A stretch of 64,000 bases of DNA. Source: Geobacillus kaustophilus. GTDB taxonomy: Bacteria; Bacillota; Bacilli; Bacillales; Anoxybacillaceae. This document shows positions 1 to 64,000 of the stretch, piece after piece. Each line of letters begins with the position of its first letter. The first letter of the stretch is position 1. A program made the translations under genes and the position numbers. The notes beneath the pieces were generated by a model. That model was not told the origin of the DNA. It saw nothing but the letters and a program-made list of their open reading frames with translations, and did not search any database. Location: positions 1,488,001-1,552,000 of the forward strand of contig NZ_JYBP01000003.1 in NCBI RefSeq assembly GCF_000948285.1, written 5' to 3'.

Positions 1-1248
1 ACCATTGATAAAGAAGTGATAGATAACTTCATATAGCGGATTCGAAAGTATTGTCATATAAAAGTCGGTATTCGCTCCAAAACAAACAGCTAACGCTAGA
101 GAAAGCCCCATCAATACGAATAGAAAGAAAATGGTTATCGTTAATAATTCCCGCATCCAACTCCAAAACCATTTGTTTAAACTCCTAAAGCGAATAATTT
201 TATAGTAACCTAGTTGCTCAATCTCATTGCTTAGAAAAAGCAATTGAACCAAATAAATGAATCCAAAGAATACTATTAAATAAAAGAAAAAAGGAATATA
301 CGCGAAACGTTGAGCACTAACCCCGATAAAAGACATCGCCCAAACATCCCAAATGGTTACATCAGCAGATTTGGTCAATGATCGAGCTGTTGCACTTATA
401 CCTACTATGCACAGAAAAAAATAAATCACAATCGGTATATATGACTTTATTGATTGAATATATGCTGTTTTGTTTACATCTAACACTTGCAAAAATAGGA
501 TTAAAAAGATGAGAACTACAATTATAACAACATAGCTTAAGATTGGGGAACCGAAAGTATTAACTCCTTTGGCAATTGAAAAAAAAGTTGTTGGCGACAG
601 AAAAGCAACTTCCCTAGGTAATAACTTGAATCCCATAATGTTTCCAAGAAAAAAAATTACACTAATGAAAAGCATGAAATACTTGCTTTTCGTTAATACA
701 TATACAGTTGCGAAAACTATATGTAGCAACGAAAATATTAACATTAATAAAATCAACTGAGCTGCGAATGCAGATATTGGTGTCCCAAAGAATTTTACTA
801 ACTCATAAATAGTATTAGTAAAATGTTTTGTCTTGCTAAGCTGGCTCCAATCCCATGAATAAGGAAAGCCAATTGTCATAAACAGTGATACAAACACCCA
901 TAAGATCAATAAAGGGGAAATTCTCATCCAAAAGTGCTTAAGAGAATTGTACACCCATTTTTTGAATGATCCTAAACGAATTAAAATTTGGTAATCAAAA
1001 TTCATAAAAATAGACCTTATTGAAAAAAATAACACAATTGGGATAATGAAATAGACAATAAGGTACATATCATTAAGTAAACGTAAAGTAATATCCCAAT
1101 TATTAAAATATACTTTTTTTTCGTAAGCAACCTTAACAATTTCGTTTTTCAGCATAACACTATAAAAGTAAAAAATAACTCCTACCACTAGCCATTTAAC
1201 GCTAATTACATCTTCAAGATATTTCATACGAAAAATTCCTTGTTTCAT
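1..1248 (-). CDS. Polytopic membrane protein, ABC-2 permease-like; 3' end beyond window
   Basis: The minus-strand frame is open from ATG at 1248 (a second ATG lies at 1227) to the window edge, 416 codons without a stop, so the carboxy end is not visible. The product is very hydrophobic, with about nine likely membrane spans (roughly residues 15-32, 60-80, 110-127, 155-208, 235-257, 270-288, 310-335 and 365-390) joined by short Lys/Arg-rich loops. I do not recognise a specific family. The pattern and the neighbouring permease-like gene 3 bp upstream suggest the membrane part of an ABC-2-type exporter. No ATPase gene is visible; it may lie to the left. Base composition is A+T-rich, unlike the core genes further right. 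Confidence 0.6.
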   Translation of the reverse strand, partial: MKQGIFRMKYLEDVISVKWLVVGVIFYFYSVMLKNEIVKVAYEKKVYFNNWDITLRLLNDMYLIVYFIIPIVLFFSIRSIFMNFDYQILIRLGSFKKWVYNSLKHFWMRISPLLILWVFVSLFMTIGFPYSWDWSQLSKTKHFTNTIYELVKFFGTPISAFAAQLILLMLIFSLLHIVFATVYVLTKSKYFMLFISVIFFLGNIMGFKLLPREVAFLSPTTFFSIAKGVNTFGSPILSYVVIIVVLIFLILFLQVLDVNKTAYIQSIKSYIPIVIYFFLCIVGISATARSLTKSADVTIWDVWAMSFIGVSAQRFAYIPFFFYLIVFFGFIYLVQLLFLSNEIEQLGYYKIIRFRSLNKWFWSWMRELLTITIFFLFVLMGLSLALAVCFGANTDFYMTILSNPLYEVIYHFFING

Positions 1249-1251
1249 ACT

Positions 1252-2034
1252 TTATATCATCCATTCTTTTTGGTTTCGCGCCGAGAATACAAAGAGCACT
1301 ATCAAAACGATTAGTAGAAATAAAAACGGCACCAGTACTGTCCATAAAGGCTGTTCTTCAATATTGAATGGAAAAATAGTACTAAGTGGCGAAAACATTG
1401 GTATGTTGAGCACACCAGTTACGAAGTTGAAAACATGATAAAAAAGAAACGGAATCGATAGAGCAACAAACGGATTGTTTAAGTTGAGCAATAACATGAA
1501 GGCAATAGTAGAATAAACTACCCCATTTATAGAAACCCACAACGAATAAATCAATCCATATGTTAAATCTCCATACAATAAGAGATGTGAAAAAGTTACG
1601 TTAGGTATATGTACATTCTTATCTATAGGAGTATAAAGAATTATTCCTAAATTTGGTTCCAAATACATTATGAAAACAAACGGGAGGAAAATTAACAAGA
1701 ATATAACTAATCCCGTCAACAAAGCGTTTGTTAGTCCTTTGCTAAGTATATAAATATTTAATGAAACTCTAGTACGAGTATACGTAATAAATTTATTCCT
1801 TTGCTCTTGTAAAAAGGAAGGAAGGTAAATGATAATAACTAGAGCAGGAAAAAGCAACGGAATAATCGCTGATACTATCTCTTGAAATACTTCAACTGGT
1901 TTATAAAACTGATACCCTTCACTTATCATACAAAATCTTATAGTTGGTAAAAGAAGAATAATAGCTGACCACATTAATAAATTTTTTATTGTACACGCTC
2001 TTTTCAGCTCTACTAATAATTGATTACGCAACAT
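1252..2034 (-). CDS. ABC-2-type permease-like membrane protein
   Basis: A 260-residue, strongly hydrophobic protein with about six membrane segments (near residues 20-38, 55-75, 100-125, 150-175, 180-210 and 230-252) and an amino-terminal stretch rich in charged residues, as in ABC-2 permeases. An AGAGGTG ribosome site precedes the ATG. It is followed after 3 bp by the second membrane gene, so the two are surely co-transcribed and probably form one transporter. The region upstream (2035-2122) has been disturbed by an IS630-type insertion, so its native promoter or upstream partner may have been separated. It has low G+C relative to the rest of the window. The substrate is unknown; export of, or immunity to, a peptide is one option. 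Confidence 0.55.
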   Translation of the reverse strand: MLRNQLLVELKRACTIKNLLMWSAIILLLPTIRFCMISEGYQFYKPVEVFQEIVSAIIPLLFPALVIIIYLPSFLQEQRNKFITYTRTRVSLNIYILSKGLTNALLTGLVIFLLIFLPFVFIMYLEPNLGIILYTPIDKNVHIPNVTFSHLLLYGDLTYGLIYSLWVSINGVVYSTIAFMLLLNLNNPFVALSIPFLFYHVFNFVTGVLNIPMFSPLSTIFPFNIEEQPLWTVLVPFLFLLIVLIVLFVFSARNQKEWMI

Positions 2035-2221
2035 CTATTTCACCTCTTACAAGTCTTTTGCTTGACTCCGACAGTCGAAAAAATAAGTTAAACTCCAGGC
2101 GTATTGATTAACTAATAAAAACTATATACATGCTCATTAAAAAGTTAACCTTCGTATAACCGATGCACACTCCGGTTATCCTGTTCCTAAGGAAACCTAT
2201 GGAAAAGGAGCGGGATCATTC

Positions 2222-2752
2222 ATGAAACGTCTCAACATCACCCATGATCACGGATGGACGCCACGGACGCTTCGCAAACAGGAACGGAAAATCAAAAACG
2301 CGCTTCTTCGCCAACGGGTGATGGCGGTTCGTTTGGTCATGGAAGGTTATTTGGGCAAAGAGGCGGCCTCCATGGTCAACGTGTGCCGACAAACCGTTTC
2401 CCATTATGTGTCGCTGTTCAACGAAGGCGGTCTGGAGCTCTTGCTTCATCGGGATTTCGCCCCTGGACGGGAGCCGTTTCTCACCGAAGAACAGCAGGAA
2501 GAGATCAAACAGCTTGTGTTGACCACCACTCCCGCGGAACTGGGCTGGGACGTCGCTTCGGCCTGGAACACCAAACTCCTGCAATCCTATGTCGAAAAGC
2601 ACTTTGGTGTTTGCCTTTCCCGTGAAGCGCTGCGAAAACTCCTGCACCGTCAAGGTCTGTCATGGACTCGCCCTACGTACACGCTGGCGAAAGGGAATCC
2701 GGATGAGCAAAAGCAATTTGAAAAGCAAATGGATTTGATAAAAAAAACTTGA
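2222..2752 (+). CDS. IS630-type transposase, first frame (helix-turn-helix part)
   Basis: A 176-residue frame with a helix-turn-helix region at about residues 30-75 (VMEGYLGKEAASMVNVCRQT) and a second DNA-binding segment after residue 100, as in the amino-terminal half of IS630 transposases. It ends in a run of seven A residues (2741-2747 area), where the next frame overlaps by 4 nt. Elements of this group often fuse the two frames by -1 ribosomal frameshifting. The A-run directly before the overlap is a plausible slip site, so this frame and the next probably make one transposase of about 355 residues. A GGAGCGGG ribosome site lies upstream of the ATG. Confidence 0.85.
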   Translation: MKRLNITHDHGWTPRTLRKQERKIKNALLRQRVMAVRLVMEGYLGKEAASMVNVCRQTVSHYVSLFNEGGLELLLHRDFAPGREPFLTEEQQEEIKQLVLTTTPAELGWDVASAWNTKLLQSYVEKHFGVCLSREALRKLLHRQGLSWTRPTYTLAKGNPDEQKQFEKQMDLIKKT

Positions 2753-3288
2753 TCACCAAGGAGACAGAAGATGCCGTTCTTCTGTACATCGATGAAACGC
2801 ATATCCGCTCTTATCATGTCTTGCGATCCACTTGGTCCGAGGTCGGCCGTCAAAAACGTGTGCCGACATTCGGCCATCATGCCCATGTTTCGGTATTTGG
2901 CGCGGTGAACGTCCACGATGGGGACATCGTGCTTCACCAAACAGAAGCCGCCAACGCCGCGACGTTCTTGGATTTCTTGCGCCTGCTCAAAGAGCGGCAT
3001 CCCAACCGGATCATTGCGCTCGTCTTGGACAATGCCCGGATTCATCACGCTCGAATGGTGAAGGACTTTTTGCGAGAAGAAGGACAATGTTTTCATTTCC
3101 TGTATCTGCCTCCCTACTCGCCGCAGCTCAACCCGATCGAGCGTTTGTGGAAATGGCTGAAGGATACGATGATCGCCAACGCCTTTCACAAAGACCGCCA
3201 CGAGATCGTGCAAGCGGTTCAACGATTTGCTCATTACATTCAGGAACGCCCGGAGGAAGTGTTGCGGCGCTTGGGGTGTTCCGCGTAA
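2749..3288 (+). CDS. IS630-type transposase, second frame (DDE catalytic domain)
   Basis: A 179-residue frame carrying the catalytic domain: first Asp in YIDETHI (about residue 14), second Asp in VLDNARIHH, and Glu in the typical PYSPQLNPIERLWKWLK segment, which together make the IS630 DDE triad. It overlaps the first frame by 4 nt at an A-rich slip site and has no convincing ribosome site of its own, so it is most likely translated as a frameshift fusion. Nothing in the frame looks damaged, so the element may still be active. Confidence 0.85.
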   Translation: MITKETEDAVLLYIDETHIRSYHVLRSTWSEVGRQKRVPTFGHHAHVSVFGAVNVHDGDIVLHQTEAANAATFLDFLRLLKERHPNRIIALVLDNARIHHARMVKDFLREEGQCFHFLYLPPYSPQLNPIERLWKWLKDTMIANAFHKDRHEIVQAVQRFAHYIQERPEEVLRRLGCSA

Positions 3289-3322
3289 TCGAAAAGTTAA
3301 CTTTTCAAGGTGCATTTATATA

Positions 3323-3567
3323 GTTGACATCGCTCTATTCCTATCTTTTCTGCCGTTGTCGGCAAACGGTACGTTTGCCGACTGGGCGTGCTGTACGCAT
3401 GCCCTCCTCGAACAATGAACGCTTTGCGGGCAAATGACATTTGCCCGCCGGCGTTCTTGTTCGAGGGAAAAGGCAGAAAAGCTTGTGTTCAGCCATAGGA
3501 TTCTATATTTTTTAGTAAAATAATGAATAATCAACGCTCGTGGTTAAACACCCCAGTTGCATGTATA
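3323..3567. repeat. Hairpin-rich segment ending in an IS630/MITE-like terminus
   Basis: This non-coding stretch contains nested inverted repeats: TCGGCAAACG/CGTTTGCCGA, GCGGGCAAATG/CATTTGCCCGC and an outer CCTCGAACA/TGTTCGAGG pair enclosed by CTTTTCTGCC/GGCAGAAAAG. Its right end, read inward, is TATACATGCAACT followed by GTTTAACC, which matches the ends of the IS630 element and of the 238-bp MITE, and it is followed by TA at 3568-3569. No matching left end is visible apart from the IS630 boundary, so it may be a MITE relic joined to the IS. Confidence 0.5.
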
Positions 3568-3570
3568 TAG

Positions 3571-3951
3571 TCAATTACTTCTCCATGTCCCTGATACTTG
3601 AACATCTACTGGTGTTGTGATATCGTTGCTGAATTCGACTCGCGCACTCAATCCACTTGGAACAGAGTTTGGTAGAGTTCGATAATCATTATCAGTAACA
3701 CTTCTGACCCAAGAACCTGTGCCGGAACTTGCCTGCATTCTTGCATCAACAGTGTATGAGCCGCCGACTACAGATGAATTCAATTCGCCATATGTACCAG
3801 AAGAAGCTTTTGTCTGGTAACCTGTGTACCCACTCCCGTTAAATTTTCCAACAGTTGTGTTGTAGTTCGACCAACTAGAACCTGCTTGTACTGCTCCACC
3901 GAATGCCACTAATCCTACAGATAGACTTAGAACTACTAACTTTTTCTTTAT
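3571..3951 (-). CDS. Small secreted protein, unrecognised; ATA at the expected start
   Basis: The frame encodes a signal peptide (KKKLVVLSLSVGLVAFGGAV, then QA and a mature start at GSSWSNY) and a mature part of about 104 residues rich in Ser, Gly, Thr and Asn, with no cysteines and predicted beta strands. A good ribosome site (AAGGATGGTGG) stands six bases before ATA at 3949-3951, exactly where ATG is expected, with an in-frame TAG just upstream. The only later standard start (GTG 3909) would delete the signal. Either ATA is used weakly or the start has mutated and the gene is silent. I cannot assign a function. A bacteriocin-like peptide or a secreted stress protein are options, given the membrane-transport genes downstream on the same strand beyond the IS630. 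Confidence 0.55.
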   Translation of the reverse strand: MKKKLVVLSLSVGLVAFGGAVQAGSSWSNYNTTVGKFNGSGYTGYQTKASSGTYGELNSSVVGGSYTVDARMQASSGTGSWVRSVTDNDYRTLPNSVPSGLSARVEFSNDITTPVDVQVSGTWRSN

Positions 3952-3989
3952 CTAAAACCACCATCCTTTTAAAATTTTGGTATATTTTC

Positions 3990-4018
3990 ATTATACTGTA
4001 GATGAGCGGTACCGTCAA
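3990..4018 (-). promoter_or_regulatory. Hybrid sigma-A promoter created at the IS256-type terminus
   Basis: On the minus strand TTGACG (4013-4018) and TATAAT (3990-3995) are separated by exactly 17 bp. The -35 lies inside the terminal repeat of the IS256-type element (which starts at 4008), while the -10 lies outside it and outside the IS4-type end. The promoter points at the small secreted-protein gene. Confidence 0.7.
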
Positions 4019-4090
4019 GAATTTTGTGTAATGTAAGATAGATAGGGTATCTCTGAAATAGATTTAGAATAGAGGGGAAGACTGGTTTCC

Positions 4091-4128
4091 TCCACACAGG
4101 AGACTGAATATTCAGTCTCCTGTGTGGA
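4091..4128. terminator. Perfect 38-bp palindrome downstream of the IS256-type transposase
   Basis: A loop-free perfect palindrome centred at 4109/4110 (arms TCCACACAGGAGACTGAAT and its complement) lies 42 bp beyond the transposase stop. It may stop transcripts or impede read-through, but no T-run follows on the minus strand, so a terminator role is inferred only. Confidence 0.5.
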
Positions 4129-4169
4129 AAGAGAGAATCCCCCTTATCTCATTGATTTACATTATTTGG

Positions 4170-5576
4170 TTAATTATAACGTTCTTCAAACATTCGTTGA
4201 AGGGCTTCATGTGCTTCGGCAAATCCTCGCAACTTTCGCCCTGCCCATTTCTCATTAAAATCTTGGATGGTCAAATACACGACTTTTTCAGCGGCTTCTA
4301 AACTACTCAAACTGTTCATCGGCTTTAGACGTTTCCGAATCTCTTTGATCGTTCGTTCAATGGCATTGGTCGTGTAAATCACACTTCGAATACTGCTTGG
4401 ATAATCCATAAATGTAAGGAGGACATCCAACTCATTGGCCCAAGATTGGACTTCTCTCGGATACTTGCTGGACCATTTCGACTCAAACTGTTGAAACATC
4501 TGTAACGCCATCTCCTTATTCGGTGCGCGATAAATCAGTTTGAGATCCTCTGCCACTTCAAATTGATCTTTTTTCCGAACACGATTTAAGGTATTATGTA
4601 CTTTGTGAACGACACAGCGCTGCACATCGGCTTTCGGATAAACGGCTTTAAAGGCTTCCTCCAGTCCCGGAAGGCCATCGAATACACCAAGAAGTACTTC
4701 CTGTAATCCTCTCTTGTAGAGATTGTGGAGGATCTCTTGCCACCCATAGGCACTTTCTTGTCCTCCTACGAAGAAGTCGAGAATTTCACGATACCCTTCT
4801 TCGTTTACACCTAACACGACATAAATGACCTCTTTTTCTACCGTATCTCGACGAAGTTTCACGTACACCCCATCCAAATATAAGACCGAATATCGCTTTT
4901 GTAGAGGACGTGTGTGCCATTTCGCAATGTCTTCCTTTACCACATCCGTGATATGACTAATCGTTGTTGGTGAGTAGGCATTTCCTAAAATTCGTTCGAT
5001 AAACTTGCCAATTTCACGCGTACTCATCCCACTTTGATACATCTTGATGACGGCTTCCTCGAGCCAGCCGGTATGGCGTTGGTAAGGGGGGAACAACTGC
5101 GTTTGAAATTCCCCGTTTCGGTCTCTTGGGACAGAAAGGCCTTCAATACGACCATACTGCGTATCTATATAGATGCAATTTGAAGCTTTACCATTTGTAG
5201 TTTTTCCCGAGTATTTGATCGACTGTCGGGCGACCGAACAACGCCGCTTCCAGACCCATATATGGGTCTGTGAAGCAGGCGGTTGTTCGGTCTTCCGTCA
5301 CGCCTTGGCGTGACGGAGGCAAGCCTGTGGCTTGCCTCCGACAGTCGAAAATGGGCAAACCGCTTTTCCGTCAAGGATATGTTAAACTTCTTCGTTGCAT
5401 CTATATAGGTTTCGATGGTAATAGCCGTTTCTTCTATTCGACGTTCCCTTCTGTTCAATTTCGAGGAAACTCTGAATTTCTTCCTTCATGATCAACTCTA
5501 ATTTTTCCTTTACAAACTGACGAATGGTGTTTTCCAGTTGATTGAGCCAGTCTAAATTCGGTATACTTTTAGACAT
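4170..5576 (-). pseudogene. IS256-type transposase split by a MITE
   Basis: The amino-terminal part (start ATG 5576, preceded by AAAGGAG) runs to the MITE at 5405. The carboxy part resumes at 5165 and stops at 4170. Removing the MITE and one TA copy rejoins the frame perfectly: 1167 nt, 388 residues, reading RNL-DTQYGR across the scar, as expected for the family. Catalytic regions are visible: LYLDGVYVK (first Asp), GVFDGLPGLEEAF (second Asp), and TTNAIERTIKEIRKR (Glu). The interrupted copy cannot make a full transposase. Confidence 0.9.
5168..5405. repeat. MITE copy 1 (238 bp, TA duplication)
   Basis: Flanked by TA (5166-5167 and 5406-5407). Both termini read inward as TATAGATGCAA, giving perfect outer inverted repeats. 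It has no coding capacity. The interior holds strong hairpins: CAGACCCATATATGGGTCTG, CCGTCACGCC/GGCGTGACGG and GGAGGCAAGCC/GGCTTGCCTCC, plus a long outer pair. It lies inside the IS256-type transposase gene. A second copy in inverted orientation is at 59201-59441. Confidence 0.9.
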
Positions 5577-5725
5577 AGGTAGGGTTCTCCTTTCTCTAAG
5601 ATTTTTGGCCAAATCAGAGAATACCCTACCTTTTTCTTTTGGTCTAGCCAAATGCTTGACACAAAATTTTATACATCATCAGATGAGCAAAATCACTAAC
5701 ATAAATTTACATCAAAACAAAAAAG

Positions 5726-5795
5726 GAGACATGAACCCGATTCCTTGGTTAGAATAGATGTGTCATCAAACCATTCACAAGGAGGTTCATGTCTC
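5726..5795 (+). promoter_or_regulatory. Inverted repeat masking the IS4-type transposase ribosome site
   Basis: GAGACATGAACC (5726-5737) is perfectly complementary to GGTTCATGTCTC (5784-5795). The right arm overlaps AAGGAGG (5779-5785) and abuts the transposase ATG at 5796. Transcripts entering from outside would fold and hide the ribosome site, a known way in which IS elements limit expression from external promoters; this role is inferred. Confidence 0.6.
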
Positions 5796-5867
5796 ATGAA
5801 TAGATTCGCACATCATCAAGGAATCCACAAGTTTTTCACGACGCTGGGGTTGGCTCTTTATTTTTCA

Positions 5868-7351
5868 GGGTCTTCACCATTTTCTGTGATTTCTACTCAA
5901 TCCTAGAGACATGTTAGCTGGATGAAATAGGTTCATCAGTCAGGATCCTTCTTCCGCATACAGACCACGAAGTTGGTAGAATGGAAACAGTCAAGTGCTT
6001 TCCTTGACGGGTTCCATTCTACCAACTATCATACCGATAGCGGAAGAAGGGAGCGCTTAAGCAGCCTGACTGCCTGTAGTGTTCCCTGTACACTCCAGAA
6101 ATACACGCAAACGAAACCGTTCTAGATTTCGATAGCCATATGCCCGGCGTTTGATGTTTTTGATCTTGTGATTCGTCCCCTCAATTCGGGCATTCGTATA
6201 TGGGCACAAAAAGTAGGAAAGAATAGGCTCCTTCCACCTTTCAAGCGTGTTGGCTGCTTTCTGAAAAGAAGCAAAAGGGCTCTGTTTGGCTAACTGAATC
6301 CATTCTTCCAAGCGTTCCTTTGCTTCATGATATCCATCGGTTCGGTAAAAATCCCGAAACAACTCTTTCAGATAATAAGCAATGGAAAGTGCCGGATACT
6401 CCTCCAAGATATCGTCTAATCGAAGCCGTTGGTCCTTACGAAGCTTTTCACAGCCTTTCAAGAGAAGATATCGAGCCTTTTTCAATGGAGAAAATTCCTT
6501 TCTTGCTTGATCCAAGGCTTGTGTCACTTTTTGAACCACATGGTACTTATCGATGACAATCGAAGCAGATGGAAACAGGGCGCGAACCGCCTTATGATAA
6601 GGTTCCCACATGTCAAGAATCACCGTTTGGACCATTTCTTTCGACAGGATATTTTGGCTCAACAAGTTGATGGCGGAGTCACATTGGCGATCGGCATGCA
6701 TTCCCATGACCGATCCGGCTCTGGCATCCATCAATACAGTTTCATACTGATGTCCCTTTTTTACAGCGATTTCATCTAAACTAAGCACCATTCCTTCTTG
6801 AGAAGATGCTTCTATCGCTGTTTGACGCTCTTTTGCTTTTTTCGATGCGATGGAGTAATAAATGCGTTCCAATGTTGTATATGGGATGCGGTGCTTTCGG
6901 CTAACCTCTTGAATGGTGGAGCCTTCGCAAAGTTCATACAAGTACTCACAAAATCGATTGGTGTAGTGTTGATTGGGTGGAATCGATTCCAAAGAGGCGG
7001 AAAACACTTGAGAACAATTCCAGCACCGATAGCGCTTTACCTTTATGAACAAGTACACCGGTTGATGGAAAATCGCCAAATCCCGTACTTTTCTTGTCCG
7101 TCTGTCGTGGACAGAGGAAGTGGCAAACCCACAATGAGGGCAACGTTCCTGTGTCTCTGTTTTCTCTACATGAATCGCATAACCATAGGAAAGAAGTTCT
7201 TGTTTAATCACTTTAAATTCTGGCAATCCTAGTGGTATAGAAAGCACTTACGAGACCTCCTTAATGTTTATTTCACCGCTAACATTATTGCCAGGATCTC
7301 GTCAGTGCTTTCTCTTTTTTGTCACTAAATCACAAAATTTGGTGATGAACC
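5868..7351 (-). mobile_element. ISL3-type element with 8-bp target duplication
   Basis: Flanked by ATTTTTCA on both sides (5860-5867 and 7352-7359). Left end GGGTCTTCACCATTTTCTG and right end read inward GGTTCATCACCAAATTTTG are terminal inverted repeats of the ISL3 type. The element is 1484 bp with one transposase gene, and it sits inside the IS4-type transposase gene. Confidence 0.92.
6057..7247 (-). CDS. ISL3-family transposase
   Basis: A 396-residue protein starting at GTG 7247 behind AAGGAGG. The amino-terminal zinc finger is CPHCGF...(about residue 36) with a second pair CWNCSQ near residue 76. Helix-turn-helix follows (STIQEVSRKHRIPYTTLERI, about 110-130). The DDE region contains SLDEIAVKKGH, VILDMWEPYHKAVRALFP and, near the end, CPYTNARIEGTNHKIKNIKR with the catalytic Glu. 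Length and motif order match intact ISL3 transposases, so this copy may be functional. It is transcribed against the IS4-type transposase that it interrupts. Confidence 0.93.
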   Translation of the reverse strand: MLSIPLGLPEFKVIKQELLSYGYAIHVEKTETQERCPHCGFATSSVHDRRTRKVRDLAIFHQPVYLFIKVKRYRCWNCSQVFSASLESIPPNQHYTNRFCEYLYELCEGSTIQEVSRKHRIPYTTLERIYYSIASKKAKERQTAIEASSQEGMVLSLDEIAVKKGHQYETVLMDARAGSVMGMHADRQCDSAINLLSQNILSKEMVQTVILDMWEPYHKAVRALFPSASIVIDKYHVVQKVTQALDQARKEFSPLKKARYLLLKGCEKLRKDQRLRLDDILEEYPALSIAYYLKELFRDFYRTDGYHEAKERLEEWIQLAKQSPFASFQKAANTLERWKEPILSYFLCPYTNARIEGTNHKIKNIKRRAYGYRNLERFRLRVFLECTGNTTGSQAA

Positions 7352-8524
7352 ATTTTTCAAAGCCTGTCCTAAAGCATCTTGTTCATATCGTGGATGCGAT
7401 GATCACAAAGGGCTTTTCGGGAACGTTGACCGATCTTCATCACGGGAGCTTTCACCCCAATCATCGAACGACACTCAGCCATTTTTTCACGAAAAGCCCT
7501 TGGGAGGAAGAAACGCTGCTTCGCAAACTCCAGCAGTGGATCCTTCGTCGCGTCGAACGAAGCGCGAAACGAGAGAATCAACCCCTTTTTGTTTCGATTG
7601 ACGATGCGATTTGCCAAAAAACGAAGCCCTCGCCACGGCAACAAACGCCATTCAAGGGTATGATTGGCACTATTCTCATACAGAGAAAAAGTCGATCGGG
7701 GGACATTCTCTTGTTTGGCTTATGGTTCATACTGCAACCCAAGCGTTTCCCTTTGCGTTCCGCCTCTACGACAAGGCGGTTGGGAAAAGCAAGGGGGAAC
7801 TTGCGATCGAGATGCTTTCTTCGTTGGATGTACGCCGTCCCGTTTATGTGCTGATGGATTCGTGGTATCCATCGAAAGCGCTCGTGGAAGCTTGTCTGAA
7901 AAAAGGATTCCATGTCATCGCGATGCTCAAAACGAACCGCATTCTCTATCCGAACGGCATCGCCGTTCAAGCGAAGCAGTTGAGCCGCTCCATCGAACCA
8001 GACGACACTCGCCTCGTCACGGTGGGAGAAGAGCGTTATCGCGTCTATCGCTGCGAAGGAGCGCTCAACGGTCTCGATGATGCGGTGGTGCTGCTGGTTT
8101 GGAAAGCCGATCAACCGATGACACCCGAACATCTTCATTGCGTCTTGAGCACTGATCGGGAGTTAAGCGACGAAGACATCTTGCGCTGCTATGCCGAGCG
8201 TTGGTCGATCGAATGCTTTTTTCGACAAGCGAAAGATCAGCTGAAACTCGATGGATACCGCGTTCGCGGGCGTCGGACGGTGAAACGGTATTGGATCTTG
8301 GTGCAGCTGACTTACGTGTACAGTATGTTCGAGTCCAACTGTGATTTTTCGGATGGGCTCGATCTCCTGCGCAAGAGAAAAGGACATAGCCTCGTGGAGT
8401 TCATTTACAGCGCAGCAAAACAAAATATTCCTATTGACGCCGTGAAAACACAGCTCCACGTGGCATAAGGGGTACCCTGTTTGTCTCTTTTTACATGGTA
8501 ATTATTGTTATAAAAATTGCTCAA

Positions 8525-9127
8525 CTACAGACGCAAGTTAAATCGGCTCCCGATCCGTAAGTTTGCATTTTGATAATGATGAAGAGCACTTTTTTCATCC
8601 TTTTCTGATTTAGTAACAATCGCAGCAGCAGCCCCATCTCCAAATAAAGCCCTTACCTCATTAGAAGTTTTTGGCAATGTTGGACTTGGAGCATCTGAAC
8701 TGATGATTAAGATGCGATTGTAGACTTGATTATGAATAAGATTAGCAGCCACAAATAAAGCTAATCCGAAACTATAGCACGTCGTATCAACATCAAAACA
8801 CGGAATTCCTGAATCGCCCAAACCTAATTCTCGCTGAAATAAACTAGCTCCACACGGAATGGCCTGTAATGGAGAACCATTCGCACCAATTATACAATCA
8901 ATCTGTTTCGGATCAATCCCACTATTTTTAATTGCCTGCTTAGCAGCTTTTATACCCAGTGTTAACGCATTTTCTCCATTTTCAAAATTCACATAATGTC
9001 TAGAATCAATACCTGTTGCCTTAACAATCCAACCGCTTGTAACATTCATTTGTTCTTCTAATTCTTCACTCTTTACTTTTAGTGACCCAACAGCTTTTCC
9101 CATTCCAGCAATCTTTACTTTAAACAT
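8525..9127 (-). pseudogene. 3-oxoacyl-ACP synthase III (KASIII-like), 3' end lost to IS4-type insertion
   Basis: This thiolase-fold protein of about 200 residues is cut off at two thirds of the usual ~330. It starts best at ATG 9127, six bases after GGAGGGG, giving MFKVKIAGMGKAVGS. The motif TGIDSRHYV and the nucleophile Cys in VDTTCYSFGLAL (about residue 110) are present, and GDGAAAAIV follows. The His and Asn of the Cys-His-Asn triad would be in the lost part. The reading frame ends at TAG inside the IS terminus CTGTAG. The missing half is not found at the other end of the IS, so it was deleted rather than only displaced. It cannot be an active condensing enzyme. Confidence 0.85.
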
Positions 9128-9204
9128 TTTCATCCCCTCCACAAGTTCTTTCTCCGTTCAACCTAATTATAGCTCCACTTTTCCTCTCCTTCACCGCCAA
9201 CATG

Positions 9205-9243
9205 GTGTCGGAACCCCGTCATTTTTTGGCGGAATACCGACAC
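9205..9243. promoter_or_regulatory. Inverted repeat GTGTCGG...CCGACAC, possible operator
   Basis: GTGTCGG (9205-9211) and CCGACAC (9237-9243) are perfect inverted arms 25 bp apart. A related CCGACACC lies near 12324-12331, upstream of the -24/-12 promoter of the alcohol dehydrogenase. They may be sites for the same regulator, perhaps the sigma-54 activator at 12378-14069; this is inference from shared sequence only. Confidence 0.4.
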
Positions 9244-9312
9244 GAGATGGCGGACCTCCAAAAAAGAAAACGCCCTCACTGATCTGAAAATGATTCAAAC
9301 AAGCGAACACGC

Positions 9313-9343
9313 AAAAAAGCAGCCCAGTCCGAGCAGGCTGCTT
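9313..9343 (-). terminator. Rho-independent terminator after the mmsA-type gene
   Basis: On the minus strand a GAAGCAGCC/GGGCTGCTT stem with a 10-base loop is followed by TTTTTTG, 11 bp beyond the stop at 9354. Confidence 0.8.
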
Positions 9344-9353
9344 CATTGTTTAT

Positions 9354-10817
9354 CTATTGATATCTCGCCGTCACCATTTTCTTTCTCGTGTAAAACTCGA
9401 CGCCGTCGCGGCCGTTGGCGTGAAGGTCGCCGTAAAACGAGTTTTTGTAGCCTGAGAACGGGAAGAACGCCATGGGCGCCGGGACAGCGACGTTGACACC
9501 AAGCATGCCGGCATCGATTTCTTCACGGAACTGGCGGATCGCTTTGGCGCTGTCCGTGTAGATGCAGGCGCCGTTGGCGAATTCCGACCGGTTGGCGATC
9601 TCAATCGCTTCGTCCAAATCGCGGGCGCGGACGACCGACAAGACCGGAGCGAAAATTTCATCCGTCCAGATCGTCATGCCCGGCTTGACATGGTCGAAAA
9701 TCGTCGGGCCGATAAAATAGCCTTTTCCGCTTGTCGCCGAGTCGCGGCGGCCGTCGCGGACAAGGAACGCCCCTTCTTTTTCGCCGATTTCAATATATTT
9801 GATCGTCCGTTCTTTATGCGCCTCGCGGATGACCGGGCCTAAAAAGACGCCTTGGTCAAGTCCGTTCCCGATTTGAATGCGGTCGGCAGCTTCTTTGAGC
9901 CGTTCGACCAACTCATCGGCGATATCACCGACGGCGACGACAACGGAGCATGCCATGCACCGCTCACCTGCCGAACCGAACGCGGCGTTGATGATGTTGG
10001 TCACCGCCATGTCGAGGTCGGCGTCCGGCATAACAATCGAATGGTTTTTCGCGCCGGCAAGCGCCTGCACCCGCTTGCCGTGGGCGGCGGCCGTTTTGTA
10101 CACATACTCGGCAACCGGCTGCGAGCCGACGAACGAGACGGCTTTAATGTCTTTATGCTCCAGGATGCCGTTGACCACCTCGTGCGCTCCGTGCACGATA
10201 TTGAGCACTCCCGGCGGCAGGCCGGCTTCCGTGAACAGTTCCGCTAAGCGGTTGGCGAGCATCGGCGTCCGCTCGGACGGCTTCAACACGAACGTATTGC
10301 CGCAGGCGATGGCAAGCGGGAACATCCAGCACGGCACCATCATCGGGAAGTTAAACGGCGTAATGCCGGCAACGACGCCGAGCGGATAGCGGTACATGCC
10401 CGATTCGATGTTCGTCGCGATATCCGGCAGCTGTTGGCCCATCATAAGCGTCGGGATGCCGGCGGCAAACTCAACGCATTCAATGCCGCGCTGCACTTCG
10501 CCGTACGCATCTTCGTACACTTTGCCGTTTTCCAATGTCACAAGGCGGGCAAGTTCTTCCCAATGCTCGACAAGCAGCTGCTGGCAGCGGAACAAAATGC
10601 GGGCACGGCGCGGAACCGGCACTTTGCGCCATTCGCGGAACGCTTCTTTCGCGGCCGCCACCGCCGCATCAAGCTCCTCGCGCGAGGAAAGCGGCACTTT
10701 CGCCAGCACTTCCCCCGTTGCCGGATTCGGCACGATTTCTTCTTTTCCAGATGTCGAAGCGACCCATTGGCCGCCAATAAAGTTTTTCAACGTTTTTGTT
10801 TCCGTGACAGAACTCAT
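9354..10817 (-). CDS. mmsA: CoA-acylating (methyl)malonate-semialdehyde dehydrogenase
   Basis: A 487-residue aldehyde dehydrogenase. I chose ATG 10817 ([16 protein letters not shown]) because AAAGGTGG lies nine bases upstream; an extension of 17 codons upstream is open but unsupported. Motifs include the [13 protein letters not shown] segment, the nucleotide-binding [12 protein letters not shown], and the catalytic Cys in GERCMAC, which together are diagnostic of the MmsA/IolA subgroup. This group converts malonate or methylmalonate semialdehyde plus CoA and NAD to acetyl- or propionyl-CoA and CO2. It lies 161 bp downstream of an iron alcohol dehydrogenase on the same strand. The pair could oxidise a 3-hydroxy acid through its semialdehyde, with expression driven from the -24/-12 promoter; that link is inferred. 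Confidence 0.88.
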
Positions 10818-10978
10818 GAACGAAACCACCTTTCTAGAAAATCGAGTATAAGAGAGTGCCAAGGGCACGCCAGCGGGCGAATCGATGCAAACGCCCGCCG
10901 CATGCCTTATCGCCGACCGTGCACGATGCGTACTTCCCTACGCAGCGAATCGATCGCGCCAGCGGCTTGGGCATTGCC

Positions 10979-12169
10979 TTATCCGTGGCTAATGGGATTT
11001 GTGTCGTACTGATAGTCGTAACAATAATGGTACAATGCCACAATTTCCTCATGGGTCGGCACTTTCGGATTATTAGCTGGACTACCGCTCGCAAGCGCGT
11101 CAGCCGCCATTTTGTCAACCGCCTTGTCAAACGCCGTTTTGTCAATGCCCCACGTTTTCATATTCGGAATGCGCAAATCACGGCAAAGCTGCTTCACTTC
11201 CTCAACGAGTGCATCAGCCGCTTCCGTGTCGGAAACGTCTTGGAGCGGTGGCTTGATGATGCGGGCGATGACCGCCAATCGCTCGATGGCGCTGTCTTTT
11301 GTAAACTCAAGCACCCCAGGCAACAACATCGCATTCGATACACCGTGCGGCACGTGGAACAGCGCGCCGATCGGCCGCGACATGCCGTGCACGAGCGTCA
11401 CCGAGGCGTTCGAGAACGCCATGCCGGCTTTCATGGCGGCAATCGCCATTTTTTCCCGCGCTTCGATGTCTTCGCCGTTTTCATACGCCCGGCGCAAATA
11501 GCCGATGATCGCTTCGATCGCTGAAAGCGCCAGCACATCGGTCACCGGATGGGCGCGCCTTGAAATGTACGCTTCGATCGCATGGCAGAGCGCATCCACA
11601 CCCGTTGCGGCGGTCACCGACGGCGGGCATGAGACGGTGAGGAGCGGGTCGACGATCGCCACGGCCGGAAGCAGGGCCGGCTGGGAAATCATCATTTTGA
11701 CGTCCGTCTTTGTATCGATAATGACCGTCACTTTCGTCACTTCCGAACCGGTGCCGGCCGTCGTCGGAACCGCAATGAGCGGCAGCGATTTTTGGGTGAA
11801 CGTCTTGGCGTTGCCGACATAGTCGCTGATCGTCCCTTCATTAGCCATCATGACCGCTACCGCCTTGGCGGTGTCGATGCTGCTGCCGCCGCCGATCGCG
11901 ACGATCACATCGCATTGTTCGCTCCGGCATACGTGAAGCGCCTCGCTGACGTGCACGTCCGTCGGCTCGGTGTCGACTCCCGTATACTTGGCAAACGGCA
12001 GCCCCGCTTCCTGCAAATATTGCTCACAGCGGGCGACATGACCGATGTTCTCCATCACCGGGTCGCTGATGATGAGCACCTTTGTCCCCAACGCCTTTGC
12101 CTGCCGGCCTACTTCACCAAGCGCTCCGCGCCCGTAAACAACCCGGCTTGGCACTAACAACTCGTACAC
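10979..12169 (-). CDS. Iron-containing alcohol dehydrogenase
   Basis: A 396-residue protein of the group III, metal-dependent alcohol dehydrogenase family. GTG 12169 is the probable start: it follows AAGGGGGAG and gives VYELLVPSRVVYGRG, the normal family beginning, whereas the longer open frame upstream runs through the promoter. The nucleotide loop is GGGSSIDTAKAVA (about residue 95). Metal ligands lie in DALCHAIEAY (Asp, His) and HGMSRPIGALFHVPHG (two His). The substrate cannot be read from sequence; 1,3-propanediol-type and 3-hydroxy-acid enzymes are relatives. The downstream semialdehyde dehydrogenase and the sigma-54 activator upstream suggest one inducible pathway. Confidence 0.88.
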   Translation of the reverse strand: MYELLVPSRVVYGRGALGEVGRQAKALGTKVLIISDPVMENIGHVARCEQYLQEAGLPFAKYTGVDTEPTDVHVSEALHVCRSEQCDVIVAIGGGSSIDTAKAVAVMMANEGTISDYVGNAKTFTQKSLPLIAVPTTAGTGSEVTKVTVIIDTKTDVKMMISQPALLPAVAIVDPLLTVSCPPSVTAATGVDALCHAIEAYISRRAHPVTDVLALSAIEAIIGYLRRAYENGEDIEAREKMAIAAMKAGMAFSNASVTLVHGMSRPIGALFHVPHGVSNAMLLPGVLEFTKDSAIERLAVIARIIKPPLQDVSDTEAADALVEEVKQLCRDLRIPNMKTWGIDKTAFDKAVDKMAADALASGSPANNPKVPTHEEIVALYHYCYDYQYDTNPISHG

Positions 12170-12212
12170 AGTCTCTCCCCCTTCTTTAATAACGTTTTCA
12201 ACATATTCTATA

Positions 12213-12228
12213 TGCAAACTTTGTTCCA
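12213..12228 (-). promoter_or_regulatory. Sigma-54 (-24/-12) promoter of the alcohol dehydrogenase gene
   Basis: On the minus strand the sequence TGGAACAAAGTTTGCA has GG and GC exactly 10 bp apart, matching TGGCAC-N5-TTGCA in 14 of the invariant and near-invariant positions that matter. Transcription would start about 30 bp upstream of the GTG. The adjacent upstream gene encodes a sigma-54 activator. Confidence 0.8.
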
Positions 12229-12353
12229 AAATAAGAAAAGCGCTGCTGTTGAGAATTTTCTGTCCTATAGAAATCACATCCCTACAATCCCCCGACATTA
12301 TCTCTACACCACCCAACATTTTTCCGACACCATTTCCCGCCTGCAGTGAAAAG

Positions 12354-12377
12354 AAAAAACGGCGCGGCCGCCGTTGT
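12354..12377 (-). terminator. Terminator after the sigma-54 activator gene
   Basis: The minus-strand stem AACGGCG/CGCCGTT with a GCCG loop is followed by TTTTTTC, immediately beyond the activator stop. This separates it from the alcohol dehydrogenase transcript. Confidence 0.8.
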
Positions 12378-14069
12378 TTACAATCCGTATTTTTTTAGCT
12401 TGTCATATAAAGTAGACCGGTGAATGCCTAGTCTCCTTGCCGCTTCCGCCTTATTGCCGTTGGCCGCGACGAGCGCCGCAGCGATTCGTTCCCGCTCAGA
12501 CTGATGGACCATTTCCTTCCATTGGTCTGCGATTTTCGCTCTGTCACTCGGCAATGGAGCGGCCGCTGGCTGCACCGTAAACAAATAAGCCGGCAACTGT
12601 TCGCAGCCAATTTTCTCCCCTTCGGCCATGCTAATGAGCCACTCGACGACATTGACAAGCTCGCGGATGTTTCCCGGCCATGAATAGCTGATCAGCGCCT
12701 CCATCGCCTCTTTCATAAACGATTTCGGCACGACGCCAAACTGCCGGCAAAGGCGCTCCATATGATGCGCCAACAACGCCGGGATATCGGTTTTCCGCTC
12801 GCGCAACGGCGGGAGATGGATGCGGATAATATTCAGCCGGTAAAACAAATCTTCCCGGAACATTCCGTCCCGCACCATGTCCTCAAGCGGCTTGTTCGTC
12901 GCCGCAATGATGCGGACGTCCACCTCGGTCCCGGCCACCCCGCCGACTTTCTCCACTTTCTTTTCTTCAAGGACGCGCAAAATTTTCGCTTGCATGGAAA
13001 GAGGCATATCACCAATTTCGTCTAAAAATAGCGTCCCTCGATGGGCGAGCTGAAACTTGCCAGGCTTGCCTCCCTTTTTCGCTCCGGTGAACGCCCCGTC
13101 TTCATAGCCGAACAGCTCCGCTTCCAAAAGCGACTCAGGAATGGCGGCGCAGTTCACGCTGACGAACGGTCCATCCGCATGAGGTCCTGCTTCGTGGATC
13201 GCCCGCGCCACCACTTCTTTTCCTGTCCCGCTTTCACCGGTAATCAAGACCGTCGATGGCACGCGCGCCGCCCGACGGATCATCTGCTTCACAGCGGCGA
13301 TCGCCGGGTGGCGGCCGATGATGCGCTCGATTCCTTTCGGGGCGGAGGCGATCTCCTCCTGCTTTTTCGCTCCCGTCTCTTGCTTCTCCTTCCGGCTCGC
13401 CTCGCGCGACAGCTCCTGCAGGCGCCGAAAAATTTCATACACTTCCGATACTCCTTGGAAAATAAGCATCCCGACTGCTCCGATCACGTTGCCGTCGCGC
13501 CAGATCGGAATGCGGTGCACGACCATCGGCTGGCCGTAAATTTTTTGGATATACCCGCGCTCTGGAATGCCGGATTGGACACAAATGTGCAGCCGTGTAT
13601 TTTCAATGACTTCCGTAACATGCTTCCCGACCGCTTCTTCCCGGCAAATGCCGAGAAACTGGCAGTACGCCCGATTGATTTCCCGGATGATGCCTTTATG
13701 ATCGACCACGGCAATTCCTTCATACGCTACATCCAACACGGTTTTCATCGTCTCGGCCATGCGTTCGGCTTCCTCTAACTCATCTCTTAGTCGTGCCAGC
13801 TCTACCTCTATGTTGTCCGCTTCCTCCTCGCCCTGATCATCCTTTTCTAATCCAGGGAACGCTTTCAAAAAATCATCCATAGCCATGGACAAATCCATCT
13901 TCTCCGCTACTGCCCGCAGCAGCATCCTCCATGTGCACCGCCCGACTAGTCGACCATGCTCATCGGTCACATCGACGGCAGCCATCCCATGCTCGGCCAA
14001 CAGCTGGATCGCCTCGTGCAGCGCTTGGTTATGCCGGAGGATGGCCGGTGTATGGCGAACGGCGGCCAT
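12378..14069 (-). CDS. Sigma-54-dependent transcriptional activator (CBS-like, PAS, AAA+, Fis HTH)
   Basis: A 563-residue activator. ATG 14069 is preferred over GTG 14075 because AGGGAGG is then seven bases away. Residues 5-60 resemble half of a CBS module (ALHEAIQLLAEHGMAAVDVTD). A PAS domain spans about 105-215 (LDVAYEGIAVVDHKGIIREI). The AAA+ domain at about 240-470 has Walker A GESGTGKE, the sigma-54-contacting GAFTGA loop and Walker B GTLFLDEIGDM. A Fis-type helix-turn-helix ends the protein (NKAEAARRLGIHRSTLYDKL). All key motifs are intact. It probably senses a small metabolite through PAS/CBS and activates the -24/-12 promoter just downstream. Confidence 0.92.
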   Translation of the reverse strand: MAAVRHTPAILRHNQALHEAIQLLAEHGMAAVDVTDEHGRLVGRCTWRMLLRAVAEKMDLSMAMDDFLKAFPGLEKDDQGEEEADNIEVELARLRDELEEAERMAETMKTVLDVAYEGIAVVDHKGIIREINRAYCQFLGICREEAVGKHVTEVIENTRLHICVQSGIPERGYIQKIYGQPMVVHRIPIWRDGNVIGAVGMLIFQGVSEVYEIFRRLQELSREASRKEKQETGAKKQEEIASAPKGIERIIGRHPAIAAVKQMIRRAARVPSTVLITGESGTGKEVVARAIHEAGPHADGPFVSVNCAAIPESLLEAELFGYEDGAFTGAKKGGKPGKFQLAHRGTLFLDEIGDMPLSMQAKILRVLEEKKVEKVGGVAGTEVDVRIIAATNKPLEDMVRDGMFREDLFYRLNIIRIHLPPLRERKTDIPALLAHHMERLCRQFGVVPKSFMKEAMEALISYSWPGNIRELVNVVEWLISMAEGEKIGCEQLPAYLFTVQPAAAPLPSDRAKIADQWKEMVHQSERERIAAALVAANGNKAEAARRLGIHRSTLYDKLKKYGL

Positions 14070-14288
14070 CGCCACCCCTCCCTGTTTTTTTGATCTTGTT
14101 TGTATCGTTCGCCGCCAGTGCGGAAAATCCTCCTTTTCTGTAACGGCGCCAAGCCACCTCGCTAGCCGAAGCCCGCCGCAACAGGGCGATGGAAAAGCTG
14201 CTATATCGGACGCCGCGACGGCCTCTTAATGCTATCATTTTCCTATCGCAACGGCTCTTATTCCTCCAGCACCCCCTGTAAAGCGACA

Positions 14289-14314
14289 CGGAGACAGGCA
14301 TCAGCCTGTCTCCG
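14289..14314. terminator. Perfect hairpin at the ancestral 3' end of the aldo/keto reductase
   Basis: CGGAGACAGGC and GCCTGTCTCCG form an 11-bp perfect stem with a four-base loop. It directly follows the aldo/keto reductase fragment, so it is probably that gene's original terminator, although no long T-run follows. Confidence 0.55.
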
Positions 14315-14324
14315 CGTTCGATTG

Positions 14325-14455
14325 CGCCAAAATCCCTTCAATTTCCCTAGCACGTCATCGCTGAGCGCAACGTCAACGGCTTTGACGTTTTCTTCGACTT
14401 GCTCCGGCCGGCTGGCGCCGATTAAGGCGCTGGCGACGTTTGGCTGGCGCAATAT
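14325..14455 (-). pseudogene. Aldo/keto reductase 3' fragment (left direct repeat of the island)
   Basis: About 131 bp encoding the last ~43 residues of an aldo/keto reductase (RQPNVASALIGASRPEQVEE). It is about 95 percent identical by eye, and in the same orientation, to the 3' end of the intact gene at 38321-39268. A one-base deletion near 14345 shifts its frame; repairing it gives the ending EGILAQSNAETG and a stop inside the adjacent hairpin. The rest of the gene is absent, and the sequence switches abruptly at 14456 to the sugar-acid island. Confidence 0.88.
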
Positions 14456-14472
14456 CTAGAAGACTAATTTTC

Positions 14473-15480
14473 CTATACATATAGTTCTTTCGCTTTCAAA
14501 CGTACCTTCTCCCTCACATTGGGATTTACTAAATATCTTGGATAGTATCCCGATAATACATCGGCGACGTTCTGCGCTGTTTTCCGTTTTAACTCACTTT
14601 CGGATTCCTCTGAATACCATGCAACGTGCGGTGTAATAACCACATTTTCCATCTTAAGAAGAGGATTGTCGGGCTGGATTGGCTCATATTCCGTAACGTC
14701 AAGCCCTGCACCGGCGATCTTTCCGTCTTGCAAAGCCCGAATTAAAGCATATTCATCAATCACTGGGCCGCGCGCCGTATTGACAATGATGAGTTCCTTT
14801 TTCGCAAGATTAAACTGTTCGTCGCTGATCATCCCTTTTGTATCTTTAGTTAATGGAGCATGGACAGAAATATAGTCGGATTGTTTGAATAAATCGTTTA
14901 GCCCGACCAATTGAATATTTAACTGATTTGCCACTTCCCTTGGAATATATGGATCATAAGCTATCACATTTAAACCGAAAGACTGCGCCTTTTTAGCTAG
15001 CGCCTGGGGAATTCTCCCTAATCCTACAAGACCGAGCGTTCTCCCTCTTAACCGATAAATAGGTTTGCCTACATTAAAATTCCATATCCCATTTTTGACT
15101 TCGTTATTTAGCTTCACAATTTTACGGGCTAACGAAAGCAGCAAAGCAAGGGCGTGATCTGACACTTCATCTATTGAATAATCGGTTACGTTAGCAACAA
15201 TAATCCCCTTTTGGGTAGCAGCGTCTACATCGACCGTATTGACACCTACTCCATACCGAGAAATGACTTTACATTTCTCTAGGCTAGCGATTACCTTTGC
15301 GGATATAGGAGCGTATTGGTTAATAATCGCGTCGGCATCCTTGCAGACGGCAATGACCTCGTCTTCTGTGCGACACTGTGCAGCCACAAAGTCAACGTTG
15401 AGCGATGAAAGCACCTCTTGCTCAGGCGTCAATGTTTGAAACTCATAGTCGGTAACCACTACTTTAAATCTTTCCATCAT
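14473..15480 (-). CDS. D-isomer-specific 2-hydroxyacid dehydrogenase (CtBP/SerA-like)
   Basis: A 335-residue NAD-dependent oxidoreductase. ATG 15480 lies six bases after GGAGGG; the open frame extends upstream but lacks support. The Rossmann motif is GLVGLGRIPQALAKKA (about residue 150). Catalytic residues are visible as Arg in VNTARGPVIDE, Glu in DVTEYEP and His in VVITPHVAWYS. It is the last gene of the island's left arm, 50 bp after dgoD. It may reduce a 2-keto acid or oxidise an aldonate at C2 to feed the pathway; the substrate cannot be read from sequence. Confidence 0.82.
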   Translation of the reverse strand: MMERFKVVVTDYEFQTLTPEQEVLSSLNVDFVAAQCRTEDEVIAVCKDADAIINQYAPISAKVIASLEKCKVISRYGVGVNTVDVDAATQKGIIVANVTDYSIDEVSDHALALLLSLARKIVKLNNEVKNGIWNFNVGKPIYRLRGRTLGLVGLGRIPQALAKKAQSFGLNVIAYDPYIPREVANQLNIQLVGLNDLFKQSDYISVHAPLTKDTKGMISDEQFNLAKKELIIVNTARGPVIDEYALIRALQDGKIAGAGLDVTEYEPIQPDNPLLKMENVVITPHVAWYSEESESELKRKTAQNVADVLSGYYPRYLVNPNVREKVRLKAKELYV

Positions 15481-15530
15481 TTTATCCCTCCGTTGACCGC
15501 TAAATTGTAGAAGCAAAATACTCACCATTC

Positions 15531-16679
15531 CTACCATTCGGCAACTGAACCGTCTGTATGACGCCAAACAGGGTTTTTCCAGTTATGTCCTATTGATGCC
15601 ATTTCTCTGACATAATCTTCATTAATCTCTATCCCTAATCCAGGTCCTTGAGGAATTTTGACGTACCCATTTTTATATTCAAATACAGAAGGGTCTACTA
15701 AATAATCGAGAAGATCGTTCCCTTGATTATAATGGATGCCAAGGCTTTGTTCTTGAATAAAAGCGTTATAACATACTGCATCAACTTGCAAAGAGGCCGC
15801 TAAGGCAATCGGGCCTAACGGGCAGTGCGGCGCTAGGGCAACATCGTAGGCTTCAGCCATCGTGGCGATTTTTCTTACTTCAGTAATTCCGCCAGCGTGG
15901 GAAAGGTCTGGCTGGATAATATCTACATATCCTTCCAATAAAACCGTTTTAAAATCCCAACGTGAAAACATTCGTTCTCCCGTTGCGATAGGAATATTGG
16001 AGTGCTTGGCAATTTCCCTTAACGCTTCATTATGCTCTGGCAATACAGGTTCTTCAATAAACATCGGATGATACGGTTCAAGCTCTTTCGCTAAAATTTT
16101 TGCCATCGGTTTATGGACGCGCCCGTGAAAGTCTATACCTATGCCAAACTCTTCACCTGCCACCTGCCGCACTGTAGCAATTCTCTCTATGGCCTCATCG
16201 ATCTTTTTATGGGAATCAATATATTGAAACTCTTCAGTGGCATTCATTTTTACAGCTGTGAATCCCGCTTCCTTCGCTTTTTTAGCCGCCTCGGCGATAT
16301 CGCTCGGACGGTCTCCCCCAATCCAACTGTAAACCCGGATGGAATCACGAACCGGACCGCCGAGCAATTGATGAACAGGCGCATTAAAATATTTCCCTTT
16401 TATATCCCAAAGCGCCTGATCAATTCCCGAGATGGCGCTCATTAAAATCGGTCCCCCACGGTAAAATCCTCCACGGTAAAGAACGGTCCAATGGTCCTCA
16501 ATCTTTAGCGGATCTTTTCCTATTAGATATTCGCTTAACTCTTCGACCGCTGCTCTTACTGTATTAGCCCGTCCTTCGACAATCGGTTCGCCCCAACCGG
16601 CAATCCCTTCATCGGTGCTAATTTTTAAGAATAACCATCGCGGAGGGACGATAAAAGTCTCAAACTTCGTAATCCTCAC
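15531..16679 (-). CDS. dgoD: D-galactonate dehydratase family protein (enolase superfamily)
   Basis: A 382-residue protein, the same length as E. coli DgoD, and clearly similar throughout: [20 protein letters not shown] near the start and [11 protein letters not shown] at the end. GTG 16679 is the likely start, which makes a 20-bp overlap with the aldolase gene upstream. Metal and catalytic residues are in [13 protein letters not shown] (Asp and His), FIEEPVLPE (Glu), [11 protein letters not shown] (Glu) and [13 protein letters not shown] (His). The family dehydrates D-galactonate to 2-keto-3-deoxy-D-galactonate. The adjacent aldolase and kinase genes complete a De Ley-Doudoroff-type route to pyruvate and glyceraldehyde 3-phosphate. 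Confidence 0.9.
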
Positions 16680-17340
16680 CTTGGTCTTCACCCTTCTTAA
16701 CCGCTGCATTTTCTATTTTTTTCACAAACTCTCTTGCCGTTTCTCTAACAACATCGAAACGCCCTTCCTCAATTGCCTGCTTGTCTAACAGCGCACTCCC
16801 TACTCCTACCGCTACCGCGCCGTTTTGTATAAACTCCGCTACATTGTCGAGGCAAATACCTCCTGTTGGCATCAGCGGAATATGGCCTAACGGTCCGCTT
16901 AGCTCTCTAAAATATCTAGGCCCTAGGGAACTGGCAGGAAATACCTTTAAGAGGTCGGCACCTGCTTGATACGCCTTTACAATTTCAGTTGGCGTCATTA
17001 CACCAGGAATCGAAATTTTTCCATACCGATTCGTTAAATAAACCGTTTCCTTATCAAAAATTGGCGAAAAGATGAAATCCGAACCGGCTTCAATGGCCCT
17101 TTTCGCTGTTTCCGGATCAAGAACTGTCCCCGCACCAACTATGATCCTTGTTTGAAATTTTTCCTTCAGCTCGGCAATGATCTCAAAACTGCCAGGGGTA
17201 TCCACCGTCACCTCGAGGGCTTCGACCCCGCTGTCTACTAGGGCCTCTGCAATCTGAAAAATTTGTGACCGTTTTGGTTTTCTAATGACCGCGACCAACT
17301 TGGACTTTTTTAGTCGATTCAGATTGAGGATCTTATCCAT
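16660..17340 (-). CDS. kdgA: 2-dehydro-3-deoxy-6-phosphogluconate/galactonate aldolase
   Basis: A 226-residue class I aldolase with a strong AGGAGG site before the ATG. The family marks are [10 protein letters not shown] (catalytic Glu, about residue 42), VGAGTVLD, and the Schiff-base Lys in [12 protein letters not shown] (about 131), followed by PTGGICLDN. It splits KDPG or KDPGal to pyruvate and glyceraldehyde 3-phosphate in the cytosol. The gene starts 12 bp after kdgK ends and overlaps dgoD, so the three are translated from one transcript. Confidence 0.9.
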
Positions 17341-17352
17341 GACATCTCCTCC

Positions 17353-18312
17353 TTACCGCTTCACATCTCTATGGTATGTGGCGCCCTTCATAAATTCTTC
17401 CAACTCCTCCTTGCTTGGCAGCCCTTCGACATCCCCGTTTGCTCCTACAACGATAGCCCCTACGGCATTTCCACGTTTCACCGCATCAGGAATCGGCTCA
17501 TTTCTCAAAAGTCCGCTAATGATCCCGGCAGCAAATCCATCGCCAGCCCCTACCGGGTCTACCACCTGCGGCACATGGAATCCTTTTACATAACCGTTCT
17601 CGTTTCCAAACTGATAGTACGACCCTCTCTCCCCCAGCTTGATGACGACCAGCTTTTCTTTTCCAAGGAAACTAGCTATCTCTTCAGGAGTTTTTCGTCC
17701 AGACAGCAATTCTCCCTCATCGAGCCCCGGCAAAATAATATCCGCCTCCGCAGCAATTTCCAGCAATACGGAGCGCGCCTCCTCTATCTTCCATAGCTTC
17801 AGTCGAATATTGGGATCAAAAACAACTTTCACCTTATGTTTTTTGGCTATTTCAATAGCCTTAAAAACCGTTTCCCGGCATGACAAGCTAAGAGCGGGGG
17901 TAATCCCTGTGATATGAAGAAATTTCGCACAAGCAATATAATCCTCATCTAAATCGTCTGGAGACAATAAACTGGCTGCCGAGTTTTTACGGTAATAATA
18001 GACCCTTATATTTGTAGACGAGTATTTCTCTTTAAAAAAAATGCCTGTTGGTGCTTCATTCGTATAAATGCATCGGGAAGTATCGACTCCCTCACCTCTA
18101 ACAAATTTATGGATATACCTTCCGAATGGGTCATTTCCTAATTTGCTGAACCAGCCTACGGAGTGACCTAGCCTTTGTAATCCAATCGCAACGTTAGATT
18201 CTGCTCCCCCAACCTGTTTATAAAAACGGCTGCTATATTCAAGTGGCGTCATCAGTTCTGGAGTAAGTAAGACCATTGTCTCGCCGAATGTTACAACATC
18301 AAGTTCCTTCAC
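17353..18312 (-). CDS. kdgK: 2-keto-3-deoxygluconate/galactonate kinase (PfkB family)
   Basis: A 319-residue ribokinase-like sugar kinase with the substrate lobe GGAESNVAIGLQRLG (about residues 35-50) and the PfkB signature DPVGAGDGFAAG (about 250-262) containing the catalytic Asp. The YYYRKNSAASLLSPDDLDED segment is typical of KDG kinases. It phosphorylates 2-keto-3-deoxy-hexonate for the aldolase that follows. About 100 bp of A+T-rich DNA without an obvious promoter separates it from the UxaA-type gene upstream. Confidence 0.9.
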   Translation of the reverse strand: MKELDVVTFGETMVLLTPELMTPLEYSSRFYKQVGGAESNVAIGLQRLGHSVGWFSKLGNDPFGRYIHKFVRGEGVDTSRCIYTNEAPTGIFFKEKYSSTNIRVYYYRKNSAASLLSPDDLDEDYIACAKFLHITGITPALSLSCRETVFKAIEIAKKHKVKVVFDPNIRLKLWKIEEARSVLLEIAAEADIILPGLDEGELLSGRKTPEEIASFLGKEKLVVIKLGERGSYYQFGNENGYVKGFHVPQVVDPVGAGDGFAAGIISGLLRNEPIPDAVKRGNAVGAIVVGANGDVEGLPSKEELEEFMKGATYHRDVKR

Positions 18313-18413
18313 ATCGAGTCCCTCCGCGCAATCCCTTTCATCAGTAAAGAGGAAAAGTCAAGACCATATCTAATAAAATTAGCAATATTAAGAACTTTAT
18401 TTACATAACTTTC

Positions 18414-19580
18414 TTAAAATGTCGGCCCTATTCTCCAAATTCCAAAATCGTTTTGTTTTAAAATTTCGGATTTTGTTAATTTTCCTGAGGCAGTGAGAAG
18501 CAATTCATCAAAAATTCTTCTCCCTACCGACTCGAGCGATTCCTTTCCTTCGATGATTGTTCCGGCATTCACATCCATGTTTTCTCTCATTTTTTCAAAC
18601 ATCGGGGTATTCGTCGCGATTTTGATTACGGGAGCGATCGGTGAACCAGTCGGTGTGCCGCGCCCGCTTGTAAACAAAACAACTTGCGCCCCGCCGGCAA
18701 CCATTCCTGTTAGCTGCTCAATGTCGTGTCCCGGAGTATCCATCCAAACGAGCCCTTTTTTGGTTGGCCGCTCGGCGTAATCGATTAGTTCTTGCAAAGG
18801 TCTCGTACCAGCTTTAGCAGCTGCCCCGAGTGATTTTTCCTCAAGTGTAGTGAGTCCCCCTTTTCGATTTCCGGGACTCGGATTTCCGGTGCGAATATCC
18901 ACTCCCATCATAATGGCTCGTTTCTCCATCGCCTCAATAACTTCATATACTCTTTTCGCTACCCGATCATTCACCGCTCGATTGGCTAAAAGATGTTCTG
19001 CACCAATGAGTTCTGTTGTCTCGGCTAACATTACCGTTCCCCCTCGGTCAACGATCATATCGCTTACATAACCGACCGCCGGGTTGGCTGAAAGCCCCGA
19101 ACACGCATCCGATCCCCCACACTCTGTTCCTACGATCAGTTCACTGATATCAAACGGCTCGCGCACTAGGGCAGAAGCGTCTTGCACCATTTTTGTGGCA
19201 ATTCTCGCTGCCTCGGCAATCGCGCCAAGTGTTCCGCCATGATCTTGAATCGACACTAGCTCAACCGGTTTACCGCTTTTAGCAATTTCCTGGGCCACAC
19301 TTCTCCCTTGGTGGGTTTCACAGCCAAGCCCCATCACCACTACACCGTATACATTCGGATTCGTTCCCATACCGACGTATGTGCGAAATGTTTGTTCATA
19401 ATCAATCCCCACTTGGGCGCATCCGTGTTGATGAATGAAAGACACCGTACCGTGAACAAGCTCTGTTACCTGTCTCGCCGCTTGGGTAGCACATACAATA
19501 GTAGGCAAAATAAGCACATGGTTTCGAACCCCCACCCGGCCGTCGGGACGTCTATACCCCCAAAATTGAGCGGTTTCCAT
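18414..19580 (-). CDS. UxaA-family dehydratase, large (catalytic) part
   Basis: A 388-residue protein from ATG 19580 (METAQFWGYRRPDGRVGVRN), overlapping the SAF-domain gene by 29 nt. It has conserved Cys/His patches (IHQHGCAQVG, GLGCETHQG, GTECGGSDACSGL) that bind the catalytic metal in altronate/galactarate dehydratases, and the family's GMDTPGHDIEQ-type and TSGRGTPTGSPIAP segments. In E. coli UxaA the SAF and catalytic parts are one chain; here they are two, as in SuyAB-type or split altronate dehydratases. Context favours a sugar-acid dehydratase making 2-keto-3-deoxy-hexonate for KdgK. The exact substrate (altronate, galactarate or other) is unresolved. Confidence 0.85.
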   Translation of the reverse strand: METAQFWGYRRPDGRVGVRNHVLILPTIVCATQAARQVTELVHGTVSFIHQHGCAQVGIDYEQTFRTYVGMGTNPNVYGVVVMGLGCETHQGRSVAQEIAKSGKPVELVSIQDHGGTLGAIAEAARIATKMVQDASALVREPFDISELIVGTECGGSDACSGLSANPAVGYVSDMIVDRGGTVMLAETTELIGAEHLLANRAVNDRVAKRVYEVIEAMEKRAIMMGVDIRTGNPSPGNRKGGLTTLEEKSLGAAAKAGTRPLQELIDYAERPTKKGLVWMDTPGHDIEQLTGMVAGGAQVVLFTSGRGTPTGSPIAPVIKIATNTPMFEKMRENMDVNAGTIIEGKESLESVGRRIFDELLLTASGKLTKSEILKQNDFGIWRIGPTF

Positions 19581-19872
19581 TTTCCTTGTCTCCCCTTCCT
19601 CTTTTCCCCTCGACATTATGGATATGCACATACTCTCCTTCGGCAATATCGCTAGAGGCAACCCCAATAACCTCTCCGTATTTCAAGATATCCTCGCCTT
19701 TTTTGATCGGAACAACCGCAAACTTATGTCCAAACTCGATATTTTGCCTAACTTTGATCTCGTACTCTTTATGTTGGCAGGCTATTTTAATTACACTCCC
19801 GGCAGGAATATTATCCAAAGCAGTGGCAACATTATCTTTCGGATTTAGCATCAAGAAACGGTAAGAAGGCAT
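19552..19872 (-). CDS. UxaA-family dehydratase, small SAF-domain part
   Basis: A 106-residue protein with an SAF domain at about residues 8-85 (MLNPKDNVATALDNIPAGSV ... EDILKYGEVIGVASSDIAEGEYVHIHNV when read in pieces). This is the lid/regulatory domain found at the amino end of UxaA. It ends inside the start region of the catalytic-part gene, so translation is coupled and a heteromeric enzyme is expected. It begins 27 bp after the TIM-barrel gene upstream. Confidence 0.85.
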   Translation of the reverse strand: MPSYRFLMLNPKDNVATALDNIPAGSVIKIACQHKEYEIKVRQNIEFGHKFAVVPIKKGEDILKYGEVIGVASSDIAEGEYVHIHNVEGKRGRGDKENGNRSILGV

Positions 19873-19899
19873 CGTATCGCTCCTTCCCTTCTGCGTAGT

Positions 19900-20859
19900 C
19901 TAAACCTCGGCATTTTTCAGCGCATCCACAACCGGAACACCCAATCCTTCGGCTCCTAATTTCGACGTTACGGCTTCAGGATAATACTGCTCAATGATCC
20001 GCATTCCTAATGCGGCTCGCCGGACTCTTTCCCGACAAAGCTCGATGTTCACTGATTCTAAATGTTTTCCAGACGGGTAAACATCCGGGTGGTTGCGTAA
20101 CCCGAATTTAATATAAACGGGCGATAAAATACGGATGATCTCCGGAATTTCATAATGTCTGATGAATCCGCCAAATCCGTCAGGCACCTCGACATACACA
20201 TCAAGTGGAATATCAACCGCCTGGCGGATCGCCGCTAGTTTCGGCAAGGTTAAAGCCGTTGGGACATTGTATGTATCGGCGCCTAATTCCTCCATCAATT
20301 TAATGGATACAGGATTGGATGCCATCATTTGGACCGACACTTTGACTACAAAATTTTGCGGCAATATTCCGCTTTTTTTCATCTCCTTCGTCAGAAGCAA
20401 CAACCCCTCGTCCGCCACCAAAGCTCCCCGCAGCCCTAAATGGACTCCTCTTTTTAAATCTTCAATGGCATAAACTAACTGATCCATTCCTTCATGTCTA
20501 AGCCCCGCCGCTTTTCCGGAAGCAGTGAATGGCAGCGCACTAATATCCCACGTACCTCTTGGGCCAACGAAAAGGCTGAGCTCAATTCCTCGGCTGGCAC
20601 ACATCTCACACATTTCTCTAATTTCGTCATCCGTCAACAGCATAATTCCGCTTCCTTGTGATACACGGTGAATCGTGATCCCTAAGCGGTCAGCCTCTTC
20701 GAGGACAGCCTGTAAAGCCCGCGGGCCCTCAACACTCGGAATTTCAATCCGGTATTGCGCTCCGTCAGGAAACCGTTTTGAAGAAGTAGGCAGATCATAA
20801 AGATCGCCGCTTGGATAACCTAGCGATTGAAGAAACTCTCTCGTTTCCTTCATAAACAT
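19900..20859 (-). CDS. Predicted TIM-barrel protein, U32-like, function unknown
   Basis: About 319 residues; ATG 20859 is nine bases after GAAAGG, better than ATG 20868. It has a regular alpha/beta pattern with the phrases VSQGSGIMLLTDDEI, MDQLVYAIEDLKRGVHLGLR, VDIPLDVYVEVPDGFGGFIR and KFGLRNHPDVYPSGKH. Related proteins are often filed with peptidase U32, but I see no protease signature and would not assume that activity. It sits directly upstream of the split UxaA-type dehydratase and downstream of the KDG aldolase-like gene. A role in the same sugar-acid route, as an isomerase or accessory factor, is only a guess. Confidence 0.6.
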   Translation of the reverse strand: MFMKETREFLQSLGYPSGDLYDLPTSSKRFPDGAQYRIEIPSVEGPRALQAVLEEADRLGITIHRVSQGSGIMLLTDDEIREMCEMCASRGIELSLFVGPRGTWDISALPFTASGKAAGLRHEGMDQLVYAIEDLKRGVHLGLRGALVADEGLLLLTKEMKKSGILPQNFVVKVSVQMMASNPVSIKLMEELGADTYNVPTALTLPKLAAIRQAVDIPLDVYVEVPDGFGGFIRHYEIPEIIRILSPVYIKFGLRNHPDVYPSGKHLESVNIELCRERVRRAALGMRIIEQYYPEAVTSKLGAEGLGVPVVDALKNAEV

Positions 20860-20876
20860 GTTTACCATCCTTTCAT

Positions 20877-20902
20877 TTAGTACTAGTTTTTAGTACTAGT
20901 TT
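20877..20902. repeat. Tandem 13-bp repeat with ACTAGT palindromes
   Basis: TTAGTACTAGTTT occurs twice head to tail, just upstream of the TIM-barrel gene start. It could be an operator for the downstream genes; no other copies were noticed in the island. Confidence 0.5.
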
Positions 20903-20935
20903 TGGTCTGGCAGCACGAAGAAAAAGCAAGTTTGC

Positions 20936-21850
20936 CTATTTTTTCACTTTATACGTATAAATATTATTTTTATTCAGAAATAATCGAACCTTATTTTTCA
21001 AATCATCACATTCCTTGACAGGCAACCGCCAACCAGTATGCCGGCCTAAAATAAGCTGATGAACGGCCTCTTTAATGGCTATAAACAGCGATTGCGAAAG
21101 CTCGTAAATGGCCATAAGCTTCAAGATAGACTCGTTCACCCTCAATGTCTCTTCATATTGCCCAGCCATGAAGCTTTCGAATAATTGAACCGACAGCTCC
21201 GGCAAAAAAACAGCTGTACCATTGATGCCGCCAGCAGCTCCCATTTGCAGGGACGGAAGAAGAAGATCATCGAAAGCGGCGAAAACTGAAAAGTCTTCCC
21301 TCTTTTCTGCAATACGGATCAATTGTCGAATATGCTCTAACTTCTCCGTTGTGTCTTTAATCCCTACGATATTCTCTTGATCCAATGCCAACCTTAACAC
21401 TAGCTCAGGGGACAAGTCTTGTCCTGTTAGTAAAGGAATATTGTATATAATCAAAGGAATATCAATGCTCCTCGCTACGCTTGTATAGTAGTCATATAGT
21501 TGGCGCTCTGTATATTTCCAATAAAACGGATTGACGACTAGCACACCACTAGCTCCGATAGATTCGGCATGTTGCGATAGATAAACAGTCTCCTTTAATG
21601 ATGTGGATCCTGTGCCAATTAAAACAGGCACACGCCCATCTATATATCGCACCATTTTTTCGGTGAAAGTTTTTCGTTCCTCAATTGTTAAGGATGAAAA
21701 CTCTCCTGTACTTCCCATATAGAGCAGTCCGTGAACTCCCCGTTGAATAAGGTGATCGGCAAGAAGATAGTTAGATTCCCAATCAAAATCCCCATCTTCA
21801 TTGAATAAGGTGACGACCGGTGGAATGATGCCTTTAAACTTATACGTCAT
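20936..21850 (-). CDS. DHDPS/NAL-family aldolase, YagE-like (2-keto-3-deoxy acid aldolase)
   Basis: A 304-residue class I aldolase. It reads like E. coli YagE over most of its length: GIIPPVVTLF, GSTGEFSSLT, VPVLIGTGSTSLKETV, VVNPFYWKYTE, IIYNIPLLTGQDLSPELV (catalytic Tyr) and IVGIKDTTEKLEHI (Schiff-base Lys, about residue 164). YagE-type enzymes cleave unphosphorylated 2-keto-3-deoxy-hexonate or pentonate to pyruvate plus glyceraldehyde or glycolaldehyde. It overlaps the end of the broken nickel-transporter gene. It offers an alternative to the phosphorylated KdgK-KdgA route encoded further along the same strand. Confidence 0.85.
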   Translation of the reverse strand: MTYKFKGIIPPVVTLFNEDGDFDWESNYLLADHLIQRGVHGLLYMGSTGEFSSLTIEERKTFTEKMVRYIDGRVPVLIGTGSTSLKETVYLSQHAESIGASGVLVVNPFYWKYTERQLYDYYTSVARSIDIPLIIYNIPLLTGQDLSPELVLRLALDQENIVGIKDTTEKLEHIRQLIRIAEKREDFSVFAAFDDLLLPSLQMGAAGGINGTAVFLPELSVQLFESFMAGQYEETLRVNESILKLMAIYELSQSLFIAIKEAVHQLILGRHTGWRLPVKECDDLKNKVRLFLNKNNIYTYKVKK

Positions 21851-21877
21851 TTGTTTTCACCCTTCCAATATTAAATT

Positions 21878-22118
21878 TCAAAATACCGTTATATGGTAAT
21901 ATAAATAATATCCTCCAAGACATATACTTATGATTGCCGCTGTAAACTCCAATATCCTTTTTATTAAAGCGCTTGATGCCTAATATAATAGGGATCGCTA
22001 AAAAACTTTTGCTTTTGCTCGCGATGGTTGAGACGGCTATTACGTGATCCGGTTCCAAAGAATGCTTTATTCCTAAAAACAGGCCTATTATTAACGTTGA
22101 AATTGCCCCCGCTCCCAT
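21878..22118 (-). pseudogene. NicO/UreH-type nickel transporter, internally deleted remnant
   Basis: ATG 22118 with an AGAGGAAT site begins a typical NicO amino end (GLFLGIKHSLEPDHVIAVST, with the His-x4-Asp-His nickel motif). After about 45 residues the sequence jumps; in another frame it reads EFTAAIISICLGGYYLYYH, like the last membrane helix of the family, and stops at 21878. Most of the transporter has thus been removed. It follows larC by 3 bp, so it was probably a nickel importer co-transcribed with the nickel-pincer genes. Confidence 0.7.
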
Positions 22119-22121
22119 CTA

Positions 22122-23363
22122 TCATTCCTCTTCTGTCTCTCTTCTAGCCTGTTCTATGGCTTCTGTGTACACATCCAGAAATGCAACCTGATAACTAAGG
22201 GCCGCTTCCTTAACATCCTCGTACTCAGGCATTCGTCTAATTACCTTTCCGTTCTGTATAGCCTGTTTAATGCGAATATCCCCATATGATGTAGAAACTG
22301 TCACAATGTTTCTTTCTAAGACTTTTCTCGCACGAGTATCTTTCCTGATGCCAAGAGTCGTTGTTTCTTTCATAATAAATTGCTCGCATTGCTCTACATG
22401 ATTTGCCGAAGCCAAAACGGTGAGAAGAACGCCGGGACGGTTTTTCTTCATAAAGACAGGAGTATAAAATACATCAAGCGCCCCTTTTTGAAAAAGTCCT
22501 TCCATGACATATCCAAGCGCTTCTCCTGTCATATCATCTAACTGACACTCAAGAATGTGAACCGCCTCCTCTTGTAAAGGCGATAAATGTGGGTCTCCCG
22601 ATAGCGTGTGAATACTCTCACCTACTACTACCCGCAACACGTTTGGCTGATTTGGCAAATCGCGTGTCCCTGCCCCATATCCAATAGATAATACTTTCAT
22701 CGCCGGAAGCGGTCCGTATGAACTCACTTGGCTTTTGACAATCCCCGCCCCGGTTGGAGTGGTTAACTCAAATGGCAAACTGCTAGAGTTGATCGGTACG
22801 CCTTGAAGCATCTCTAACGTTGCAGGTGCAGGGACAGGATATGTACCATGCGCACAATGAATAGATCCGCTTCCTAACGGGACAGGTGCAGAAATGATAC
22901 AGTCAACGTTAAGTTCTGTGAGTGCGGCCGCTGTAGCGACAATGTCAACAATAGAATCGATTGCCCCGACCTCGTGAAAATGAACCTTTTCAATAGGAAT
23001 TCCATGGATTTTTGCCTCCGCAGCAGCAATACAATGAAAAATTTGCTGACTGCGTTTTTTGACCTCTGAATGTAATTCCGAACGATTAATCATGTCGATG
23101 ATGTCAGAATAATGTCGATGGGCATGTAATCCCGAATGGCCATTGTGCCCGTCTATCCCGCTGTCCTCTAGTGCAATTACGTCCAATTTCGTAGCGGAAA
23201 TTCCTTTTTTAATCACCTTGCTCCATTGCAATTTATACCCTGACAGCGGCAATTTTTTTAATTCCGCTTCAATCTTCTCCGACGAGACGCCTGCATCCAC
23301 CAAGGCGCCCACCATCATATCGCCGCTAATTCCTGAAAAACAATCTAGATACAAAATCCTCAT
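22122..23363 (-). CDS. larC: Nickel-pincer cofactor (NPN) nickel-insertion enzyme LarC
   Basis: A 413-residue LarC in a single frame (in Lactiplantibacillus plantarum LarC is made as two frames by frameshifting). It begins MRILYLDCFSGISGDMMVGA, has a His-rich stretch (DGHNGHSGLHAHRHY, about residues 70-85) likely to hold nickel, then EVGAIDSIVDIVATA, TTPTGAGIV and the carboxy segment ECQLDDMTGEALGYV. LarC uses CTP to insert nickel into the bis-thiocarboxylated pyridinium mononucleotide, giving the pincer cofactor of LarA-type enzymes. Its start overlaps the larB stop as ATGA. Confidence 0.93.
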   Translation of the reverse strand: MRILYLDCFSGISGDMMVGALVDAGVSSEKIEAELKKLPLSGYKLQWSKVIKKGISATKLDVIALEDSGIDGHNGHSGLHAHRHYSDIIDMINRSELHSEVKKRSQQIFHCIAAAEAKIHGIPIEKVHFHEVGAIDSIVDIVATAAALTELNVDCIISAPVPLGSGSIHCAHGTYPVPAPATLEMLQGVPINSSSLPFELTTPTGAGIVKSQVSSYGPLPAMKVLSIGYGAGTRDLPNQPNVLRVVVGESIHTLSGDPHLSPLQEEAVHILECQLDDMTGEALGYVMEGLFQKGALDVFYTPVFMKKNRPGVLLTVLASANHVEQCEQFIMKETTTLGIRKDTRARKVLERNIVTVSTSYGDIRIKQAIQNGKVIRRMPEYEDVKEAALSYQVAFLDVYTEAIEQARRETEEE

Positions 23364-24169
23364 CCTTCTTCTCTCCCTAGCTTCATTGCATCAGCAATGG
23401 ACTGCTCAATGACAGACATAATAGCAGCTGCATAATATCCGGCGCCGAAACCGTTGTCAATATTCACAACAGAAATGCCGCTAGCACATGAGTTCAACAT
23501 AGTAAGCAGGGCAGAAAGGCCCTGAAAGTTAGCGCCATACCCTATACTCGTAGGAACAGCAATGATAGGTTTTGAGACAAGCCCCCCTACTACACTTGCG
23601 AGCGCTCCCTCCATCCCTGCAACTACGATGATGGCACGAGAATGCTCGATAATATCGATTTTGTCGAACAACCGGTGAATCCCTGCAACCCCCACATCAT
23701 ATATTCGTTTAACCTCACATCCTAATAATTCGGCTGTCACTGCCGCTTCCTCAGCAACAGGACAATCCGATGTTCCGGCGCTAACAACCGCTATATATCC
23801 AGGTTTCTTTACTTCTATATGATCTTGAGAAACCCAATAGAAAATCTTACAATCATCGTGATAGTGAAAAGATTCCTCAGGATAACGCTCTTGCAGATTA
23901 GCAGCCAAGTAAGCCGCTTTTTCTTGGTCAACGCGTGTGGCAAGCACTTTTTTATGGAATTTCATTAACCTTTCGAAAATGCCAAGCAAATGTTCTTTGC
24001 ATTTCCCTTCCCCAAAAATGATTTCAGGGAATCCTTTTCTCTTCTCCCGTTGAACATCTAATGTTGCATACCCGATATCATCGTATGTGATTAACGTTTG
24101 ATATGCTTCCTCTACGGAAATATGCCCCTCTTTTAGCTTTTCAAGTGTTTCTTTGATGATCTCGTTCAT
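23360..24169 (-). CDS. larB: NPN biosynthesis carboxylase/hydrolase LarB
   Basis: A 269-residue protein. The carboxy half is PurE-like (VVSAGTSDCPVAEEAAVTAE, then GVAGIHRLFDKID, GMEGALASVVGGLVSKPIIA, PTSIGYGANFQGLSALLTML). LarB carboxylates the pyridinium ring of nicotinic acid adenine dinucleotide at C5 and hydrolyses the anhydride, the first step of nickel-pincer cofactor synthesis. ATGA overlaps with larE upstream and larC downstream show tight translational coupling of the three cofactor genes. Confidence 0.93.
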   Translation of the reverse strand: MNEIIKETLEKLKEGHISVEEAYQTLITYDDIGYATLDVQREKRKGFPEIIFGEGKCKEHLLGIFERLMKFHKKVLATRVDQEKAAYLAANLQERYPEESFHYHDDCKIFYWVSQDHIEVKKPGYIAVVSAGTSDCPVAEEAAVTAELLGCEVKRIYDVGVAGIHRLFDKIDIIEHSRAIIVVAGMEGALASVVGGLVSKPIIAVPTSIGYGANFQGLSALLTMLNSCASGISVVNIDNGFGAGYYAAAIMSVIEQSIADAMKLGREEG

Positions 24170-24990
24170 CTGACCATTCCTTTTTCTAAAACCTCGTTCA
24201 TGCTTCCGGATCTGTATCCTCTTAAATCAAGCGTTACATACAAAAAACCTAACTCCTTTAACTTGCTGTGAATCTCTTGGCGGTGCTTAATCACAAGCTC
24301 CATCTCTTCCGGCAACACTTCTATTCTTGCTATTTCCCCATGGTGTCGAACACGGAGTTGACGGAAACCAAGGCCCAAAAGAAATTCTTCAGACTGATCA
24401 AGCTGTTCAATTTTTTCCTTAGTAATTTTCTGACCGTAAGGAATGCGGGACGATAAACAGGCAAACGATGGCTTATTCCACGTTTCTAATCCCATTTCCT
24501 TTGATAGGATTCGAATTTCACTTTTGTAAAGCTCCGCTTCCTGAAGCGGGCTGCGGACGCCCAACTCCCTTGCCGCCTGAAGCCCGGGACGGTATTCCCC
24601 CAAGTCATCCATGTTAGAACCATCAACAACTGTGTACACGTCCCCATATTCTCGAACTAACTCCCTTAGATGGGTATACAAATTGTTTTTGCAGTGGAAA
24701 CAGCGATGAAAATCATTTTTAACAAAGTCGTCATTTTCCAGCTCATTAATTTGAATCTTTAAGTGGTTAACTCCTATTTGCTCGGCGAGTTTAGATGCCA
24801 ACTGTACTTCACGAGTCGGGAATGTTTCTGAAACAGCTGTAACAGCCAGCACCCGATTGCCAAGCGCTTCTTTTGCCATCGCTAATAAAAACGTGCTATC
24901 TACTCCACCGGAAAAGGCCACTAACACACTTCCCATATCCTTAAGCAGATGGATAAGCCGTTCTCTTTTCCGCAGTAAATGTTCCTCCAA
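24166..24990 (-). CDS. larE: NPN biosynthesis ATP-dependent sulfur transferase LarE
   Basis: A 274-residue PP-loop enzyme. The PP-loop is AFSGGVDSTFLLA (about residues 25-37). Cys97 and Cys100 lie in RCFHCKNNLY, and Cys178 in ACLSSRIPYG matches the sacrificial cysteine (Cys176) of L. plantarum LarE, which donates its sulfur to make the thiocarboxylates. It begins the larE-larB-larC set, 184 bp after the end of the aldehyde dehydrogenase gene, with a hairpin between them. Confidence 0.93.
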   Translation of the reverse strand: MEEHLLRKRERLIHLLKDMGSVLVAFSGGVDSTFLLAMAKEALGNRVLAVTAVSETFPTREVQLASKLAEQIGVNHLKIQINELENDDFVKNDFHRCFHCKNNLYTHLRELVREYGDVYTVVDGSNMDDLGEYRPGLQAARELGVRSPLQEAELYKSEIRILSKEMGLETWNKPSFACLSSRIPYGQKITKEKIEQLDQSEEFLLGLGFRQLRVRHHGEIARIEVLPEEMELVIKHRQEIHSKLKELGFLYVTLDLRGYRSGSMNEVLEKGMVR

Positions 24991-25056
24991 CCCACTCTCC
25001 CCCTTGCCATTTGTCGCTGTCCATTCAGGAAAATTGTAATTATAAAATTGGGATGA

Positions 25057-25083
25057 AGGTGTCCCAAAAATAGTGGGACACCT
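25057..25083. terminator. Hairpin AGGTGTCCCA/TGGGACACCT between the aldehyde dehydrogenase and larE
   Basis: A perfect 10-bp stem with a seven-base loop. It has almost the same sequence as the hairpin at 50085-50112. No T-run follows on the minus strand, so it would be a weak or bidirectional terminator. Confidence 0.5.
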
Positions 25084-25173
25084 ATGTCATCATTGCAGGC
25101 GTAACATGGAAAATACATCCAACAAATCTGTATCTTGCGTTTTGCTGCCGCTCGAGACAATCTGCTAGATGCA

Positions 25174-26640
25174 TTATGCCTTAACAAATACCGTTTTAAT
25201 GGATGTAAAAAACTCGATGGCCGCCTGCCCTTGTTCTCTCGAATGGGAGCTCGATTGCTTCATTCCGCCAAATGGCGCTTGGAACTCCACCCCTGCAGTT
25301 TCGGCATTGACTTTTACTAACCCTGCATCAATTTCCTTAATAAACTCCAGAACATTCCCAATATTGTTCGTATAAATCGATGCACTTAAACCGTATTCAG
25401 TATCATTAGCCAGCTCGATGGCCTCTTCGATACTGTCAACTTTGATCAACGCCAGCACAGGGCCGAATATCTCTTCGCGTGCGATCGTCATATGGATGTC
25501 AACATCCTCAAAGATCGTTGGCTCTACATAAAAACCATTAGCAAGTTCACCCTCTAGGCATCTCTTTCCTCCATAAATAAGTTTGGCGCCTTCAGATTTT
25601 CCTTTTTCAATATAGGACAGAACGGTATTTAACTGCGACTCGCTAGCGCATGGCCCCATCCATGTTTCATGATCCATTCCATTTCCGATTTTCAGCTGCT
25701 TCACCCGTTCAAGAAGTTTTTCTTTAAATGGTTCATACACTTCCCTCTCAATAAAGACGCGGCTGGTAGCCGTACACTTTTGCCCCGTCGAACGCAAACC
25801 GCCGCTGATGGTGCCTTCCACCGCAAGGTCTAAATCGGCGTCTTTAGCAACAATAACCGGATTTTTTCCTCCCATTTCCAATTGGTATTTTGCCCCGCGC
25901 TCAAAAGCGGCTTTCCCAACTTGTTTCCCAACACTATTGGATCCGGTAAATGTCACGCCATTGATATCCGGGTGATTCGCGATTCCTTGGCCAATCACCG
26001 AGCCAGAACCGCACACCATATTGACAACCCCTTTCGGGAAGCCGGCCTCATGGAAGCACTCGATGACTTTCGCCGCCGTAACGGCCGTTTCGCTCGCTGG
26101 CTTGAGCACCACTGTATTTCCATATATAAGAGCGGGCGCCATTTTCCATATCGGAATCGCTACAGGGAAATTCCATGGCGAAATAACTCCAACCACCCCA
26201 AGCGGGACGCGAGTGGTAAACATGAGTCCTTCATTGTCACTCGATGGAATCACGTCGCCAATTTTCCGGACCCCTTCGCCCGCATAGTAGCGCAATATAT
26301 GGACGCCTCTCATCGTCTCCGCTTTTGCTTCCGCGAATGTTTTCCCCATTTCCCTTGTCATTGTTTCGGCAATTTCATTAAGGCGCTGTTCCAGGATATT
26401 CGCCGCTTTATACAAATACTCCCCTCTCTCTACCCCGGACCGCTTCCACCATGATTTTTGTGCCTGCTTGGCTGCCGCCACTGCCTCGTTCAAATCTTCT
26501 AAAGCAGAGCGTTGAACGTATCCGACAATATCATTCTTATTAGCCGGATTGATGCTTGCCTCTACTTTGTTGCTGACGGAACTTACCCAGCTGCCGTTGA
26601 TGTAGTTCAAATAAGTTTTGACTTCAGTTTGCACAGTCAT
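25174..26640 (-). CDS. Aldehyde dehydrogenase, probable 2-oxoglutarate semialdehyde (2,5-dioxovalerate) dehydrogenase
   Basis: A 488-residue aldehyde dehydrogenase behind AAGGAGTGGGGG. Motifs: [32 protein letters not shown], the general-base Glu in LEMGGKNP (about residue 262), and catalytic Cys in [11 protein letters not shown] (about 296). The sequence is closest in feel to YcbD/GucD-type enzymes of glucarate and pentonate oxidation. It lies 25 bp after a FAH-family 2-keto-3-deoxypentonate dehydratase, whose product would be 2-oxoglutarate semialdehyde. Together they would deliver pentonate carbon to the TCA cycle. The specificity rests on this neighbour. Confidence 0.82.
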
Positions 26641-26665
26641 CTTCCCCCACTCCTTATCTTTTGAA

Positions 26666-27565
26666 TTATTTATTTGTAATTGTTTGATGAGCCGACGATT
26701 TTACTGGATTGGAAAGCACCCCGATCTCGGGGATCTCAATTTCAATACGATCTTGATCTTGAAGCGTAAAATGGTCAGGAGGAACAATACATGTTCCCGT
26801 TAATAATACCGTGCCGTCAAACACCTCATTGTCGCGAACTAGGAAAGATACTAATTCATCATATCTTCTTTTCAATTGTCTTGTATTGGCGCTTTCTTCG
26901 ACTACGAGTTGGTTATTGCGATAAATGCGACAAATGATTTGAAGATTGTACGGATTTTCCACCGTTTCTGACAGCCGAATGGCCGGCCCGATAGCACATG
27001 AATTTTTCCATATTTTCGCTTGCGGCAAGTATAATGGGTTTTCTCCTTCGATATCCCTGCAGCTCATATCATTGCCGATCGTATATCCGACGATTTCGCC
27101 TTCTCTTGTAATGACCAGCCCTAACTCAGGCTCAGGAATTTGCCAGTTCGAATCACTGCGCAAATAAATGGGATCGTTAGGGCCGATCGTACGTGCAGCG
27201 GTTGATTTAAAAAAGATTTCCGGTCTTTCCGCATTGTATACCCGATCGTAGCACGTTTCCTGGCCGGCTGTTTTTTCGGAAGTTTCATAATTTCTTGCCT
27301 CACGGCTTTTTTCATATGTTACCCCTGAAGCCCATACCTCAGGGGCGACAATTGGGACGAGTAGATTCAATTCAGCAATCTCTTTTTCGATTCCCTTTCC
27401 CCCGCTAATTAAAGCCTGAATATAGCTTAAAGTAGACAGCTGTTTATTTTTTGCCTCGCGGACAACATCCATAAAATCGTTAAACGGAAGCGGATACACT
27501 GCATTCTCATCAGTAACCGCCGCCAATACAACGCGTGAATTTTCTAAATAACGGATAATTCTCAT
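26666..27565 (-). CDS. FAH-family 2-keto-3-deoxypentonate (arabinonate/xylonate) dehydratase
   Basis: A 299-residue protein of the fumarylacetoacetate hydrolase fold. The metal-binding and active-site pieces [47 protein letters not shown] and [20 protein letters not shown] follow the pattern of 2-keto-3-deoxy-D-arabinonate dehydratase. It dehydrates 2-keto-3-deoxypentonate to 2-oxoglutarate semialdehyde. GGAGGAGG precedes the ATG. Upstream are A+T-rich repeats (27582-27610) that resemble a palindrome before the TRAP gene at 37790, and then the IclR regulator gene on the same strand. Confidence 0.85.
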
Positions 27566-27581
27566 AGCCCTCCTCCTCTGT

Positions 27582-27610
27582 TGTTTTATATTAAAAAACT
27601 TTGTTTTATT
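27582..27610. promoter_or_regulatory. A+T-rich half-palindromes, candidate IclR-family operator
   Basis: TGTTTTATATTAAAAAAC followed by TTTGTTTTATT resembles the perfect palindrome TGTTTTATATTATAAAACA at 37996-38014. It lies between the IclR gene and the FAH-family gene. The assignment to the IclR protein is inferred. Confidence 0.45.
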
Positions 27611-27633
27611 ATTTTGATAAAAATATACTGCAG

Positions 27634-28419
27634 TTATATAGATAAACTGCCATGTTTAACACATCCCATTTCCTTTGAGATCAGTCCGGCTGCGTTTTGC
27701 AATAAGCGAATTTCCTCGTTTAGCACGATATCGTTCACTTTAGCGGAAGGCTGGGATATGCTAATCGCCGCAATGACGTTCCCGGAATGGTCACGAATCG
27801 GGACAGCTGCACAAGTGATGCCTGGTTCATTTTCTTCCCTATCGAGAGCATAACCATTGTTCCTTACTTTCTCGAGTTCTTTAAGGAATTCCTCTTCACT
27901 AGTTATAGTATTAGCGGTATGGCGCTCATAAACATAGCCATTCAACAATTCTTCAAGTTCTTTATCGCTTTTAAAGGCAACCAACACCTTTCCTACTGCA
28001 CTGCTATGAATGGGGACTCTTCTTCCGATTCTTGAGTACAAAACTGTACCCGAAGTTCCTTCCACCTTGTCGATATAAATTCCTTCTTTTCCATCCAAGA
28101 TGACCAAATGGACTGTGTTCCCCGTCTTGATTGAGATGTCAATCAAATATTTTTTGGAAACAGAGCGGATATCAAGATGGCGAATAACTAAATTTCCCCT
28201 CTCAAACAGCTTCATTCCCAGCCTGTATTTTCCGTTTTCTGGATTCTGCTCGATATAATGATGATGCTGCAACGTTTTCAGCAAAGAATGCACCGTACTT
28301 TTATGAAGTTGCATTCTTTCGCTAATCTCGGTAATTTTCAGCTCTGTCTCATACTCGTCAAATAAATCTAAAATACGGAGAGCACGATCGACTGCTTGAA
28401 TTAATGGCAATGCCTTCAC
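27634..28419 (-). CDS. IclR-family transcriptional regulator
   Basis: A 261-residue regulator. The amino-terminal winged helix spans about residues 8-70 (AVDRALRILDLFDE, ITEISERMQLHKSTVHSLLK, KYRLGMKLFERG). The effector domain follows (VHLVILDGKEGIYIDKVEG, PIHSSAVGKVLVAF, DREENEPGITCAAVPIRD) with the usual IclR phrases. It is the only dedicated regulator in the island and is set among its catabolic genes. It probably responds to a 2-keto-3-deoxy acid or aldonate and binds the A+T-rich palindromes at 27582 and 37951-38014. Confidence 0.9.
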   Translation of the reverse strand: MKALPLIQAVDRALRILDLFDEYETELKITEISERMQLHKSTVHSLLKTLQHHHYIEQNPENGKYRLGMKLFERGNLVIRHLDIRSVSKKYLIDISIKTGNTVHLVILDGKEGIYIDKVEGTSGTVLYSRIGRRVPIHSSAVGKVLVAFKSDKELEELLNGYVYERHTANTITSEEEFLKELEKVRNNGYALDREENEPGITCAAVPIRDHSGNVIAAISISQPSAKVNDIVLNEEIRLLQNAAGLISKEMGCVKHGSLSI

Positions 28420-28521
28420 CCTCTTTGTCCGAAAGTTTATGGATTGTACAATGAGATAATCTTACTATAGTTCAATTATAATACGGGAGGGTGAAAAGCA
28501 CGAATCACTTCGGTCCACCCA

Positions 28522-30726
28522 TTATGATTTTTTTACTGTAGGAAGGACAATATCTTTTTTGTAATCATAAACCGCCTCTTCGGCAATATGGAGCGGAACG
28601 ACTCCATTGGCAGCGTCAGTATGTCCGATCAACCGGTTGCTCGCCGCAATACGCCGTTGACGTTGGTGCATATTCGCCATCCGGCGGCTGGCCATTTCTG
28701 TTCTTTCCTGCTTAATGTCTTCGAACTCGAATAACAATTTTCCATTTTGGAACGCCCATTCATTGACAAACTCGATTTTGCGTTCGCGAAGTCCGATATA
28801 TAGAAGATCCCCTGTTTTTAAGTACAAAATTCATCCGCCTCGAATGGCCTCGGGAGTCATATGGCCAATGGCTGCGCCGTATGTGACGCCTGAATAACGT
28901 CCATCGCTAATAAGGGTCGCTATCCGTTTTAGTTGTCTGTTCGCGTTAATATGCTGCATGGGGGTGAACATTTCCGGCATGCCAAACGCTTCCGGTCCTT
29001 GACCAGATATCACCACAGCTATTTTTAGCGCTCCTTCCTTCACCATCGTATCAAATAAGTCGTCATATTCTTGATCTTTCAATTCCTCAAACAAATGAGG
29101 TGTGTTATGTTTTAATGCTGCAATTAAACTTTTATGGTTAAAATGGCGGTTTAGCTTTATTTTTTCTAATAAATGAACATCAAGAAGCCCTTCATTGGCT
29201 TCATCCTCATTCTCGTAGTACAGAACAAAAGCGATTTTCTTATCAAACTCATCAATTTGTTTCGTAGACATACCGCTAATTTTTACGACAGCACTTTCAA
29301 AGAAATTCCCTGACAAAACGTCGACACCGCTAAACGGCCGTCTCGGTTTAGATAGAATAATCGGGTTATTTTGAACATTCTCCGCTGACAATTGATCTCG
29401 ATTTGCCGAAAGTCTTTCTCTCCAAGTAGTTCCCGTCACCGTCGGGGCATCTACATCCATCGGGACCCCATTGCTCATTAATTCATGGAATACCGTTTCC
29501 ATCCCTCTTATTTTCCCGTTGCAGCATTGGATCGCTAGAGCGTAAATATCCCTTCCTTCTGTTAAACTGTAGTCAAATAAATCAGGCACTGGCACTTCAT
29601 GGTGAATTTTGTCATACTCCCACAGGTCGAACTTATACCCCCCGTAAAGCATAGCAGCAACAATATGCATCATAATATTCGTTGATCCGCCGGTAGCGCT
29701 ATGAATGCGAATCGCATTTTTAATGTTGGCAGCCATCATATTGGCAACCCCATAGACCGGATCATTCATTAAATGCGCTAAGCTATCCAAGGCAGCGTTG
29801 ACTTGTTGTTGCGTTGGCGGAGCCGTCAATAACTCTAACGAAGGGTGAACTAAGCCTAATCCGGCGATCAGATGCCGGGAGCTGTTTCCGGTTCCGTTAA
29901 AGGCGCATACTCCCCCTTGGCTGTCACACGTCGCTACTGCCAAGCGTTTTTCATAATCTTCGTGTTGCTCTTTTGTGATGATTCCTTTCCCTCTCGCTCG
30001 TTCCAGCACTCCCTGGAAGGCCGTGTTGGAAGAGCATTGCAAAATATACGACAGCGCATCCCGCAAATCATATGCAATGTCTTCTTCTCCTGCTAGTTCC
30101 GCCCGCCGTGCGACTTCTTCCAGTTCGGCATATAACTCTGGTGGAATCGTTCCCCCTTTTAATACATGCGCCGGTGCAAATGTAGCAAAGAAAGGCGCCT
30201 CTCCTCTTTCCCTGCGGACGCGATCGAGATGGGCTAAAGCACCAACAACACCAAGCGGCTGCTTATCGCATCCTTGAATGACAAAAGCCCCGTGGTAGCT
30301 GTGTGCTTCAAGTTGGTTTACAATCATTTGCGCTACCGCATTGCGGCTTTGCAAGGAATAGCTCATTCCTTGATTGCTCTGTGCCGTTCCGTCGCACATG
30401 ACCGGTGTCGAAAACTGAAACGGCACCCCCCCGTTTTGCCAAATTCGAATGGCTGCCCGGGCAATCGTTTGAAAATCCATAATATGGGCAGGGTGATCAG
30501 GCGATCCTCCTATAATCGCAATCCTAGGGGCATTATTATGCAACCGGTCGTATATTTCCTCTAACGTCCAGTCCGGCTGCATCCCTTTTAACTCGGAACC
30601 TAAAATTTGTTTCGACCGGTCAAGCAACCCTGCCACACATATAGGTTCATTGGCCTTCCCTTGAACATTGTCGCGATATGGGTTGACTTTGCTTTCAATA
30701 CGCGGATAAGTAACCGCCGGCATCAT
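28522..30726 (-). pseudogene. IlvD/Edd-family aldonate dehydratase with an in-frame TGA
   Basis: The frame runs 631 codons from ATG 30726 to TGA at 28831-28833, then continues in the same frame for 102 codons (ILYLKTGDLLYIGLRERK) to 28522. Without the TGA the protein would be about 734 residues. Iron-sulfur and active-site features are present: PVMCDGTAQSNQGM, VIQGCDKQPLG, ATCDSQGGVCAFNGTGN, TGGSTNIMMH and SDGRYSGVTYGAAIGHMTPEA in two pieces. The TGA replaces the residue after IRGG, where relatives have Gly or Pro; GGA to TGA is one change. The lost part belongs to the swivel domain, so the truncated form is probably inactive. Likely substrates are pentonates, given the FAH-type dehydratase downstream. 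Confidence 0.82.
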
Positions 30727-30748
30727 AATCCCCCTCGTTCCACTTTAT

Positions 30749-32002
30749 TCAATTTGAAAAGTCCATTTTCAGCGGCGCTGATAAAACCTCAATCTCTTCC
30801 ATTTGGCGCGCCTCATCTAAAAGACTTTCCGAAATCCAAATCTCCCTAAGTGCCAGCGTATTTTTGATTCTAACCATTCTCACCTTGCTCATATCAAAAG
30901 CATTGCATGTTTTAATCGCTGCTTTCACCGCCAGTTCTTCTGTTTCTAGAAACATCGGCAATTTCACTACAGAAACTACTGTGCTTGTTAGAGCATTTGC
31001 ATATCCCTTTTCCCAAATAATTTGTTCCTTCACTTTCTTTGTCGTAATATCGGCGAGGCCAATTCCATTGGCATTGCCATCCGTTTTTTCAGACAGGCTC
31101 AACACAACGATCCGCGTCACTTCCGGGCCGCCGCTCGCATATGGAGTCGCGTATCTGCCGGTAATGTTCGGATCCATCCCGTCTCCCGAAATGTCTTTCC
31201 CGATTTCATCTACTACGAGTACATCAATAGGGTTAAACATAATTCGCGGCATCAGCGATTTTGCTTCAAGCAATAACTCGGGTTCCACCGTTTCAAAGCG
31301 CTCGGCAGGAACCGCAACAATCTTGGCGGGGCGGTCATATGCATTCTCTAGAATAGCCATTCCAAAAATAATCGGTGCTTTGTTAATAACAATCCTAGCC
31401 ATATCAACCACATGTCGGGCCATGTACTTGAAACTGTATTGATGGGCAGCTTCTGCCCCTTTTTGCTTGCCAAGACCGATCGTAATCATTTTCATCAATC
31501 CGCTTTCAACTGGGCCCCGAAAAGCTGTGTGGGGCTTCACCCGATTGATGACAATAATTTTATCTGCCTCGTATGCGAATTTATCTACATAAACAGGCAA
31601 GCCATTTTCCAATCTCCCTACTTTGATCACATCCATGCTCGAACGAATCGGTGCCCCTACAAATTCCTCGGTAACCCCTAAATGAACGAGTACCTCTTTC
31701 TGTCCCTCAGCGGTCGCTCCCCCATGGCTGCCCATAGCCGGCACGATGAACGGATTGCCACCTGCTTGTTTTACTGCATTCACGACTTCCCGGACAATAA
31801 TCGGGATATCGGCAACACCACGGCTTCCGACGGCAATAGCGACCTGATCACCCGGAGAAATTCTATGAAGAACATTGGCTTGATGGATGCTTTGATGAAC
31901 TGCCTCAGGAACATCGGGAATTTCAGGCGCATAAAAATTTTGCCTCACCTTTACCATCTTCGGGATAGGTATGCCTTTAAGCATGTCATTGATTATCTTC
32001 AT
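30749..32002 (-). CDS. LarA-family nickel-pincer-dependent 2-hydroxyacid racemase/epimerase
   Basis: A 417-residue member of the LarA (DUF2088) superfamily. Residues that can be matched to L. plantarum LarA: His93 in GSHGGAT (His108), His158 in VKPHTAFRG (His174), Lys171 in GLMKMITIGLGK (Lys184, which carries the cofactor) and His187 in AEAAHQYS (His200). The Lys-to-His spacing of 16 is exactly that of LarA. It is 22 bp upstream of the dehydratase and in the same island as larE-larB-larC. The superfamily includes racemases of lactate, malate and other hydroxy acids and a gluconate 2-epimerase. Context favours an aldonate or other 2-hydroxy acid over lactate. Confidence 0.88.
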   Translation of the reverse strand: MKIINDMLKGIPIPKMVKVRQNFYAPEIPDVPEAVHQSIHQANVLHRISPGDQVAIAVGSRGVADIPIIVREVVNAVKQAGGNPFIVPAMGSHGGATAEGQKEVLVHLGVTEEFVGAPIRSSMDVIKVGRLENGLPVYVDKFAYEADKIIVINRVKPHTAFRGPVESGLMKMITIGLGKQKGAEAAHQYSFKYMARHVVDMARIVINKAPIIFGMAILENAYDRPAKIVAVPAERFETVEPELLLEAKSLMPRIMFNPIDVLVVDEIGKDISGDGMDPNITGRYATPYASGGPEVTRIVVLSLSEKTDGNANGIGLADITTKKVKEQIIWEKGYANALTSTVVSVVKLPMFLETEELAVKAAIKTCNAFDMSKVRMVRIKNTLALREIWISESLLDEARQMEEIEVLSAPLKMDFSN

Positions 32003-32092
32003 TTTTCTTCCCTCTGATTTTAGACTTATAAACCATCCTCATAAATATCCCAAATTCATATCACATCAGCTGTATTTTCTAGTAGGTATTAA

Positions 32093-32115
32093 GGAAGAGA
32101 GCACAGCTCCCTTCC
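32093..32115 (-). terminator. Hairpin after the TRAP receptor gene
   Basis: On the minus strand GGAAGGGAGC and GCTCTCTTCC pair around TGT and are followed by TTAAT. It could reduce transcription from the TRAP genes into the LarA-type gene. Confidence 0.5.
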
Positions 32116-32143
32116 CGTAAATTAGCGAGACGGGTTATGGCGG

Positions 32144-33203
32144 TTATTGCTGACGGATTTTATCCAATTCGCTGTACAGCTCGTTGACGAGATCCTCGCT
32201 AAACTCTTTGGCATATTTCTCCACTACAGGTTTAATGATTTCAGCCATTTTTTCGCGCTCTTCATCGCTTACCTCATTAATTTTAACGCCCGTCTTCTTC
32301 AAGTCTTCTAATGCTTTTTGATCCTCTTCGCGGCTAAGCTGCCGTTGATATTTTCCGGCTTCAACAGCCGCATCTTGCAAAATCTTCTGCTCCTCAGGCG
32401 ATAAAGTATCCCAGAACTTCTTGCTGACGAGAAATACAAACGGAGTATATACGTGTTTCGTCAAACTTAAATGTTTTTGCACTTCATAAAACTTATTGGA
32501 CTTAATCGTTGCCAGTGGGTTTTCTTGGCCGTCAATGGTTTTGCTTTCAAGTGCAGTAAACACTTCCGAAAACGCCATTGGCGTCGGATTCGCGCCGAGT
32601 GCTTTAAAGGCATCGATATGCACTTCGTTTTGCATCGTTCTTAACTTCAACCCTTCGAAGTCCTCAGCCGTCTTGATTGCATGTTTGCTATTCGTCACAT
32701 GTCGGAATCCGTTTTCCCAATAGCCAAGCCCAATCAGGCCATGTTCCGGCAGCTTTTCTAGCAGTTTTTGGCCTATCGATCCATCCAAAATGGCGTCGGC
32801 TTCTTCAGCCGTATTAAAGAGAAACGGAAAATCGAGAATGCCAAACTCCTTAATCATCCCGACCAACGGCGAAGTAGACGGGATCGTGATTTCTTGCGTG
32901 CCGCCTTGAAGCGCCTCCGTCATCTTTAAATCGTCGCCTAAAGTAGCGCTGAAATACGTTTGAACTTTCAGCTTGCCGCCGCTTTTTTGCTCAACGATTT
33001 CTTTGAATTTAAGCAATCCTTGCCCTTGGGGGTGATCTTCATTCAATCCGATCCCCGCCTTAATAACCCTTTCCTGAATTCCTTGGTTGTTTGTGTTGTT
33101 GCCTTGAGTGGTACTAGAGCCGCAAGCGCCTAGAAAAAGCAATCCCATTATTAAGAAACCAACTAGAATCTTTCTCTTTCTAATCTCATTCCTTTTTTTT
33201 CAT
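32144..33203 (-). pseudogene. dctP: TRAP transporter solute receptor DctP, frameshifted in a poly-A run
   Basis: The body is a full DctP-type lipoprotein (lipobox LFLGACGSS, then NEDHPQGQGLLKFKEIVEQK, SEVFTALESKTIDGQENPL, FVFLVSKKFWDTLSPEEQ). The frame begins only at an internal ATG (33148), without the basic start of the signal. Upstream, AAGGGGG precedes ATG 33203, which leads into eight A residues and a stop. With seven A residues the frame would run MKKRNEIRKRKILVGFLIMG into the lipobox, giving 352 residues. So one extra A breaks the signal peptide, unless slippage on the A-run rescues some product. The receptor would feed sugar acids to DctQM. Confidence 0.85.
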
Positions 33204-33236
33204 GATTTAGCCCCCTTCAGTTATAAATGACATAAA

Positions 33237-34520
33237 TTAATTGCCTATAAACCATTGGAGCGGCACGGTAACGATGGACGGGAACAAAATCAGTAATAGT
33301 AGAACGAGAATTTCTACTAGCAAAAATGGCCATATCCCCTTCATAATGTCTTCCATCCCGATTTTTCCGACTCCGCAAGCTACGTTCAACACCGTACCGA
33401 CCGGAGGGGTGAGCAACCCGATACAGTTGTTCAGGATAAACAGCACCCCGAAGTATACGGGATCAATCCCCGCTTTTTCAATAATCGGCATTAACACGGG
33501 AGTAAGAATCAAAACAGTAGGCGTCAAATCCATGGCCGTTCCTACCAGTAAAACGAGCGCATTAATGGCCAACAGAAGCAATAGCTTATTATCAATAAAC
33601 GGTCCAAGTATATCCGTCACAATGGCTGGAATATTGGCGACCGTGATCAGCCATGCCGACACCATGGCTGCCGCCACAAGAAACATGACCACACTCGTTG
33701 TTTTGGCCGCCGCGACCAGCACCTTAAACAAATCCCGGATTTTGAGTTCACGGTAAATGAACAAGCCGACAAACAATGCATAAAACGCGGCAACAACCGC
33801 CGCCTCCGTAGGCGTAAAGACTCCCCCGCGAAGCCCTCCAACGATAATAGCCGGCAATAGAAGCGCCCAAACAGCCTGACGGGTCGCCGACAAGATTTCT
33901 TTGGCTGATTTGCGCGGAAATACTTCGACTGAATCTTTTCTTACCACAAACCACCAGCATACGGCCAAACATATCCCGATCAAAAGCCCTGGAACGATGC
34001 CAGCCATAAACAATTTTGTGATCGACACACCGCTCGTGACCCCGAAAATGATCATCGGAATGCTTGGCGGAATGATCGGGGCAATAATACCGCCAGCGGC
34101 AATGAGACCGGCAGAACGGTTGCGATTATACCCGGCCTTGACCATCATCGGAATAAGAATGGCGCCAAGCGCTGCAGTGTCTGCCACCGCAGAGCCGGAC
34201 AAACCGGCAAACAAAACGCTGGCGATGATCGCCACATACCCTAATCCGCCGCGAATATGGCCGACAAGCAACAGCGCAAAATGAATGATTCGCTTGGAAA
34301 TTCCGCCGGCATTCATCAGTTCTCCAGCAAGAATAAAGAAAGGAATCGCCATCATCGGGAAGCTGTCGGCGCCATTAATCAAGTTTTGGGCAATGATCTG
34401 CGTATCAAAAATATCTAAATAAAGCATCAGTGCGACGCCGCTGACCAATAGCGCAAACGCGATCGGCATCCCCAGCGCCATAACACCAATCAACGAGCCG
34501 ACAAAAATGACTAATGCCAT
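33237..34520 (-). CDS. dctM: TRAP transporter large permease DctM
   Basis: A 427-residue protein with about 12 membrane helices, beginning MALVIFVGSLIGVMALGMPIA. Family phrases include LLVGHIRGGLGYVAIIASVLFAGLSGSAVADTAALG (in pieces), GGIIAPIIPPSIPMIIFG and LTPPVGTVLNVACG. It uses an ion gradient to move the acid delivered by the DctP lipoprotein. Its ATG directly abuts the dctQ stop (TAAATG), and it is followed by the frameshifted dctP. Confidence 0.93.
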   Translation of the reverse strand: MALVIFVGSLIGVMALGMPIAFALLVSGVALMLYLDIFDTQIIAQNLINGADSFPMMAIPFFILAGELMNAGGISKRIIHFALLLVGHIRGGLGYVAIIASVLFAGLSGSAVADTAALGAILIPMMVKAGYNRNRSAGLIAAGGIIAPIIPPSIPMIIFGVTSGVSITKLFMAGIVPGLLIGICLAVCWWFVVRKDSVEVFPRKSAKEILSATRQAVWALLLPAIIVGGLRGGVFTPTEAAVVAAFYALFVGLFIYRELKIRDLFKVLVAAAKTTSVVMFLVAAAMVSAWLITVANIPAIVTDILGPFIDNKLLLLLAINALVLLVGTAMDLTPTVLILTPVLMPIIEKAGIDPVYFGVLFILNNCIGLLTPPVGTVLNVACGVGKIGMEDIMKGIWPFLLVEILVLLLLILFPSIVTVPLQWFIGN

Positions 34521-35114
34521 TTACCTCTCACCTCCGGCGAAACCTTGTTTCGGCCGATGATGCGATTCCACCATCTCTTCATGAACCGCTTCCATAATTT
34601 CTTCTTCCGATTCTTTCATTCTAGTGAGCTCTTCGATCGCCTCAGGACGAAAAAGAGCTTGATAAATATGAAATAGTACAATGATGCCCATGCCAACACT
34701 GACGATCAACCCGGTTCCGTAGATAAACGCCAGCGGCAACCCTGTAGCTGGAGCTCTGCTTCCTAAACTGCTGATCGTAATCTTCCAGCTTCCGTCAAGA
34801 AGCAGATAGAGCACATAAAGTACGATCGCGTTGCTGACCACAAAGACGATTCGCTTGGCGCCAGCCGGCAGCTTCTTCAACAGTGTATCGACTCCTAAAT
34901 GGTCGTGATCTTTCAAAGCGCCAATCGCCCCAAAAAATACCATCCAAATGAATAAAAAGCGCGACATTTCTTCGGACCATGTTATACCGGAATTAAATCC
35001 GTAGCGTAAAACGACATTACCGAATACTAAAATACACATGACAGCAAGTGTTAATGCCATCAATACATTTAAAATATTATTCATTAACCTTCCTAGCTTC
35101 TTGAACAAATCCAT
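34521..35114 (-). CDS. dctQ: TRAP transporter small permease DctQ
   Basis: About 197 residues with four membrane helices, the WSEEMSRFLFIWMVFFGAIGA motif and GVDTLLKKLPAGAKR loop typical of DctQ. It pairs with DctM to form the membrane unit. The carboxy tail is acidic (about residues 165-185). The gene lies between an interrupted dctP upstream and dctM downstream, so the original order was dctP-dctQ-dctM-dctP, an unusual arrangement with two receptors. Confidence 0.9.
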   Translation of the reverse strand: MDLFKKLGRLMNNILNVLMALTLAVMCILVFGNVVLRYGFNSGITWSEEMSRFLFIWMVFFGAIGALKDHDHLGVDTLLKKLPAGAKRIVFVVSNAIVLYVLYLLLDGSWKITISSLGSRAPATGLPLAFIYGTGLIVSVGMGIIVLFHIYQALFRPEAIEELTRMKESEEEIMEAVHEEMVESHHRPKQGFAGGER

Positions 35115-35288
35115 CACCCTTCTGATTTTGACTTACCTCATTTCTCTTCAGCTTTTATTCTCTTATATAGATCTTCAGCCCAGTCATATTTTTTGAATAG
35201 TTCATCATACAATGGTTGTACCGCCTCTTGCATTTGTTTAGTAAATTCTGCACTAGGAGTCGTGAATTTAATTCCATGTTGCTCCAAG

Positions 35289-36901
35289 GTAACTATTCAC
35301 CCCGATGCTAGTGTGTAAAGTAGCCCAGCACAAATAGGGCATTTCTGTCATAGAAAATGCCCTACGTAGCGGAAAGAACACGATCTATCGTTTCGCCTGT
35401 CAACAGAAGACACAACGAGTCCCACACGTTTTTTTCGTGCTTGGTGAGTGTGGAAACGATGCTCCTTGCGATGCAAAACGACTGCGCGAACGTTTCCTGA
35501 CGAAATGTACCCGAGATGTTCTCTTTGACTTTGACCATGCGAAGATCCCGTTCGGCTTGGTTGTTGTCAAAAGGAACGTGAGCTTCACGCAAAAAGCGCA
35601 ACGCTTCTTCCTTTCGTTTTTGAAGTCGCCGAACGAAGGAGAGCGCTTTTTTCGGCAACGGTGTCATCCCTTCCAACTGATGGTTGGCTTTCTCGAGTAT
35701 GCGATCATACACGTGCTCCCAACGTTTCGCTTCTTCTTCAGGAAGAAAGCCACCATGTTGTTCGACCACTTGTTTGGCATTTAATAGAAACGTGGTCATC
35801 CGTTTTGCCCATGTATGCCCTTGTTCGATGAATCCTTTCAAGTCACGTAAATGATGGGCATGACAAAGGGCATGTGTGGCTTCGGTGTATCTCGGGTATG
35901 TACCGAATGCATCATGCATCATCGTTCCTTTATATCGTGGAAGAATCCCGATTTCATCGGTTGCTTTCTTTCCACGAGAAGCGTGAGGAGCTAAGTACGT
36001 ATATGCGGATGTACAGGCGACATGAACCCAGGCCTGTTTGCCATCGATCCGCAAGCTCGTTTCATCGACATGCAAGATGTCCGATTGAAGCAATGCTTCC
36101 TCGATGATGTCCATGTTTGGTTCGAGTGCTTCGCGACCTCGTTTGACCATATTGACAAGTGTTCCTGTGCTGATCGGATGTTGATATAGCTCTTCCATCA
36201 TGTCACGTAAACGTTGATATGGAATCATTTGTATGTTGTATAAATACACGACAAGCGCCGTGATCCGTGGACCATATTGCACATGATTGGTGACGTGTGA
36301 TGGGAACTCGGCTTGTTGCACGCATCGGCAATGTGGACATGATTTCACTTCGCGTTCATGTTGTGTCACTTCCATCGTCACGGGAGGCAGATCAAACACT
36401 TGACGGACATCGACTTTGAACGGTTTTACGTCACGCAAAGAAGACCCGCATCCTTGACACGTATGTACGCGATGGACGACACGATGATGTGGATGTTCCA
36501 CTTGACGGAGCGTCGTTCCCTCATGTCCCTCCTGTCCGCCAGGCTTTTTGTCAGACGGTTCACGAGAGGAACGCTTTTTCTCAAAACGGTCAGAAGATGG
36601 GGGCAGATGGCTATTAGAGCTGTTTTTTTTCGTGCGTGCTTCCAGCTCTTGAACACGATACTTCAGTTGTTCATTTTCTTTGCGTAGCTGTTTGTTTTCT
36701 TGACGCAAATGTTCATTTTCTTGAATGAGTTGATGAATGAGCTGTTTTTGTTGTTGGACTTTGCTGATTAAGCTTTCAACCGTCAATACAGCTTGTTGTA
36801 CCGTCAACATGCGATTCACCTCCTTGTCTATCAATATTCACATCATAGACAGGAAAACCAAAAAATATTCAGCTCACTTTATGAGGTGGCTGAATAGTTA
36901 C
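35289..36901 (-). mobile_element. IS66-type element (ISBst12-like) with 8-bp target duplication
   Basis: GCTCCAAG occurs at 35281-35288 and 36902-36909. Both ends read inward as GTAACTATTCA, with the GTAA start typical of IS66-type termini. The element is 1613 bp with a single transposase gene, and it interrupts dctP. Confidence 0.92.
35362..36810 (-). CDS. IS66-type transposase
   Basis: A 482-residue transposase from ATG 36810, which follows AAGGAGGTG. Residues 15-65 form a Leu/Gln-rich coiled coil (LIHQLIQENEHLRQENKQLR). A zinc-binding segment follows (CQGCGSSL ... CPHCRCV). The catalytic region includes DILHVDETSLRIDGKQAWVH (first Asp), MMHDAFGTYPRY, HALCHAHHLRDLKGF and, near the end, VPFDNNQAERDLRMVK with the Glu. 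The frame is intact, so the element is probably active. Confidence 0.92.
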   Translation of the reverse strand: MLTVQQAVLTVESLISKVQQQKQLIHQLIQENEHLRQENKQLRKENEQLKYRVQELEARTKKNSSNSHLPPSSDRFEKKRSSREPSDKKPGGQEGHEGTTLRQVEHPHHRVVHRVHTCQGCGSSLRDVKPFKVDVRQVFDLPPVTMEVTQHEREVKSCPHCRCVQQAEFPSHVTNHVQYGPRITALVVYLYNIQMIPYQRLRDMMEELYQHPISTGTLVNMVKRGREALEPNMDIIEEALLQSDILHVDETSLRIDGKQAWVHVACTSAYTYLAPHASRGKKATDEIGILPRYKGTMMHDAFGTYPRYTEATHALCHAHHLRDLKGFIEQGHTWAKRMTTFLLNAKQVVEQHGGFLPEEEAKRWEHVYDRILEKANHQLEGMTPLPKKALSFVRRLQKRKEEALRFLREAHVPFDNNQAERDLRMVKVKENISGTFRQETFAQSFCIARSIVSTLTKHEKNVWDSLCLLLTGETIDRVLSAT

Positions 36902-37790
36902 GCTCCAAGAACTTTTTGTCTTCTTCATAGCTTTTTTCCATGAGCTCAAATTCATAATTAGCTGCTTCTTTTGCCGCCTCTTGTATAATTGTCTGTTGTT
37001 CTTTAGTTAAGCTATCCCAAAACTTTTTATTGATCACGTATATATTAGGACTAAACATATGTTTTGACTCTAATACATCTGTTTGGACTTCGTACCATCC
37101 AGATGCCCGCAATGTGGCAATTGGATTATCTTGTCCGTCAACTACCTTTTGCTCTAGAGCCGTGAAAACTTCCGAGATCGGCATTGGAGTTACGTTGGTT
37201 CCTAATAATTTTCCAATAGTAATATAATTAGGGATATTAGGCATTCTCATTCGCAACCCTTCAAAATCATCCATTGAGTCTATCGTTCTATTAGCCGAGA
37301 ACATTCTGAATCCGTTTGCACTCCATGCCAACGGAACAACTCCATGCTTTTTCTCAAGATCTTTGGCGATCTCCTTCCCAATAGGACCATTGAGCACTTT
37401 CTTTACATGTTCAAAATCTTTAAATAAAAACGGCCATTCAGGAACTCCCATTTTCGGGATATCATTTTGCATAATTAATCCCGGAATCCCCATTTCAATC
37501 GTTCCGTTGCGGACGCCATCATAAAATTCCTTCTCTGCTCCTAAGGTGCTATTCGGATAAATTTGCACTTTAAGACTGCCGCCGGATTTTTCTTCCACAA
37601 TTTTTTTAAACTTTTCACGCAATGCAATATTTTGTGGATGCTCTTCCGCGAAATAGTTGGCCACTTTGATCACTTTAGCCCCACCCGATTGGCCATTCCC
37701 TGCTGTAGACTTTGTCCCTGACCCTCCACAGCCTGACAGCAGCCCAAGTAATAAAACCAAAAACAGAGAAAAAATTGCCATCCTCTCCAC

Positions 37791-38320
37791 TAACTACCAT
37801 CTCCTTTGCAATTTGTTTTTATTAGATAAAATTTAGAAGAAATCGCCATAAAGCACAGTTTATTAAGCGCTTTCAACAATTGATTTTTTATAATCTCTTT
37901 TACTTGCATATCCCATAGACACTTTGAATAAAAACTAATACCGATATGTAGTTTTATATAATAAAACAAAGTTTTGAAAAAGGTATACACAAGATTGTTT
38001 TATATTATAAAACATAGTTTTTTAATTTAAATAAAGAGTTTTTTGTTTTTATATTAATTTAAATTTTCTGAGTAGTCAATAGAAAAAGTGATTTTTCCTT
38101 AATCCAACCCCATACGTGAAACTCGGCTATGGGCTTCTTTCATTCAAATTATGTGATAAATGGTGTCCCGGAGCGTATGAGGATATAAACTCGCCCTCAA
38201 AACAATCAACCCCTTCATGTTTATGTGCATAAAAAATCCCCTCCCCCCCGAAGCGCACCCTGCCTTCGAAAGGATGGGGTAAACATTTTGAATAATGCAG
38301 CAGCTATACCCTCACTTTTT
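37791..38320. other. Intergenic region at the right end of the island
   Basis: This 530-bp A+T-rich stretch has no convincing gene; the 66-codon frame at 37790-37990 lacks a ribosome site. It contains the palindromes at 37951-38014 and is presumably the promoter region of the TRAP operon. From about 38100 to 38320 there is composite sequence without recognisable features, possibly debris of the island boundary. Confidence 0.6.
37951..38014 (-). promoter_or_regulatory. Two A+T palindromes upstream of the TRAP operon, candidate IclR operators
   Basis: TGTTTTATATTATAAAACA (37996-38014) is a perfect 19-bp palindrome, and GTTTTATATAATAAAAC (37951-37967) is a near copy 45 bp away. On the minus strand the first contains TATAAT, so a bound regulator would block a promoter here. 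A related sequence precedes the FAH-family gene at 27582. Confidence 0.55.
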
Positions 38321-39268
38321 TCACGCCAAAATCCCTTCAATTTTCTCCAGCACGTCATCGCTGAGCGCAACGTCAACGGCTTTGACGTTTTCCTCGACTT
38401 GTTCCGGACGGCTGGCGCCGATTAAGGCGCTGGCGACGTTTGGCTGGCGCAATACCCAAGCGAGGGCGAGCTGGGATAGCGTAATGCCGAGTTCAGCAGC
38501 GACTTTTTCGAGCTGTTCGACTTTCGTTAAAATTTCATCGTTTAGCAATCCTTGAATGAACGTGTTCGCTTTTGGATCGGCGGCGCGGCTTCCGGCCGGC
38601 AGCTGCTGGCCGCGTTTGTATTTGCCGGTCAGCACCCCTTGGGCGAGCGGCGAGAAGACGATTTGGCTGATGCCGTTTTGTTCGCACACCGGGATGACTT
38701 CGTTTTCAATATAGCGATGGAACATGTTGTACTGCGGCTGGTTGACGACGATCCGGTCAAGCAAGTAGCGATCGGCCACGCCGAGCGCCTCTTGAATTTG
38801 CTGGGCCGTCCATTCACTGACGCCGACATAGAGCACTTTTCCTTGGCGGACGAGATCATCGATCGTGCGCAACGTTTCGTCAACCGGCGTCTCCTTGTCG
38901 TACCGATGGCAATAATAGATGTCCACGTAATCCAGTTGCAACCGCTTTAAGCTCGCATGGAGCTGCTCAAACACATGTTTGCGCGACAAGCCGCGGTCGT
39001 TCGGGCCATCGCCCATCGGCCAAAACACTTTCGTCGCAATGACATACGATTCGCGCGGATATTTGCGCAGCGCCTCGCCAACGATCTTTTCCGCTTCCCC
39101 GCGCGCGTAGACGTTCGCCGTGTCAAACGAGTTGATGCCGAGTTCGTACGCCTTGTCAATGACGCGGATCGCCGTGTCTTTTTCCACCGAGTTGCCGTAT
39201 GTAAGCCAGCTGCCTAAACTGATTTCGCTCACTTTCAGCCCAGTGCGGCCGAGTTTTCGATACTTCAT
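38321..39268 (-). CDS. Aldo/keto reductase (Kvbeta/voltage-channel-beta-like group)
   Basis: A 315-residue TIM-barrel NADPH reductase, MKYRKLGRTGLKVSEISLGS at the start. The catalytic tetrad is visible as Asp and Tyr in FDTANVYARGEAE, Lys in YVIATKVFWP and His in DIYYCHRYD; GASRPEQVEENVKA is the NADPH-binding end. It is divergent from glnQ. Its 3' end of about 130 bp is repeated at 14325-14455, so the gene marks the right boundary of the island. Here the protein ends EGILA, whereas the relic suggests an ancestral ending nine residues longer. The substrate is unknown. Confidence 0.9.
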   Translation of the reverse strand: MKYRKLGRTGLKVSEISLGSWLTYGNSVEKDTAIRVIDKAYELGINSFDTANVYARGEAEKIVGEALRKYPRESYVIATKVFWPMGDGPNDRGLSRKHVFEQLHASLKRLQLDYVDIYYCHRYDKETPVDETLRTIDDLVRQGKVLYVGVSEWTAQQIQEALGVADRYLLDRIVVNQPQYNMFHRYIENEVIPVCEQNGISQIVFSPLAQGVLTGKYKRGQQLPAGSRAADPKANTFIQGLLNDEILTKVEQLEKVAAELGITLSQLALAWVLRQPNVASALIGASRPEQVEENVKAVDVALSDDVLEKIEGILA

Positions 39269-39430
39269 TCGCGTTCCCCTCTCCTTTGGGCGGCAATCAA
39301 TGCCAAATTCTTCATGTCCTCATTATAATCCTCGATCGCTGATTTGCAAAGAGATTTGCCTTACTATTCAAAAAAATGACTTCCCTTTCTTTTCGCCCAT
39401 TACCGTCTTTTTTCAATCGGTTCACAAAAT

Positions 39431-39473
39431 TTTTGTAGATTTCCGTAGATTTTCGTAGGTGTGTATTTACAAT
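39431..39473 (+). promoter_or_regulatory. GlnL-type triple direct repeat and -10 element of glnQHMP
   Basis: Three 10-bp repeats in register: TTTTGTAGAT, TTCCGTAGAT, TTTCGTAGGT (39431-39460). They fit the TTTTGT-N4-TTTTGT direct repeat bound by B. subtilis GlnL. A -10 TACAAT lies at 39468-39473, with no good -35, as expected for an activated promoter. The glnKL genes are just downstream of the transporter operon. Confidence 0.7.
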
Positions 39474-39518
39474 GAATTCGAAAAACGTTCACAAAATTGT
39501 CACAAAGGAGGGGGGCTA

Positions 39519-40247
39519 TTGATTTATTTCCACCAGGTCAACAAATACTACGGCGATTTTCATGTTTTGAAAGACATTAATTTGACGATCAACCAAGGGG
39601 AAGTCGTCGTCATTATCGGGCCATCCGGCTCGGGCAAAAGCACGCTCGTGCGCTGCATCAACCGGCTCGAGACGATCTCAAGCGGCGAATTGATCGTCGA
39701 CGGCGTCAAAGTGAACGACAAAAACATCAACATTAACGAACTGCGGCGCAATATCGGCATGGTGTTCCAACATTTCAACTTATACCCGCATATGACCGTC
39801 TTGCAAAATATCACGTTAGCGCCGCGCAAAGTGCTCGGCATGTCCGAAAAAGAAGCGAACGAGATCGCTATGTATTATTTGGAAAAAGTCGGCATCCCTG
39901 ACAAAGCGAACGCCTATCCGTCCGCGCTGTCCGGCGGCCAGCAGCAGCGCGTCGCCATCGCCCGTGGATTGGCGATGAAGCCAAAAATCATGCTGTTTGA
40001 CGAGCCGACATCCGCCCTTGATCCAGAAACGATCGGCGAGGTGCTCGATGTGATGAAACAGCTGGCCAAAGAAGGAATGACAATGGTCGTCGTCACCCAC
40101 GAAATGGGGTTTGCCCGCGAGGTGGCCGATCGCATCGTCTTTATGGACCAAGGCCGCATTTTAGAAGAAGCGCCGCCTGATGAGTTTTTTGCGGCGCCGA
40201 AAGAGGAACGGGCGCGCGTCTTTTTAAGCCGCATTTTAAACCATTAA
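39519..40247 (+). CDS. glnQ: Glutamine ABC transporter ATP-binding protein
   Basis: A 242-residue ATPase. TTG 39519 is the start, directly after AAGGAGGGGGG; the open frame to 39459 lies within the promoter region. Walker A is GPSGSGKST, the signature is [16 protein letters not shown], Walker B is [14 protein letters not shown], and the switch His is in [10 protein letters not shown]. It is closest to polar amino acid (Gln/Glu) importers. It is the first gene of glnQ-glnH-glnM-glnP. Confidence 0.93.
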
Positions 40248-40276
40248 TTCCGGTCAATCAAAGGGGGTTTTTTCTC

Positions 40277-41122
40277 ATGAGAAAGAAAGCATGGAAATGG
40301 TGGATCGCGGTTGCCTTGACCGCCTTATTGAGCGCCGTTGCTTTGACGGGCTGCAGCACGACGGACAAAGGGGAAGGCGGAACATCGTCAGAAAACGCCA
40401 AAGCGACCAATACGCTTGAAAAGATTAAACAGCGCGGCAAGCTTGTCGTCGGCGTCAAATACGATTTGAATTTATTCGGGTTAAAAAACCCGGAAACCGG
40501 CAAAGTCGAAGGATTTGACATCGATATTGCCAAAGGGCTGGCGAAAAAAATTCTCGGGGATGAAAACAAAATCGAATTGAAAGAAGTGACGTCAAAAACA
40601 CGCATCCCGATGCTGAACAACGGGGATATTGATGCGATCATCGCCACCATGACGATCACCGAGGAACGGAAAAAAGAAGTGGATTTCTCGGATGTGTACT
40701 TTATGGCCGGGCAATCGCTGCTCGTCAAAAAAGACAGCCCGATCAACAGCGTGAAAGACTTGAAAAAAGGCATGACCGTTCTGACGGCGAAAGGATCGAC
40801 ATCGGCGGAAAACATCCGCAAAGTCGCGCCGCAGGTCAACGTGCTGGAGTTTGAAAACTACGCGGAAGCGTTTACCGCGTTGAAAGCCGGCCAAGGCGAT
40901 GCGCTCACGACCGACAACGCGCTGCTTTGGGGCATGGCGAAACAAGATCCGAACTACCGCGTCCTGGATGAAACGTTCACTGAAGAGCCGTACGGCATCG
41001 CCGTCCGCAAAGGGGATAAAGAATTGCTTCAAGTCATCAACGAATACTTAAAAGAAATTAAAGAAAACGGCGAATACGATAAGATCTACGAAAAATGGAT
41101 TGGCAAAAAGCCGCAACAGTAA
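40277..41122 (+). CDS. glnH: Glutamine/glutamate-binding lipoprotein
   Basis: A 281-residue extracytoplasmic receptor with a lipoprotein signal (MRKKAWKWWIAVALTALLSA, lipobox ALTGCSTT). The periplasmic-binding domain spans about residues 45-275: KLVVGVKYDLNLFGLKNPETG, VEGFDIDIAKGLAKKI, TMTITEERKKEVDFSDVYF and AVRKGDKELLQVINEYLKEI when read in pieces, as in Gln/Glu receptors. It is anchored outside the membrane and delivers substrate to GlnM/GlnP. It lies 30 bp downstream of glnQ. Confidence 0.92.
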   Translation: MRKKAWKWWIAVALTALLSAVALTGCSTTDKGEGGTSSENAKATNTLEKIKQRGKLVVGVKYDLNLFGLKNPETGKVEGFDIDIAKGLAKKILGDENKIELKEVTSKTRIPMLNNGDIDAIIATMTITEERKKEVDFSDVYFMAGQSLLVKKDSPINSVKDLKKGMTVLTAKGSTSAENIRKVAPQVNVLEFENYAEAFTALKAGQGDALTTDNALLWGMAKQDPNYRVLDETFTEEPYGIAVRKGDKELLQVINEYLKEIKENGEYDKIYEKWIGKKPQQ

Positions 41123-41209
41123 CAGGCGAAACGGTGGGCGGAACACATCCGCCCACCTGTTTGCCCAAAGGACAGGCCATGAGTCAGCGAGGAAAGGAGG
41201 CGTTTAGCC

Positions 41210-41863
41210 TTGTTGCGCTATTCTATTTTAGTTGAACATTGGGATCTGTATATGCAAGGGTTTGGCCATACAATCAAGGCCAGCGTGTTGGCGCTGATCG
41301 GCAGCTTGGCCATCGGCACCGTCATGGCCATTTTCCGCATCGCTCCGATTCGTCCGCTCAATTGGATCGGAACAGCGTATGTAGAATTTATCCGCAACAT
41401 TCCGCTTGTGTTGATCGTCTTTGTTTTTTTTATGGGCTTGCCCGCCGTCGGCATCCGCTTTGACTCGTTTACCGCCGGAACGCTCGGGCTGATGGTGTAT
41501 ACCGCCGCTTTTATCGCTGAAGCGATCCGCTCGGGCATTCAAGCGGTTCCGAAAGGGCAGATGGAAGCGGCGCGCTCGTCTGGATTGACGTACTTGCAAG
41601 CGATGCGTTACGTCATCTTGCCGCAGGCGGTGAAAATCGTCATCCCGCCGCTTGGCAACCAGTTCATCAACTTGGTGAAAAACTCTTCCGTGCTTGGCGT
41701 CATCGCCGGGTTGGATTTAATGTATTACGGCGACTTAATTTCTTCCAAAACGTTCGTCACCTTTGACGTTTATATTTTCGTCGCTTTGTTTTACCTCGTC
41801 TTAACGATTCCGCTCAGCCTTGGCGTCGGCTACTTAGAGCGCCGTTTGCTTAAGGCGCGGTAG
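41210..41863 (+). CDS. glnM: Glutamine ABC transporter permease
   Basis: A 217-residue inner-membrane protein with about five helices. TTG 41210 is the start, nine bases after AAAGGAGG. The family EAA-type loop reads QMEAARSSGLTYLQAMRYVILPQAVKIVIPP. VEFIRNIPLVLIVFVFF is typical of HisM/GlnP permeases. It probably pairs with the next gene to form the heterodimeric channel. Confidence 0.92.
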   Translation: MLRYSILVEHWDLYMQGFGHTIKASVLALIGSLAIGTVMAIFRIAPIRPLNWIGTAYVEFIRNIPLVLIVFVFFMGLPAVGIRFDSFTAGTLGLMVYTAAFIAEAIRSGIQAVPKGQMEAARSSGLTYLQAMRYVILPQAVKIVIPPLGNQFINLVKNSSVLGVIAGLDLMYYGDLISSKTFVTFDVYIFVALFYLVLTIPLSLGVGYLERRLLKAR

Positions 41864-41879
41864 GAAAGGAGGCTAAACG

Positions 41880-42530
41880 ATGGATTTTGCCGGTGCTTAC
41901 GCGCCCGCCCATTTGAAGTTTTTGCTTCAAGGGTTTCTCGTGACATTAGAAGTGGCATTCATCTCGATTGTCTTAAGCTTTGTGTTCGGCATTATCATCG
42001 GGGTCATTCGCTATACGAAAATCCCGGTGCTTTCCCAATTGCTGGCTGTAATGGTCGAAACGATTCGGAATTTGCCGCTGTTGTTAATCATTTTCTTTAC
42101 GTATTTCGCCCTTCCAGAAGTCGGACTCAAGCTGGATAAACTATATGCCGCCATTGCGGCCTTGGTCATTTTTGAATCGGCCATGTTGTCGGAAATTGTC
42201 CGCAGCGGCCTGCAGTCGATCGATAAAGGGCAAATCGAGGCGGCGCGCTCATCGGGGCTTACGTATGTGCAGACGTTATGGTACATCATTTTGCCGCAAG
42301 CGTTGCGGCGCATGGTGCCGCCGATCGTCAGCCAGTTTATTTCCTTATTGAAAGATACGTCGCTGGCCATTGTCATTTCCTTGCCGGAGCTGATGAACCA
42401 TGCGCAAATCATTAACGGACGCAACGTCAATTTTGTCATCCCGATTTTCATTCTCGTGGCATTCATGTATTTTATCGTCAACTATTCGCTGTCACTCGTC
42501 TCGCGCCGGTTGGAATACCGTCAGCGGTGA
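41880..42530 (+). CDS. glnP: Glutamine ABC transporter permease
   Basis: A 216-residue permease similar to the preceding one: VETIRNLPLLLIIFFTYF, QIEAARSSGLTYVQTLWYIILPQALRRMVPP. It starts 17 bp after glnM with AAAGGAGG before the ATG, and is followed by a strong terminator. Confidence 0.92.
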   Translation: MDFAGAYAPAHLKFLLQGFLVTLEVAFISIVLSFVFGIIIGVIRYTKIPVLSQLLAVMVETIRNLPLLLIIFFTYFALPEVGLKLDKLYAAIAALVIFESAMLSEIVRSGLQSIDKGQIEAARSSGLTYVQTLWYIILPQALRRMVPPIVSQFISLLKDTSLAIVISLPELMNHAQIINGRNVNFVIPIFILVAFMYFIVNYSLSLVSRRLEYRQR

Positions 42531-42533
42531 TGG

Positions 42534-42573
42534 AACCGTATCCCCTTCTTCGGCTGGGGCATACGGTTTTTTC
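42534..42573 (+). terminator. Rho-independent terminator of the gln transport operon
   Basis: AACCGTATCCCC and GGGGCATACGGTT form a long stem with a TTCTTCGGCT loop, followed by TTTTTTC. Confidence 0.92.
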
Positions 42574-42673
42574 TTGCCGTCTCTTTTGTTAAAAAGATCC
42601 GTTGTTTTCGCTTTCCTGTTATATAATAGAATTGCAGATTAGCCCATGACCTTCACAAAGGCGGTGACGTCCA

Positions 42674-44005
42674 CTGACACCAGCAAAAAAAGAACCGCTT
42701 TGGCTTCTTTTGCTTTTGCTTTCCGCTACTGCGTTTCTTGGCGAAATGAAAATGAACCCGTTTGACAGCCCGTTTCGCGTCTCACTCGGCAGCGCCGTCT
42801 TTTTTCTCGGGCTTGTCGCCTTTCGCTCCCTTCCGCCGCTTGTGATCGGTGCAAGCACCGGAGCGGTGGTCGTCGGCTTTCGCATCTTTCTGGACTCGTT
42901 GACAGGAGAAATGTCGACTTCTGAGAGTCTGCTGACCCATCTTCCGGCAGCAGGGTATTATATCAGCTTTGCGGCAATGGCCTCTGTCCTCCGCTTGCGC
43001 CGTCAAATTACAGCCCCGATTCGGGCTGGAGCGGTTGGAGCAGCGCTTGATTTTTTGGCTAACGCCTGTGAACTAGGGATCCGGTATTGGATGGGCGAAC
43101 CGTTTGCCTTCAGCGGCCAAACGATCATCGTCTTATGGTTATTCGCCATTTTGCGCAGCTTTTGCGTCATTGGCGTTTACAATATGTGGGTGACGAAGCA
43201 TGTCCGCTCGCTCGCTGAAGCGAGAAAGCAAGAACTCGAACGCCTCATCATGGTGAGCAGCGGATTATACGAAGAAATGTTTTACTTGCAAAAATCAATG
43301 GCTCTCATGGAAGACATGACGCGCAAAAGCTATGACCTTTCCTCGCGGCTGATGGAAAGAGAACACGTTGAGCCGCGCGTCGCCCTGGAGCTTGCCGAAC
43401 ATATTCACGAGACAAAAAAAGATATGCAGCGCATTTTCGCCGGCCTTTCTAAGCTTATCGGCCGCCAATCGGTGCGCGGGCGCATTTCGATTGCCGAACT
43501 GTGCGCCATGGTCATTCGCGCCAATGAAAAATACGCCAGCTTATCCGGAAAAACGATCACATTTTCGTACAACGGCCATATCGATCTCATGACCGACCAG
43601 CTGTATCCTCTTCTTTCCGTGCTTAACAACTTGGTATCGAACGCCGTCGAGGCGATTGGCGAAAGTGGGTCCATCTGTCTGCGCACACGCCTTGAAGGAA
43701 CCGAATTGATCATCGAAGTCGAGGATACCGGTCCCGGCATTGCGGCTGATGACATCGCCTGGATTTTTCAGCCCGGATTCACAACGAAATACGACCGCCA
43801 AGGCAATCCGTCCACAGGCATCGGGCTTACCCACGCCCGCGATATCGCCCAAACACTTGGGGGGCATCTACAGCTCGTCAAAAGCGAGCCGGGACAGACG
43901 GTGTTTCGCCTTGCCGTGCCGACAGCCCGCCTCCTGCAAAGCACACCGTCCGTAGCCGAAATGTCCGATCGCGAGGCCGACCGGCAAGAAAATTCCGTCA
44001 TGTAG
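42674..44005 (+). CDS. glnK: Sensor histidine kinase GlnK
   Basis: About 443 residues if CTG 42674 is the start (AAGGCGGTG lies upstream, and KKEPLW precedes the first helix); TTG 42710 is a shorter option without a ribosome site. The amino half has about five membrane helices (to roughly residue 170). A coiled linker and the phosphorylation region follow (ALELAEHIHETKKDMQRIFA, His in the LAEHIHE motif). The ATPase lobe has NNLVSNAVEAIGE (N box), EDTGPGIAADD (G1) and GNPSTGIGLTHARDI (G2). It is the partner of the next gene and matches the B. subtilis GlnK-GlnL arrangement that senses glutamine. Confidence 0.88.
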   Translation: MTPAKKEPLWLLLLLLSATAFLGEMKMNPFDSPFRVSLGSAVFFLGLVAFRSLPPLVIGASTGAVVVGFRIFLDSLTGEMSTSESLLTHLPAAGYYISFAAMASVLRLRRQITAPIRAGAVGAALDFLANACELGIRYWMGEPFAFSGQTIIVLWLFAILRSFCVIGVYNMWVTKHVRSLAEARKQELERLIMVSSGLYEEMFYLQKSMALMEDMTRKSYDLSSRLMEREHVEPRVALELAEHIHETKKDMQRIFAGLSKLIGRQSVRGRISIAELCAMVIRANEKYASLSGKTITFSYNGHIDLMTDQLYPLLSVLNNLVSNAVEAIGESGSICLRTRLEGTELIIEVEDTGPGIAADDIAWIFQPGFTTKYDRQGNPSTGIGLTHARDIAQTLGGHLQLVKSEPGQTVFRLAVPTARLLQSTPSVAEMSDREADRQENSVM

Positions 44006-44048
44006 ACAAGGCAATGGCCAAAAGCCAAGGAAGGGAGAGAACAGAAAG

Positions 44049-44951
44049 ATGGGACTCCGCTTTTTTCTGATAGAAGACGACCCTGTTGTAAGAAAGATGC
44101 TCGAAAAATTGATTCATGAATCCGGGCTCGGTGAGGTGGTCGGCTGTGCGGAAGACGGGTTGAATGTTCGCGCTGCCGACTTGCTTCACGTTGACGTAGT
44201 GCTCATCGACCTATTAATGCCGGGGCGTGATGGCATTCAAACGATGAAAGCGTTGCGACAGGAAGGATTTATGGGGACATTTATCATGATCTCGCAAGTG
44301 GAAAACAAAGAAATGATCGGCCAAGCGTACTTGCATGGCATTGACACCTACATTCAAAAACCGATCAACCGCTATGAAGTGTTGTCTGTGCTCAAGCGCG
44401 TCGCCAACCATATGTCCGCCGTTCGCTCGCTGGAATCAATCCGCCAAGTGCTCAGAGGGCTTGAGCCGCAAACGGCCGATGCCGATGCCGTTTCCAAATC
44501 GTCCGCCCTCGAACAGCAGGCGCAGCAGCTTCTCCTTCTTCTCGGTGTCGCCGGCGAAGCGGGAAGCGCCGACGTGCTCCTTGTGGTGCACTGGTTGGCG
44601 GAACAGGAAGCGAAAGGCCGCCCTGTGCGTGAACTGCCGCCACTCAAAGAACTTTATGCGGAACTCGTCCGGCGGGAATACGGCCTGCCGCCCGCTAAAA
44701 CCGTCAAAGAAGCGCGGGCGATGGAACAGCGCATCCGCCGCCTCGTCTTGCAGGCGTTCACCCATCTCGCTTCCCTCGGCCTAACCGACTACACGAACCC
44801 GACGTTTGAGCATTTCGCTCCAAGGCTGTTTGATTTTGCTGACATCCGCCGGCGGATGAAGGAACTCGAACGCGGCCAAACGGAGACGGAATGCCGGATG
44901 AATGTGCGGAAGTTTTTAACGGCTTTTTTTCTTGAGCTGAAGCGCGCCTAA
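44049..44951 (+). CDS. glnL: Response regulator GlnL (YcbB family)
   Basis: A 300-residue regulator. The receiver domain (residues 1-120) has the acidic pair FLIEDDP, phospho-Asp in VLIDLLMPGRDG, and Lys in YIQKPIN. The carboxy half is the YcbB DNA-binding domain (ELPPLKELYAELVRREYG, MEQRIRRLVLQAFTHLASLG). In B. subtilis this protein activates glutamine utilisation genes by binding TTTTGT direct repeats; just such repeats stand before glnQ here. AGGGAGAG precedes the ATG 43 bp after glnK. Confidence 0.92.
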   Translation: MGLRFFLIEDDPVVRKMLEKLIHESGLGEVVGCAEDGLNVRAADLLHVDVVLIDLLMPGRDGIQTMKALRQEGFMGTFIMISQVENKEMIGQAYLHGIDTYIQKPINRYEVLSVLKRVANHMSAVRSLESIRQVLRGLEPQTADADAVSKSSALEQQAQQLLLLLGVAGEAGSADVLLVVHWLAEQEAKGRPVRELPPLKELYAELVRREYGLPPAKTVKEARAMEQRIRRLVLQAFTHLASLGLTDYTNPTFEHFAPRLFDFADIRRRMKELERGQTETECRMNVRKFLTAFFLELKRA

Positions 44952-44954
44952 AAC

Positions 44955-44991
44955 ATGATGGCGACGCCTTGAGAACGGCACCATCATTTTC
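44955..44991 (+). terminator. Probable terminator after glnL
   Basis: ATGATGG and CCATCAT form a stem followed by TTTT; a weak inner GCG pairing extends it. It lies between glnL and the convergent mupG. Confidence 0.55.
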
Positions 44992-45027
44992 CTTCGCCAT
45001 GCCAACGGCCAACCGTTCCTCTCCTTG

Positions 45028-46092
45028 CTAGCAACGAATGAGACAAAACGCCCGGCCGCCACCGATGTGCTGAAGTAGCGGCACATCTTCCTTGATCACC
45101 CTACCGATGACGTTGACGTTGTCATCAGCGGGGAGATCAGTTAAGGCAATTTGCAGTTCCCCGGCATAACGGCCGTAACGCTCGTTGTCAATCGTCACGC
45201 TTCCGGTCGGCCGCGGCGCCGGATCGATGGAACGCAACGCTTCCTGCGGCCATGCAAGGGTGCGGCGAGATTCAACTGAGCGAATCACATCGCGGGCAGC
45301 GTCACGCCGATTCGTGTGCACTGTTTCGATAACAGACAGCCAGCGGGCTGATACGATTGGCCGGTAGCGAATGGGAATGATTTCTTGCCGCACCCACTCC
45401 ATTCGCCTAAGCACATCGTCCGACACTGATAAGTCTCCAACAAACACTTTTTCCACCTTATACATTTTGATCAACTCGATATAGGCGTAGACCGGATCAG
45501 CTTCCCGATGATCCTCTAACGTTGGCAGCCCTTTGTAAAGCGGGCCGCGCCTTTGGGCATTGCCCGGGATAAAAGCGCCGATCGACGTGATGCCGCATTG
45601 GCGCAGCATTCGGTTTTGTTTCGCAAGCGTGTCGCCGGAAAGACCGGTTTCCGGGCGCGGATAAAAGTTATGCCACGCTTCCACATTAGACCAGTCGATT
45701 TGTCGCGATACAAGCTCCCGGATTTCGCGCTCCGTGATCGTGCTGGCATTCAGTACCACCCGTATCTGCTTAGAAAGCCGAACCGTTTCATCCAACGAAA
45801 AACCATCATCGAGCCGTAGCGCGACCATTCCCCACCGGTTCAACGCCTTGGCGACGCCAACACCGACCGGCAAGCATGAAAGCGCGGAGGGGGTGACATC
45901 TGCCGCCACCCCGACCCCATAGCAACGGGCGAGCCGGCCGATAAATTCAAGTTTCTTTCCATCTTCCATCTCGTTCCCTTTTGAAAGCTGTAGCGAAGTA
46001 AACAATTCCTTCGCCCCGAAACGCACTGCTCGCTGAAACGTTTCTTCGATTTGTTTGAGCGGTTGAAAGAGATAAAAAGAAAAGGAAAGCAC
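45028..46092 (-). CDS. mupG: 6-phospho-N-acetylmuramidase MupG (DUF871)
   Basis: About 354 residues. GTG 46092 is six bases after GAGGG; ATG 46098 is possible but too close to it. The amino TIM-barrel begins LSFSFYLFQPLKQIEETFQ, with VAADVTPSAL, LRLDDGFSLDE, VEAWHNFYPRPETGLS and IPGNAQRRGPLYKGLPTLEDHR. The carboxy part is cyclophilin-like (VTIDNERYGRYAGELQIAL). This family hydrolyses MurNAc-6-P-GlcNAc entering through the MurP PTS. Its place directly after murP fits the S. aureus mupG-murQ-murP-murR recycling set. Confidence 0.88.
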   Translation of the reverse strand: MLSFSFYLFQPLKQIEETFQRAVRFGAKELFTSLQLSKGNEMEDGKKLEFIGRLARCYGVGVAADVTPSALSCLPVGVGVAKALNRWGMVALRLDDGFSLDETVRLSKQIRVVLNASTITEREIRELVSRQIDWSNVEAWHNFYPRPETGLSGDTLAKQNRMLRQCGITSIGAFIPGNAQRRGPLYKGLPTLEDHREADPVYAYIELIKMYKVEKVFVGDLSVSDDVLRRMEWVRQEIIPIRYRPIVSARWLSVIETVHTNRRDAARDVIRSVESRRTLAWPQEALRSIDPAPRPTGSVTIDNERYGRYAGELQIALTDLPADDNVNVIGRVIKEDVPLLQHIGGGRAFCLIRC

Positions 46093-46104
46093 CGCCATCC
46101 CTCG

Positions 46105-47469
46105 CTATATATTTTCTGCCATTTCCTCTTTAAATCCGAACCAATAGGTAAATAGGAAGCCGAGCGTGTACGAAATGACCAATCCGATCAAATACGTGAT
46201 GTACTTTCCATCAGCGATGAGGGGAATGAGTGACAGCCCGGACACGCCGATACCAAGAGCCGCCGTTTTCATCACTGCTTGAAACGCACCACCGACCGCC
46301 GCTCCGAGGCATGCGGTGACAAACGGCCGCCCCAGCGGCAGCGTCACTCCATAAAGAAGCGGCTCACCGATGCCTAAAAACCCGACCGGCAACGCCCCTT
46401 TAATAATGTTGCGGAGCCGCTCGTTTTTCGTTTTCACATACACAGCAATCGCCGCCCCAACTTGACCGGCGCCCGCCATGGCCAATACGGGCAATAGAGG
46501 CGTCGAACCGAGTTTTTGAATCAGCTCCATATGAATCGGTGTCAAACCGTGATGCAGCCCGACCATGACAAGCGGCAAAAACGTTCCGGCCAACACCGCG
46601 CCGGCAATCACTCCGCCTATATCGAGCACGGCTTTTAATCCGTTTGTAATCGCCAGCGACAGCCATCCCGCAATCGGCTGTACGGCGATCAAGGTAAATA
46701 AGCAGACGATGAGCACCGTGATGAGCGGTGTCACAATGATATCAACCGCATTCGGGACGAATCGGCGCACCCGTTTTTCGATGACCGCCATCAGCCAAGC
46801 TGCCAACAGGACGGAAAACACCCCTCCCCTTCCAGGTGTAAGCGCTTCCCCAAAGAGTTTGACATCAGCCAGCGCCGGATTGAACACGAGAATGCCGGCA
46901 ATCGCCCCTAATACGGGAGTGCCGCCGAACTCCTTCGCCGTATTGTAGCCGACTAACACACCAAGAGAAGCAAAAATTCCGCCGCCAATCAAAAGCAGTA
47001 GCTGCAGCCACGTTGCCGCCGGATCAATGCCAGCATTCTTGGCAAAGTTGGCGATGCCGTTAATGATTCCTGAGGCAACCAAACCAGGGATGAGCGGGAT
47101 GAAGATGCTGCCGATTTTGCGCAACAACCGTTTAAGCGGCGTTTGCTGGCGCGCTTTGACCTTCGCTTTTGTCCGCTCCGCGATGTCCTCGAGCTCGTCT
47201 TCCATCACTTCCCCAAGCTCTAAACCCGTCATCTCACACAACGCCGCCGCCACTTTGTTGACAACGCCAGGGCCGACGACGATTTGCAACGTTTCGTCTT
47301 CAATGATCCCCATCACTCCCTCGATCCGTTTCAAAGCTGCGATCTCAGCTTTGTCCGGATCACGCAGCGACACGCGCACCCGTGTCATACAATGAGCAAT
47401 GCGAACAATGTTCTCTTTGCCCCCCAAATGCGAAAGCAACATTGCGGCCATTTGTCGTTCTCGACTCAT
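46105..47469 (-). CDS. murP: PTS MurNAc(-GlcNAc)-specific EIIBC
   Basis: A 454-residue PTS permease. The EIIB domain covers residues 1-90 with the phospho-Cys in IAHCMTRVRVSLRD. A linker (about 100-115) joins EIIC, with about ten helices; GIGEPLLYGVTLPLGRPF and GLHHGLTPIH are EIIC substrate-site segments. There is no EIIA domain, as in other MurP proteins, which borrow the glucose EIIA. It lies between murQ and mupG on one strand, spaced by 23 and about 12 bp. Confidence 0.92.
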   Translation of the reverse strand: MSRERQMAAMLLSHLGGKENIVRIAHCMTRVRVSLRDPDKAEIAALKRIEGVMGIIEDETLQIVVGPGVVNKVAAALCEMTGLELGEVMEDELEDIAERTKAKVKARQQTPLKRLLRKIGSIFIPLIPGLVASGIINGIANFAKNAGIDPAATWLQLLLLIGGGIFASLGVLVGYNTAKEFGGTPVLGAIAGILVFNPALADVKLFGEALTPGRGGVFSVLLAAWLMAVIEKRVRRFVPNAVDIIVTPLITVLIVCLFTLIAVQPIAGWLSLAITNGLKAVLDIGGVIAGAVLAGTFLPLVMVGLHHGLTPIHMELIQKLGSTPLLPVLAMAGAGQVGAAIAVYVKTKNERLRNIIKGALPVGFLGIGEPLLYGVTLPLGRPFVTACLGAAVGGAFQAVMKTAALGIGVSGLSLIPLIADGKYITYLIGLVISYTLGFLFTYWFGFKEEMAENI

Positions 47470-47492
47470 TCTTTCCTCTCCCCCTCTATTGG

Positions 47493-48389
47493 TTAATCAA
47501 GCGCTTTTCGCACAAAACCTCCGGCTTTTTGCAATCGCGCTTTCGCCTCTTCATAGCTGCATCCACCTAAAATCATGACAATCGCTGTTTTCACCTCCCC
47601 GTTGGCCTGTTCATAATAGAGGGACGCTTCTTCGGCGCTCACGCCTGTCGCCTCCATCAAGATGCGTTTTGCCCGCTCTTTTAGCTTTTCGTTCGTCGCC
47701 TGCACATCGATCATCCAGTTGCCATATACTTTGCCGATGCTGACCATCGAAGCGGTCGAAATCATATTGAGCACCATTTTTTGTGCGGTTCCGGCCTTGA
47801 GGCGCGTTGAACCGGTCAGCACTTCCGGTCCGGTTTCAATTTCCACAGGCACATCCGCATACTGGCTGATTTTCGCTCCTTGGTTGCAGGCGATGCTTCC
47901 TGTCGCTGCTCCCACTTGCTTCGCATAGCGAAGAGCGCCCACGACATATGGCGTCCGTCCGCTCGCCGCAATGCCGACGACCACATCGTTTTCCGTCAAG
48001 CCCAATGCCTCGAGATCGTGAACGGCCGCCTCTTCATCATCTTCTGCTCCTTCCGCCGCATTGACCATTGCTTCCCACCCCCCGGCGATCACCGCATGAA
48101 CCATCTTTGGATCAACGCCAAACGTCGGCGGACATTCAACGGCATCAAGCAAACCGAGCCGGCCGCTTGTTCCTGCTCCAACGTAGATGAGCCGCCCTCC
48201 GCGTTGAAACGCGGCGATAACAATCTGTACGAGCTTCTCAATCGAATCGAGTTGTTTCGCCACAGCGGCCGCCACGGTCTGATCTTCTTCATTCATCACT
48301 TGTAAAATTTCTTTCACCGTCATTTCATCCAAACATTTTGTCTTTTCATTGCTTTGTTCCGTCGTCAGACGTTCGAGCAATTTTGTCAC
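47493..48389 (-). CDS. murQ: N-acetylmuramic acid 6-phosphate etherase
   Basis: A 298-residue SIS-domain lyase. It has GRLIYVGAGTSGRLGLLDAVECPPTFG (in pieces, about residues 63-90, with the catalytic Glu), GWEAMVNAAEGAEDDEEAAV, GIAASGRTPYVVGAL and the carboxy UBA-like end (GVSAEEASLYYEQANGEVKTA). It removes the lactyl ether from MurNAc-6-P to give GlcNAc-6-P and D-lactate. It is the first gene of the murQ-murP-mupG transcript, with an A+T-rich promoter/operator region upstream. Confidence 0.95.
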   Translation of the reverse strand: MTKLLERLTTEQSNEKTKCLDEMTVKEILQVMNEEDQTVAAAVAKQLDSIEKLVQIVIAAFQRGGRLIYVGAGTSGRLGLLDAVECPPTFGVDPKMVHAVIAGGWEAMVNAAEGAEDDEEAAVHDLEALGLTENDVVVGIAASGRTPYVVGALRYAKQVGAATGSIACNQGAKISQYADVPVEIETGPEVLTGSTRLKAGTAQKMVLNMISTASMVSIGKVYGNWMIDVQATNEKLKERAKRILMEATGVSAEEASLYYEQANGEVKTAIVMILGGCSYEEAKARLQKAGGFVRKALD

Positions 48390-48407
48390 CTCTTTAAACG
48401 AATTTTG

Positions 48408-48465
48408 AAATTTAATTTCATAATTATATTATATATTTATGAAATAAAATATCAATATATTCTTT
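48408..48465 (-). promoter_or_regulatory. murQ promoter with A+T-rich inverted repeats, likely MurR operator
   Basis: TTTCATAA and TTATGAAA arms enclose a TATAAT-containing stretch between murR and murQ. The dyad overlapping the -10 fits repression by the RpiR-type MurR encoded next door. Confidence 0.6.
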
Positions 48466-48488
48466 TTTGATTTTCAAAACATCCCCAC

Positions 48489-48516
48489 AAAAAAACGGGC
48501 TCGTCTCAAGCCCGCT
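48489..48516 (-). terminator. Rho-independent terminator of murR
   Basis: On the minus strand CGGGCT and AGCCCG pair with a short loop, followed by TTTTTTT, directly after the murR stop. Confidence 0.88.
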
Positions 48517-49377
48517 TTATCTTCGCAACCGCACCACTTCTTCTCTTGTCTGGTGAAATCGTTCAATCACCCGGCTCCCCACACGATGGAACGTGATTAA
48601 ATAGAGCGCATCGATCACGTTGAGCTGCACCATTCTCGATGCCATGCTGCCAATGCGGTGATCTTGCTCCACGTCCGGCAGCGCCAGCTTGATATCGGCC
48701 TCTTTATACAATGGAGACGTTGGATCAAGCTTCGTAATGGCGATGACCGTAGCGTGCTGTTTTTTCGCAAATCGGGCGATCTCCAATACGTCCTTTGTCC
48801 TTCCAGATGTCGATATCGCTACGAACACATCTCCTTCGTTCAAATGGGCTACCAATGGCAGCATTGTATGGAAATCAGGCGACATCACCGCCATATAGCC
48901 GAGTTTCGTAAACTTGTAACTGGCATCCATCGCAGCGGCCGCCGAGCCGCCAACTCCGTAGAACAGCAGCTTCTTTGCTTTCATGATCGCCTCTGCCGCT
49001 TTTTCGAGCTCTCGCTTATCAAGCGTCGTGGTCACCGCTTCAATCGCAGCCTTATTGACATACGTCACTTTCACAAACAATTCATGCGGAGAAACTGGTT
49101 TGTCGAGAATCGAAAAATCGTTAATGCTCATATCGGCCGTCGTCAACTCGCGAACGAGCGCCAGTTTCAATCCCGGAAAACTGCCGATGCCGACCGTCTT
49201 GCAAAAGCGGACGACGCTTGCCTCGCTCGTATCCGACGCCTGCGCCAACTCTTTCGTCGTCATATTCGGCACTAACTCAGCATGCTCTAAAATGTAGGCA
49301 GCCACCTTTTTCTCTGCCGGCGAAAACCGTTCGAGCTGCTGCTCAATTTTCATTAAAATGCCGAGTTCGTTCATCAT
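48517..49377 (-). CDS. murR: RpiR-family regulator of MurNAc utilisation
   Basis: A 286-residue regulator. The amino-terminal helix-turn-helix region (about residues 5-75) includes MTTKELAQASDTSEASVVRFCKTVG in pieces. An SIS domain at about 125-260 binds the sugar phosphate (FYGVGGSAAAAMDASYKFTK, FVAISTSGRTKDVLEIARFA). ATG 49377 follows AAAGGGAG. It has its own terminator and lies upstream of murQ on the same strand, so it controls the adjacent operon, probably with MurNAc-6-P as inducer. Confidence 0.9.
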   Translation of the reverse strand: MMNELGILMKIEQQLERFSPAEKKVAAYILEHAELVPNMTTKELAQASDTSEASVVRFCKTVGIGSFPGLKLALVRELTTADMSINDFSILDKPVSPHELFVKVTYVNKAAIEAVTTTLDKRELEKAAEAIMKAKKLLFYGVGGSAAAAMDASYKFTKLGYMAVMSPDFHTMLPLVAHLNEGDVFVAISTSGRTKDVLEIARFAKKQHATVIAITKLDPTSPLYKEADIKLALPDVEQDHRIGSMASRMVQLNVIDALYLITFHRVGSRVIERFHQTREEVVRLRR

Positions 49378-49469
49378 TTTTTCTCCCTTTCTATACGCTG
49401 TTCCCTCTCTATCTTATCATGGATGTGCCTTTACACTCCATGTTACCAAAAAACTCGAATAAAAAATGT

Positions 49470-49498
49470 TTGAATTCGAGATATATATTTGCTATGCT
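49470..49498 (+). promoter_or_regulatory. Sigma-A-type promoter of yceI
   Basis: TTGAAT (49470-49475), a 17-bp spacer and TATGCT (49493-49498). CTCGAA/TTCGAG arms surround the -35 and could be an operator. Confidence 0.65.
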
Positions 49499-49539
49499 AA
49501 TGATGTGAATATGAATCGCATGACAAGAGGGGGAGAACG

Positions 49540-50067
49540 ATGACGACATTTCAACTCGACAAAGCGCACAGCTCTGTCGCCTTCCAAGTCAGACATATGA
49601 TGATTTCCAAAGCGAAAGGAGAATTCACCAACTTTGACGTCGAGGTGCAAGGCGATATCAACGAACTCGAGTCGCTGAAAGTGAAAGCGACGATCGACGC
49701 CGCCTCGATCGATACGAAAAACGCAGACCGCGACAACCATCTCCGCACGGCTGACTTTTTCGACGTCGAAAACCATCCAACGATCACCTTTGTCAGCGAA
49801 TCGGTGCGCAAACTTTCCGACACGGAATATGAAGTGACCGGGAAACTGACGATCCGCGGCGTGACGAGAACGGAAACGTTCAAAGTCGAATACAACGGCC
49901 AAGTGAAAAACCCGCTCACCGGCGGCATCTCGGTCGGTTTTGACGTCGAAGGAACCATCAACCGTGAAGACTACGGGTTGGTATGGAACGTCGCGCTCGA
50001 AACCGGCGGATTCCTCGTCGGGAAAGAAGTCAAAATCCTTGCAAGCTTTGAATTCGCCCTCAGCTGA
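49540..50067 (+). CDS. YceI-family lipocalin-like protein
   Basis: A 175-residue beta-barrel protein. Family features: FQLDKAHSSVAFQVRHMMIS at the start, IDAASIDTKNADRDNHLRTADFF, HPTITFVSES, VTGKLTIRGVTRTETF and GFDVEGTINREDYGLVWN. YceI proteins bind isoprenoid or other amphipathic molecules. No signal peptide is present, so it is cytosolic as in other bacilli. GAGGGGGAG precedes the ATG. It stands alone with its own promoter and terminator. Confidence 0.92.
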   Translation: MTTFQLDKAHSSVAFQVRHMMISKAKGEFTNFDVEVQGDINELESLKVKATIDAASIDTKNADRDNHLRTADFFDVENHPTITFVSESVRKLSDTEYEVTGKLTIRGVTRTETFKVEYNGQVKNPLTGGISVGFDVEGTINREDYGLVWNVALETGGFLVGKEVKILASFEFALS

Positions 50068-50084
50068 ATGATCAAGTGAAACGA

Positions 50085-50116
50085 AGGTGTCCCAAAAAGC
50101 AATGGGACACCTTTAT
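50085..50116. terminator. Terminator after yceI
   Basis: AGGTGTCCCA/TGGGACACCT stem (50085-50094, 50103-50112) followed by TTATT. It is nearly the same stem as at 25057-25083. Confidence 0.75.
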
Positions 50117-50290
50117 TGCGCTGTATACCCGCCGTCAATCACGACCGCCTGCCCAGTGACGCCTTTGGCCTGTTCCCCTGCCAAAAAAGAACATAATGGG
50201 CGATTTCTTCGGTCGACGCTGCCAACGTTTTCGCCACCTCATAGCCGATCCCCCGCGCCGCTCCGGTGATGAGTGCCACTCGATTCGTCA

Positions 50291-50291
<1 letters not shown>
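50113..50291 (-). pseudogene. Short-chain dehydrogenase remnant, internally deleted
   Basis: ATG 50291 begins MTNRVALITGAARGIGYEVA, the SDR cofactor motif. After about 35 codons the sequence jumps to the usual carboxy end (VTGQAVVIDGGYTAQ) in a different frame. About 190 residues, including the Ser-Tyr-Lys active site, are missing. Its start overlaps the stop of the pterin dehydratase gene, so it was once co-expressed with it. Confidence 0.85.
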
Positions 50292-50605
<314 letters not shown>

Positions 50606-50612
50606 TCACTCT

Positions 50613-51355
50613 CTATATTTGAAATATAGCGGCTAGCGGAATCGCCAAATCCGCAAACAAAAATGAGGAGAGCGTATCGCGTTCGCCAAACACGCTCCGC
50701 TTCATACCCTTTTTCGCCGCGGCCGTACACTTCCACTGTCCGGTGCAGCGGGTCCACGATCCAATATTCCTTGACGCCGAACTGTTCGTACAGCTTATAT
50801 TTTTCGTTCCGGTCTTTCAACGCTGTACTTGGCGAAAGCACTTCCACGACGAAATCCGGCGGACCATCGCACCCTCGGCTGCCAATTTTGCTTTGAACTG
50901 TAGATGAGCAAATTCGCTAACATAAATTTACAATCAAATGGAAAGGAGATATGAAACGGACTCCCATCATTGGAGTTTTCATCCCAATCGCCTGTCGCGT
51001 AATGGGTACCCTGCTTGTCTCTTAAATTATGGAAATAATTGTAATAAAAAATACTCATCTACAGTTTGAACGCAAATGACAGAGATGTCTGGCTGCACCA
51101 CATGCTCCGCCTGTTCATAGTCCGCCGCTCATCAAGGCGTACATCAAACGGCGCCATGACAACTGCACATCCTTTTTCGCGAAAACATGATCGCAAAGCA
51201 ACATACAATTCGCCGACGATAGACTGGTGGACAAACGAAGAGGCCGGTGCTATGCTATAGGGCACTCTGTTGATCAGCTCCCACCGTCCGTCCCATTTGG
51301 CATAATCTTGATACGTATACCGTTCCTTTTGTCGCTCAGTCGATTTCAAGCCCAT
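50613..51355 (-). pseudogene. Uma2-family (DUF820) nuclease-like gene, broken by a MITE and frameshifts
   Basis: Pieces in three frames join to a typical Uma2 protein: YTYQDYAKWDGRWELINRVP, then (other frame) EQAEHVVQPDISVICVQSKI across the MITE, then [20 protein letters not shown] and [15 protein letters not shown], and, after another shift, [14 protein letters not shown] at the end. Deleting the MITE and one TTTGAA restores [11 protein letters not shown]. At least two frameshifts (near 51130 and 50680) and the insertion make it a pseudogene. Uma2 proteins have a restriction-endonuclease-like fold and are often multicopy, with unclear function. Confidence 0.88.
50898..51064. repeat. 167-bp MITE derived from the IS4-type element
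   Basis: It begins CTGTAGATGAGCAAATTCGC and ends with the complementary CATCTACAG, flanked by TTTGAA on both sides (50892-50897, 51065-51070). Its first ~60 bp match the IS4-type left end (including AAAGGAGA) and its last ~65 bp match the right end (AATGGGTACCCTGCTTGTCTC), so it is an internally deleted derivative with no coding capacity. Confidence 0.88.
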
Positions 51356-51504
51356 TCCCCCATCCACGAAGCTGTGCCTCTATTATACCATCGAACATCC
51401 ACAGCCGTCATACAACTCAGGTGCTGACTCCACCAAAACATCCATGAGTAAATTTTACTTCCAACCCAGGCTGAACATCACCGTCCATGAATTCGTTTTC
51501 AAAG

Positions 51505-51534
51505 AAAAAAGCCATCCGACCGAGATGGCTTTTT
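51505..51534 (-). terminator. Bidirectional terminator after the lipase gene
   Basis: AAAAAAGCCATC and GATGGCTTTTT form a stem with T-runs on both strands, 26 bp beyond the lipase stop. Confidence 0.88.
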
Positions 51535-51559
51535 GCCCGTTTGGCTGATCATCCCTTCA

Positions 51560-52816
51560 TTAAGGCTGCAAACTCGCCAACTGCTCGGCAAGGCGTAAAT
51601 AAAAGGCATGAATATCAAACAACGGATTCGGGTCAACGCCGATCACTTCCAAATGATCAACATTGTACGTTCCCATATCATTCCAAACTCCTTTTTTCAA
51701 CGTCCCGTCATACGGCACGATCCGATCGGTCGATCCACGCTTCGGCCCGTTCATCGAAAACGTGTTGACGATGCCATCGTTCTCAAGCCAGCGGTCGTCA
51801 ATGCCAAGCGCCGCATTGCGGTACGAGCCGAGAAACGGGGCGCATACGGCGGCGCTGAATACATTCATCCCCAGTTCGGGATAATAGTTGCCTGTGAGTG
51901 CTCCGCGATACGTCCGTTCTGTGGCAAAGCTCAAATAATACGTGTTCGGACTTGCTTGCACCCATTGGTTCAGCGCCTCCGCACCGGGAACGGATAAATC
52001 ATAGCGGGCGGTATCTGCGGACGTCCAAACGGGGGACTGTTTGAGCCGCTTAAAATATTGGTCAAACGATTCACCCGGCTGACGGCGCAACCCCCATTGG
52101 TCGAGCTTAAAATCGTATACTTGACTTGTGTACGGCACATTGCTGGCGACAGCCGCGGCTTTCAACACCGCTTTTTGCAAGTCAAAAAAGCGATCGGTGA
52201 AATCGACCATATTGACAAGCGTCGTCCCGTCATGAGGAGTGGCAATGGTTGTCACACTCAACACAAAATTATGTCCGCCTTCAAACAACGGCGACAACGA
52301 CACGTTATGCGCCTTGGCGTACTCCCGCTCTTCTTTGCTTCCGTTCTCTAGGAGAGACACAAGCATGCGGGCCGTCTGTCCTCCTTGGCTATGAGCGATG
52401 ATATGGACGCGGCCGCCTCTTTTTAATTCCGGCAGCAAGCCCGGATACGTGCGGCCAAACCGCGCATGGCCGTGCTTCGCCGCATGGGCCGCACCATAAT
52501 CGACCGTTCCGCCGACAAGCTGGGCGTACGCTTCGCATGCCCGGTCCCAGTTGCTTGAGAGCGGGCCGACCGCCAACGTGTACGTTCGATACCCCTGGGC
52601 GTTAAGCAGTTGTTCGATATCGCCGCGCACCCCGCCCCAGTACTTGAACCCAAACATTTCTTCTCGTCCCCAGCCGGTAAAGCCATGGAGAAGCACAATC
52701 GGCGCATCATTGGCTCGCGAAGCCGCCGCTTCAGCTTGCCCTCCCGGAACAGATAGGCAGAACACAAGCCATAATCCGAGCAACACAAGAGCAACACGCC
52801 GACAGCATTTCATCAT
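51560..52816 (-). CDS. lip: Secreted thermostable triacylglycerol lipase, family I.5
   Basis: A 418-residue precursor. The signal peptide ends near residue 29-31 (QAEA-AASRANDAP), giving a mature protein of about 388 residues, the length of the L1/T1 lipases of Geobacillus. It has the oxyanion segment PIVLLHGFTGWGREEMFG, nucleophile Ser in AHSQGG (about residue 142; Ser113 of the mature enzyme), Asp in WLENDGIVN and His in NVDHLEVIG. The inserted zinc-binding and lid regions are present (GAAHAAKHGHARFGRTYPGL). It hydrolyses long-chain triacylglycerols outside the cell. AGGAGAGGGAG precedes the ATG. The close match to known Geobacillus lipases is the best taxonomic clue in the window. Confidence 0.96.
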   Translation of the reverse strand: MMKCCRRVALVLLGLWLVFCLSVPGGQAEAAASRANDAPIVLLHGFTGWGREEMFGFKYWGGVRGDIEQLLNAQGYRTYTLAVGPLSSNWDRACEAYAQLVGGTVDYGAAHAAKHGHARFGRTYPGLLPELKRGGRVHIIAHSQGGQTARMLVSLLENGSKEEREYAKAHNVSLSPLFEGGHNFVLSVTTIATPHDGTTLVNMVDFTDRFFDLQKAVLKAAAVASNVPYTSQVYDFKLDQWGLRRQPGESFDQYFKRLKQSPVWTSADTARYDLSVPGAEALNQWVQASPNTYYLSFATERTYRGALTGNYYPELGMNVFSAAVCAPFLGSYRNAALGIDDRWLENDGIVNTFSMNGPKRGSTDRIVPYDGTLKKGVWNDMGTYNVDHLEVIGVDPNPLFDIHAFYLRLAEQLASLQP

Positions 52817-53087
52817 GTTCTCCCTCTCCTTTCCTTCAATAGGCCAAAATCTTTTTATTCTGAATTACCATAATATTTTATACATAAGACCAAGGCCCTT
52901 CAACCCCTGCAATTGTCGGGGTTTCCTGCTGGAGAAAGGAAACGCGGCTATATCGGATCGCGACTTGAACCACCAAAGAGCAGCAGTTGATCAGCCACAT
53001 CCAAGCGATGACGGCGGAAAAAGCGGATCGATTAGCGCCGCGGCACATAAACGCACAAAACGCGGGCCACGATAACGACAGAAAAAG

Positions 53088-53552
53088 GTGAACGATCCGG
53101 CGCGCTACACCGAACCATTCACCTCCTACCAATCATACTTGAAGCGGTATATTAACGGCGCCCGCGCGAAAGGGGCAACCCCTGTCCTCATCACTCCGGT
53201 CGAGCGGCGGCGCTTTTCCGCCGACGGGCGGGCGCTCAACTCGCATGGACTTTATCCTGCGGCCATGAAGGCGCTTGGGGAGAGAGAGCACGTTCCCGTC
53301 ATCGATTTGACTTCAAAAAGCAAACAGCGGTTTGAACAGCTTGGTCCGGAACGGACGAAACGGTTGTTCTTATGGCTTGCGCCCGGCGAGCATCCGAATT
53401 ACCCGCATGGAATCAAAGACAACACGCACTTCCACGAACGCGGGGCAAAAGAAATCGCCCGGCTAGTCGTCGAGGGGATTATGGAGCTCAACCTCCCCCT
53501 CCGCCGCCACCTGATCCGTTCACTGGGACAAGAACCTGTGCGAAGCCGCTAA
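53088..53552 (+). pseudogene. Rhamnogalacturonan acetylesterase-like SGNH hydrolase, 3' remnant
   Basis: This frame gives the carboxy half of an SGNH esterase: TSYQSYLKRYINGARAKGAT, PVLITPVERRRFSADG, HVPVIDLTSKS and the catalytic Asp-x2-His in IKDNTHFHERGAKEIA. Just upstream (about 53065-53090) GGCCACGATAACGAC looks like the family GHND block in another frame, and the amino half with the nucleophile Ser (GDS) is degraded or absent. It cannot be active. No ribosome site precedes the first ATG. Confidence 0.75.
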
Positions 53553-53638
53553 ACCGAGCGGTTCTTGGCCCTTAGCCGCACTAGCTCATCTACTAAACGT
53601 CATGACGCCGGCAGTGACCCTTTTGCCTTTCACCCAAG

Positions 53639-53673
53639 GCCCGTCCGATCCAAGCTAGGATGGGCGTCTTTTT
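53639..53673 (+). terminator. Terminator-like hairpin
   Basis: GCCCGTCC and GGATGGGC pair around an 11-base loop and are followed by TTTTTT. The remaining DNA between 53553 and 53835 has no other recognised feature. Confidence 0.7.
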
Positions 53674-53835
53674 TGCCTTTCATTCCCGCCGGACGTTGCC
53701 AACGGAACAACTCTATTTGAACGACAAGTTTTCATCGAAAACCGTGCGGAAACGACCAGGCGGCCGGCGCCGCGTTCATGTCGCTATCCTTTTTCCAACA
53801 AGACGAACACGCGCGCTGTTGCACTCCTTGCCGCG

Positions 53836-54183
53836 TTATTTCACTGCTTTTTCTTCCAGCCCTTCAGCCGGCAGCACAATCTCCGCCCGCTTGACATCGT
53901 ACAAACCGTACGGGATTAGGCGAAGACCCGGCAGGAAATCGCACGTTAAAAACAAGAGAGTATACAAAATATCATGGAACGGAAATCCACGTTCTTGCAA
54001 CAGCGCCAACAGCTCATCGTGGAAGCGGACAGCCGTGTCAAACGAATGACCGGTCGTCATCATGCCGGTAAACGGCAGCGGAATTTCCACCACTGTCTTG
54101 CCGTCATCCACGACAACAATCCCGCCGCCCATTTCGTGCACTCGTTTCGCTTCATAGCCGATCGTTCCTTTCGCCTCGTTCAT
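53836..54183 (-). CDS. Adenine deaminase (AdeC/YerA-like) carboxy-terminal domain, separate
   Basis: A 115-residue protein that resembles only the last domain of adenine deaminases: EMGGGIVVVDDGKTVVEIPL, FTGMMTTGHSFDTAVRFHDE, ILYTLLFLTCDFLPGLRLIP and YGLYDVKRAEIV. The metal-binding amidohydrolase domain (about 450 residues) is absent. Its ATG overlaps the stop of the aryl-CoA ligase gene as ATGA, so it is translated with it. It may be a remnant of a deleted gene now captured by the operon, or a stand-alone domain with another role. Catalysis is not expected. Confidence 0.6.
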   Translation of the reverse strand: MNEAKGTIGYEAKRVHEMGGGIVVVDDGKTVVEIPLPFTGMMTTGHSFDTAVRFHDELLALLQERGFPFHDILYTLLFLTCDFLPGLRLIPYGLYDVKRAEIVLPAEGLEEKAVK

Positions 54184-55757
54184 CGTTGTTTCAATAGCTG
54201 ACGCAGTTTAAAGCGCTGAATTTTTCCAGTGGCTGTTTTCGGGAGTTCGTCGATCAATTCGATGATGCGCGGGTATTTATAGTGGGCCAGATGTTGCTTC
54301 GCAAATTGCTTGAGCTCTTCTTCCTTCTCGGCTGAACGAGGAACGCCGTCTTTCAACACGACGAACGCTTTCGGAACCACCAACCCGTTTTCATTTTCCA
54401 CACCCACTACGGCTGCTTCCAGTACATCGTCATGCCGCAGAAGGCAGTTTTCCACCTCGATCGGGGAAACCCAAATGCCCCCGACTTTCAGCATATCATC
54501 GGAGCGCCCGCAATACCAGTAATACCCTTCTTCGTCGCGGTAATATTTATCGCCAATATACAGCCATTCTCCGACGAATTTTTGTTTGTTTTGCTCGTGA
54601 AGGTTCCAATATCCGTGGGCAATCGAGTCGCCGCGAATGATCAAGTCGCCCACCTCATTTGGCGGCAGTTCATTCCCTTGCCCATCAATGATTTTTACTT
54701 CATAGCCCGGAACCGCCTTTCCGGAGCTGCCCGGTTTGACGTCGCCAATGCGGTTGGAAATGAAAATGTGCAACGCTTCCGTCGAGCCGATGCCGTCTAA
54801 AATGTCGACCCCAAACAGCTGCTTCCATTTATAATAAAACGATGGCGGCAACGCTTCACCAGCGGAGACACAGACGCGCAACGAACGAGCGTCAAAGCGC
54901 CGGCCGGCTTTTTCTGCATAATCGATCATGGCGCCGTATAACGTCGGCACGCCGAAAAAGATCGTCGGCTTGTACGTTTCAATCGCCTGAAACATCACCT
55001 CCGGCGAAGGCCGCTCTTTCACAAGCACGGTCGAGGCGCCGACGCCTAACGGAAAATACATTCCGCCGCCGAGGCCATACGCGAAATACAGTTTCGACGC
55101 CGACAGACAGCGGTCATTCTCGTTGATTCCCAGCACTTGTCTGGCGTATGTGTTTAACGCATATTCCATATCGTGCTGCAAATGGATGATTCCTTTCGGA
55201 TCCCCCGTGCTTCCTGAACTGAACAGCCAAAACGCCGCATCATCTTTGTTCGTCGGCGCCGCTTCCAGCTCCTTATCCGTGCGGGCGAGCAACCGATGAA
55301 AGGAAAGCGTTCCCTCGATGGAACTGTTAGCGTTTTCATGAATGACAATGACATCTTGCAAAAAAGCAAACCGCTCGCGAATCGGCTGAAGACGCTCCCA
55401 TAAGTCTTCGTGAATGACCAACACTTTCGCCCGGCTGTTGTTTAAAAAATATTCGTAATCCGACGGTTGCATCATCGTATTGACCGGAATCGGCACCGCT
55501 CCGATTTTGATGGCGCCAAAAAACGTATAGATAAACTCGGGGGTATCGTGGCAGACCATCACCAGCCGGTCTTCCATCCGATAGCCAAGCCCCCGCAGCA
55601 TATTGCCGGTTTGGTTCACTTTTTCTTGCAATTCCTGGTAGGAAATTTGCTCATCGCGATAATAAATGGCCGTTTTCTCTCCCATCCCGCCCTGAACGTT
55701 ATGGTCAATAAATACCTCCGCCGCATTGTACAGCCTGCCGAACCCGCGCAATTCCAT
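54180..55757 (-). CDS. Benzoate/aryl-CoA ligase family protein
   Basis: A 525-residue adenylate-forming enzyme. Motifs: FWLFSSGSTGDPKGIIHLQ (P-loop A3), IFFGVPTLYGAMID, ILDGIGSTEALHIFIS (A5), WLYIGDKYYRDEEGYYWYCG (A7) and catalytic Lys in LPKTATGKIQRFKL. Overall it reads like benzoate-CoA ligases rather than the short PaaK type. It activates an aromatic acid as its CoA thioester with ATP. It lies downstream of the enoyl-CoA hydratase and the paaADBC genes on the same strand, so its product is probably the substrate of the PaaABC oxygenase. Phenylacetate versus benzoate cannot be settled here. Confidence 0.88.
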   Translation of the reverse strand: MELRGFGRLYNAAEVFIDHNVQGGMGEKTAIYYRDEQISYQELQEKVNQTGNMLRGLGYRMEDRLVMVCHDTPEFIYTFFGAIKIGAVPIPVNTMMQPSDYEYFLNNSRAKVLVIHEDLWERLQPIRERFAFLQDVIVIHENANSSIEGTLSFHRLLARTDKELEAAPTNKDDAAFWLFSSGSTGDPKGIIHLQHDMEYALNTYARQVLGINENDRCLSASKLYFAYGLGGGMYFPLGVGASTVLVKERPSPEVMFQAIETYKPTIFFGVPTLYGAMIDYAEKAGRRFDARSLRVCVSAGEALPPSFYYKWKQLFGVDILDGIGSTEALHIFISNRIGDVKPGSSGKAVPGYEVKIIDGQGNELPPNEVGDLIIRGDSIAHGYWNLHEQNKQKFVGEWLYIGDKYYRDEEGYYWYCGRSDDMLKVGGIWVSPIEVENCLLRHDDVLEAAVVGVENENGLVVPKAFVVLKDGVPRSAEKEEELKQFAKQHLAHYKYPRIIELIDELPKTATGKIQRFKLRQLLKQR

Positions 55758-55880
55758 TGTTCACCATCCCATTCCCCATGAAATTGAACTGCCCGGTGAA
55801 TCAGCGTGCAAAACAACTGGGCAGCGAAGCCTTTGAAAGGATGAATCTGTCTCCATTTCAAAGGCTCCGCTAACCACACG

Positions 55881-56678
55881 TTAAATGCCTTTCCAATTCG
55901 GTTGGCGTTTTTCCAAAAAGGCGCTCATCCCTTCTTTCGCGTCTTCGGAGCGGAACAGCAAGTTTTGCAGCTCGCCTTCGTAGCGGATCGCCACATTCAG
56001 CGGCATCTCTTTCCCGTTCATGATCGCCAGCTTGATGTTCGAGACCGCATACGTCGCGCTGCTCGCGAGCTTGCGCGCATATTCCCGCGTCCGCTCTCTC
56101 GTTTCCGCCTGCGGAAACACTCGGTTCACCAGTCCAATGTCCAGCGCCTCTTGCGGCGTGATCGTTTCGCCCGTAATGTTCATATCCAGCGCCCGCGAAT
56201 AGCCGATGAGCCGCGCCAGCCTCTGCGTGCCGCCTGTTCCGGCCAACACGCCAAGCGACACTTCCGGCAGCCCGATTTTCCCTGCTTCATCGCCCATAAA
56301 CCGCAAATCACACGCCAACGCCAGCTCCAACCCGCCGCCGACCGTATGCCCTTCTAAGCAGGCAATGTACACTTGCGGCGAACGCGCGATTTTGTCGAGC
56401 GTCTCATTGCAGAACAGGCAAAATTGCGTTTTAAACCGCGGATCAGCCGAGCGTAAAAAGTTGATATCCGCCCCTGCCGAGAAAAACTTCGGCACATCGC
56501 TCATGACGATGACGACTTTGATGTCCGGGTCAAAGCGGATGTCATCGATGGCTGCATTGAACTCTTTGTAAAATTCCAAATCATACGAGTTCGATTTGTT
56601 AATGTGCAAGTGAATCTCGGCAATCCCATCCTCTTTGACAACCGTTAAATATTGTTTTTTCGTTTCTACAGCAGTCAT
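55881..56678 (-). CDS. Enoyl-CoA hydratase/isomerase family protein
   Basis: A 265-residue crotonase. The oxyanion-hole segments are PKFFSAGADINFLRS and GHTVGGGLELALACDLRFMG (first catalytic Glu region), and the second Glu is in IGLPEVSLGVLAGTGGTQRLARLIG. AAGGGGAATG precedes the ATG. It lies 145 bp after paaC and 123 bp before the ligase. It probably acts on ring-opened CoA thioesters of the aromatic pathway, like PaaF or PaaG. Its 3' third is duplicated at 61727-61993. Confidence 0.88.
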   Translation of the reverse strand: MTAVETKKQYLTVVKEDGIAEIHLHINKSNSYDLEFYKEFNAAIDDIRFDPDIKVVIVMSDVPKFFSAGADINFLRSADPRFKTQFCLFCNETLDKIARSPQVYIACLEGHTVGGGLELALACDLRFMGDEAGKIGLPEVSLGVLAGTGGTQRLARLIGYSRALDMNITGETITPQEALDIGLVNRVFPQAETRERTREYARKLASSATYAVSNIKLAIMNGKEMPLNVAIRYEGELQNLLFRSEDAKEGMSAFLEKRQPNWKGI

Positions 56679-56822
56679 TGTTTCATTCCCCTTCCTTCAA
56701 AAATGATTTGATTGTTTCACGCAGGCAACGACAGATAGACCTTGTTTTGAAAAGTTCATTTCCCTTGCGCTTCAAGAGAGAGAAAGAATACCGTCTGTTC
56801 CTCACCTCCTTGTATGCTGTTG

Positions 56823-57467
56823 TTATTTCAACTGAACGAAAGGTTCAGCCGCAACCGTTTTCAATTCCTGCTGCAGCCGTTCAACGAGCTTGACTCCGTT
56901 CGGCAAGTACCCTTCCTGTTGCAACTCTTCCTTGCTTTCAACCTCTTTTAACCAAGCCGCCGCTTCGTTCGCCGCGGCGTTCAACGCTGCACGGAAACGA
57001 TGAGGAACAGCGCCGCGCTCATGGGCGAGCTGCTGCGCCCAATGTTTGGCGTATACAAGATGATCTTGTTGTTCTCGGATCAACTTCTGGATTCGCGATA
57101 CAATGGCAGGATGGTTGGCATCGAGTGCGGATTGCAAAACAGCGTCAATGGCGGTGTTTGTTGCGTATAGTGCGGCGATGAGCGTGATCCAGTTATGCAC
57201 GTTGACGGCGCTTGCCAGCGCTTTTCCGGTTTGGCGGTAAATTTCCGGCTTTTTTCCTTTCAAGCCGCGCAAATCGAAACACCAGTTGTACAACAAGCGC
57301 GCATGTCCGAGCTCTCCTTGCGCCATCGCGATCGATGCCAGCGTGGCTTCCAAATTCGGACCGCTGACCCCGACCTCAACAAGGCGGTCGCCAAGAACGT
57401 ATTTATTGTCAGCGATCGTTTCGAGCAACTCAATCAGCGAATGCACAGCAGACTGCCTTTGTTCCAT
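56823..57467 (-). CDS. paaC: Phenylacetyl-CoA epoxidase structural subunit PaaC
   Basis: A 214-residue ferritin-like protein from ATG 57467 (after GGAGGAGG). MAQGELGHARLLYNW keeps part of the helix motif of the PaaA/PaaC pair, and VHNWITLIAALYATNTAIDA and REQQDHLVYAKHWAQQL follow. PaaC is the scaffold partner of the catalytic PaaA. It overlaps paaB by 34 nt and ends the paaA-paaD-paaB-paaC set. Confidence 0.9.
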   Translation of the reverse strand: MEQRQSAVHSLIELLETIADNKYVLGDRLVEVGVSGPNLEATLASIAMAQGELGHARLLYNWCFDLRGLKGKKPEIYRQTGKALASAVNVHNWITLIAALYATNTAIDAVLQSALDANHPAIVSRIQKLIREQQDHLVYAKHWAQQLAHERGAVPHRFRAALNAAANEAAAWLKEVESKEELQQEGYLPNGVKLVERLQQELKTVAAEPFVQLK

Positions 57468-57697
57468 TGCGCCTCCTCCCCCTTTAGGCATAGCCACTTC
57501 GGTTTTCTCACCCAAACGAGCTCGCTGCGATCGACAACAACCATTTCCGCCCAATCTTCCTCATCGTACGTGTAAGTGGCATATACTTTTGCCAGCTCCT
57601 CGTTTTCCGCCTCCACTGTGCCGATGTGGACCAATTGGTCGCCTCGTTTCACGCGAGCGAAAATGTCAAACGTTTTTCGTCGTTGGGCCGCTGTCAT
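57434..57697 (-). CDS. paaB: Phenylacetyl-CoA epoxidase subunit PaaB
   Basis: An 87-residue protein from ATG 57697, overlapping the paaD stop as ATGA. It shows the PaaB pattern: FDIFARVKRGDQLVHIGTVE, AENEELAKVYATYTYDEEDW, MVVVDRSELVWV. PaaB bridges the two PaaAC heterodimers. The order A-D-B-C differs from the A-B-C-D of proteobacteria. Confidence 0.9.
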   Translation of the reverse strand: MTAAQRRKTFDIFARVKRGDQLVHIGTVEAENEELAKVYATYTYDEEDWAEMVVVDRSELVWVRKPKWLCLKGEEAQWNKGSLLCIR

Positions 57698-58020
57698 GTG
57701 GAGCTCACCCCCCAATATTTCAATTTCTCGCGCCCTTCCGGACTGATCCTGTCGACCGTCCACGGCGGATCCCAAACGACGTGAATATGAACGTCACGAA
57801 CCCCTTTCTCTTTGAGCAGTCGATCGCGGATGTCTTGCTCGATCCACTCCATGCAAGCGCATGATACCGCTGTATACGTCATGGTCACATGGAGCTCTTC
57901 ATCCACTTTTTCAATGTGGTAAATGAGCCCCATATCGACGACGCTGATCGGAAATTCCGGATCCATCACTTCTTTCAGCGCTTGCCAATACTTTTCCGTT
58001 TCGGTGTTCCGTTTGTCCAT
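57694..58020 (-). CDS. paaD: PaaD-type (MIP18/DUF59) maturation protein, without zinc ribbon
   Basis: A 108-residue protein from ATG 58020 (AAAGGAAG seven bases upstream), overlapping the paaA stop. It has the MIP18-family core VMDPEFPISVVDMGLIYHIE and TYTAVSCACMEWIEQDIRD with Cys residues, then HVVWDPPWTVDRISPEGREK. It stops there, whereas E. coli PaaD has an additional carboxy zinc ribbon; a separate zinc-ribbon gene at 63442-63648 supplies a matching domain. PaaD is thought to help assemble the iron centre of PaaABC. Confidence 0.9.
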   Translation of the reverse strand: MDKRNTETEKYWQALKEVMDPEFPISVVDMGLIYHIEKVDEELHVTMTYTAVSCACMEWIEQDIRDRLLKEKGVRDVHIHVVWDPPWTVDRISPEGREKLKYWGVSST

Positions 58021-58955
58021 CACACCGCTTCCTTTCGCAGTTGTTCGAGTTCCTTCGCCCCGCGTTGAATCCGTTCCACGAACTCTTTATTTTTCGGGCC
58101 CCGCTGTTTAAACCGCTTGATGACGTTGTCCCACGTATCCGGCTGGTCAAACAGCCATTTTTTGTTCACCGGGTCAAACTTGCACGGGAACGGCACATCG
58201 AGCACGTATTTTTGTTGCTCCTCATCGTAATGGGCAGGAACTTTGACACCGATTGATTCGCAGAACGGAACGGCCGTTGACAGCCATTTTTGCCGCAGTT
58301 CGTCATTCGTCCGCCCTTTTAAGCGGTACTCCAGCTGCGCCGAGCGGCTTTTCAACCGGTCCTCGACCCCGAAAAACTCAAGCGCCATTAAAAACATCCA
58401 GTCGACCGCTTTTTGCACTTCTTCGCGCAAATTCGGATCCTGCATCGCTGTTCTCATAATGATCTCGCCGTTGCGAAGATGGAACAGCTCCTCTTTGTCC
58501 ACTTTCACGAGCGCCCGCTTCCACGGCCCGTACGACGTATGCTCAAACGCATCGCCAAGAAGGGTGTAGCCCGCGCGGTCAAAAAAAGCATTGAAGACGC
58601 CGAATTCAATCCAGTTTGACAACTCAAAATCAAAGGCGTACGGGTTTTTCCAACGGTGCGCCTCCCGCTCGTACAGCAGCCTGTCAACATCCTCGCCCAA
58701 ATCTTTCAACAGCCGATAGGCGATGTGGGCATGGCCGATTTCATCCTGCATAATGGCCAGCGCTGTAATTTTGCTGTTTAATGTCGGCGCTTGGTCGTAC
58801 ACCGTAAGCAGCGGCGGGACGCTCAGCAGCTCGGTGTCGCCGACGATCGTCAGCGTCTGTTTCAACGCGTTTAAATACTCTTCATTCATATCGTCAATGC
58901 CTTCGACGATAAATCCATTTTGAACTTTTTCCTTTAGCAGCGTTGCTTGATCCAT
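58020..58955 (-). CDS. paaA: Phenylacetyl-CoA epoxidase catalytic subunit PaaA
   Basis: A 311-residue diiron oxygenase subunit, the usual length. Diiron ligands are in AIMQDEIGHAHIAYRLL (Glu-x2-His, about residues 66-69) and DKEELFHLRNGEIIMRTA (second Glu-x2-His). VGDTELLSVPPLLTVYDQAP is a conserved family segment. It converts aryl-CoA to the 1,2-epoxide with O2 and reductant; no paaE reductase gene is visible in the window. AAGGAAGGTGAG precedes the ATG. The promoter region upstream shares a motif with that of the aldehyde dehydrogenase operon. Confidence 0.92.
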   Translation of the reverse strand: MDQATLLKEKVQNGFIVEGIDDMNEEYLNALKQTLTIVGDTELLSVPPLLTVYDQAPTLNSKITALAIMQDEIGHAHIAYRLLKDLGEDVDRLLYEREAHRWKNPYAFDFELSNWIEFGVFNAFFDRAGYTLLGDAFEHTSYGPWKRALVKVDKEELFHLRNGEIIMRTAMQDPNLREEVQKAVDWMFLMALEFFGVEDRLKSRSAQLEYRLKGRTNDELRQKWLSTAVPFCESIGVKVPAHYDEEQQKYVLDVPFPCKFDPVNKKWLFDQPDTWDNVIKRFKQRGPKNKEFVERIQRGAKELEQLRKEAV

Positions 58956-58969
58956 ATTCTCACCTTCCT

Positions 58970-59012
58970 TATTACGTTTTTTTTAACTATCGTATTCTAT
59001 ACATAATGTTAA
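58970..59012 (-). promoter_or_regulatory. paaA upstream motif shared with 63669-63708, candidate PaaX site
   Basis: On the plus strand ATTACGTTTT, then TTTAAC, ATCGT and CATAATG occur in the same order and nearly the same spacing as at 63671-63708. TTGACA (minus strand) lies just upstream of it. The segment is therefore a shared control site, most simply for PaaX. Confidence 0.55.
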
Positions 59013-59200
59013 TACAACGTAAATAGTGTTGTCAACATAAAAATAAGAAAAATCGGAAAATTATTTTTAGTTGGAAATCCTTTTATTTCTGCTGATCAAC
59101 CGTCCATTCTGTCTCTTTGTTCCATTCGGTCGTTTTTCAGAGTATACAACATTTGTTTTCCGTTCGTGTAATTTTCATGGAGCCACTAGTTGCACAACTA

Positions 59201-59441
59201 TATAGAGGCAACGAAAAAGTTTAACACATCCTTGACGGAAAAGTTGTTTGTCCATTTTTTCGACTGTCGAAGGCAAGCCTGTGGCTTGCCTCCGTCACGC
59301 CAGGGCGTGACGGAAGACCGAACAACCACCCGCTTCAACAGACCCATACATGGGGCTGGAAGCGGCGTTGTTCGGTCGCCCGACAGTCGAGCAAATGCTT
59401 GGTAAATGCTGCAAATGTTAAAGCTTCAAATTGCATCTATA
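59201..59441. repeat. MITE copy 2 (241 bp, TA duplication)
   Basis: It is flanked by TA (59199-59200, 59442-59443) and has the same ends and hairpins as copy 1 at 5168-5405 but in inverted orientation. It differs by scattered substitutions (for example TATAGAGGC at one end). It sits between paaA and the MBL gene terminator, so it does not break a gene. Confidence 0.9.
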
Positions 59442-59445
59442 TAGG

Positions 59446-59475
59446 CAAAAAAAAAAGCCAGCTGGCTAACAGCTG
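59446..59475 (-). terminator. Terminator of the MBL-fold gene
   Basis: On the minus strand CCAGCTG/CCAGCTGG pair around TTAG, followed by ten T residues. It overlaps the stop of the gene at 59466. Confidence 0.8.
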
Positions 59476-60458
59476 GACATCGGGCATTGCCGATAGATGA
59501 CCGCATGGCGATGCTCCTCTTTTTGCAATTCGCCGACAGACACCAAATATTCCAAATGCGCCAGCGTCTCAGCCACTGCAAATCGCCATTGGTGCGCCGT
59601 CAACGGCTTATGGCCGAACACGCGATGGGCGACTTCATAGGCGGTGGACCCCGATCCTGCTAGCGCTTTCATTTTTTGCAACCGTTGTTCGTGATGACGG
59701 AAAATGTCGCCGATCCGCTCGCGAAATTGGCGAATGACCCCGCCATGGGCAGGCAGAGCCACATCCACCCCAAGCCCCTCCACTTTGCGAAGCGAAGCAA
59801 AATATTGCTCGAGCGGATTTGGGTGGGCGCCCGGCCATACACTAATGTTCGGAGTAATGCGGTCAAGCACATGGTCCGATGCAAGCAGCTGGCGAGATTC
59901 CTCCTGATAAAAACTGATCAATCCATCGCTGTGCCCCGGAACCGGGATGACCGCCCATCTCCGCTGCCCCAGCACAATGTCCGAACGATCCAAAACGGTT
60001 AGCACCGGAAACGGGCTGACGCGCAGCGACAGCTTCCACATGCTCTCCTCAATGTCCGTTACCAGCTCATCCGGCACGCCATGGCGGCGAAACATGGCAC
60101 CTACTTCGCTCGCCTGGACGCTCTCTTCCCCCCACACCCGTTCCGCCATCGCATAATCCGGTTCGCTGATCCAGACGGGCGCTTCCGTCTGCTGCTGCAT
60201 CCACCCGGCCAAGCCAAAATGGTCTGGATGGAAGTGAGTGATGTAAATAGCGCGAACGTGCCGCGGCTTGATCCCCAACTGCCGAAACACCGTTTCCCAT
60301 GCACGAATCGCCTCAGGATCGCGAAAGCCAACGTCAACGATGCTCCACCCATCCGTCTCCCGGCATACGTAACAATAGACATACTTCATTGGAAACGGGA
60401 CTGGAATCGGAACGCGGTAAATTCCGTCTCCTACCGTTTCCATTTCAATCTGCGCCAT
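59466..60458 (-). CDS. MBL-fold metallo-hydrolase
   Basis: A 330-residue metallo-beta-lactamase-fold protein. The metal motif is YITHFHPDHFGLAG (His-x-His-x-Asp-His, about residues 73-80), with further ligands in VIPVPGHSDGLISFY and LLASDHVLDRITPN, and ALPAHGGVIRQF near residue 240. The carboxy helical part (HEQRLQKMKALAGSGSTAYE) is like that of lactamase B-type hydrolases with a winged-helix tail. It may hydrolyse a CoA thioester or lactone in the neighbouring aromatic pathway, but the substrate is unknown. GAGGGGAAAGG precedes the ATG. Confidence 0.88.
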   Translation of the reverse strand: MAQIEMETVGDGIYRVPIPVPFPMKYVYCYVCRETDGWSIVDVGFRDPEAIRAWETVFRQLGIKPRHVRAIYITHFHPDHFGLAGWMQQQTEAPVWISEPDYAMAERVWGEESVQASEVGAMFRRHGVPDELVTDIEESMWKLSLRVSPFPVLTVLDRSDIVLGQRRWAVIPVPGHSDGLISFYQEESRQLLASDHVLDRITPNISVWPGAHPNPLEQYFASLRKVEGLGVDVALPAHGGVIRQFRERIGDIFRHHEQRLQKMKALAGSGSTAYEVAHRVFGHKPLTAHQWRFAVAETLAHLEYLVSVGELQKEEHRHAVIYRQCPMSSC

Positions 60459-60553
60459 CCTTTCCCCTCCCCCTGCTTTTTTCCTTCCTCTTATTCACAG
60501 CGCCTCAAGTGGACATGCCAGGCGCCGATATCCCCCAATCCATTTTAGACGCA

Positions 60554-60717
60554 TAAACGGTGACACCCCCCGCCATCTATGCTTTGCTTAGAGGTAGGAG
60601 CTTCTCGGATGATCCTGTCTTATGACTAAAATGGACCGAGCGCCCCCCGTCTGCCCGACGGTTGTCATCCCCCACCTCCCCTTCGTTTAGAAGTGGAGGA
60701 CTTCCTTAGAGATGCCG
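60554..60717. other. Non-coding segment with hairpins resembling an IS200/IS605-type end
   Basis: Two imperfect hairpins, one around 60567-60600 (CCGCCATCTA and TAGAGGTAGG) and one around 60671-60710 (CACCTCC, TTC and GAA, GGAGG), look like the structured right ends of IS605/IS1341 elements. No transposase or TnpB gene remains, so this is a weak suggestion. Confidence 0.3.
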
Positions 60718-61593
60718 TTAAATCATTTCCATAAACGGATTGATCGCCTTATCGCGGTTGAATGTCACCTCACGATCTGGTGCAGCCTCAAACAATGTCT
60801 CAAAATAGCGGATGGCCGGAACGGCGAGCAGCTGATGGACATTAAAAAACAGCTCCCGCGCCCTCGTTCCGCTCCAATCATCCGGTAATAAATCGTTCGG
60901 AAATCCCGGATCAATAAAGAAAAAACCCCGATATTCATGCACGAGTTTCGTCCGCTCAATGAAACATTCGCGGTCAGTCAGCTCATTGTTCCAAGCCCGT
61001 TGTTGGAATTCTTCGTACTTTCGTTCGTACGTTTCAATAAACCGGTCATACTCCTTGGCAATATAAGAGAAATCCCAGCCGCGCTCAATGATTTGCTCGT
61101 TGCTGTGCGACACGATGGAGCTCGCCGTAAACAAAATGACGTACGGCTCCAAATGATAGTCTTTCACCCATTCCATCACTTGCGGTTCGATCGGATTCGG
61201 ACTCGCCCACGTCCCGTGGGAGATGAGGCCAAACCCCATCAAGCTTAATTCTTTGCGGATTTGGCTGCGCAGCTCCCGTTTTTCTTCGGGAACGGAGTAC
61301 GTCAACACCCGCCATTGGCCGTCCCACTTGTAGTTCCGCTGCGAATAGACGCGGTTGAACCCGTCCATCATCGTCCGTTTCCCTTTCGGCGTCAACGAAT
61401 AATAGCTGTTGTTGCCGATTTTCCGGACTTCAAAAAATCCCTGTTGCACCATCCTTAGCGCCGCTCCGCGGATGGACGACTCGGAAATGCCGAAGTGGGA
61501 CATCATTTGGATCAAGCTTCCGATCCATACTTCGTTCCCATAATGTTGAATATATTCCCCAAATAACGTAAACATGAGCGCTCTCGGCTTCAC
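60718..61593 (-). CDS. paaX: PaaX-type regulator of aromatic-CoA degradation
   Basis: A 291-residue protein from GTG 61593 (AAGGTG nine bases upstream). The winged helix is at about residues 5-80 (LMFTLFGEYIQHYGNEVWIG, FGISESSIRGAALRMVQQGF). A PaaX central domain (WDGQWRVLTYSVPEEKRELR, MGFGLISHGTWASPNPIEP) and carboxy domain (LVHEYRGFFFIDPGFPNDLLP) follow. PaaX represses phenylacetate genes until phenylacetyl-CoA binds. It sits between the paa genes and the aldehyde dehydrogenase, both of which share a candidate operator. Confidence 0.92.
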   Translation of the reverse strand: MKPRALMFTLFGEYIQHYGNEVWIGSLIQMMSHFGISESSIRGAALRMVQQGFFEVRKIGNNSYYSLTPKGKRTMMDGFNRVYSQRNYKWDGQWRVLTYSVPEEKRELRSQIRKELSLMGFGLISHGTWASPNPIEPQVMEWVKDYHLEPYVILFTASSIVSHSNEQIIERGWDFSYIAKEYDRFIETYERKYEEFQQRAWNNELTDRECFIERTKLVHEYRGFFFIDPGFPNDLLPDDWSGTRARELFFNVHQLLAVPAIRYFETLFEAAPDREVTFNRDKAINPFMEMI

Positions 61594-61726
61594 TGCTGTT
61601 CACACCTTGTCTTTTTTTTTTTGAATTTTTCTTTTATTATGGTACGAAATCACCTTCCCTTTCAAGCGCTAAATTTATGTTTTCATAAAAACATATCGGC
61701 CGAAACGGCCGATATGCACTCTGATC

Positions 61727-61993
61727 CAATTCGGTTGGCGTTTTTCCAAAAAGGCGCTCATCTCTTCTTTCGCGTCTTCGGATCAGAACAGCAAGTTTTG
61801 CGGCTCGCCTTCGCAGCGGATCGCCACATTCAGCGGCATCTCTTTCCCGTTCATGATCGCCAGCTTGATGTTCGAGACCGCATACGTCGCGCTGCTCGCG
61901 AGCTTGCGCGCATATTCCCGCGTCCGCTCTCTCGTTTCCGCCTGCGGAAACACTCGGTTCACCAGTCCAATGTCCAGCGCCTCTTGCGGCGTG
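61727..61993 (-). pseudogene. Duplicated 3' fragment of the enoyl-CoA hydratase gene
   Basis: About 267 bp nearly identical to 55892-56162, in the same orientation (ITPQEALDIGLVNRVFPQAE, then YARKLASSATYAVSNIKLAI). A few substitutions are present, one of which (a TGA after QNLLF) truncates it. It is fused directly to the stop codon of the aldehyde dehydrogenase gene. It is not functional by itself. Confidence 0.9.
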
Positions 61994-61994
61994 A

Positions 61995-63476
61995 TCAAAT
62001 GCCAAATAGGTTCAACGGTTTAGTGCCGATATAAGAGACGACGCTTTTTGTCTCAGTGTATAAGTTCAACGTCTCAAGCGCCAGCTCGCGGCCAAACCCC
62101 GACTGCTTGTACCCCCCAAACGGCGTGCCTGGAAATGCGGAAATCGGCGAGTTGACCATGACAATCCCAGCGCGGATGCGCGCGGCGACGCGATGGGCTC
62201 TTCCGTGGTCTTTCGTCCAAACGGCTGATCCTAACCCGAAAATCGTATCGTTCGCCAGCTTAATGGCCTCTTCCTCGTCACGGAACTTCATGACAACGAC
62301 GACTGGACCGAAAATTTCTTCCTGCGCCACCCGCATGTCGTTTCTTACATTGCCGATAATCGTTGGCATGTACCAATAGCCTTTCGCAAACTCCTCACCT
62401 TCCGGGATTTTCCCGCCGTATAAAATTTCGCCGCCTTCCTCAACCGCCAGCTTCACATAGCTGTCGATCACTTGCTGATGGCTTCGCGAAATGACCGCGC
62501 CCATATGCACCCCTCTTTCAAACGGGTTGCCGACGCGGATGCGGGACGCTTTTTCAATCAATTTCTCCATAAACTCATCGTAAATGGTTTCATGCACAAA
62601 CAGCCGCGAACGCGCTTCGCACGACTGCCCCGTGTTGTAAAAAATGCCGTAAAGCGAGCCGTTGACCGCCGCTTCGATATCGCAATCATCAAACACGATG
62701 TTTGGCGATTTCCCGCCGAGTTCGAGCGTCACTCGCTTCAACGTCTCCGAGGCGCGCCGCATAATGTCTTTGCCGGTTTCCGTCTCTCCGGTGAAGGCCA
62801 CTTTGTCAATACCCGGATGCTCGGTCATATACGGACCGATTTCAGAACCGCTTCCAGAAATGACATTGACGACGCCATCCGGAATCCCGGCCTCTTGGCA
62901 AATTTCCGCCAGCATATAAGCGGTGATCGGCGTATAGCTTGCCGGCTTTAACACGACCGTGCACCCGGCTGCCAATGCCGGCGCGAGCTTCCAAGCCGCC
63001 ATCATCAACGGATAGTTCCACAGGATGATTTGTCCGCATACACCGACCGGCTCTTTGACCGTGTAGTTGAAAAAGCCGTTTGGCACTTGGTTGACGTCGC
63101 CTTGCAACGTAATTGCTGCAGCTGCATAAAATTCAAAATCCTCAATTGCTTGCATAATTTGCCCTTTGGCCGCATCGACCGTTTTACCGCTGTTTAACAC
63201 TTCCGCATACACCAAGTCATCGAATCGTTCTCTCATCAAGTTGGCAATTTGATTCAGCAGGCGCGCCCGCTTCGCTCCCGTCATTTTTGACCATTTTCCC
63301 GATTCAAACGCCGCGCGCGCCGCCTTGACGGCACGATCTACGTCTTCTTTCGTGGCTTTGGCGACGGTCGCAATCACTTCCTCTGTCGCCGGATTGATCG
63401 TTTCAAACACTTCTCCGTTGCTGCTCTCGACATACTGGCCGTTAATAAACAGCGGATAATGCTGCTTGATCTTCAT
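61995..63476 (-). CDS. NAD(P)-dependent aldehyde dehydrogenase, possibly for an aromatic aldehyde
   Basis: A 493-residue enzyme from ATG 63476 (AAGGGGAG upstream; overlaps the zinc-ribbon gene by 35 nt). It has GQIILWNYPLMMAAWKLAPA, VAFTGETETGKDIM, general base in LELGGKSPNIV and catalytic Cys in NTGQSCEARSR (about residue 293). Betaine, phenylacetaldehyde and related aldehyde dehydrogenases are its closest types by pattern. Shared promoter motif and neighbours suggest oxidation of phenylacetaldehyde or of the Paa ring-opened semialdehyde. It ends right at the duplicated hydratase fragment, so downstream genes of its operon were probably lost. Confidence 0.85.
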   Translation of the reverse strand: MKIKQHYPLFINGQYVESSNGEVFETINPATEEVIATVAKATKEDVDRAVKAARAAFESGKWSKMTGAKRARLLNQIANLMRERFDDLVYAEVLNSGKTVDAAKGQIMQAIEDFEFYAAAAITLQGDVNQVPNGFFNYTVKEPVGVCGQIILWNYPLMMAAWKLAPALAAGCTVVLKPASYTPITAYMLAEICQEAGIPDGVVNVISGSGSEIGPYMTEHPGIDKVAFTGETETGKDIMRRASETLKRVTLELGGKSPNIVFDDCDIEAAVNGSLYGIFYNTGQSCEARSRLFVHETIYDEFMEKLIEKASRIRVGNPFERGVHMGAVISRSHQQVIDSYVKLAVEEGGEILYGGKIPEGEEFAKGYWYMPTIIGNVRNDMRVAQEEIFGPVVVVMKFRDEEEAIKLANDTIFGLGSAVWTKDHGRAHRVAARIRAGIVMVNSPISAFPGTPFGGYKQSGFGRELALETLNLYTETKSVVSYIGTKPLNLFGI

Positions 63477-63648
63477 CAGTGGGCTCCCCTTCCTCCTTGG
63501 CATCGTCTCTCCATCTCACCCGCTCAAACACGCTTTTGCATTGATGGCAATAGTATTGCGAAACGAGCTGAGCGGTCCCAAACATCGATAGCGGCGCTAC
63601 GTTCACTGAGCCGCAAAACACGCAGCGCACCTCCCTGCCTATCGGCAT
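63442..63648 (-). CDS. Stand-alone PaaD-type zinc-ribbon protein
   Basis: A 68-residue protein with two Cys-x2-Cys knuckles: VRCVFCGSVNVAPLSMFG and QYYCHQCKSVFERVRW. This pattern (CxxCGS, a Ser-x-Phe-Gly turn, YxCxxC, Phe) is the carboxy zinc ribbon of proteobacterial PaaD, which the PaaD at 57694-58020 lacks. GAGGTG precedes the ATG, and the gene overlaps the aldehyde dehydrogenase start. The tail is acidic and probably disordered. It may complete PaaD in trans during PaaABC maturation; that is inference. Confidence 0.75.
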   Translation of the reverse strand: MPIGREVRCVFCGSVNVAPLSMFGTAQLVSQYYCHQCKSVFERVRWRDDAKEEGEPTDEDQAALSAVY

Positions 63649-63668
63649 CGGCTAGACACCTCTCTGTT

Positions 63669-63708
63669 TTATTACGTTTTATTTAACATCGTCTGTTTAA
63701 CATAATGC
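63669..63708 (-). promoter_or_regulatory. Promoter-region motif shared with paaA, candidate PaaX site
   Basis: The plus strand reads ATTACGTTTTATTTAACATC, then GT and later CATAATG, matching 58971-59010. On the minus strand TTGACA lies upstream at about 63727-63732. Confidence 0.55.
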
Positions 63709-63844
63709 TATTAAAATTTAAACACACTGTCAATAATAAAGCTGAAAAAAATGAAGATTTATAATATTCCTTCTATCCTTTGATCGATACGAAGTAGCTC
63801 ATGGCTTTTTAATTATATGGAACAGAAACGACCGTCCTGATCAA

Positions 63845-63883
63845 GAAAACCCGATGGGATGCGTTACATCCCGTCGGGTTTTC
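63845..63883. terminator. Strong bidirectional terminator
   Basis: GAAAACCCGATGGGATG and CATCCCGTCGGGTTTTC form a 17-bp stem with one mismatch and a five-base loop, with A/T runs at both sides. The rest of 63735-64000 contains a smaller palindrome (GAGCAACGTTGCTC near 63914) and no gene. Confidence 0.85.
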
Positions 63884-64000
63884 TCAAAAAAAGCCTTGAA
63901 ACAGTAGAGCAACGTTGCTCCACTGCCTGACTCGTTTCCCCACATTTGTTTTTGCCGTACACTCCCTTACGCCAACTCGCCACGTTTCATTCCGTCGTTT

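Follow-up and report, generated by a model that had tools for sequence, protein, structure and literature searches.

The window analysed here, a stretch of 64,000 nucleotides from Geobacillus kaustophilus, raises the question of why a PaaD-type zinc ribbon should be encoded as a gene of its own, at a distance from a PaaD that lacks one. Canonical PaaD (TIGR02159) is a single protein in which the ribbon is covalently joined, as the C-terminal domain, to an MIP18/DUF59 domain, and its gene adjoins paaA, paaB and paaC. In the window, by contrast, the same two domains are encoded by separate genes, 5.4 kb apart and in different operons. We put at about 0.68 the probability that the ribbon protein and the short PaaD of the window (PaaD2) are the two halves of one PaaD, with the ribbon contributing the zinc-ribbon domain, and that they work in trans in the maturation of a second, divergent di-iron oxygenase, PaaA2-B2-C2. 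The grounds for this reading are the homology to the PaaD ribbon, the lack of a ribbon in PaaD2, the co-occurrence of the two genes in all cases examined, an operator-like site common to both operons and purifying selection.

The ribbon gene (63442-63648, minus strand) encodes a stand-alone PaaD-type zinc-ribbon protein of 68 residues, as judged from its open reading frame, a PF23451 match, invariant cysteines and an AF2 model; read on the plus strand, the same interval contains internal stops. The first-pass annotation had recognised a small protein of PaaD-ribbon pattern from CVFCGS...CHQC, and this was confirmed by PF23451 (Zn_ribbon_PaaD), which scores 39.1 bits against a cut-off of 27 (E 5.6e-10) and is the only Pfam family above its cut-off in the protein, several other ribbon models scoring weakly. 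On the PaaD model TIGR02159, the protein aligns with positions 104-143 of 146. Its two CxxC knuckles (C9, C12, C34 and C37) are invariant in 43 of 43 aligned sequences, the alignment having been built from 48 sequences of which five near-copies were left out. The gene is under purifying selection, with a dN/dS of 0.08-0.43 in 11 of 12 pairs and saturation in the twelfth. The AF2 model (mean pLDDT 76.8, pTM 0.55) has three strands, and residues 11-40 form a block of pLDDT 81-96; a model of a fused PaaD reached a pLDDT of 85.1 and a pTM of 0.78. A search of PDB sequences with the ribbon gave chance matches only (best E 0.74), Foldseek found no match to the ribbon model in the PDB at E ≤0.001, and VIA returned weak, generic ribbon matches with Z up to 4.3, NrdR on top. 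We rejected a chance or spurious reading frame, since the ribbon is conserved, under selection and located within a cluster.

The ribbon gene is followed on the minus strand, which also carries the other genes named in this paragraph, by an aldehyde dehydrogenase gene (61995-63476; 493 residues, 65% identical to the aldehyde dehydrogenase encoded in the genome's canonical paa cluster), which, with its start codon as inferred, shares 35 nt with the end of the ribbon gene. Next come the remnant of a second enoyl-CoA hydratase (61725-61996), recognised by similarity to the intact copy and covering residues 173-262 of 265, a PaaX-like repressor (60718-61593; TIGR02277 242.9 bits, under the cut-off of 264.55), which is 46% identical to its PaaX-like counterpart in the canonical cluster, and an MBL-fold hydrolase (59466-60458), a homologue of which lies near PaaA2 in many relatives. 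The oxygenase genes follow: PaaA2, the divergent di-iron oxygenase alpha subunit (58020-58955); PaaD2 (57694-58020); PaaB2 (57434-57697), with a start inferred at an ATG overlapping the paaD2 stop; and the structural subunit PaaC2 (56823-57491, start codon inferred). Downstream of these lie an enoyl-CoA hydratase/isomerase family protein (55881-56678), for which all matches shown are under their cut-offs, and a benzoate-CoA ligase family protein (54180-55757; TIGR02262 635.3 bits, cut-off 375.25). The hydratase remnant is 95.6% identical in protein, and 98% in DNA over 272 nt, to the intact copy, which is the gene at 55881-56678, and the genome of one relative (G270) carries a full enoyl-CoA hydratase copy at its place.

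PaaD2 matches only positions 1-89 of the 146 of TIGR02159, and FeS_assembly_P/MIP18 is its only domain (PF01883 52 bits, cut-off 23.5), in agreement with the earlier claim that the local PaaD stops after the MIP18-type domain. The TIGR02159 equivalog cut-off of 108.15 bits is reached by neither half (PaaD2 70.8, ribbon 27.2); in terms of model coverage, PaaD2 and the ribbon jointly make up one PaaD. Within the DExxH and EExxH motifs of PaaA2, residues E72, H75, E155, E156 and H159 are unchanged across all 12 sequences aligned; these motifs presumably supply the iron ligands.

The complex encoded beside the ribbon is not the only one of its kind in the genome. PF23451 has two matches there, the window ribbon (38.7 bits in this search) and a frame of 161 residues (82.6 bits), which is a fused PaaD and sits in a canonical-looking cluster whose order, read by eye, is paaK-A-B-C-D-EthD-ECH-ECH-ALDH-HBDH-thiolase-PaaX. 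PaaA2 is 27% identical to the canonical PaaA of the same genome, and the window subunits fall short of the PaaABC equivalog cut-offs, with 134.6 bits against 280 for PaaA2 (TIGR02156), 19.4 against 85.45 for PaaB2 (TIGR02157) and 56.6 against 133.35 for PaaC2 (TIGR02158). By these profile scores, the window complex is a divergent second complex and not the canonical phenylacetyl-CoA epoxidase. The proposal that the ribbon helps to assemble the iron centre of PaaABC thus needs amending as to the partner: the complex concerned is the divergent one, and the genome has a canonical PaaABC with a fused PaaD besides.

One set of 299 genomes from the order was searched both for the PaaD-ribbon family and for the window PaaA, counting among the matches listed, with both lists ending at weak matches; in many genomes, the ribbon search scored just 21 of the first-look candidates. 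Stand-alone ribbon frames (61-76 residues, 36-45 bits, over the cut-off) were present, among these matches, in 12 of the 299 genomes, and a PaaA of 78-100% identity in the same 12, all remaining PaaA matches listed being 26-34% identical (Fisher p 1e-21, a value that ignores kinship among genomes that are not independent). Two more ribbon matches over the cut-off lie in long frames, of 255 residues in G275 and 214 in G026, and both genomes are without a divergent PaaA. Six of the 12 genomes showed no full-length PaaD, the stand-alone ribbon being the best match, and in the same six no PaaA exceeded the canonical cut-off; one of them, G251, has one more, weaker ribbon match outside the matches listed. 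On the basis of these six genomes, we rejected the idea that the ribbon serves only the canonical PaaABC of its own genome. A genome with the predicted complex and the short PaaD but without a ribbon gene, a case that the first-pass annotation had named, for an active complex, as refuting its reading, was looked for and none was seen.

Gene order in relatives places the ribbon close to the oxygenase genes in most cases. Half of the 12 genomes have the order A2-D2-B2-C2-ribbon; in three, the ribbon is the first gene of an operon that also encodes two hydroxyacyl-CoA dehydrogenases, a thiolase and an aldehyde dehydrogenase, and in the remaining three, the window included, it precedes the aldehyde dehydrogenase or PaaX. 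A scan of named genomes, covering the best 80 of 143 relatives, gave 78 loci, 53 of them divergent (L081-L133, PaaA at least 47% identical) and 25 at 26-31%. The ribbon was found in the examined flank of 47 of the 53 divergent loci: in 36 it is the next gene after paaC2, in 10 it lies on the upstream side of paaA2, and in one it is 7.5 kb downstream. In the other six the contig ends before the place of the ribbon, and a ribbon (49-97% identity) occurs elsewhere in all six genomes. PaaD2 follows paaA2 in 52 of the 53 loci, and in none does the ribbon lie within the PaaD2 frame, a same-frame case at L117 being the other, canonical PaaD of that organism. The first-pass annotation was right that the ribbon is a separate gene at a distance from the short PaaD (5.4 kb in the window); its placement at the head of a second operon stands for the window, and such a displacement is a feature of a smaller group of bacilli. 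We rejected displacement to a second operon as a general rule, as the ribbon lies upstream of paaA2 in only 10 of the 47 loci and far downstream in one.

Several individual loci depart from these patterns. Aliibacillus thermotolerans has no paaD2 between paaA2 and paaB2 (L115), and a ribbon-less PaaD2 of 60% identity lies on another contig (L185), by eye beside a paaC2-like gene. In Domibacillus antri (L168, frame 1429-2523 on the reverse strand), the ribbon and a 3-hydroxyacyl-CoA dehydrogenase-like sequence share a single open frame and appear to be fused. Records titled Halalkalibacter alkalisediminis DSM 21670 contain two A-D-B-C-ribbon clusters (L116 and L132), with PaaA at 78% and 81%. 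For two Chitinophagales and two uncultured bacteria (L141, L144, L145 and L149), the stretch examined encodes a PaaA but gave no match to MIP18 or the ribbon.

The same arrangement extends beyond bacilli. We ran tblastn with the window PaaA on plasmid records and covered 40 of 201 records plus a spread of 60. The best PaaA among the matches listed came from Thermus thermophilus (54%, 7 records) and haloarchaea (47-51%, 12 records), followed by Agrobacterium (38%, 4 records) and one soda-lake haloarchaeon (37%); other rows were at 26-35%. All 24 such records listed have a ribbon 1.39-1.52 kb after paaA, and a short PaaD with a separate ribbon after PaaC was found in 7 of 7 loci read in detail, namely five plasmids, an Egibacteraceae bacterium (L131) and a Bacillus (L133). 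The Thermus thermophilus plasmid paaA_2 and haloarchaeal megaplasmid clusters resemble the window in their PaaA (47-54%), short PaaD and separate ribbon, with an A-D-B-C-ribbon order in the plasmids, but differ in their neighbours, which are CoA transferases, the UbiD family and ABC transporters, and in that PLSDB frequently lists no gene for the ribbon. Of the 24 plasmid ribbons, 10 have no gene listed in PLSDB, 7 only overlapping neighbours, 6 a 'hypothetical protein' and 1 a record without annotation; this gene table is incomplete, so that 'no gene listed' does not mean unannotated in the original record. Ribbon genes lacking from the incomplete table include those of Haloterrigena turkmenica (L161, 10283-10455) and Agrobacterium (L162, about 10279-10444). 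Taken with the bacilli, the stand-alone ribbon accompanies the divergent oxygenase in the same 12 of 299 genomes, at all 53 named loci and in each of the 24 plasmid records listed.

A separate ribbon is in fact already known in the NCBI annotation of haloarchaea, under the confusing name 'PaaE'. Haloferax mediterranei and Natrinema pallidum have an A-B-C-D-ribbon order with the ribbon annotated 'paaE' (168 and 165 nt), D and ribbon are also in separate frames in Natribaculum, and the NCBIfam model NF041869 bears the name PaaE for the haloarchaeal ribbon. PaaE of Paracoccus is a gene of 1077 nt; the name on the small ribbon gene therefore does not denote the reductase. The window ribbon has no match at E ≤1 to the reductase model TIGR02160 (352 positions). 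The haloarchaeal pair (NF041868/NF041869) is like that of the window in combining a ribbon-less PaaD with a separate ribbon of about 55 residues. It differs in having D and ribbon side by side, in an A-B-C-D-ribbon order with paaK close by, and its PaaA falls outside the clade of the window PaaA; moreover, the window proteins are far under the haloarchaeal cut-offs, with 94.3 bits against 180 for PaaD2 (NF041868) and 21 against 100 for the ribbon (NF041869).

The two operons of the window are further linked by a motif. ACGATN{8,13}ACRTAAT has exactly two matches in the 64 kb, against 0.07 expected, and none of 100 shuffles had two, which bears out the earlier remark on a shared upstream motif; one match is the operator-like site upstream of the ribbon operon (63671-63692, minus strand) and the other that upstream of paaA2 (58971-58993, minus strand). 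The whole genome has eight matches and the reversed control two. Compared by eye, both upstream regions have a common TTGACA + TAatAT spacing followed by the ACGAT...ACRTAATA element. Among the 53 named loci, the exact motif occurs shortly upstream of paaA2 in 33 and is lacking there in 20; it also precedes ribbon-headed operons, for example at L069, L071, L083 and L085. The PaaX-like repressor is encoded between the two operons and may bind at the operator-like sites.

We analysed the direction of change on a PaaA tree of 50 rows, comprising 22 divergent rows hand-picked from 59 loci (the window, L081-L133 and L159-L163), 17 fused rows, 3 haloarchaeal rows and 3 rows in which no PaaD could be seen, the root being formed by 5 PaaC rows. 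The fused state of the 17 was read directly, or from the frame length where the locus ends inside PaaD. Three long PaaC rows were left out of the root; one of them, L174_C, fell among PaaA in a first tree with eight PaaC rows. On the PaaC-rooted tree, the 22 A-D-B-C-ribbon rows form one clade (98/95), and the three haloarchaeal two-piece rows branch before a clade of the fused rows and the three rows without PaaD in view (97/92). The two-piece and fused states are separated by a single change, or by two if the outgroup is coded as fused, and the simplest reading of the single change is one fusion leading to the textbook PaaD. The tree favours the two-piece form as ancestral and the fused PaaD as derived, by one step and with a long-branch PaaC root. 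Of the 'split' PaaD of the first-pass annotation, the two separate proteins stand, and fission is disfavoured by that one step. The observation is confirmed and the interpretation broadly stands, once the complex is identified anew and the direction of change is taken as probably the reverse. A wider picture seems possible, though we would not bet on it, in which the two-piece PaaD came first and was fused only later into the textbook PaaD. The A-D-B-C-ribbon clusters of Bacillales, Thermus, Actinomycetota, Agrobacterium and haloarchaea would then be a deep-branching second class of di-iron aryl-CoA epoxidases, one that would supply a benzoyl-CoA epoxidase to aerobic bacilli without BoxB.

What the ribbon does can be approached from its one-piece counterpart. 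The sections of PMC9493321 and PMC4498308 dealing with PaaD describe it as a protein of unknown function that is essential in vivo in E. coli and dispensable in vitro, and this requirement in vivo but not for catalysis in vitro fits a maturation role. The ribbon and PaaD2 would interact physically and serve in trans as a dedicated maturation factor of PaaA2-B2-C2, probably by helping in iron delivery or by holding apo-subunits, as is thought for one-piece PaaD; the ribbon would contain a metal, and the substrate of the oxygenase may be an aryl-CoA, perhaps benzoyl-CoA. Gene order argues against maturation, in that the ribbon gene follows paaC2 and not paaD2 in 6 of the 12 genomes and 36 of the 47 named loci, so that the ribbon could instead be a small structural subunit of the PaaA2B2C2 oxygenase. 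The spacing after paaA in 24 of 24 plasmid records listed points the same way. VdcD of vanillate decarboxylase is an example of a small zinc-ribbon enzyme subunit, and ShVdcCD chains are among the weak Foldseek and VIA matches of the ribbon model (7ae7_a, E 0.25 and Z 2.7). Such fold matches are generic, however, canonical PaaD carries its homologous ribbon fused to MIP18, and according to PMC9493321 no PaaD was detected in any of the stable complexes PaaAC, PaaBC and PaaABC; we regard a structural subunit as unlikely.

It is less likely still that the ribbon carries iron and works as a rubredoxin-like electron carrier in place of the missing reductase PaaE. This idea would account for the absence of a PaaE over the cut-off in 7 of 7 genomes with the second cluster, a search in which no control genome scored over the cut-off either, and for the two CxxC knuckles; the PaaE name of NF041869 and the 168-nt haloarchaeal paaE also seem to speak for it, but the length of the Paracoccus gene shows that this name does not stand for a reductase. 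The second knuckle of the ribbon, moreover, is one that we take to be zinc-ribbon-like rather than rubredoxin-like, and the canonical cluster of the window genome is, by eye, also without a reductase gene beside paaABCD, yet has a fused ribbon. As short cysteine-rich families match by chance and other ribbon models score weakly here, the protein could in principle be an unrelated small zinc ribbon hitch-hiking in the cluster; with PF23451 alone over its cut-off and a co-occurrence of 12/12, 53/53 and 24/24, this already disfavoured idea is highly improbable. Against the favoured two-piece PaaD stands the ribbon-dehydrogenase frame of Domibacillus antri, which would not be expected of a PaaD partner. 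With the PaaD domains as separate genes, each can be deleted, tagged and complemented alone.

As to the substrate, a benzoyl-CoA type is our favoured guess, held at slightly under even odds, on account of the benzoate-CoA ligase family protein in the cluster and of the failure to find BoxB in the genome. A homologue of the ligase, at least 54% identical, is present in 42 of the 53 named relative loci. Against the BoxB model (TIGR03225, cut-off 499), PaaA2 scored 20.3 and 21.5 bits and no other match was seen in the genome, in a search with no control over the cut-off. In Bacillus stearothermophilus, aerobic benzoate degradation presumably runs via benzoyl-CoA; catabolism of this kind in that species is named in the title of Zaar et al. 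(2001). BoxB and the PaaA2 complex possibly share a substrate class, given the ligase neighbour, but BoxB is described as monomeric in the pertinent section of PMC4498308, and PaaA2 is far from its model (20.3-21.5 bits against 499). Among open-licence PMC papers, no title or abstract dealt with a two-piece PaaD or with the genes behind a bacillus benzoyl-CoA route; PMC7159879, which combines 'paaD' with 'zinc ribbon', is concerned with conflict systems. The locus exposes a class of oxygenase clusters that annotation files under phenylacetate and whose ribbon gene many gene tables omit. In bacilli where BoxB was not found, this class is a candidate for the aerobic epoxidation of benzoyl-CoA.

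The remainder of the window yielded minor observations. Rfam at gathering thresholds gave no match in window positions 50000-64000. Open reading frames at 4170-5096, 6057-7247, 7611-8468 and 35362-36834 are, by resemblance, presumably transposase-like. Beside the ligase gene, an ORF of 115 residues (53836-54183, minus strand) resembles adenine deaminase models at their C-terminal end only. In G. jurassicus (L130), a frame of 598 residues has the same final residues and is preceded by a frame of 161 residues that was not seen in the window, which suggests a deletion beside the ligase gene.
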